Assembly (NCBI GenBank): GCA_016280695.1
Contig: JAEEHG010000281.1
Coordinates: forward strand, 1-18,321
Source of the DNA: Solobacterium sp.
Lineage (GTDB): Bacteria > Bacillota_I > Bacilli_A > Erysipelotrichales > Erysipelotrichaceae
DNA: 18,321 nucleotides
Reading direction: 5' to 3'
Shown: positions 1 to 18,321 of the stretch, in pieces
How the letters are laid out: each line of letters starts with the position of its first letter
Numbering within the stretch: the first letter of the stretch is position 1
The notes under the pieces: model-generated
Seen by the model: only the letters and a program-made list of their open reading frames with translations
Database searches by the model: none
What the model was told of the DNA's origin: nothing
Translations under genes and position numbers: made by a program

Positions 1-1
1 T

Positions 2-484
2 CCGCTGATCCGGGATATTGTGCTTTCCTACGGCTGGCTGGATGAAGAAATGCTGACGTATATGATTGCCGTCAGTGAAAGCACGCCGGGTCCGATTATG
101 GTGAATCTGGCAACGTATGTAGGCAGCTCGCAGGCCGGCCTGGCCGGGGCGCTGACAGCCACACTGGCGGTTGTGCTGCCGTCATTCATCATTATCCTGC
201 TGGTGACGGCGCTGCTGAAAACCGTACTGAAAAACCAGTATGTGCAGGCAGTGCTGCGCGGCCTGAAGCCGGGTATGATCGGCATTATCCTGGCAACGGG
301 TATTGCGATGATCTGCCGGAACGGAATTGTTATAAAAGAAACTGTACAGATTCGGCCGCTGTTTCTGACGATCATGCTCAGTGCCGTCTATTTTGGTTCA
401 AGAAAAATCAGAAAAGGCGGACTCTCACCGATTCAGCTGATCTGCCTGGCTGCGGCCGCCGGCATTGCCGTATACGGTCTATAA
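2..484 (+). CDS. Chromate transporter family protein (ChrA-type half), 5' end outside window
   Basis: Membrane transporter of the chromate ion transporter family, in which Bacillota often use pairs of short half-size proteins. The frame is open from the first bases (PLIRDIV precedes the first in-frame GTG at 20), so the gene begins upstream and only about 160 residues are visible. The family signature PGPIMVNLATYVG is clear, followed by about four hydrophobic segments: GLAGALTATLAVVLPSFI onward, GMIGIILATGIAMI, a segment near LFLTIMLSAVYFG, and the C-terminal LICLAAAAGIAVYGL. Short ChrA proteins are usually about 180-200 residues, so little is missing. The gene converges on the glycerate kinase operon and both share the terminator at 482-518. 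The family assignment is good. The actual substrate is not shown by sequence, as many members are not proven chromate pumps. Confidence 0.85.
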   Translation, partial: PLIRDIVLSYGWLDEEMLTYMIAVSESTPGPIMVNLATYVGSSQAGLAGALTATLAVVLPSFIIILLVTALLKTVLKNQYVQAVLRGLKPGMIGIILATGIAMICRNGIVIKETVQIRPLFLTIMLSAVYFGSRKIRKGGLSPIQLICLAAAAGIAVYGL

Positions 485-518
485 AAAAACAGAACTGCGT
501 GGCAGTTCTGCTTTTTTT
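482..518. terminator. Bidirectional Rho-independent terminator
   Basis: A perfect 9-bp stem (490-498 CAGAACTGC with 502-510 GCAGTTCTG) with a 3-nt loop is flanked by seven A (483-489) and seven T (512-518). It therefore reads as hairpin plus U-tract on both strands, ending the transporter gene from the left and the glycerate kinase operon from the right. The A-tract begins inside the transporter stop codon. Confidence 0.92.
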
Positions 519-521
519 CAG

Positions 522-1754
522 TCAGGGCCGGATCAGCAGGACGGTCAGATCATTGACATTGGTGCCGGTTGGCCCGGTCATGATCAGTCCTTTGACTTTC
601 TGCAGGGCATGATAGGCATCGTTGTCGGCCAGTATATCCGGTATTGATACACCCATGTCATGCAGGGTGCCGGCAGTGCTTCCGTCCACGATTCCGCCGG
701 CAGCGTCGGTCGGCCCGTCGGTGCCGTCACTGCCCAGCGAGAACAGCAGTACGCTGTCCAGGCCGGCAATGCCTTCGGCCGCGGCCAGAGCAAGTTCCTG
801 ATTACGGCCGCCAAGTCCTTTGCCGTGTACGTGCACGACTGTTTCACCGCCGCAGATATATGCCAGGGCTTTGCCGTCATGACAATGGTCCTGTCCGATG
901 GCTGCCAGGAACCGGCCGGCATCCCGGGCTTCACAGTTCAGGGAGGCGGTCAGGAAATGCGGCTCATAGCCAAGCCGGCGGCTCGTCTCTTCTGCCGCCG
1001 CGCAGAGCTGGCGGACACTGCCGGTAATCCTGGTTTCGACGTTGTCCAGTTCTTTCGGGGTTTCTGTCTGCAAGCAGGCCAGGGCCTGTTCGGAAAGCTG
1101 CAGACGGTATTTTCTGACAATGGCGAGGGCGTCAGCGCAGGTTGTATGATCTGCGCAGGCCGGGCCGGAGGCGATCATATCCAGCGGATCTCCGATGATA
1201 TCCGAGAGGATAACCGCAAATACCCGGGCCGGGGAAGCCAGCCGGGCAAATTTGCCGCCCTTGACCAGGGAAAGCCGCTTGCGGATTGTATTCATTTCAA
1301 CGATATCAGCCCCGCAGGCCAGCAGCTGTCTGGTGATATCCTGCAGTTCCCCCAATGGGATTGCCGGGGCTTCAAACAGGGCCGAGCCGCCGCCGGACAC
1401 CAGGAAGACGAGCAGGTCATCTGCCTGCAGGTTTTCGGCCAGCCGGATGGCTGCGGCAGTGGCCTGTACAGAGTTGTCGTCTGTAACCGGATGTCCGGCT
1501 TCAAAACAGGTCACTTTCGGGATGGTTCCCATCACATGTCCGTATTTGGTTATACAGATGCCTTCGTCCAGCCGGCTGCCGAGATATCCGGCGGCTGCGG
1601 CACTCATCTGCCAGGCAGCTTTGCCGATCGCCGTAAGGAAAATCCGGCCTTTGACTTCCGGCAGATCCTGCAGAGCTTTGCGGACGGCGGTGTCGGGGTT
1701 TGCGGCGTTCAGGGCCGCGGCAATAATGGTATTTGCATCTTCACGCATGTTCAT
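522..1754 (-). CDS. Glycerate 2-kinase, type II (MOFRL family)
   Basis: Phosphorylates D-glycerate to 2-phosphoglycerate with ATP, feeding lower glycolysis; cytosolic. The 410 residues match the usual family length of about 410-450. Visible landmarks of the DUF4147 plus MOFRL architecture are LVSGGGSALF (119-127), EMNTIRKRLSLVKGGKFA (153-170), SDIIGDPLDMIASGP (184-198), and the C-terminal MOFRL half with GGETVV (302-307), GKGLGGRNQELAL (311-323), SLGSDGTDGPTDAAGG (339-354) and GPTGTNVNDL (394-403). The start at 1754 has GGAGG at 1763-1767, eight bases away, lying inside the end of the Nudix gene three bases upstream, so the genes are co-transcribed. Last gene of a three-gene operon. The symbol is left blank because gckA, glxK and ttuD are all used for this family. 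Confidence 0.93.
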   Translation of the reverse strand: MNMREDANTIIAAALNAANPDTAVRKALQDLPEVKGRIFLTAIGKAAWQMSAAAAGYLGSRLDEGICITKYGHVMGTIPKVTCFEAGHPVTDDNSVQATAAAIRLAENLQADDLLVFLVSGGGSALFEAPAIPLGELQDITRQLLACGADIVEMNTIRKRLSLVKGGKFARLASPARVFAVILSDIIGDPLDMIASGPACADHTTCADALAIVRKYRLQLSEQALACLQTETPKELDNVETRITGSVRQLCAAAEETSRRLGYEPHFLTASLNCEARDAGRFLAAIGQDHCHDGKALAYICGGETVVHVHGKGLGGRNQELALAAAEGIAGLDSVLLFSLGSDGTDGPTDAAGGIVDGSTAGTLHDMGVSIPDILADNDAYHALQKVKGLIMTGPTGTNVNDLTVLLIRP

Positions 1755-1757
1755 GAT

Positions 1758-2393
1758 TCAATCCTCCGGGTGATCTGTCATTTCATCTGCGGCGGTCCGG
1801 CGGGCTTTGAGGGTTTCCAGAAAGTGATGCAGGATTCCCGCTGTCAGGCCCCAGATAACCGCTTCCTCTGTTTCATAAAACCAGAGGGTTTCACGCCGGC
1901 TGCGGAACGGGTATGCCTGCCCGCCGGGCAGAAGCGCGAAGGGGAAGGCGTCATCAAACTGCCGTTTCAGCTGATATGTCCCGGCAACTGGTTCCATCTG
2001 CAGCAGCTGCTCCACCGGGATCAGGAAGACCCGTTCAGCCTCGGCCTGGCTGAAGGTATTGCGGTAATCATGCAGGAGCCCGATAAAACAGTGAATCTGC
2101 GCTGCTCTTGAAGAATATGCATCAGGCATCGGTTTCAGGATTTCAAGCTGGGAAGGGGCTATAAGAAGCTCCTCGCAGGCTTCCCGTACAGCCGCCTGCC
2201 AGGCGGTTTCACCCGGTTCGATTTTTCCCCCGGGAAAGCAGACTTCGCCGCCCTGCGAAATGGCCGCGCTGCGGACCTCAAACAGGATGCACAGTTCATC
2301 ATTCTGCTCTACCAGCGGCAAAACGACCGAAAAGCCGGTTGGGGCGGTAAAATCCGTGCTGCTGAGAAGGGGATAGATATCTTTAAGATTCAT
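1758..2393 (-). CDS. Nudix hydrolase, CoA pyrophosphatase-like (NudL/YeaB type)
   Basis: Predicted to hydrolyse CoA or a related nucleoside diphosphate derivative in the cytosol. The Nudix box spans residues 56-78: G56, E62, R70-E71 and E74-E75 are in register, giving the metal-binding REx2EE core. The usual glycine near the end of the box is L77 here. Just before it, RSAAISQGGEVCFPGG (41-56) resembles the CoA-type motif (RSA...FPGG) of the UPF0035 subgroup, and the C-terminal IWGLTAGIL also fits that subgroup. Length 211 is typical. It sits between the DUF5662-like gene (7-base gap) and the glycerate kinase (3-base gap). No good Shine-Dalgarno precedes the ATG, so translation may be coupled to the upstream gene. 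CoA specificity is inferred from the motif only. Confidence 0.88.
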   Translation of the reverse strand: MNLKDIYPLLSSTDFTAPTGFSVVLPLVEQNDELCILFEVRSAAISQGGEVCFPGGKIEPGETAWQAAVREACEELLIAPSQLEILKPMPDAYSSRAAQIHCFIGLLHDYRNTFSQAEAERVFLIPVEQLLQMEPVAGTYQLKRQFDDAFPFALLPGGQAYPFRSRRETLWFYETEEAVIWGLTAGILHHFLETLKARRTAADEMTDHPED

Positions 2394-2400
2394 ATAACTG

Positions 2401-2961
2401 TTATCGAACTGAGCGTTTCTTCATGGTTTCCCTGATCCGGGCAAAGGCGGCATCTTCACCGTTTTCAGCCACATCCCGCAGGATCGCTTCCATTTCTGCC
2501 GCGGTTTCCGGATGCATATAGTTCCTGGCCGGCCGGGAGAGGAAATATTCCAGCGGGCTGGCCTGTGTATAGTTTTCTTTCAGGTAGACACGGCTGGCGG
2601 CGATCCGGTCACAGACACTTTCCACCAGATAACGGTAGGGCATCTTCACCGGCCTGTAAGCACCTTTCTGCATGTCATACCAGTATTCCCAGTGATGCCG
2701 GTTAAGGCCTTTGTGATGGAGCCACCCGGGCGCATAGCCGTAAAGCTCCCGTTCAGCGTCATAGGGTGAGCGCCAGCCCTGGAAGTACTTCACGCTTTCC
2801 GCGAGTTCTGCCGGGCTGTACTTGGAAAGGTCATGTGTCAGGCCCTGATAATACAGGCCGCAGGCAAAACAGTACCGGCGGACTTCACGGCGGTGATCAT
2901 GTACGGTTTTCAGATGTCCGGCCAGCTTCTGCATGACAGAAAGCTTTTTATCCCGAGTCAT
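2401..2961 (-). CDS. DUF5662-like protein (HD-like helical, unknown function)
   Basis: A 186-residue cytosolic protein rich in His, Tyr and Trp. I recognise it as resembling the DUF5662 family from HLKTVHDHRREV near the N-terminus, GLTHDLSKYSPAEL (about 40-53) with an HD-like pair, and LHHKGLNRHHWEYW (about 81-94). The spacing of histidines and aspartates resembles a metal-binding HD-type helical fold, but no reaction is known to me. It is the first gene of the operon with the Nudix hydrolase and glycerate kinase, divergent from pyruvate kinase. The start is odd: AGGAT abuts the ATG directly, and an extended -10 box lies six bases upstream, so the mRNA may be leaderless. No better ATG with a ribosome site exists downstream (Met10 has none). 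Family name moderately sure; function unknown. Confidence 0.72.
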   Translation of the reverse strand: MTRDKKLSVMQKLAGHLKTVHDHRREVRRYCFACGLYYQGLTHDLSKYSPAELAESVKYFQGWRSPYDAERELYGYAPGWLHHKGLNRHHWEYWYDMQKGAYRPVKMPYRYLVESVCDRIAASRVYLKENYTQASPLEYFLSRPARNYMHPETAAEMEAILRDVAENGEDAAFARIRETMKKRSVR

Positions 2962-2967
2962 ATCCTG

Positions 2968-2976
2968 ATTGTATCA
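2968..2976 (-). promoter_or_regulatory. Extended -10 promoter for the DUF5662-Nudix-glycerate kinase operon
   Basis: On the minus strand the sequence reads TG-A-TACAAT, an extended -10 element (5 of 6 to TATAAT plus the TG). It ends six bases before the ATG at 2961, so transcription would start at or next to the start codon. The -35 region is poor (TGATGA at best), as is common with extended -10 promoters. Confidence 0.5.
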
Positions 2977-3028
2977 TTCCTGTTCCGAAATCATCATAAG
3001 AATGAATGATTCTCTCTGGAAAAATACA

Positions 3029-3057
3029 TTGTTTTCTATTCCCGGGAAGTATATTAT
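3029..3057 (+). promoter_or_regulatory. Sigma-70/SigA-type promoter of pyruvate kinase
   Basis: TTGTTT at 3029-3034 and TATTAT at 3052-3057 are separated by exactly 17 bases. The -10 is 5 of 6 to consensus, the -35 keeps TTG. A leader of about 50 bases follows, containing a weak inverted repeat (GTGATCG 3067-3073 with CGGTCAC 3086-3092, one G-U pair) of unknown meaning. Confidence 0.6.
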
Positions 3058-3115
3058 TATCAAGTTGTGATCGGGTTTCAGGATACGGTCACTTTACAGA
3101 AAAGAGATTTTATTT

Positions 3116-4531
3116 ATGAGAAAAACAAAAATCATATGCACAATCGGACCGGCCAGTGATTCCGAGGAAATGCTCACGAAGCTCTGCCTTGCCGGGATGA
3201 ATGTCGCCCGTCTGAATTTTTCCCACGGGACGCACGAGGAACATCTGAAGCGTATCAATACAATCAAGAAAGTCCGTAATCAGCTGCACCTGCCGGTAGC
3301 CATCATGCTGGATACCAAAGGACCGGAATTCCGGATCGGGACGTTCAAGGACGGGAAGATCGAACTGGCGGAAGGAAGCCGCTTTACCTTTACCACCGAG
3401 AAGGTGGAAGGTGATGACTCGATGGTTTCGGTCAGTTACGGGAATCTCGCCAACGAAATGAATCCGGGTGATACGATTCTGGTCAATAACGGCCTGCTGG
3501 CGTTCCGGGTACTCAGTACAGACGGCACGAGGATCGAGACGGAAGTCATCAGCGGCGGGGTGATGTCCGACCGCAAGAGCATGGCTTTCCCGGGCAAGCA
3601 TATCAAGCAGAAGTATCTTTCCGAACAGGATGCGAAGGACATTCTCTTCGGCGTGGAAAATGATGTTGATTTCATTGCGTGCTCATTCGTATCGGTCAAG
3701 CAGGATCTGCTCGATATTCATGAACTCCTCGAAAGCCACGGTTACGGCCATACCGCGGAACTGATTGCCAAGATCGAAAACCAGTCCGGGGTGGATCAGA
3801 TCGAGGATATCTGTGAAGCCTGTGACGGCATCATGGTGGCCCGCGGCGACATGGGCGTCGAAGTCCCGCTGGAGCAGCTGCCTTCCATCCAGAAGAATCT
3901 GATTGAAATATGCCGGAAGCTCGGCAAGCGGGCAATCGTTGCCACGGAAATGCTGGAGTCCATGATTCACAATCCGCGCCCGACCCGGGCAGAGGCTTCC
4001 GATGTGGCCAACGCGGTATACGACGGGGCCAGCGCGGTGATGCTGTCAGGTGAGACAGCCGCCGGTGCGTATCCGGAACAGGCGGTTCTGACCATGGCCA
4101 GAATCGTAGCTGAAACCGAGAAGAACATCCACTACAGCAAGCGGTTCTACAACTATGAATTCCAGATTAAAAATGATGTGGACGCGATATCCCACGCCAC
4201 CTGCGGCATGGCCATTGACCTGCACGCCAAAGCCATCGTGGCCTGCACGCTGAGCGGCCGTACGGCCCGCATGGTTTCCCGGTTCCGCTCACCGGTGGAT
4301 ATCATCGGCCTGACCACCGATGAGAAGACCTGGCGTGGCCTGGCCCTGTCCTGGGGTGTGACGCCGTGCATGTGTGAAATGTTCAATTCCACCGATGTGC
4401 TGTTCTACACCGCCAAGAATGTGGCCCGCGATGTGTTCGCGCTGCAGCCGGGTGACAATATCATCATTACCGGCGGCGTCACCAACGGTCAGTCAGGCAA
4501 TACGAATCTGATCAAGATCGAAACCCTGTAA
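3116..4531 (+). CDS. pyk: Pyruvate kinase
   Basis: Last step of glycolysis: phosphoenolpyruvate plus ADP to pyruvate plus ATP; cytosolic homotetramer in the family. N-terminal KTKIICTIGPAS and NVARLNFSHG, the active-site block LDTKGPEFRIG (65-75), the signature ELIAKIENQSGV (215-226) with K219 and metal ligand E221, VARGDMGVEVP with D245, and ATEMLESMI..PRPTRAE (276-293) are all present. The T-K-G-P-E form (T67, E71) is the one associated with K+-dependent enzymes. Length 471 means it has the catalytic core and C domain but lacks the extra PEP-utiliser-like domain of Bacillus enzymes (about 585). The start follows a weak GAAAAGAGA ribosome site. Transcribed alone: promoter just upstream, strong terminator just downstream. 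Confidence 0.98.
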   Translation: MRKTKIICTIGPASDSEEMLTKLCLAGMNVARLNFSHGTHEEHLKRINTIKKVRNQLHLPVAIMLDTKGPEFRIGTFKDGKIELAEGSRFTFTTEKVEGDDSMVSVSYGNLANEMNPGDTILVNNGLLAFRVLSTDGTRIETEVISGGVMSDRKSMAFPGKHIKQKYLSEQDAKDILFGVENDVDFIACSFVSVKQDLLDIHELLESHGYGHTAELIAKIENQSGVDQIEDICEACDGIMVARGDMGVEVPLEQLPSIQKNLIEICRKLGKRAIVATEMLESMIHNPRPTRAEASDVANAVYDGASAVMLSGETAAGAYPEQAVLTMARIVAETEKNIHYSKRFYNYEFQIKNDVDAISHATCGMAIDLHAKAIVACTLSGRTARMVSRFRSPVDIIGLTTDEKTWRGLALSWGVTPCMCEMFNSTDVLFYTAKNVARDVFALQPGDNIIITGGVTNGQSGNTNLIKIETL

Positions 4532-4537
4532 AAACAG

Positions 4538-4563
4538 CAGAGCAGATTGACTGCTCTGTTTTT
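4538..4563 (+). terminator. Rho-independent terminator after pyk
   Basis: An 8-bp perfect stem (CAGAGCAG 4538-4545 with CTGCTCTG 4551-4558), 5-nt loop, and T-tract 4559-4563 begin seven bases after the pyk stop codon. It separates pyk from the nusB operon. Confidence 0.9.
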
Positions 4564-4611
4564 CTCTTGAAAAGGGTACTGACTGCAGCTGCCGGGAGGG
4601 TTTGTGAACGC

Positions 4612-4649
4612 CTATTTCATGAACAAATAGCAGGGCAGTATGATAAAAT
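4612..4649 (+). promoter_or_regulatory. Extended -10 promoter of the nusB operon with overlapping inverted repeat
   Basis: TG-A-TAAAAT at 4641-4649 is an extended -10 box; TGAACA at 4620-4625 is a plausible -35 (4 of 6) with an 18-base spacer. The -35 lies within an inverted repeat, CTATTT (4612-4617) and AAATAG (4625-4630) around a 7-base centre that also contains the palindrome TTCATGAA. This could be an operator; no regulator is identified. The -10 ends six bases before the ATG at 4656. Confidence 0.55.
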
Positions 4650-4667
4650 ATTTCAATGGAGGAAGTT

Positions 4668-5066
4668 ATGACCATCCAGAATGAAAAAGAACTGAACCGT
4701 CATGTCAGCCGGACAGCTGCAGTCATCTGTGTCTATCAGTATCTCATCTGGCCGCGGGATGCGGAAATCCTGCTGGAAGATGCCGAGGAAGCTGATATCC
4801 GCAGTGATGAGTACATGGGCAGAGTCGTGGACACGGCGGTCCGGGAGAAAGACCGTTATATCGGTTATATCAATCAGGTGCTTGAACACTGGTCTTTTGA
4901 CCGTCTCGGCATTATTGAACAGGCCATACTGCTGTGCGGCTGCGCGGAATTTGACCTGAAGACCGTGGAAGCGCCGGTCATCATTGATGAGTATATCCGG
5001 ATCGCCCGCAAATACGGCGATAAGGATTCCCATAAACTGATCAACGGGGTTCTTGACAGAATATGA
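4668..5066 (+). CDS. nusB: Transcription antitermination protein NusB
   Basis: Partner of NusE (S10) in the antitermination complex acting on boxA of rRNA operons; also helps ribosome maturation. The all-helical family pattern is visible towards the C-terminus: HWSFDRLGIIEQAILLCGCAEFDL, then VIIDEYIRIARKYG and the closing HKLINGVLDRI. From ATG 4668 the product is 132 residues, normal for NusB. GGAGG at 4658-4662 sits five bases before this ATG. An in-frame ATG at 4656 would add MEEV; it overlaps the GGAGG and coincides with the predicted transcription start, so a leaderless start there is possible. First gene of the nine-gene operon; its stop overlaps xseA by four bases (ATGA). Confidence 0.92.
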   Translation: MTIQNEKELNRHVSRTAAVICVYQYLIWPRDAEILLEDAEEADIRSDEYMGRVVDTAVREKDRYIGYINQVLEHWSFDRLGIIEQAILLCGCAEFDLKTVEAPVIIDEYIRIARKYGDKDSHKLINGVLDRI

Positions 5067-6406
5067 GCCAGCGGGCTGTTTCGGTATCCGCCCTGGTTCA
5101 CTATGTGAAGCAGAAGCTGGAAGGGGACCCGCTGATTCAGAGAGTGCTGGTGGAAGGTGAAATCAGCAATTTTTCGAATTACCGTTCCGGCCACTGGTAT
5201 TTCAGCCTGAAGGACGGCGCAGCCCAGATCCGCTGTGTCATGTTTGCCTCGGCAAACAGCCGGGTGAAGTTTCTGCCGAAAGACGGTGACAAGGTGCTGG
5301 TCCAGGCGGACCTGAATGTCTATGAGGCCCGCGGGGAGATGCAGCTGATTGTCACAGCGATGCAGGCTGCCGGGCTGGGTGAATTGTACCGGCAGTATGA
5401 GGAACTGAAGAAAAAACTGGAGACAGAAGGGCTCTTTGCCCCGGAGCACAAGAAACCGCTGCCGCCGTATCCGTTCAGTATCGGGCTGATCACCGGCAAG
5501 AATACCGCGGCCCGCTCGGATGTCCTGACAACCCTGCAGAGACGCTGGCCGGTGGCTGCCATAACGGAATACCCGGTGCTGGTGCAGGGCACGGAAAGTG
5601 CCGGACAGATTGTCCAGGCTCTGAAGAAAGCCGATGAAAGCGGGCATGATGTGCTGCTGCTGGTCAGGGGCGGCGGTTCGATTGAGGATCTCTGGTCATT
5701 CAACGATGAAACCCTGGCCCGGACCATCTATGCGCTTAATACCCCGCTGATTACCGGCGTGGGCCATGAAACAGATTTTACGATCGCCGATTTTGCGGCA
5801 GATCTGCGGGCTCCGACCCCGACCGGGGCGGCTGAACGCTGTGCCCCGGATATCCGGGATGTACTCAGCCGCATTGACCAGTTTCATGTCCGGCTCCGTG
5901 GGGCGGTATCGGCCCGTATGAGTGCCGAACGCAGACATATTGATGCCATCAGGCGGTATTCCTGGTTTGCCGATCCGCAACGGCTGGTGCGCGATCCGCA
6001 GCTGCGGCTGAACGATCTGGCGATCCGGCTGGACGATGAGATCCGGGCGGTCCGGCAGATGCAGGACGGGCGCCTGCGCCAGCTGATGGGAAACCTGCAG
6101 AAAGCCCTGCGGGAACGTATGCGTGACACGGAGAATACACTCCATGAAAACCGGCAGGCCGTATTGTATGCCCTGAACCTGCGGCTTACAAGGGAAAACG
6201 ACCGCCTGCAGAAAAACATCCATCTGCTTGATGCCTATTCACCGCTGAAGGTGATAGCCCGCGGCTACAGCATCGTGCTGAAAAACGGGACGGCTGTCAG
6301 ACGGGCGGATATGGTGCAGAAAGGCGATGAAGTAGAACTTCTTCTGGGCCGCGGAAAAGCTGCGGCTGTCATCACAGATACAGATATGGAGGCAGAACAT
6401 GGCTGA
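5063..6406 (+). CDS. xseA: Exodeoxyribonuclease VII large subunit
   Basis: Catalytic subunit of ExoVII, which with many XseB copies degrades single-stranded DNA to oligonucleotides in repair. N-terminal OB-fold (about 5-100) with VLVEGEISNFSNYRSGHWYFSLKD, then the nuclease domain: GLITGKNTAARSDVL (141-155), LLLVRGGGSIEDLWSFNDE (198-216) and GVGHETDFTIADFAADLRAPTPTGAAE (232-258). A long helical or coiled-coil stretch (about 265-385) follows, then the C-terminal region with SPLKVIARGYSIV. 447 residues is a normal length. The start overlaps the nusB stop as ATGA, so translation is probably coupled; the 3' end overlaps xseB by eight bases. All expected motifs look intact. Confidence 0.97.
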   Translation: MSQRAVSVSALVHYVKQKLEGDPLIQRVLVEGEISNFSNYRSGHWYFSLKDGAAQIRCVMFASANSRVKFLPKDGDKVLVQADLNVYEARGEMQLIVTAMQAAGLGELYRQYEELKKKLETEGLFAPEHKKPLPPYPFSIGLITGKNTAARSDVLTTLQRRWPVAAITEYPVLVQGTESAGQIVQALKKADESGHDVLLLVRGGGSIEDLWSFNDETLARTIYALNTPLITGVGHETDFTIADFAADLRAPTPTGAAERCAPDIRDVLSRIDQFHVRLRGAVSARMSAERRHIDAIRRYSWFADPQRLVRDPQLRLNDLAIRLDDEIRAVRQMQDGRLRQLMGNLQKALRERMRDTENTLHENRQAVLYALNLRLTRENDRLQKNIHLLDAYSPLKVIARGYSIVLKNGTAVRRADMVQKGDEVELLLGRGKAAAVITDTDMEAEHG

Positions 6407-6605
6407 TAAGGAAAAGACATTTGAAGAATCCATGGCCCGGCTTGAGGAAATCGTGCGGATTCTTGAGAAGAATGAAAAACCGCTGGATGAAACAATCGCA
6501 TTGTTTGAAGAAGGACTGAAACTGGTCAGGACATGTGATGCCAGACTGAAGTCCTTTGAGACGAAGATCGAGGAGATCACGGCCGCTGATCATGAAGAAG
6601 AGTGA
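6399..6605 (+). CDS. xseB: Exodeoxyribonuclease VII small subunit
   Basis: Small helical subunit that binds the helical region of XseA to form the elongated ExoVII complex. 68 residues, with the typical family pattern FEESMARLEEIVRILE, EKPLDETIALFEEGLKL and an acidic tail. GGAGG at 6388-6392, six bases before the ATG, lies within the end of xseA. It overlaps xseA by eight bases and the next gene (ispA) by fourteen, the longest overlap in the operon. Confidence 0.95.
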   Translation: MADKEKTFEESMARLEEIVRILEKNEKPLDETIALFEEGLKLVRTCDARLKSFETKIEEITAADHEEE

Positions 6606-7440
6606 ATTCGAGGAAAAACTGAAGCTTACGGCCGCTGCAGTCAAAGACAGCCGCGTAAAGGAAGCCATGCTGTATTCCCTCATGGCGGGCGGCAAGCGCA
6701 TCCGGCCGATGATGCTCTATGCAGTGACAGAAGGTTACGGACTGCCGGCGGAAACCGCAGATGCTTTTGCCTGCGCGCTGGAGATGATCCATACGTACTC
6801 ACTGATTCACGATGATCTGCCGGCAATGGACAATGATGACCTGCGCCGGGGCAGACCGACCTGCCACAAGGCCTTTGATGAAGCGACGGCGATTCTGGCC
6901 GGGGACGGGCTGCTGACGTACGCGTTTGAAACAGCCGTGAAGACTGCAGGCATATCGGCGGAACAAGTGCTGAAAGGGGTGCGGATCCTGGCCGGAGACG
7001 CCGGCCCGGACGGGATGGTATTGGGCCAGTGCCTGGATATGCAGGAATCTGTGCAGACGGACTGGAAAGCACTGCAGACCATCCACCACCATAAAACCGG
7101 CTGCCTGCTGAGCGCGCCTCTGGAAATCGGTGCGGTCCTGGCCGGGTGTGATGAGGAAACCTGCGGCCTCTGGCGGCAGATCGGCTTCGACATCGGTCTG
7201 GCTTTCCAGCTGCAGGATGATATTCTTGATGTGGAAAAAACCGCTGCCGAACTGGGCAAGTCCAATTCGGATGAGCGCAATGAAAAAGTAACCGGGGTCA
7301 GCCTTCTGGGGATAGAGAAGGCCAGAACCCTGATGAATCAGCTGTATGACGACAGTTTTGCGAAGATCGAAAAAATAAAGGGGTTCGAATCTGACGCGCT
7401 GACCGGTCTGCTGCGGGAAGTACAGCACCGGAATCACTAG
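6592..7440 (+). CDS. ispA: Polyprenyl synthetase, probably farnesyl diphosphate synthase
   Basis: Condenses IPP with allylic diphosphates to make (probably) farnesyl diphosphate for undecaprenyl and quinone-type lipids. First aspartate-rich motif HDDLPAMDND (D74, D75, D80), then DLRRGRPTCHK; second aspartate-rich motif FQLQDDILD (D209, D210, D213); GGKRIRP at about 33-39. The residue five before the first motif is Tyr (TYSLIHDD), as in bacterial FPP synthases, which argues for a C15 product. I chose ATG 6592 (282 residues): the longer frame from TTG 6556 has an Arg-rich lead that is just xseB read in another frame. No close ribosome site (AGGAG is 16 bases away), so translation is likely coupled to xseB, which it overlaps by 14 bases. 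Sits beside dxs, the first enzyme of the same pathway. Confidence 0.93.
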   Translation: MKKSEFEEKLKLTAAAVKDSRVKEAMLYSLMAGGKRIRPMMLYAVTEGYGLPAETADAFACALEMIHTYSLIHDDLPAMDNDDLRRGRPTCHKAFDEATAILAGDGLLTYAFETAVKTAGISAEQVLKGVRILAGDAGPDGMVLGQCLDMQESVQTDWKALQTIHHHKTGCLLSAPLEIGAVLAGCDEETCGLWRQIGFDIGLAFQLQDDILDVEKTAAELGKSNSDERNEKVTGVSLLGIEKARTLMNQLYDDSFAKIEKIKGFESDALTGLLREVQHRNH

Positions 7441-7449
7441 GAGGAACCT

Positions 7450-9315
7450 ATGGATCTGACAACCATTGAGAATCCCGGCTTTCTGAAAGATAAGTCGGTT
7501 GAGGAAATGGAGGATCTGGCCGCGGATATCCGGGCCTTCCTGATTCATTCCCTTGCCAAAACAGGCGGGCACATTGCCAGCAATCTGGGAGTCGTGGAAC
7601 TCACCATCGCCCTGCATTATGTTTTTGATATGCCGGCTGACAAAATATTTTTTGATGTCGGCCACCAGTGCTACACGCACAAGATCCTGACCGGACGGGC
7701 CAAGGCGTTTGAGACGCTGCGGCAGTACGGCGGGATCAGCGGCTTTCAGAAACGCCGGGAAAGCGAATATGATGTCTGGGAGGCCGGACACAGTTCCACT
7801 TCCCTGAGCGCCGCGCTGGGCATGGCAATAGCCCGGGACCTGAATCATGAAGATTACCATATCGTCCCGGTCATCGGGGACGGGGCGCTGAGTTCCGGCA
7901 TGGCCCTGGAAGCCCTGAATACGATCGGTTCCGAACGGCGCAGGATGATCATTATCTTCAATGACAACAATATGTCCATCTCAAAGAATGTCGGGGCCCT
8001 GACCCGCGGGTTCTCGCGTCTGCGCTCAGCAAAATCATACAATTCCCTCAAACTGAACATGAAGGATGCCCTGAACCGCAGCGGCGTGGGCAAGGTTGTC
8101 TATACCGGCCTGAAGGGCATCAAGGATACGCTTCGCGACACAGTGATTGACAGGGGCATTTTCGGCGAATTCAACGTCAATTATCTCGGCCCGGTGGATG
8201 GTCACAGCATCAAGGATCTGATCCGGGTGCTGACGGTGGCGAAGGAATATGATGACCCGGTGGTTATCCATGTCATCACCCGTAAGGGGAAGGGCTATGC
8301 GCCGTGTGAGATGGACCGGGAGGGGATCTGGCACGGGGTCGGGCCGTTTGACCCGGCAACCGGAAAAATGCTGGCTGCCACGCCGGAAGGCTACAAGTCA
8401 TGGTCAAAGCTGATGGCGGATACGCTGGAGGAACTGGCTACCAGGAACGAAGATATCATTGCCTTGACGCCGGCCATGATCAACGGCAGTTCCCTGGAAT
8501 CATTCTTTGCGCATTTCAGCGAGCGCAGTTTTGACTGCGGCATCGCAGAAGAACATACGGTTACCATGGCTGCCGGCATGGCGATCAGCGGCAAGCGGCC
8601 GTTTGTGTCGATTTACAGCAGTTTCATGCAGCGGGCCTATGATCAGATCAATCATGATGTCTGCCGGATGGATCTGCCCGTTGTCTTCGGCATTGACCGC
8701 GCCGGACTGGTCGGGGCCGACGGGGAAACCCATCACGGAGTCTTTGACCCGGGCCTGCTTCTGCCGCTGCCGAATATGGTTGTGGCTCAGCCGAAGAATG
8801 CCCAGGAAGCCCGTGACCTGATGTATACGGCATTCTCCCAGAAACATCCGTTTGCCATCCGCTACCCGCGGGGTGATGCGAAGATTCCGGAAGATATTCA
8901 CCTCAGACTGGTACCGGTCGGGAGCTGGTGTGAGGATTACAGGGGAGATACGGTCAGGCTGACAGTGATTTCCTATGGTCCTGATGTGGAAAAGATTTCG
9001 GAGAAGGCCGCGGTCAATCAGCTGCCGGTCCGGGTTGTCAATGCCCGTTTCTTCAAGCCGCTTGATCTGGAGTGCCTGAAGAATCTGGCTGCGGAAGGCC
9101 TGCCGGTGATTGTCTATGAAACCGATATGCTGAACGGGGGACTCTCGGCGGCCATCCTGAGTGCCGTAAATGACCTGAACCTTTCCATGCCGGTGATCCG
9201 GCTCGGGATCGGTGACCGGTTTGTTACCCATGGTTCGCTGAAACAGCTGCGGACCGAAGCCGGCATTGACCTGAATACCCTGTTCGCGAAAATAACGGAG
9301 CTGCTGCATGATTAA
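7450..9315 (+). CDS. dxs: 1-deoxy-D-xylulose-5-phosphate synthase
   Basis: Thiamine-diphosphate enzyme that joins pyruvate and glyceraldehyde-3-phosphate, the first committed step of the MEP isoprenoid pathway; DXP also feeds thiamine and pyridoxal synthesis. N-terminal GHIASNLGVVELTIALH (40-56), FFDVGHQCYTHKILTG (67-82), ThDP/Mg motif GDGALSSG...FNDNN (143-174), and the pyrimidine-domain block IAEEHTVTMAAGMA (365-378) holding the glutamate that activates ThDP, followed by YSSFMQRAYDQINHDV (389-404). A transketolase C-terminal domain closes the protein. 621 residues is the standard length. AGGAGG at 7439-7444 overlaps the ispA stop and is five bases from the ATG. Its 3' end overlaps recN by eight bases, with no tlyA or argR between them. 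Confidence 0.98.
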   Translation: MDLTTIENPGFLKDKSVEEMEDLAADIRAFLIHSLAKTGGHIASNLGVVELTIALHYVFDMPADKIFFDVGHQCYTHKILTGRAKAFETLRQYGGISGFQKRRESEYDVWEAGHSSTSLSAALGMAIARDLNHEDYHIVPVIGDGALSSGMALEALNTIGSERRRMIIIFNDNNMSISKNVGALTRGFSRLRSAKSYNSLKLNMKDALNRSGVGKVVYTGLKGIKDTLRDTVIDRGIFGEFNVNYLGPVDGHSIKDLIRVLTVAKEYDDPVVIHVITRKGKGYAPCEMDREGIWHGVGPFDPATGKMLAATPEGYKSWSKLMADTLEELATRNEDIIALTPAMINGSSLESFFAHFSERSFDCGIAEEHTVTMAAGMAISGKRPFVSIYSSFMQRAYDQINHDVCRMDLPVVFGIDRAGLVGADGETHHGVFDPGLLLPLPNMVVAQPKNAQEARDLMYTAFSQKHPFAIRYPRGDAKIPEDIHLRLVPVGSWCEDYRGDTVRLTVISYGPDVEKISEKAAVNQLPVRVVNARFFKPLDLECLKNLAAEGLPVIVYETDMLNGGLSAAILSAVNDLNLSMPVIRLGIGDRFVTHGSLKQLRTEAGIDLNTLFAKITELLHD

Positions 9316-10954
9316 GCATCTGTATATACGCAATTTTGTCCTGATAGATGAGCTCTCACTGGATTTTGAGCGTGGTTTCAGCGCGTTTACCGGCGAGACC
9401 GGGGCGGGCAAATCGATCCTGATCGATGCCATCAGCCTGCTGGGACGGGAACGGGCCAGCACAGCCCAGATCCGTCATGGTGAGAACAAGGCAATCGTGG
9501 AAGGCACCTTTGATCTCAGCCGTGACAGCCATGCCCTGCAGGTCCTCGCAGATGCCGGTTTTGAAGTGGATCCGGAAGAGGTCACATTTACCCGTGAACT
9601 GTCTGCGGCCGGCAAGAGCACTGCCCGCATTGATCACCGGATTGTCACGATCGGCCTGCTCAATGATGTCCTGCAGAATCAGATTGATATCCATAACCAG
9701 CGGGATAATCAATACCTGCTCAATGCCAGAACCCACCTTGACCTGCTGGATGAATATCTCGGCTGCGGCGAGCTGCGCCGGGAGACCGCGGAAGCATACG
9801 CTGACTGGCAGGCCTGCGTGCAGGAAAAGGAAAAAGCCCTGCAGGATACCTACAACGAAAATGATCTGGAATACTTCCAGTATCAGATCCGGGAAATCGA
9901 AAGTGCCGGGCTGAAACCGGGAGAAGATGAAGAACTCGAGGAACGGGAACGGGCCTACAAAGCCGTCAAGAATTCCTATGACCGGATCCACGGGATTCTG
10001 GAACTGTATGATGCCATGGCCGGAACTCTGTACGAATTCCGCCGGCAGACCGATACGCTGGAGAACACGGAAGTCTTTGACCGGATCCGGGAACGCATCA
10101 ATGACAGCTATTACCAGATTGAAGACGCAGCTTCCGAACTGCGCGGGGTATTTGAAGAGTTCGATTTCAGTGATGATGACATCAATGCCCTGGAGGAGAG
10201 GCTGTTTGTCCTGCAGCGGCTCAAGCGCAAATACGGCGGCAGCATCGAACTGATCCTGAGCCGAAAGGAAGAACTGGTGCAGGCCGTAGACCGGATTGCC
10301 AACCGGCAGAGCTGGCTGGAGAAAAAAGACCGGGAGATCGCGGCGGCTTATGAGAAATACCGCACAGCGGCAGGAAAACTGTCGGTGAAACGGAAGGAAA
10401 ACAGCGGGAAGCTGGATGCGGAGATTGCCGGTCATCTGAAAGACCTGTCACTGCCGCATGCCCGCTTTGTGACGGACGTCAAACCCGGCCCGGACAGTGC
10501 CAGGGGATTTGATCATGTCGAATTCCTGGTAAATATGAACCGCGGGGAAGAACTGCGGCCGCTCGTCAAGGTTGCCAGCGGCGGTGAAATCAGCCGGCTG
10601 ATGCTGGGGCTGAAAGTCATATTCACCAGACTGCAGAAAATCGATACCGTCATCTTTGATGAAATCGATACCGGTGTCAGCGGGGCTGTGGCCGGCGCGA
10701 TCGGGCAGAAGATGAGGGAACTGGCCGGCAGCTGCCAGGTCTTTGCGGTAACGCATCTGGCCCCGGTAGCGGCCTGGGCCGGGCATAACTATGTTGTGGA
10801 AAAGGATCCGGACAGTGAACATGTACGCACCCAGGTGCGGCTGCTGGATGAAACAGAAACCATTGCGGAACTGGCATCGATTCTTTCCGGTGAAGTGACG
10901 GATGCGTCCCTTGCGGCGGCGGCAGAGCTGCGGAAGCGGAACAGGAAAAGCTGA
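9308..10954 (+). CDS. recN: DNA repair protein RecN
   Basis: SMC-like ATPase that tethers or bridges broken DNA during recombinational double-strand break repair. Walker A GETGAGKS (29-36), long central coiled coil (about 155-375), ABC-type signature ASGGEISRLMLGLK (423-436) and Walker B DTVIFDEIDTGVSG (446-459), followed by FAVTHLAPVAAWAGHNYVV (479-497). The N-terminal half contains DIHNQRDNQYLL where many homologues have DIHGQHEHQ. 548 residues is normal for RecN. Start ATG 9308 has GGAG seven bases upstream, inside the end of dxs. No GAAC-N4-GTTC LexA box was noticed upstream of it, so SOS control from this spot is not supported. Its TGA overlaps the dinB ATG by one base. Confidence 0.97.
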   Translation: MIKHLYIRNFVLIDELSLDFERGFSAFTGETGAGKSILIDAISLLGRERASTAQIRHGENKAIVEGTFDLSRDSHALQVLADAGFEVDPEEVTFTRELSAAGKSTARIDHRIVTIGLLNDVLQNQIDIHNQRDNQYLLNARTHLDLLDEYLGCGELRRETAEAYADWQACVQEKEKALQDTYNENDLEYFQYQIREIESAGLKPGEDEELEERERAYKAVKNSYDRIHGILELYDAMAGTLYEFRRQTDTLENTEVFDRIRERINDSYYQIEDAASELRGVFEEFDFSDDDINALEERLFVLQRLKRKYGGSIELILSRKEELVQAVDRIANRQSWLEKKDREIAAAYEKYRTAAGKLSVKRKENSGKLDAEIAGHLKDLSLPHARFVTDVKPGPDSARGFDHVEFLVNMNRGEELRPLVKVASGGEISRLMLGLKVIFTRLQKIDTVIFDEIDTGVSGAVAGAIGQKMRELAGSCQVFAVTHLAPVAAWAGHNYVVEKDPDSEHVRTQVRLLDETETIAELASILSGEVTDASLAAAAELRKRNRKS

Positions 10955-12123
10955 TGGCCAAAGTCTACTTTCATATTGATCTGAATGCGTTTTTTGCCAA
11001 TGCGGAGGTGCTGCGGGACCCCGGCCTGAAAGGCCTGCCGGTTGTCGTCTCGGGCAATACCCGCCGCAGTGTCGTTTCCACGGCGAGCTATGAAGCCCGC
11101 CGCTTTGGTATTCATTCGGCAATGCCGCTGAGTGAAGCGCTGCATCTGTGTCCGGAACTGGTGGTAGTGGAACCGCATTTCCCGCTGTACCGGGAACTGT
11201 CGGAACAGTTCATCCGGATCATCTCAGAGAACGCGGATGAAATCGAACAGGCATCCATTGATGAATGCTATGCCGATATGACCAGGGAAATCCGCAAATA
11301 CGAAAAACCGCTTGACCTGGCCTGGTTCCTGCAGAAGAAGATCTATCATGACCTGGGCCTGCCGTGTTCGATCGGAGTAGCCCCGAACATGTTCCTGGCC
11401 AAGATGGCCAGTGATATGAAAAAACCGCTGGGCATCACGGTCCTGCGGCTACGGGAAGTAGAAGAAAAGCTGTGGCCGCTGGATATTTCCGACATGCGCG
11501 GCGTAGGGGTGAAAACCGTGCCGCTGCTGCGTGATCTCGGCATCAATACGATCGGTGACCTGGCCCGGTACGAAGACATCAGCCGGCTGCGTCAGGTCTT
11601 CGGGAAAAATACGGAAATGGTGCTGCAGCGCGCCCATGGTCATGATGACCGCCAGATCGTGCGGGACTGGGATGCCAAATCCAGGGGGGTTTCAGAAACA
11701 GTACTGGATGACCTGACTGATTACGAGGAGATCAGGGGCCTGCTCAGAACCCTGGCCAGACGGCTGTCAAAGCGGCTTCGTGAAGACCAGAAAGCGGGAT
11801 ACAGTATTTCCCTGCGGATCAAATACAATGATTTCCAGAATACGGACCGGTCCCGGAAACTGGCTGCGCCGGTCTGGAAGAGCGATGATCTCTACGTACA
11901 GGCACTGCAGCTGCTGGATGACAACTGGAACGGGGAACCGGTCCGTCTGCTTGGTATTTCGTTATCTGATTTTGCCGAAGGTACACAGCTGACTTCCCAG
12001 CTGAATCTGTTTGATGAAACAGAAGCCCTGAAGGAAGAAACGGCTTCGGTCCTGGCGGAACTCAATGAAGTCCTGGGCGGGAAAGTGCTGAAAAGGGCAA
12101 GTGAAGCCGGGAAGGAGAACTGA
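10954..12123 (+). CDS. dinB: Y-family DNA polymerase IV
   Basis: Error-prone translesion polymerase. Catalytic carboxylates are present: D9 in HIDLNAFFANAE and D103-E104 in SIDECY, numbered as in the E. coli enzyme. F13 is the expected steric gate against ribonucleotides. SIGVAPNMFLAKMASDMKKP (thumb or palm region) and the helix-hairpin-helix MRGVGVKTVPLLRDLGI follow. Near the C-terminus QLNLF (349-353) is a sliding-clamp binding motif, after which comes a 36-residue charged tail. 389 residues is typical of Bacillota DinB. The start shares its A with the recN stop (TGATG), so translation is probably coupled. Its own stop overlaps the next ATG the same way. Confidence 0.95.
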   Translation: MAKVYFHIDLNAFFANAEVLRDPGLKGLPVVVSGNTRRSVVSTASYEARRFGIHSAMPLSEALHLCPELVVVEPHFPLYRELSEQFIRIISENADEIEQASIDECYADMTREIRKYEKPLDLAWFLQKKIYHDLGLPCSIGVAPNMFLAKMASDMKKPLGITVLRLREVEEKLWPLDISDMRGVGVKTVPLLRDLGINTIGDLARYEDISRLRQVFGKNTEMVLQRAHGHDDRQIVRDWDAKSRGVSETVLDDLTDYEEIRGLLRTLARRLSKRLREDQKAGYSISLRIKYNDFQNTDRSRKLAAPVWKSDDLYVQALQLLDDNWNGEPVRLLGISLSDFAEGTQLTSQLNLFDETEALKEETASVLAELNEVLGGKVLKRASEAGKEN

Positions 12124-13058
12124 TGGAACTGGAGAAGGCCATCGGGGAGTATCTCGTCAATATTTCCGTCAATGAAGGCAAGTCCCCGCGGACCGTAGCC
12201 TCTTACAGGCGCGATTTAAGCCAGTATTCGGCGTTTCTGAAGGAAAACGGGATTTCATCCACGGAAGAGATAAACGGCCCGATTCTGGATAATTTTCTGC
12301 ATGCTCAGCTGGAAACGAAAAAGAATTCCAGTGTCAGCCGCATGGCTGCGGCTATTCGTTCCTTTCACCACTACATGAATTTCATGCATGATGAAAAGGA
12401 TCCGTCCCTGACCATTGAGATTCACCGCGGACCGAGCACTCTGCCGGTTTTTGCCAGTGTTGATGAAGTCAACCGGATCATGCAGTCATTTGATGACAGC
12501 CAGCCGCAGGAAATTTTCCGGCATGCCTTGCTGGAACTGATGTATGCCTGCGGTTTACGGGTATCCGAAGTGTGCAGCCTGACCTACAACCGGGTGGATC
12601 TGGATACCGGTATGGTGCGGGTGCTGGGCAAGGGAAACAAGGAACGGCTTGTCCCGATTGCCCGCGGCAGCATTCCGATTCTGATCCGTTACCGGGATAC
12701 CGTCCGGCCGACCTGGGTGAAAGGGCGCACACAGCTGTTTTTTGTCAACCGCTTCGGCCGCCGGGTAACCCCGCGCAGTGTGGAGCTGCTGATGGAACAG
12801 AAACGCAGTGAACTGGGCATCAAAAAGAAACTGACCCCGCACAAGATGCGCCACAGCTATGCCACACATATGCTGCAGGGGGGCGCTGACCTGCGCAGCA
12901 TTCAGGAGATGCTCGGGCACAGCGACATCCAGACGACGGAAATCTATACGCATGTACAGAACCGGCAGCTGTTTGACAGTTATGAGAAGTATCATCCCGG
13001 CGGACTTGATGAAGACCTGCCGATGCCGGAAAAAAAGAAGGAGCCGGAAAATGAATGA
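12123..13058 (+). CDS. xerD: XerD-like tyrosine recombinase (site-specific integrase)
   Basis: Site-specific recombinase of the XerC/XerD group, which resolve chromosome dimers at dif. N-terminal SAM-like DNA-binding domain (about 1-85), catalytic domain from about 108. All active-site residues are present: R146 (CGLRVSEV), K170 (LGKGNKERLVPI), H240 and R243 (HKMRHSYATHML), H266 (LGHSDIQTT) and the nucleophile Y275 (IYTHV). 311 residues with a Lys/Glu-rich tail. AAGGAG at 12112-12117 is five bases from the ATG, which overlaps the dinB stop by one base; the 3' end overlaps the HD gene by eight. No integrated element surrounds it, so it is more likely a housekeeping Xer protein than a phage integrase. 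A dif-like site lies about 1.1 kb downstream. Whether it is XerC, XerD or a single-protein Xer cannot be settled here. Confidence 0.9.
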   Translation: MELEKAIGEYLVNISVNEGKSPRTVASYRRDLSQYSAFLKENGISSTEEINGPILDNFLHAQLETKKNSSVSRMAAAIRSFHHYMNFMHDEKDPSLTIEIHRGPSTLPVFASVDEVNRIMQSFDDSQPQEIFRHALLELMYACGLRVSEVCSLTYNRVDLDTGMVRVLGKGNKERLVPIARGSIPILIRYRDTVRPTWVKGRTQLFFVNRFGRRVTPRSVELLMEQKRSELGIKKKLTPHKMRHSYATHMLQGGADLRSIQEMLGHSDIQTTEIYTHVQNRQLFDSYEKYHPGGLDEDLPMPEKKKEPENE

Positions 13059-13515
13059 TTATGAAATGCTGAGAGAGGCCCTGGTACTGGCATATCGTGC
13101 CCATAAAGGCCAGAAAGCCAGGGACCGGGAACTGCCTGAGTACATTTTTCATCCCGTAACCGTGGCCCTGCAGTGCACCACGGCAAAAGAAAAAACGGCT
13201 GCGCTGCTGCATGATGTGATTGAAGATACGGATATTACCGCCGCAGATCTGCGCAGAGAGGGGTTCAGCGAAGATGTTGTTGCGGCAGTGGAACTGTTAA
13301 GCTGTCCGTATGAACATCCTTCCGCTGAACAGTATCTTGCCTATGTTGCGGATATCAGCAGGAATCCGATAGCCCGGGCAGTCAAGATCGCCGATCTGAC
13401 CAATAATCTGGACGATTCGCGGCTGCCGGATCCGGAAATGATGAAGAACAAGCGGGAAAACTACTATTTGCCGGCTTTGCGGATGCTGACAGAAAAAGAA
13501 AACAAAGCAGGGTAA
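13051..13515 (+). CDS. Small HD-domain hydrolase, SpoT/MESH1-like
   Basis: A 154-residue stand-alone HD protein. The pattern AYRAHKGQKARDRELPEYIFHP (14-35), LLHDVIEDT (52-60) and AVKIADLTNN (110-119) matches the hydrolase domain of RelA/SpoT proteins, with metal ligands H34, H54-D55 and D115 and the ED pair E58-D59. No synthetase, TGS or ACT domain follows. It may be a small alarmone hydrolase that removes pyrophosphate from (p)ppGpp, or a broader nucleotide phosphohydrolase; sequence alone does not decide. AAGGAG at 13038-13043 is seven bases from the ATG, and the gene overlaps xerD by eight bases. A longer frame exists upstream (from 12859) but has no support since it runs through xerD. Its last codons form one arm of the terminator. 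Last gene of the nine-gene operon. Confidence 0.82.
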   Translation: MNDYEMLREALVLAYRAHKGQKARDRELPEYIFHPVTVALQCTTAKEKTAALLHDVIEDTDITAADLRREGFSEDVVAAVELLSCPYEHPSAEQYLAYVADISRNPIARAVKIADLTNNLDDSRLPDPEMMKNKRENYYLPALRMLTEKENKAG

Positions 13516-13528
13516 CCTGCTTTGTTTT
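13499..13528. terminator. Bidirectional terminator shared by two convergent genes
   Basis: CAAAGCAGG (13503-13511) pairs perfectly with CCTGCTTTG (13516-13524) around the loop GTAA. The stem extends by four A-T pairs (AAAA 13499-13502 with TTTT 13525-13528), giving U-tracts in both directions. The HD gene stop codon (13513-13515) is in the loop, and the Dabb gene stop (13527-13529) starts in the distal T-tract. Confidence 0.9.
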
Positions 13529-13829
13529 AAATCGTGTAATCAATGCAGACGCGTCCATGCGTTGAGGCGGCGATGGTGCCGTCTTTTACTTTGACATGAG
13601 CCGGATGTACGGCATATCCTGCCAGCGCTTCAGCATCCTTCAGTGTGCAGTCCAGCATGATGTCATGTGTGGATGTTGTCATAGGTTCAATAATGACGTG
13701 AATGTCCAGAAGACCGTCAATCTGCCCGGCCAGTCCTTCAAGGCCGTCCCGGATTTTCTCGGCAGCATTTTTCTTCTCTTCCGGGGAAAGATCATCATTC
13801 AGCTGCCATAAAATAATGTGTTTTACCAT
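13527..13829 (-). CDS. Dabb domain protein (stress-responsive A/B barrel)
   Basis: A 100-residue protein of the dimeric alpha+beta barrel (Dabb) family. It opens with MVKHIILWQLNDD, the usual first strand, and contains the central HDIMLDCTLKDAEALAGY and the histidine-bearing HPAHVKVKDG. Members form dimeric barrels; a few are enzymes or stress-induced proteins, but most, including this one, have no assigned reaction. GGAGG at 13836-13840 is six bases before the ATG. A perfect TATAAT at 13847-13852 (minus strand) provides a promoter. It converges on the HD gene with only 11 bases between stop codons. Family good, function unknown. Confidence 0.88.
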   Translation of the reverse strand: MVKHIILWQLNDDLSPEEKKNAAEKIRDGLEGLAGQIDGLLDIHVIIEPMTTSTHDIMLDCTLKDAEALAGYAVHPAHVKVKDGTIAASTHGRVCIDYTI

Positions 13830-13846
13830 AATCTGCCTCCGGTATT

Positions 13847-13897
13847 ATTATAACTTCATTTACAACTGACTGTATTCAGCAAACCCGTTCAGTCAGT
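13847..13897 (-). promoter_or_regulatory. Promoter of the Dabb gene with flanking inverted repeat
   Basis: Minus-strand TATAAT at 13847-13852, 17 bases upstream of the ATG. The -35 position (about 13870-13875) has no good consensus match and falls in a perfect 8-bp inverted repeat, ACTGACTG (13865-13872) and CAGTCAGT (13890-13897) around 17 bases. A protein binding there could control the promoter; this is inference. Confidence 0.5.
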
Positions 13898-14118
13898 ATT
13901 CTTGATTAACATCAGCACAGCAGATCATGAAAATGCGGGGATACCTTGTCTGAAGAGGGGGGGCACGTCCATGTCGGCCATGCAAGACATTCACCCGTTA
14001 AGTATTCTGTCTCGATTATATTTTCTGCAATAAAATGACGTATTGTTCAAGTAAACAAAACAATTTCTGAATTAATAAATAAGATCAGCTTTCATAATTT
14101 CGTAACAAATACAGATAT
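13853..14118. other. Long intergenic region beside the dif-like site: repeats, G-tract, AT-rich part
   Basis: The only stretch over 300 bases without a gene is 13830-14191; this is its interior. It holds two related direct repeats, ACCCGTT...GTATTCT, at 13883-13902 and 13993-14008, a run of seven G at 13957-13963, a short inverted repeat (ATGTC 13971-13975, GACAT 13986-13990) and an isolated minus-strand TATAAT at 14015-14020 that could be a second promoter towards the Dabb gene. From about 13990 to 14125 the sequence is clearly AT-rich compared with the rest of the window. Only very short frames occur (for example 17 codons from 13980), none with a ribosome site. I see no tRNA, sRNA or gene remnant that I can defend. 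Confidence 0.6.
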
Positions 14119-14151
14119 AAAAAAAGCGCGGATTTATCAGCAAAATCGCGC
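14119..14151 (-). terminator. Rho-independent terminator of the ComEC-like gene
   Basis: Read on the minus strand, GCGCGATTT (14151-14143) pairs with AAATCCGCGC (14135-14126) with one bulged C and a 7-nt loop, followed by seven T (14125-14119). It lies 41 bases after the stop codon of the metallo-beta-lactamase gene. The dif-like sequence lies between that stop and this hairpin. Confidence 0.85.
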
Positions 14152-14159
14152 ATTTCTTA

Positions 14160-14187
14160 TAATCGCATAACATACATTATGCGAAGT
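14160..14187 (-). other. Candidate dif site (Xer recombination site for chromosome dimer resolution)
   Basis: On the minus strand this reads left arm ACTTCGCATAA, centre TGTATG, right arm TTATGCGATTA, the 11-6-11 layout of a XerCD/dif site. From memory, the E. coli site is GGTGCGCATAA, TGTATA, TTATGTTAAAT (19 of 28 identical by my count). The B. subtilis and S. aureus sites begin with ACTTC and have TTATG in the same right-arm position. The core TCGCATAA (14163-14170) and TTATGCGA (14177-14184) is a perfect inverted repeat about the 6-base centre. It sits four bases after the stop of the ComEC-like gene, in the longest intergenic region, where gene direction switches, about 1.1 kb from the xerD-like gene. 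The outer right arm is diverged and the half-sites are more symmetric than usual. It could instead be only a hairpin, but no U-tract follows it directly. Confidence 0.65.
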
Positions 14188-14191
14188 AATA

Positions 14192-15229
14192 TCATTTTTC
14201 CGTTTGTATAGAGAGGATACGGTGCATATCGGCTGTAAATGTAATTGTGCCGTTGAGATCTGTCCGGTAGACCCGCATTCCATGTTCTTCCAGACGCCTG
14301 ACCAGATTGGCATTCGGCAGCTGGAATTCATTTCCTGCGCCGACGGATATGACAGCATAGTCTGCATCCACTGCATCGAGGAACGGTCCGGCACAGGAAT
14401 CATATGAGCCGTGGTGTCCTGCCCGCAGCACGGTGGCAGACAGATCCTTGCCGGTATCCAGGACAGCATATTCTGCCGGCCAGCCTGCATCTCCAGTAAT
14501 CAGGAAACGAATATCACCATATTCAATTAATACGATTCCTGAATACTGATTCAGATCATCATGCTGCAGGGTTTCGGGTGGTGAAACCATTTTCACATAC
14601 AAGTTAGCGTTTTCACAAATATTGCTGTCCTCTTTTGCTGTCTGGAGATTGAGTGCATGCTGATCCGCGAGTTTTTGTATCAGGCCATAGTAATAATTAT
14701 CTGAAATCAATTCCGGCGGAAATGACGGCTCACAGATATTTCTGACTGTAAACTCTCCTGTTACCCTTCTGACTCCCCCGACATGATCTGCGTGCGGATG
14801 GGTCAGAAACAGCCAGTCAATTACAGTTATGTTTTTTTCTTTCAGGAATTGTATCGTTCGATCAGCGTTTTCCAGCGGACCGCAGTCCACCAGCATGACT
14901 TTACCGTCCGGGAACTCGATCAAGGTCGCGTCCCCCTGCCCCACATCAATGAAGGAAACAGTTATAGGGTCTTCATCGGTATAGAACGGCAGGAGATTCT
15001 TTTCATCCGCGTACCAGCAAAGGCCGAGCAGGATGACGCATAAAACCGACTTCAGAATGGATCCGGTGCGGCTGCGGGGATACGGAAAGACAGCCATGGC
15101 TGTAAACAGCAATATATAAGAGTATTGAATATGCCGGAAAAAACCGCCCAGAAACAGCAGCAGGGCAGCCAGTGACAGGAACAGCCTGAATATGGATTCC
15201 CGGGACAATCCCCCTTTTTTCTTTCTCAT
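14192..15229 (-). CDS. Membrane-anchored ComEC/Rec2-like metallo-beta-lactamase protein
   Basis: 345 residues: an N-terminal membrane part with about two or three hydrophobic segments (roughly 13-31, 36-49 and 59-72) followed by an extracytoplasmic metallo-beta-lactamase domain resembling the C-terminal domain of ComEC. ITVSFIDVGQGDATLIEFPDGKVMLVDCG (89-117), the metal motif HPHADH (H144, H146, D148, H149) with GG after it, ITGDAG (D247) and AGHHGS (H272, H273) are present. The ComEC competence channel domain is absent, so it is not full-length ComEC. Members of this group are suspected hydrolases or nucleases; the substrate is unknown. The start lacks a usable ribosome site (AGAGG is one base from the ATG), and a perfect TATAAT ends six bases upstream, suggesting a leaderless mRNA. 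An internal TTG at codon 8 is the only nearby alternative. Confidence 0.85.
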   Translation of the reverse strand: MRKKKGGLSRESIFRLFLSLAALLLFLGGFFRHIQYSYILLFTAMAVFPYPRSRTGSILKSVLCVILLGLCWYADEKNLLPFYTDEDPITVSFIDVGQGDATLIEFPDGKVMLVDCGPLENADRTIQFLKEKNITVIDWLFLTHPHADHVGGVRRVTGEFTVRNICEPSFPPELISDNYYYGLIQKLADQHALNLQTAKEDSNICENANLYVKMVSPPETLQHDDLNQYSGIVLIEYGDIRFLITGDAGWPAEYAVLDTGKDLSATVLRAGHHGSYDSCAGPFLDAVDADYAVISVGAGNEFQLPNANLVRRLEEHGMRVYRTDLNGTITFTADMHRILSIQTEK

Positions 15230-15235
15230 GCCTCT

Positions 15236-15241
15236 ATTATA
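15236..15241 (-). promoter_or_regulatory. -10 box of the ComEC-like gene (possible leaderless start)
   Basis: Minus-strand TATAAT, perfect to consensus, ending six bases before the ATG at 15229. The -35 position, 16 bases further up, is the T-run (about 15258-15263) that is also the U-tract of the upstream terminator, so promoter and terminator are interleaved in 54 bases. Confidence 0.55.
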
Positions 15242-15258
15242 GCGTTACTCAGGGCGGA

Positions 15259-15286
15259 AAAAAGAAAATGACAGCGGCTGCTGTCA
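15259..15286 (-). terminator. Terminator of the glutamine amidotransferase gene
   Basis: On the minus strand TGACAGC (15286-15280), loop AGCC, GCTGTCA (15275-15269) is a perfect 7-bp stem followed by TTTTCTTTTTT. The TGA stop codon of the upstream gene is the first part of the stem. Confidence 0.85.
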
Positions 15287-15988
15287 TCCTCTGCATACTT
15301 CAACGAAATGTCTGAACAGAGTCATGCTGGCATCATCGGATGCGGCGGTGAACTCCGGATGCCACTGGACACCGAATACATAGCGGTAGCCCGGCAGGTA
15401 GGCCCCTTCCACCAGTCCGTCATCACTTCTGGCCATGATCACCAGATCCTTAGCGGGATCCTTGATCCCCTGATGGTGCACGCTGTTGACCATCAGTCTT
15501 TCCTGCGGGATCAGTTCAGCCAGCGGTGTTCCGGCAATGATATTGACCGCATGTGACAGTTCACTGAACGGCGGCTGCTGACGGTGTGTAACTTCTCTGC
15601 CCAGCTGGCTCGGCAGATCCTGATAGAGGGTTCCGCCCAGAACGACATTCAGCAGCTGCAGGCCGCGGCAGAAACCGAAGACCGGCTTATCGAGTTCCAT
15701 CATCTTTTTCAGCAGCGCAATTTCCGCGTCATCTCTGGCCGGGGTTGTCGGACCGCAGCACGGCAGCTTCTCTTCACCGTACAGCGACGGTTCAAGATCC
15801 GGTGCACCCGGCATCAGGAGTCCGTCAATCAGTCCGGCACTGCGTTCTGTAATCTCCGGATCAGCACAGACCGGAAGAAGCACCGGCACAGCTCCGGCGG
15901 CGAGCAATGCCTGCATGCACTGCTGTACCACATAGTAAGTGTTGTCATCGTCATCAATCATTGGAATAATACCGATTACTGGTTTCAT
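15284..15988 (-). CDS. Class I glutamine amidotransferase, gamma-glutamyl-GABA hydrolase type (C26)
   Basis: Member of the peptidase C26 family, whose best known member PuuD cleaves gamma-glutamyl-GABA in putrescine breakdown. Catalytic triad visible: C107 in FGFCRGLQLLNVVLGGTLYQD (104-124), and H210 and E212 in FGVQWHPE (205-212). NSVHHQGI (168-175) is the usual family block. The oxyanion-loop region reads MPGAPDLEPSLYGEE where the family normally has PGGGDVxPxxYGEE, a small deviation. 234 residues is typical. AGGAGG at 15995-16000 is six bases before the ATG. No other polyamine genes are nearby, so the true substrate is uncertain. It has its own terminator and lies directly after the HU terminator, with a probable promoter in the 36 bases between (TATTAA at 16004-16009). 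Confidence 0.88.
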   Translation of the reverse strand: MKPVIGIIPMIDDDDNTYYVVQQCMQALLAAGAVPVLLPVCADPEITERSAGLIDGLLMPGAPDLEPSLYGEEKLPCCGPTTPARDDAEIALLKKMMELDKPVFGFCRGLQLLNVVLGGTLYQDLPSQLGREVTHRQQPPFSELSHAVNIIAGTPLAELIPQERLMVNSVHHQGIKDPAKDLVIMARSDDGLVEGAYLPGYRYVFGVQWHPEFTAASDDASMTLFRHFVEVCRG

Positions 15989-16024
15989 AAAACGCCTCCT
16001 GATTTAATACGATACACGAAGAAT

Positions 16025-16054
16025 AAAAAAGAGACAACTCATTTGAGCTGTCTC
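16025..16054 (-). terminator. Terminator of the HU gene
   Basis: On the minus strand GAGACAGCTC (16054-16045), loop AAAT, GAGTTGTCTC (16040-16031) forms a 10-bp stem with one G-U pair, followed by six T (16030-16025). It starts eight bases after the hup stop codon. Confidence 0.92.
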
Positions 16055-16062
16055 CCTTTTAT

Positions 16063-16344
16063 TCAGCGGACTTTGTCCTTGAGGCTCTTGGAAGCCTTGA
16101 ATCCGGGTACCTTTGTGGCGTTGATTTCGATCGCTTCCTTGGTCTGCGGATTGATACCGGTCCGGGAAGCCCTCGTCTTGACTTCGAATCTGCCAAAACC
16201 GGTAATGTCGACCCGCTCCCCTTTGATCAGTGCATCGGTAATTGTATCGAATACAAGATCAAGGATTTCCGCGGATTCTTTTTTGGTCAGATCATGCTTT
16301 TCCGCAATGACCTCAGAGATGAATTTCTTGTTGATGCTGTCCAT
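16063..16344 (-). CDS. hup: HU-family DNA-binding protein
   Basis: Nucleoid protein that bends and compacts DNA as a dimer. 93 residues with the full HU layout: N-terminal helices (MDSINKKFISEVIAEKHDLTKKESAEILDLVFDTIT in outline), GERVDITGFGRFEVKTRASRTGINPQT, with the intercalating loop bearing INP, and the C-terminal KVPGFKASKSLKDKVR. The TGxNPxT block identifies HU rather than IHF. GGAGG at 16353-16357 is eight bases before the ATG. Only 24 bases separate it from the upstream phosphoesterase gene and no clear promoter is seen there, so it is probably co-transcribed with ackA and that gene, though a promoter within the upstream coding region is likely for such an abundant protein. Confidence 0.95.
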   Translation of the reverse strand: MDSINKKFISEVIAEKHDLTKKESAEILDLVFDTITDALIKGERVDITGFGRFEVKTRASRTGINPQTKEAIEINATKVPGFKASKSLKDKVR

Positions 16345-16368
16345 GTATGATTCCTCCGTTCAGACAAT

Positions 16369-17322
16369 TTATTGGTCACGGACAGATACTTCGGAAATCA
16401 TTTTATCAATGATTTCATCTACATCTGTCCGGCTGAGATTTTTGACTCCGGCCGCATTGCGGTGTCCGCCGCCCCCGTACAGTCTTGCGATCTCATTGAC
16501 CGCAATGTGTTTGGAACGCAGCGACCCGTCATATCTGTCATCATGCGGATCTTCATGCTGGGTAAAGATTGCCCAGGTCTGAAATTCCCTGACATGCCCG
16601 AGCTCGTCAATGAAATTCCTTGCTTCCGAGCCCGTCATATGCCAGTCAAGCAGGTCCTGGCGGTTCAGAATTACGCAGGCAGAAGATTCCCTGATCACAA
16701 CAGAACGGCGAATGAAACCGGAGAAGCTGAATTCATGCAGAGTCTGATCGAAAAGCTCACGGTTCAGTTCCGGAATATGTATTCCTTTGGAAGCCAGCCA
16801 CGAAGCAGCCGCCAGAGTTGAAGCAGTGGTGTTTGCTGTCCGGAAACAGAGCGTATCCGTCAGCAGTCCGCGGTAAAGACATTCCGCAGTCCGCAGAGAT
16901 ACATTGTACTCAGGTTCCAGCGCCGCAAACAGGTGGGCAAGAATTTCACAGACTGCAGCTGCCTTTTCATCCACATAACGGAGATCCCCGAATGGCTCGT
17001 GATCCGGATGATGATCGATTTTGATCCGGAAAGCTGCCTGGGCAAACCGGGCATCATCCACCCTGTCCTGTCCGGCAGTATCCAGAATGACTGCTGTACT
17101 GCGCCGGATGATATCATCATCTGCCGCATCACTGACCGGAAAATCCCCCTGGATCCCCTGCTCCTGGCCCAAAGCCAGAACAGTCTTATCCGGGAAGTTT
17201 TCCTGCAGCCAGTATTTCAGTCCGAACTGGGCGCCCAGAGCATCGCAGTCAGGCCGCTGATGACGGAAAATCGTGATAATATCAGCCGCTTTCAGTTGTT
17301 CTGCAATCTGTGTTCCTGTCAT
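16369..17322 (-). CDS. nrnA: DHH-family phosphoesterase, NrnA-like (nanoRNase/pAp phosphatase)
   Basis: Predicted to degrade very short RNA oligonucleotides and to dephosphorylate 3'-phosphoadenosine-5'-phosphate. DHH domain: FRHQRPDCDALGAQ (H21, D25, D27), VILDTAGQDR (D81), KIDHHPDH (D103, H104, H105); DHHA1 domain with GGGGHRNAAG (283-292). From ATG 17322 it has 317 residues, close to B. subtilis NrnA (about 313). I prefer this start to the upstream TTG at 17358, which lies inside ackA and adds an unsupported lead. The ATG is one base after the ackA stop (TAA-G-ATG), without a good ribosome site, so translation is probably coupled to ackA. The gene is followed by HU. Family certain; the NrnA role is inferred from length and motifs. 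Confidence 0.87.
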   Translation of the reverse strand: MTGTQIAEQLKAADIITIFRHQRPDCDALGAQFGLKYWLQENFPDKTVLALGQEQGIQGDFPVSDAADDDIIRRSTAVILDTAGQDRVDDARFAQAAFRIKIDHHPDHEPFGDLRYVDEKAAAVCEILAHLFAALEPEYNVSLRTAECLYRGLLTDTLCFRTANTTASTLAAASWLASKGIHIPELNRELFDQTLHEFSFSGFIRRSVVIRESSACVILNRQDLLDWHMTGSEARNFIDELGHVREFQTWAIFTQHEDPHDDRYDGSLRSKHIAVNEIARLYGGGGHRNAAGVKNLSRTDVDEIIDKMISEVSVRDQ

Positions 17323-17323
17323 C

Positions 17324-18321
17324 TTACAGACCAAGCAGACGGACTGTATCGCGGGCAATCATCAGTTCTTCGTTGGTCGGGACAATCCAGACGGCAATCT
17401 TGGAATCCGGCTTGGAGATCAGGCATTCCTTGCCGTGAACCTTGGCGTTGAGATCATAGTCGATGCTCAGGCCCATGCCCTCTTCAAGGTGCTTCAGAAC
17501 ACGCTCACGCATGAAGACATCGTTCTCACCGAGACCGGCTGTGAAGGCGATGGCATCAACATGACCGAGTTCCATGTAGTAACCGCCGACAACGTTGACA
17601 ACGCGGTTGCGGTACAGGTCAGTTGTCAGGATGGCGCGTTCATTGCCTTCGTTGACAGCAGCCTGGATGTCACGGGCGTCACTGGAGATGCCGGATACGC
17701 CGAGCATGCCGGACTTCTTGTTCAGATAGTCATCCATTTCTGCCGGTGTGCAGCCGAGCTTCTTCATCATGTAGAAGACAACAGTCGGGTCGATGTCACC
17801 GGACCGGGTGCCCATCATGATGCCGCCCAGCGGGGTCAGGCCCATGGAGGTGTTGATGCACTTGCCGTTCTTGATGGCGGTGATGGAAGCACCGTTGCCC
17901 AGGTGGCAGGTGATCATGTTCATATCCTTGTAGTCACGGCCCATCAGTTCGGCAGTTCTGCGGTTGACATACATATGGCTTGTGCCGTGCGCACCGTAAC
18001 GGCGGATCTTATAGTCTGTATACCAGTTGTACGGTACCGGGAACATATAGGACTCGGCCGGCATGGTCTGATGGAAAGCTGTGTCGAAGACAAAGACATG
18101 GCCGATCTTCGGCAGCGCATCCCGGAATGCAAAGTAGCAGACCAGATGTGCGTGGTTATGCAGCGGCGCAAGTTCCTTCAGTTCATCAACCTTGGCCACG
18201 ACATCTTCGTCGACGACTACGGACTGGTCAAAATAGGAACCGCCCTGGACGATCCGGTGGCCGGCACCCTGAATCTCGTCAAGTGAAGCAACAATCTTGT
18301 GTTCAACCAGGGACTTCAGCA
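17324..18321 (-). CDS. ackA: Acetate kinase, N-terminal part outside window
   Basis: Interconverts acetyl phosphate plus ADP with acetate plus ATP, the energy-yielding end of acetate fermentation. About 332 residues are visible; some 65 residues at the N-terminus lie beyond the window (the frame is open to the edge, so ATG 18199 is internal). Landmarks: GHRIVQGG, LAPLHN, VFDTAFHQTMP, IRRYGAHGTSH, TCHLGNGASI, LTPLGGIMMGTRSGDIDP, NKKSGMLGVSG, FTAGLGEND and IPTNEELMIARDT. Compared with the Methanosarcina enzyme as I recall it, several conserved positions differ: HGGE reads QGGS, YGFHG reads YGAHG and TPLEG reads TPLGG. The catalytic Arg of GHR, the Asp of FDTAFH, the His of HGTSH, the Arg of GTR and the Glu of GEN are kept. 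First visible gene of an ackA-nrnA-hup run. Confidence 0.93.
   Translation of the reverse strand, partial: LKSLVEHKIVASLDEIQGAGHRIVQGGSYFDQSVVVDEDVVAKVDELKELAPLHNHAHLVCYFAFRDALPKIGHVFVFDTAFHQTMPAESYMFPVPYNWYTDYKIRRYGAHGTSHMYVNRRTAELMGRDYKDMNMITCHLGNGASITAIKNGKCINTSMGLTPLGGIMMGTRSGDIDPTVVFYMMKKLGCTPAEMDDYLNKKSGMLGVSGISSDARDIQAAVNEGNERAILTTDLYRNRVVNVVGGYYMELGHVDAIAFTAGLGENDVFMRERVLKHLEEGMGLSIDYDLNAKVHGKECLISKPDSKIAVWIVPTNEELMIARDTVRLLGL

Follow-up and report, generated by a model that had tools for sequence, protein, structure and literature searches.

A very probable chromosomal dif site close to xerD in a Solobacterium-like bacterium of the order Erysipelotrichales

The window analysed in this study (18,321 bp) is the whole of one contig (G000:C61) from a draft genome of 1.74 Mb, which consists of 291 contigs and is 77% complete. 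Three Solobacterium sp. records, from the guts of cattle, goat and sheep, carry an Xer gene that is 94–98% identical to the one in the window, and Solobacterium is placed within Erysipelotrichales by the NCBI taxonomy. A 28-bp intergenic sequence at nt 14160–14187 had been interpreted, in a preliminary description, as a dif-like Xer recombination site marking the replication terminus. The questions raised by this locus are whether the sequence is indeed the dif site of the chromosome, and whether it is served by two recombinases or by the product of the Xer gene close by. The evidence given below makes it very probable that nt 14160–14187 represent the chromosomal dif site of a Solobacterium-like Erysipelotrichales bacterium, presumably used in ordinary dimer resolution by FtsK, XerC and XerD.

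The site and its surroundings

Read on the minus strand, nt 14160–14187 consist of ACTTCGCATAA, TGTATG and TTATGCGATTA, an 11-6-11 arrangement (Table 1) in which the inner eight bases of the right arm are an exact inverted copy of those of the left. In its layout it resembles the known 28-bp 11-6-11 dif sites of XerCD systems. The sequence agrees at 19 of 28 positions with what we take to be E. coli dif, at 18 of 28 with what we take to be B. subtilis dif, and at 23 of 28 with the order form ACTTCGCATAATGTATATTATGTAAATT (from G025). With each of the three references it was the top-scoring 28-mer on both strands of the window, where no better dif match occurs, and chance matches with up to three mismatches numbered zero in 200 dinucleotide shuffles of the window. 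The dif-like form proposed for these 28 bases was present as described, and the centre does differ by one base from TGTATA, presumably the centre of E. coli dif.

Table 1. Features of the window at and near the very probable dif site
Feature	Position (nt)	Strand	Comment
xerD, tyrosine recombinase, 311 aa	12123–13058	plus	XerD rather than XerC by tree
Dabb-domain protein gene	13527–13829	minus	Neighbour outside the dif system
Terminator-like hairpin followed by T run	14119–14158	minus	Separate from dif; suits the gene at 14192–15229
Very probable dif site, 28 bp, ACTTCGCATAATGTATGTTATGCGATTA	14160–14187	minus	
Right arm TTATGCGATTA, 11 bases	14160–14170	minus	Presumed XerD side, by analogy
Central hexamer TGTATG	14171–14176	minus	Same in 45 of 48 genus sites
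Left arm ACTTCGCATAA, 11 bases	14177–14187	minus	Presumed XerC side, by analogy with E. coli dif
ComEC-like metallo-beta-lactamase-fold domain protein gene	14192–15229	minus	Neighbour outside the dif system

The site is non-coding and lies between the Dabb-domain and ComEC-like genes, starting 5 bases beyond the end of the latter. An ORF of 117 aa (nt 14137–14490) that was called mechanically across dif, and that overlaps the metallo-hydrolase gene in another frame, is judged to be spurious. The terminator-like hairpin has a folding energy of -12.2 kcal/mol (z -2.01, with 6 of 200 shuffles equally good), and is the one feature assigned to the low-GC intergenic stretch left of dif (nt 13830–14160). 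The gene-strand switch claimed for this position stands in the main, as the main genes on the right side run leftward and the block at nt 3116–13515 runs rightward, but there are leftward exceptions on the left side at nt 522–2961 and 13527–13829. In 1-kb windows, GC skew is negative on the right of about 13.5 kb; on the left most values are above zero, with two slightly negative windows close to 2 kb.

Copy number, conservation and position at the terminus

Within the 77%-complete draft the 22-base core, searched with up to three mismatches, occurs as a single copy, in agreement with the uniqueness proposed for it, and relaxed dif patterns revealed no second site there. Conservation in relatives was found in part. 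A match within three mismatches is present in 45 of 70 genomes of the genus (0 of 70 for a reversed-pattern control), as one copy in 42 and as two copies in three (G018, G059 and G076); 25 genomes, among them 10 of the 41 better ones, have no match at this threshold, and six of the 25 were later assigned a variant site (G041, G083, G077, G061, G046 and G081). Fourteen regions at and downstream of xerD, often shortened by contig ends, were searched in the unmatched genomes. Five contained clear variants, at 23–25 of 28 positions (the first five genomes just listed), one a weaker candidate (G074, 21 of 28), and no site was found in the remaining eight regions, most of which are short. The G081 site was recovered with a relaxed pattern, on a contig other than that of xerD.

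Across the order, the relaxed pattern has a match in 129 of the 148 genomes (reversed control, 1 of 148), and a dif pattern in 53 of 80 genomes of the class outside the order (reversed control, 2 of 80), the class being as defined by the search tool. Conservation drops sharply at the edges of the 28-mer. Measured for 30 of the 48 genus sites, information amounts to 1.84 bits per base within the 28-mer and to 0.29 and 0.30 over the 60 bases to either side. Part of the inside value follows from choosing the sites by a three-mismatch sequence search, which does not apply to the low values of the flanks. In the same 30 sites a few bases adjacent to the edges, chiefly on the right side, are T-biased.

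In the close relative G020, three overlapping tyrosine recombinase genes (locus L166 on contig C134, nt 236–3369) abut dif. The match of the window to this locus begins inside dif (window nt 14163 corresponds to nt 3345 of L166), and contig C103 of the same genome, which carries xerD, was seen by eye to end about 20 bases short of dif on its other side. It looks as if the trio, of the kind found in RIT elements, belongs to an element inserted at dif. In G018 the two dif copies are at C71 nt 31532 and C88 nt 50263, and in G076 at C170 nt 262 and C4 nt 1614. Each of these genomes has one copy on the xerD contig, and its other copy shares a contig with genes that were named by eye as HU, DHH and acetate kinase; the arrangement resembles an element flanked by two dif copies. 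Variant centres occur in G059 (TGCTTA; C118 nt 4106), where an integrase gene is found 2.3 kb from the variant, and in G007 (TGTAGA; C45 nt 9482).

Two single-contig relatives with dnaA at the contig start, G042 (2,615,268 bp) and G047 (1,545,033 bp), allowed skew to be followed in sampled stretches and in 40–60 kb of contiguous DNA around dif. The local cumulative GC-skew maximum of G042 is at nt 1,420,500, only 25 bases from dif (nt 1420525–1420552), and that of G047 at nt 697,225, 339 bases from dif (nt 696859–696886); in both genomes dif is roughly opposite dnaA. Skew is positive in all sampled stretches left of dif (12 of 12 in G042, 10 of 10 in G047), negative in 6 of 7 and 9 of 9, respectively, on the right, and near zero in the dif-bearing stretch of each. 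One stretch of G042 (C1, nt 2050001–2070000; skew +0.184) has the wrong sign for its replichore, and is perhaps an inverted or recently acquired segment. The skew extremum predicted at this site by the preliminary description thus falls at dif in both relatives and, together with the skew flip in the window, uniqueness and conservation, supports its reading as the replication terminus, which is where the dif of an XerCD system lies.

FtsK-gamma was detected in all 12 genomes searched, including that of the window. The octamer GAGAAGGG, which we take to be the SpoIIIE polarity octamer of B. subtilis, favours the leading strand in the sampled stretches by 5 to 0 (G047) and 8 to 0 (G042), in a count that leaves out the off-trend G042 stretch, is without a shuffle control and may track purine skew. 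Octamers GGGCAGGG, GGGTAGGG and GGGAAGGG were too rare in these stretches for polarity to be judged.

The recombinases and their distance from dif

The catalytic-set positions of the Xer protein encoded in the window are occupied by R146, K170, H240, R243, H266 and Y275. Its scores against the two family profiles are similar (TIGR02225, 277.8 bits with a curated cut-off of 329.6; TIGR02224, 274.3 bits) and both are below cut-off, but a tree places it among the XerD-type copies of the order and separates it from the second copies. It is identified as XerD because of this grouping, with the second copies scoring as XerC in G042 and G047. The second Xer of G042 follows topA and trmFO (XerC 317.5 versus XerD 299.8 bits), while that of G047 is downstream of topA, with a trmFO identified by eye between them, and is separated narrowly (XerC 293.2 versus XerD 291.9 bits); all of these are below cut-offs. 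For G126, G134 and G169 the TIGR02225 profile fails to separate XerD from XerC, and the tree decides.

No XerC was found in the draft of the window itself, which has a single PF00589 match, and this is attributed to its 77% completeness. Two Xer matches are present in 37 of the 41 better genus genomes, and the system is therefore read as one with two recombinases rather than a lone one. The motifs G(L/M)R..E, HxxRH and GH...Y are found in all 40 second-copy Xer rows examined. Requiring the catalytic motifs jointly proved too strict, as 24 of 87 Xer rows passed, and of the 63 failures HxxRH is present in 63, GH...Y in 63 and G(L/M/I)R..E in 62 (L130, L189 and L212 were left out of the count, and the lysine was counted only within the joint pattern).

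An origin of the neighbouring Xer by duplication of XerC was considered and rejected, as in a 90-row tree the linked copies part from the unlinked ones with two changes of label. The label 'linked' denotes an XerD-type copy in this tree, and several such genomes have no dif on the same contig (e.g. G020, G007, G016, G092, G152, G090 and G094). The tree retains L130, which is mis-cut, has a branch length of 10 and lacks recombinase motifs, and L189, which is mislabelled as unlinked and is 35.6 kb from its dif.

With these components, dimer resolution would take the usual course. Homologous recombination would join the daughter chromosomes into a dimer, and FtsK, as the septal translocase, would pull DNA toward dif from both replichores. 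By analogy, XerC would bind the ACTTCGCATAA arm and XerD the TTATGCGATTA arm, and under FtsK control the pair would exchange strands across TGTATG, so splitting the dimer.

In the window xerD is about 1.1 kb from dif. In every examined genome where the two share a contig (29 in the genus, 23 in the rest of the order and 27 in the rest of the class) dif is downstream of xerD, at distances from 17 bp up to 236 kb; the genomes do not count as independent cases, and the length of draft contigs bounds the distance that can be measured. Within the genus, the genomes of 47 of the 48 dif rows have a close xerD match, and 29 of the rows (29 genomes) share a contig with it. All 29 have dif downstream, between 17 bp and 17 kb away, with gene and site on opposite strands in 25 genomes and on one strand in four. 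In these four (G002, G042, G044 and G068) dif is flipped relative to xerD, and the skew switch of G042 is still at dif. In the rest of the order, 23 of 26 tabulated genomes share a contig, and in all 23 dif is downstream and on the opposite strand (0.6–36 kb, median 2.1 kb). For the class outside the order the figures are 27 of 31, all downstream, with 22 on the opposite strand (0.7–236 kb, median 4.1 kb). The distance is 0.03–36 kb in eight single-contig genomes (G042, G047, G126, G134, G169, G025, G038 and G029); among single-contig genomes outside the order it is 172–236 kb in four and 59 and 64 kb in two more. In the 19 genomes measured, 55–852 kb separate dif from the second Xer, taken as XerC, rounded genome sizes being used for 11 of them. 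Closeness is the informative part of the linkage, as a leading-strand gene on either replichore faces the terminus anyway. In other parts of the class the linkage also accompanies dif sites with asymmetric arms.

In the order table, XerD is the copy most like that of the window, except in G025 and G038, where the copy near dif was used; the choice is backed by the family score in G025, and is left unsettled by the tree in G038. Xer profile scoring in the class covered 32 of the 48 dif-matched genomes outside the order. For G258 the Xer of the main contig was used and not the top-scoring Xer on another contig, while the other Xer genes of the class table are the top TIGR02225 match of each genome. 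The more dif-like of two rows was used for G240 and G221, and G219 (no Xer match) and G094 (no dif match) were dropped from the distance tables.

Linkage between recombinase gene and site is noted for the single-recombinase modules XerS-difSL and XerH-difH in the available parts of PMC5357621, PMC2731167 and PMC9765430. A literature search, to which subscription papers were mostly closed, found no report of XerCD-dif linkage in this class, of dif in Erysipelotrich-, Erysipelothrix or Solobacterium, or of xerD gene order at the terminus. The proximity of xerD and dif could reflect either simple co-inheritance of neighbours at the terminus or selection that keeps the two together. The interval is not static, with lengths between 17 bp and 17 kb in a single genus, and this mildly favours selection.

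Arm symmetry and competing explanations

The exact left arm ACTTCGCATAA is found in 42 of 48 genus sites, and the right (XerD) arm is TTATGCGA in 37 and TTATACGA in 7 of the 48. Among 112 sites from 111 genomes outside the genus, a set that was itself obtained with a pattern, 78 have ACTTCGCATAA as left arm, and the commonest right arm is TTATGTAA (55 sites), followed by TTATGTTA (13), TTATGCGA (9), TTATGTGA (8), TTATACGA (7) and rarer forms (20). The nine genomes with TTATGCGA belong to other genera of the family (G088, G089, G099, G105, G151, G175, G176, G193 and G198). As the right arm of the genus is mostly TTATGCGA, bases 5, 6, 23 and 24 are mostly complementary, and thus the bases that usually discriminate the arms are symmetric here. 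In proteobacterial dif sites these positions are rarely part of a palindrome, according to the available part of PMC2731167. By count the change in symmetry is modest, as the arms agree at 8 of 11 positions in the window, at 9 of 11 in 26 of the 48 genus sites, and again at 8 of 11 in the G025 site, which is asymmetric.

The B. subtilis system, which we take to comprise RipX, CodV and dif, is similar in its 28-bp 11-6-11 site, ACTTC edge, terminus position, two recombinases (seen here in the relatives) and FtsK-gamma, but differs in its XerD arm (TTATGTAA rather than TTATGCGA) and in the placement of xerD, which here is so near to dif. A recombinase gene beside the site at the terminus is a likeness to XerS-difSL (streptococci, lactococci) and XerH-difH (Campylobacter, Helicobacter), but those systems have one recombinase, whereas the relatives studied here encode XerC and XerD. 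The available part of PMC5357621 gives difSL as 31 bp with an 11-bp central region, while the centre here would, by analogy, be 6 bp. XerL-dif of Legionellales also has uninterrupted inverted repeats in its arms, of 10 and 12 bp in the available part of PMC9765430 compared with 8 bp here, but XerL is a lone recombinase and, from the same source, is more than 400 kb from dif in L. pneumophila.

These comparisons bear on whether XerD might act alone at dif, as a homotetramer in a module like the single-recombinase ones, with XerC idle or used elsewhere. The exact inversion of the inner eight bases of the arms, the missing XerC match in the draft, and an xerD linked to dif as in single-recombinase modules (available parts of PMC5357621 and PMC9765430) would all suit such an arrangement. 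It is nevertheless improbable. Of the 41 better genus genomes, 37 have a pair of Xer matches, the second Xer lies near topA and scores best as XerC in G042 and (narrowly) in G047, G(L/M)R..E, HxxRH and GH...Y are retained in all 40 second-copy rows, and in other parts of the class the same linkage is combined with dif sites whose arms are asymmetric. A somewhat better, though still doubtful, prospect is that a two-recombinase XerCD system has kept xerD and dif linked in this class, with dif always downstream, and that the XerD arm of the genus has converged toward its XerC counterpart, such that the usual discriminating bases no longer define arm identity and either Xer could fill either arm. 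If true, such a system would stand, as a natural intermediate, between those with two recombinases and those with one.

It is scarcely credible that the 28-mer is simply the terminator hairpin of the ComEC-like gene. It does begin just past the end of that gene, and as RNA would form a 9-pair hairpin of -10 kcal/mol, equalled by none of 200 shuffles, but the separate hairpin and T run lie immediately beyond it, its would-be loop TGTATG is conserved in 45 of 48 genus sites while the flanks differ, and it is a single-copy sequence found at the skew maximum in relatives. Nor is there any real likelihood that it is a mere attachment site left by a mobile element, as might be imagined from the recombinase genes abutting dif in G020 and the second copies in G018, G059 and G076. 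In G019 and G006, the nearest relatives, no trio adjoins the site as far as their contigs show, the site recurs in 129 of 148 genomes of the order, and elements that target dif better account for both the trio and the second copies.

This is a dif site of a kind already known; what sets it apart is the unusual likeness of its halves and the nearby xerD, in an arrangement that recurs in many related bacteria. From a single short contig it locates the replication terminus of an uncultured lineage of the ruminant gut, and its symmetric arms offer a natural test of half-site discrimination by XerC versus XerD. The comparative data also suggest that xerD and dif stay close in many two-recombinase bacteria, a linkage otherwise presented, in the available parts of the papers cited above, for single-recombinase modules.
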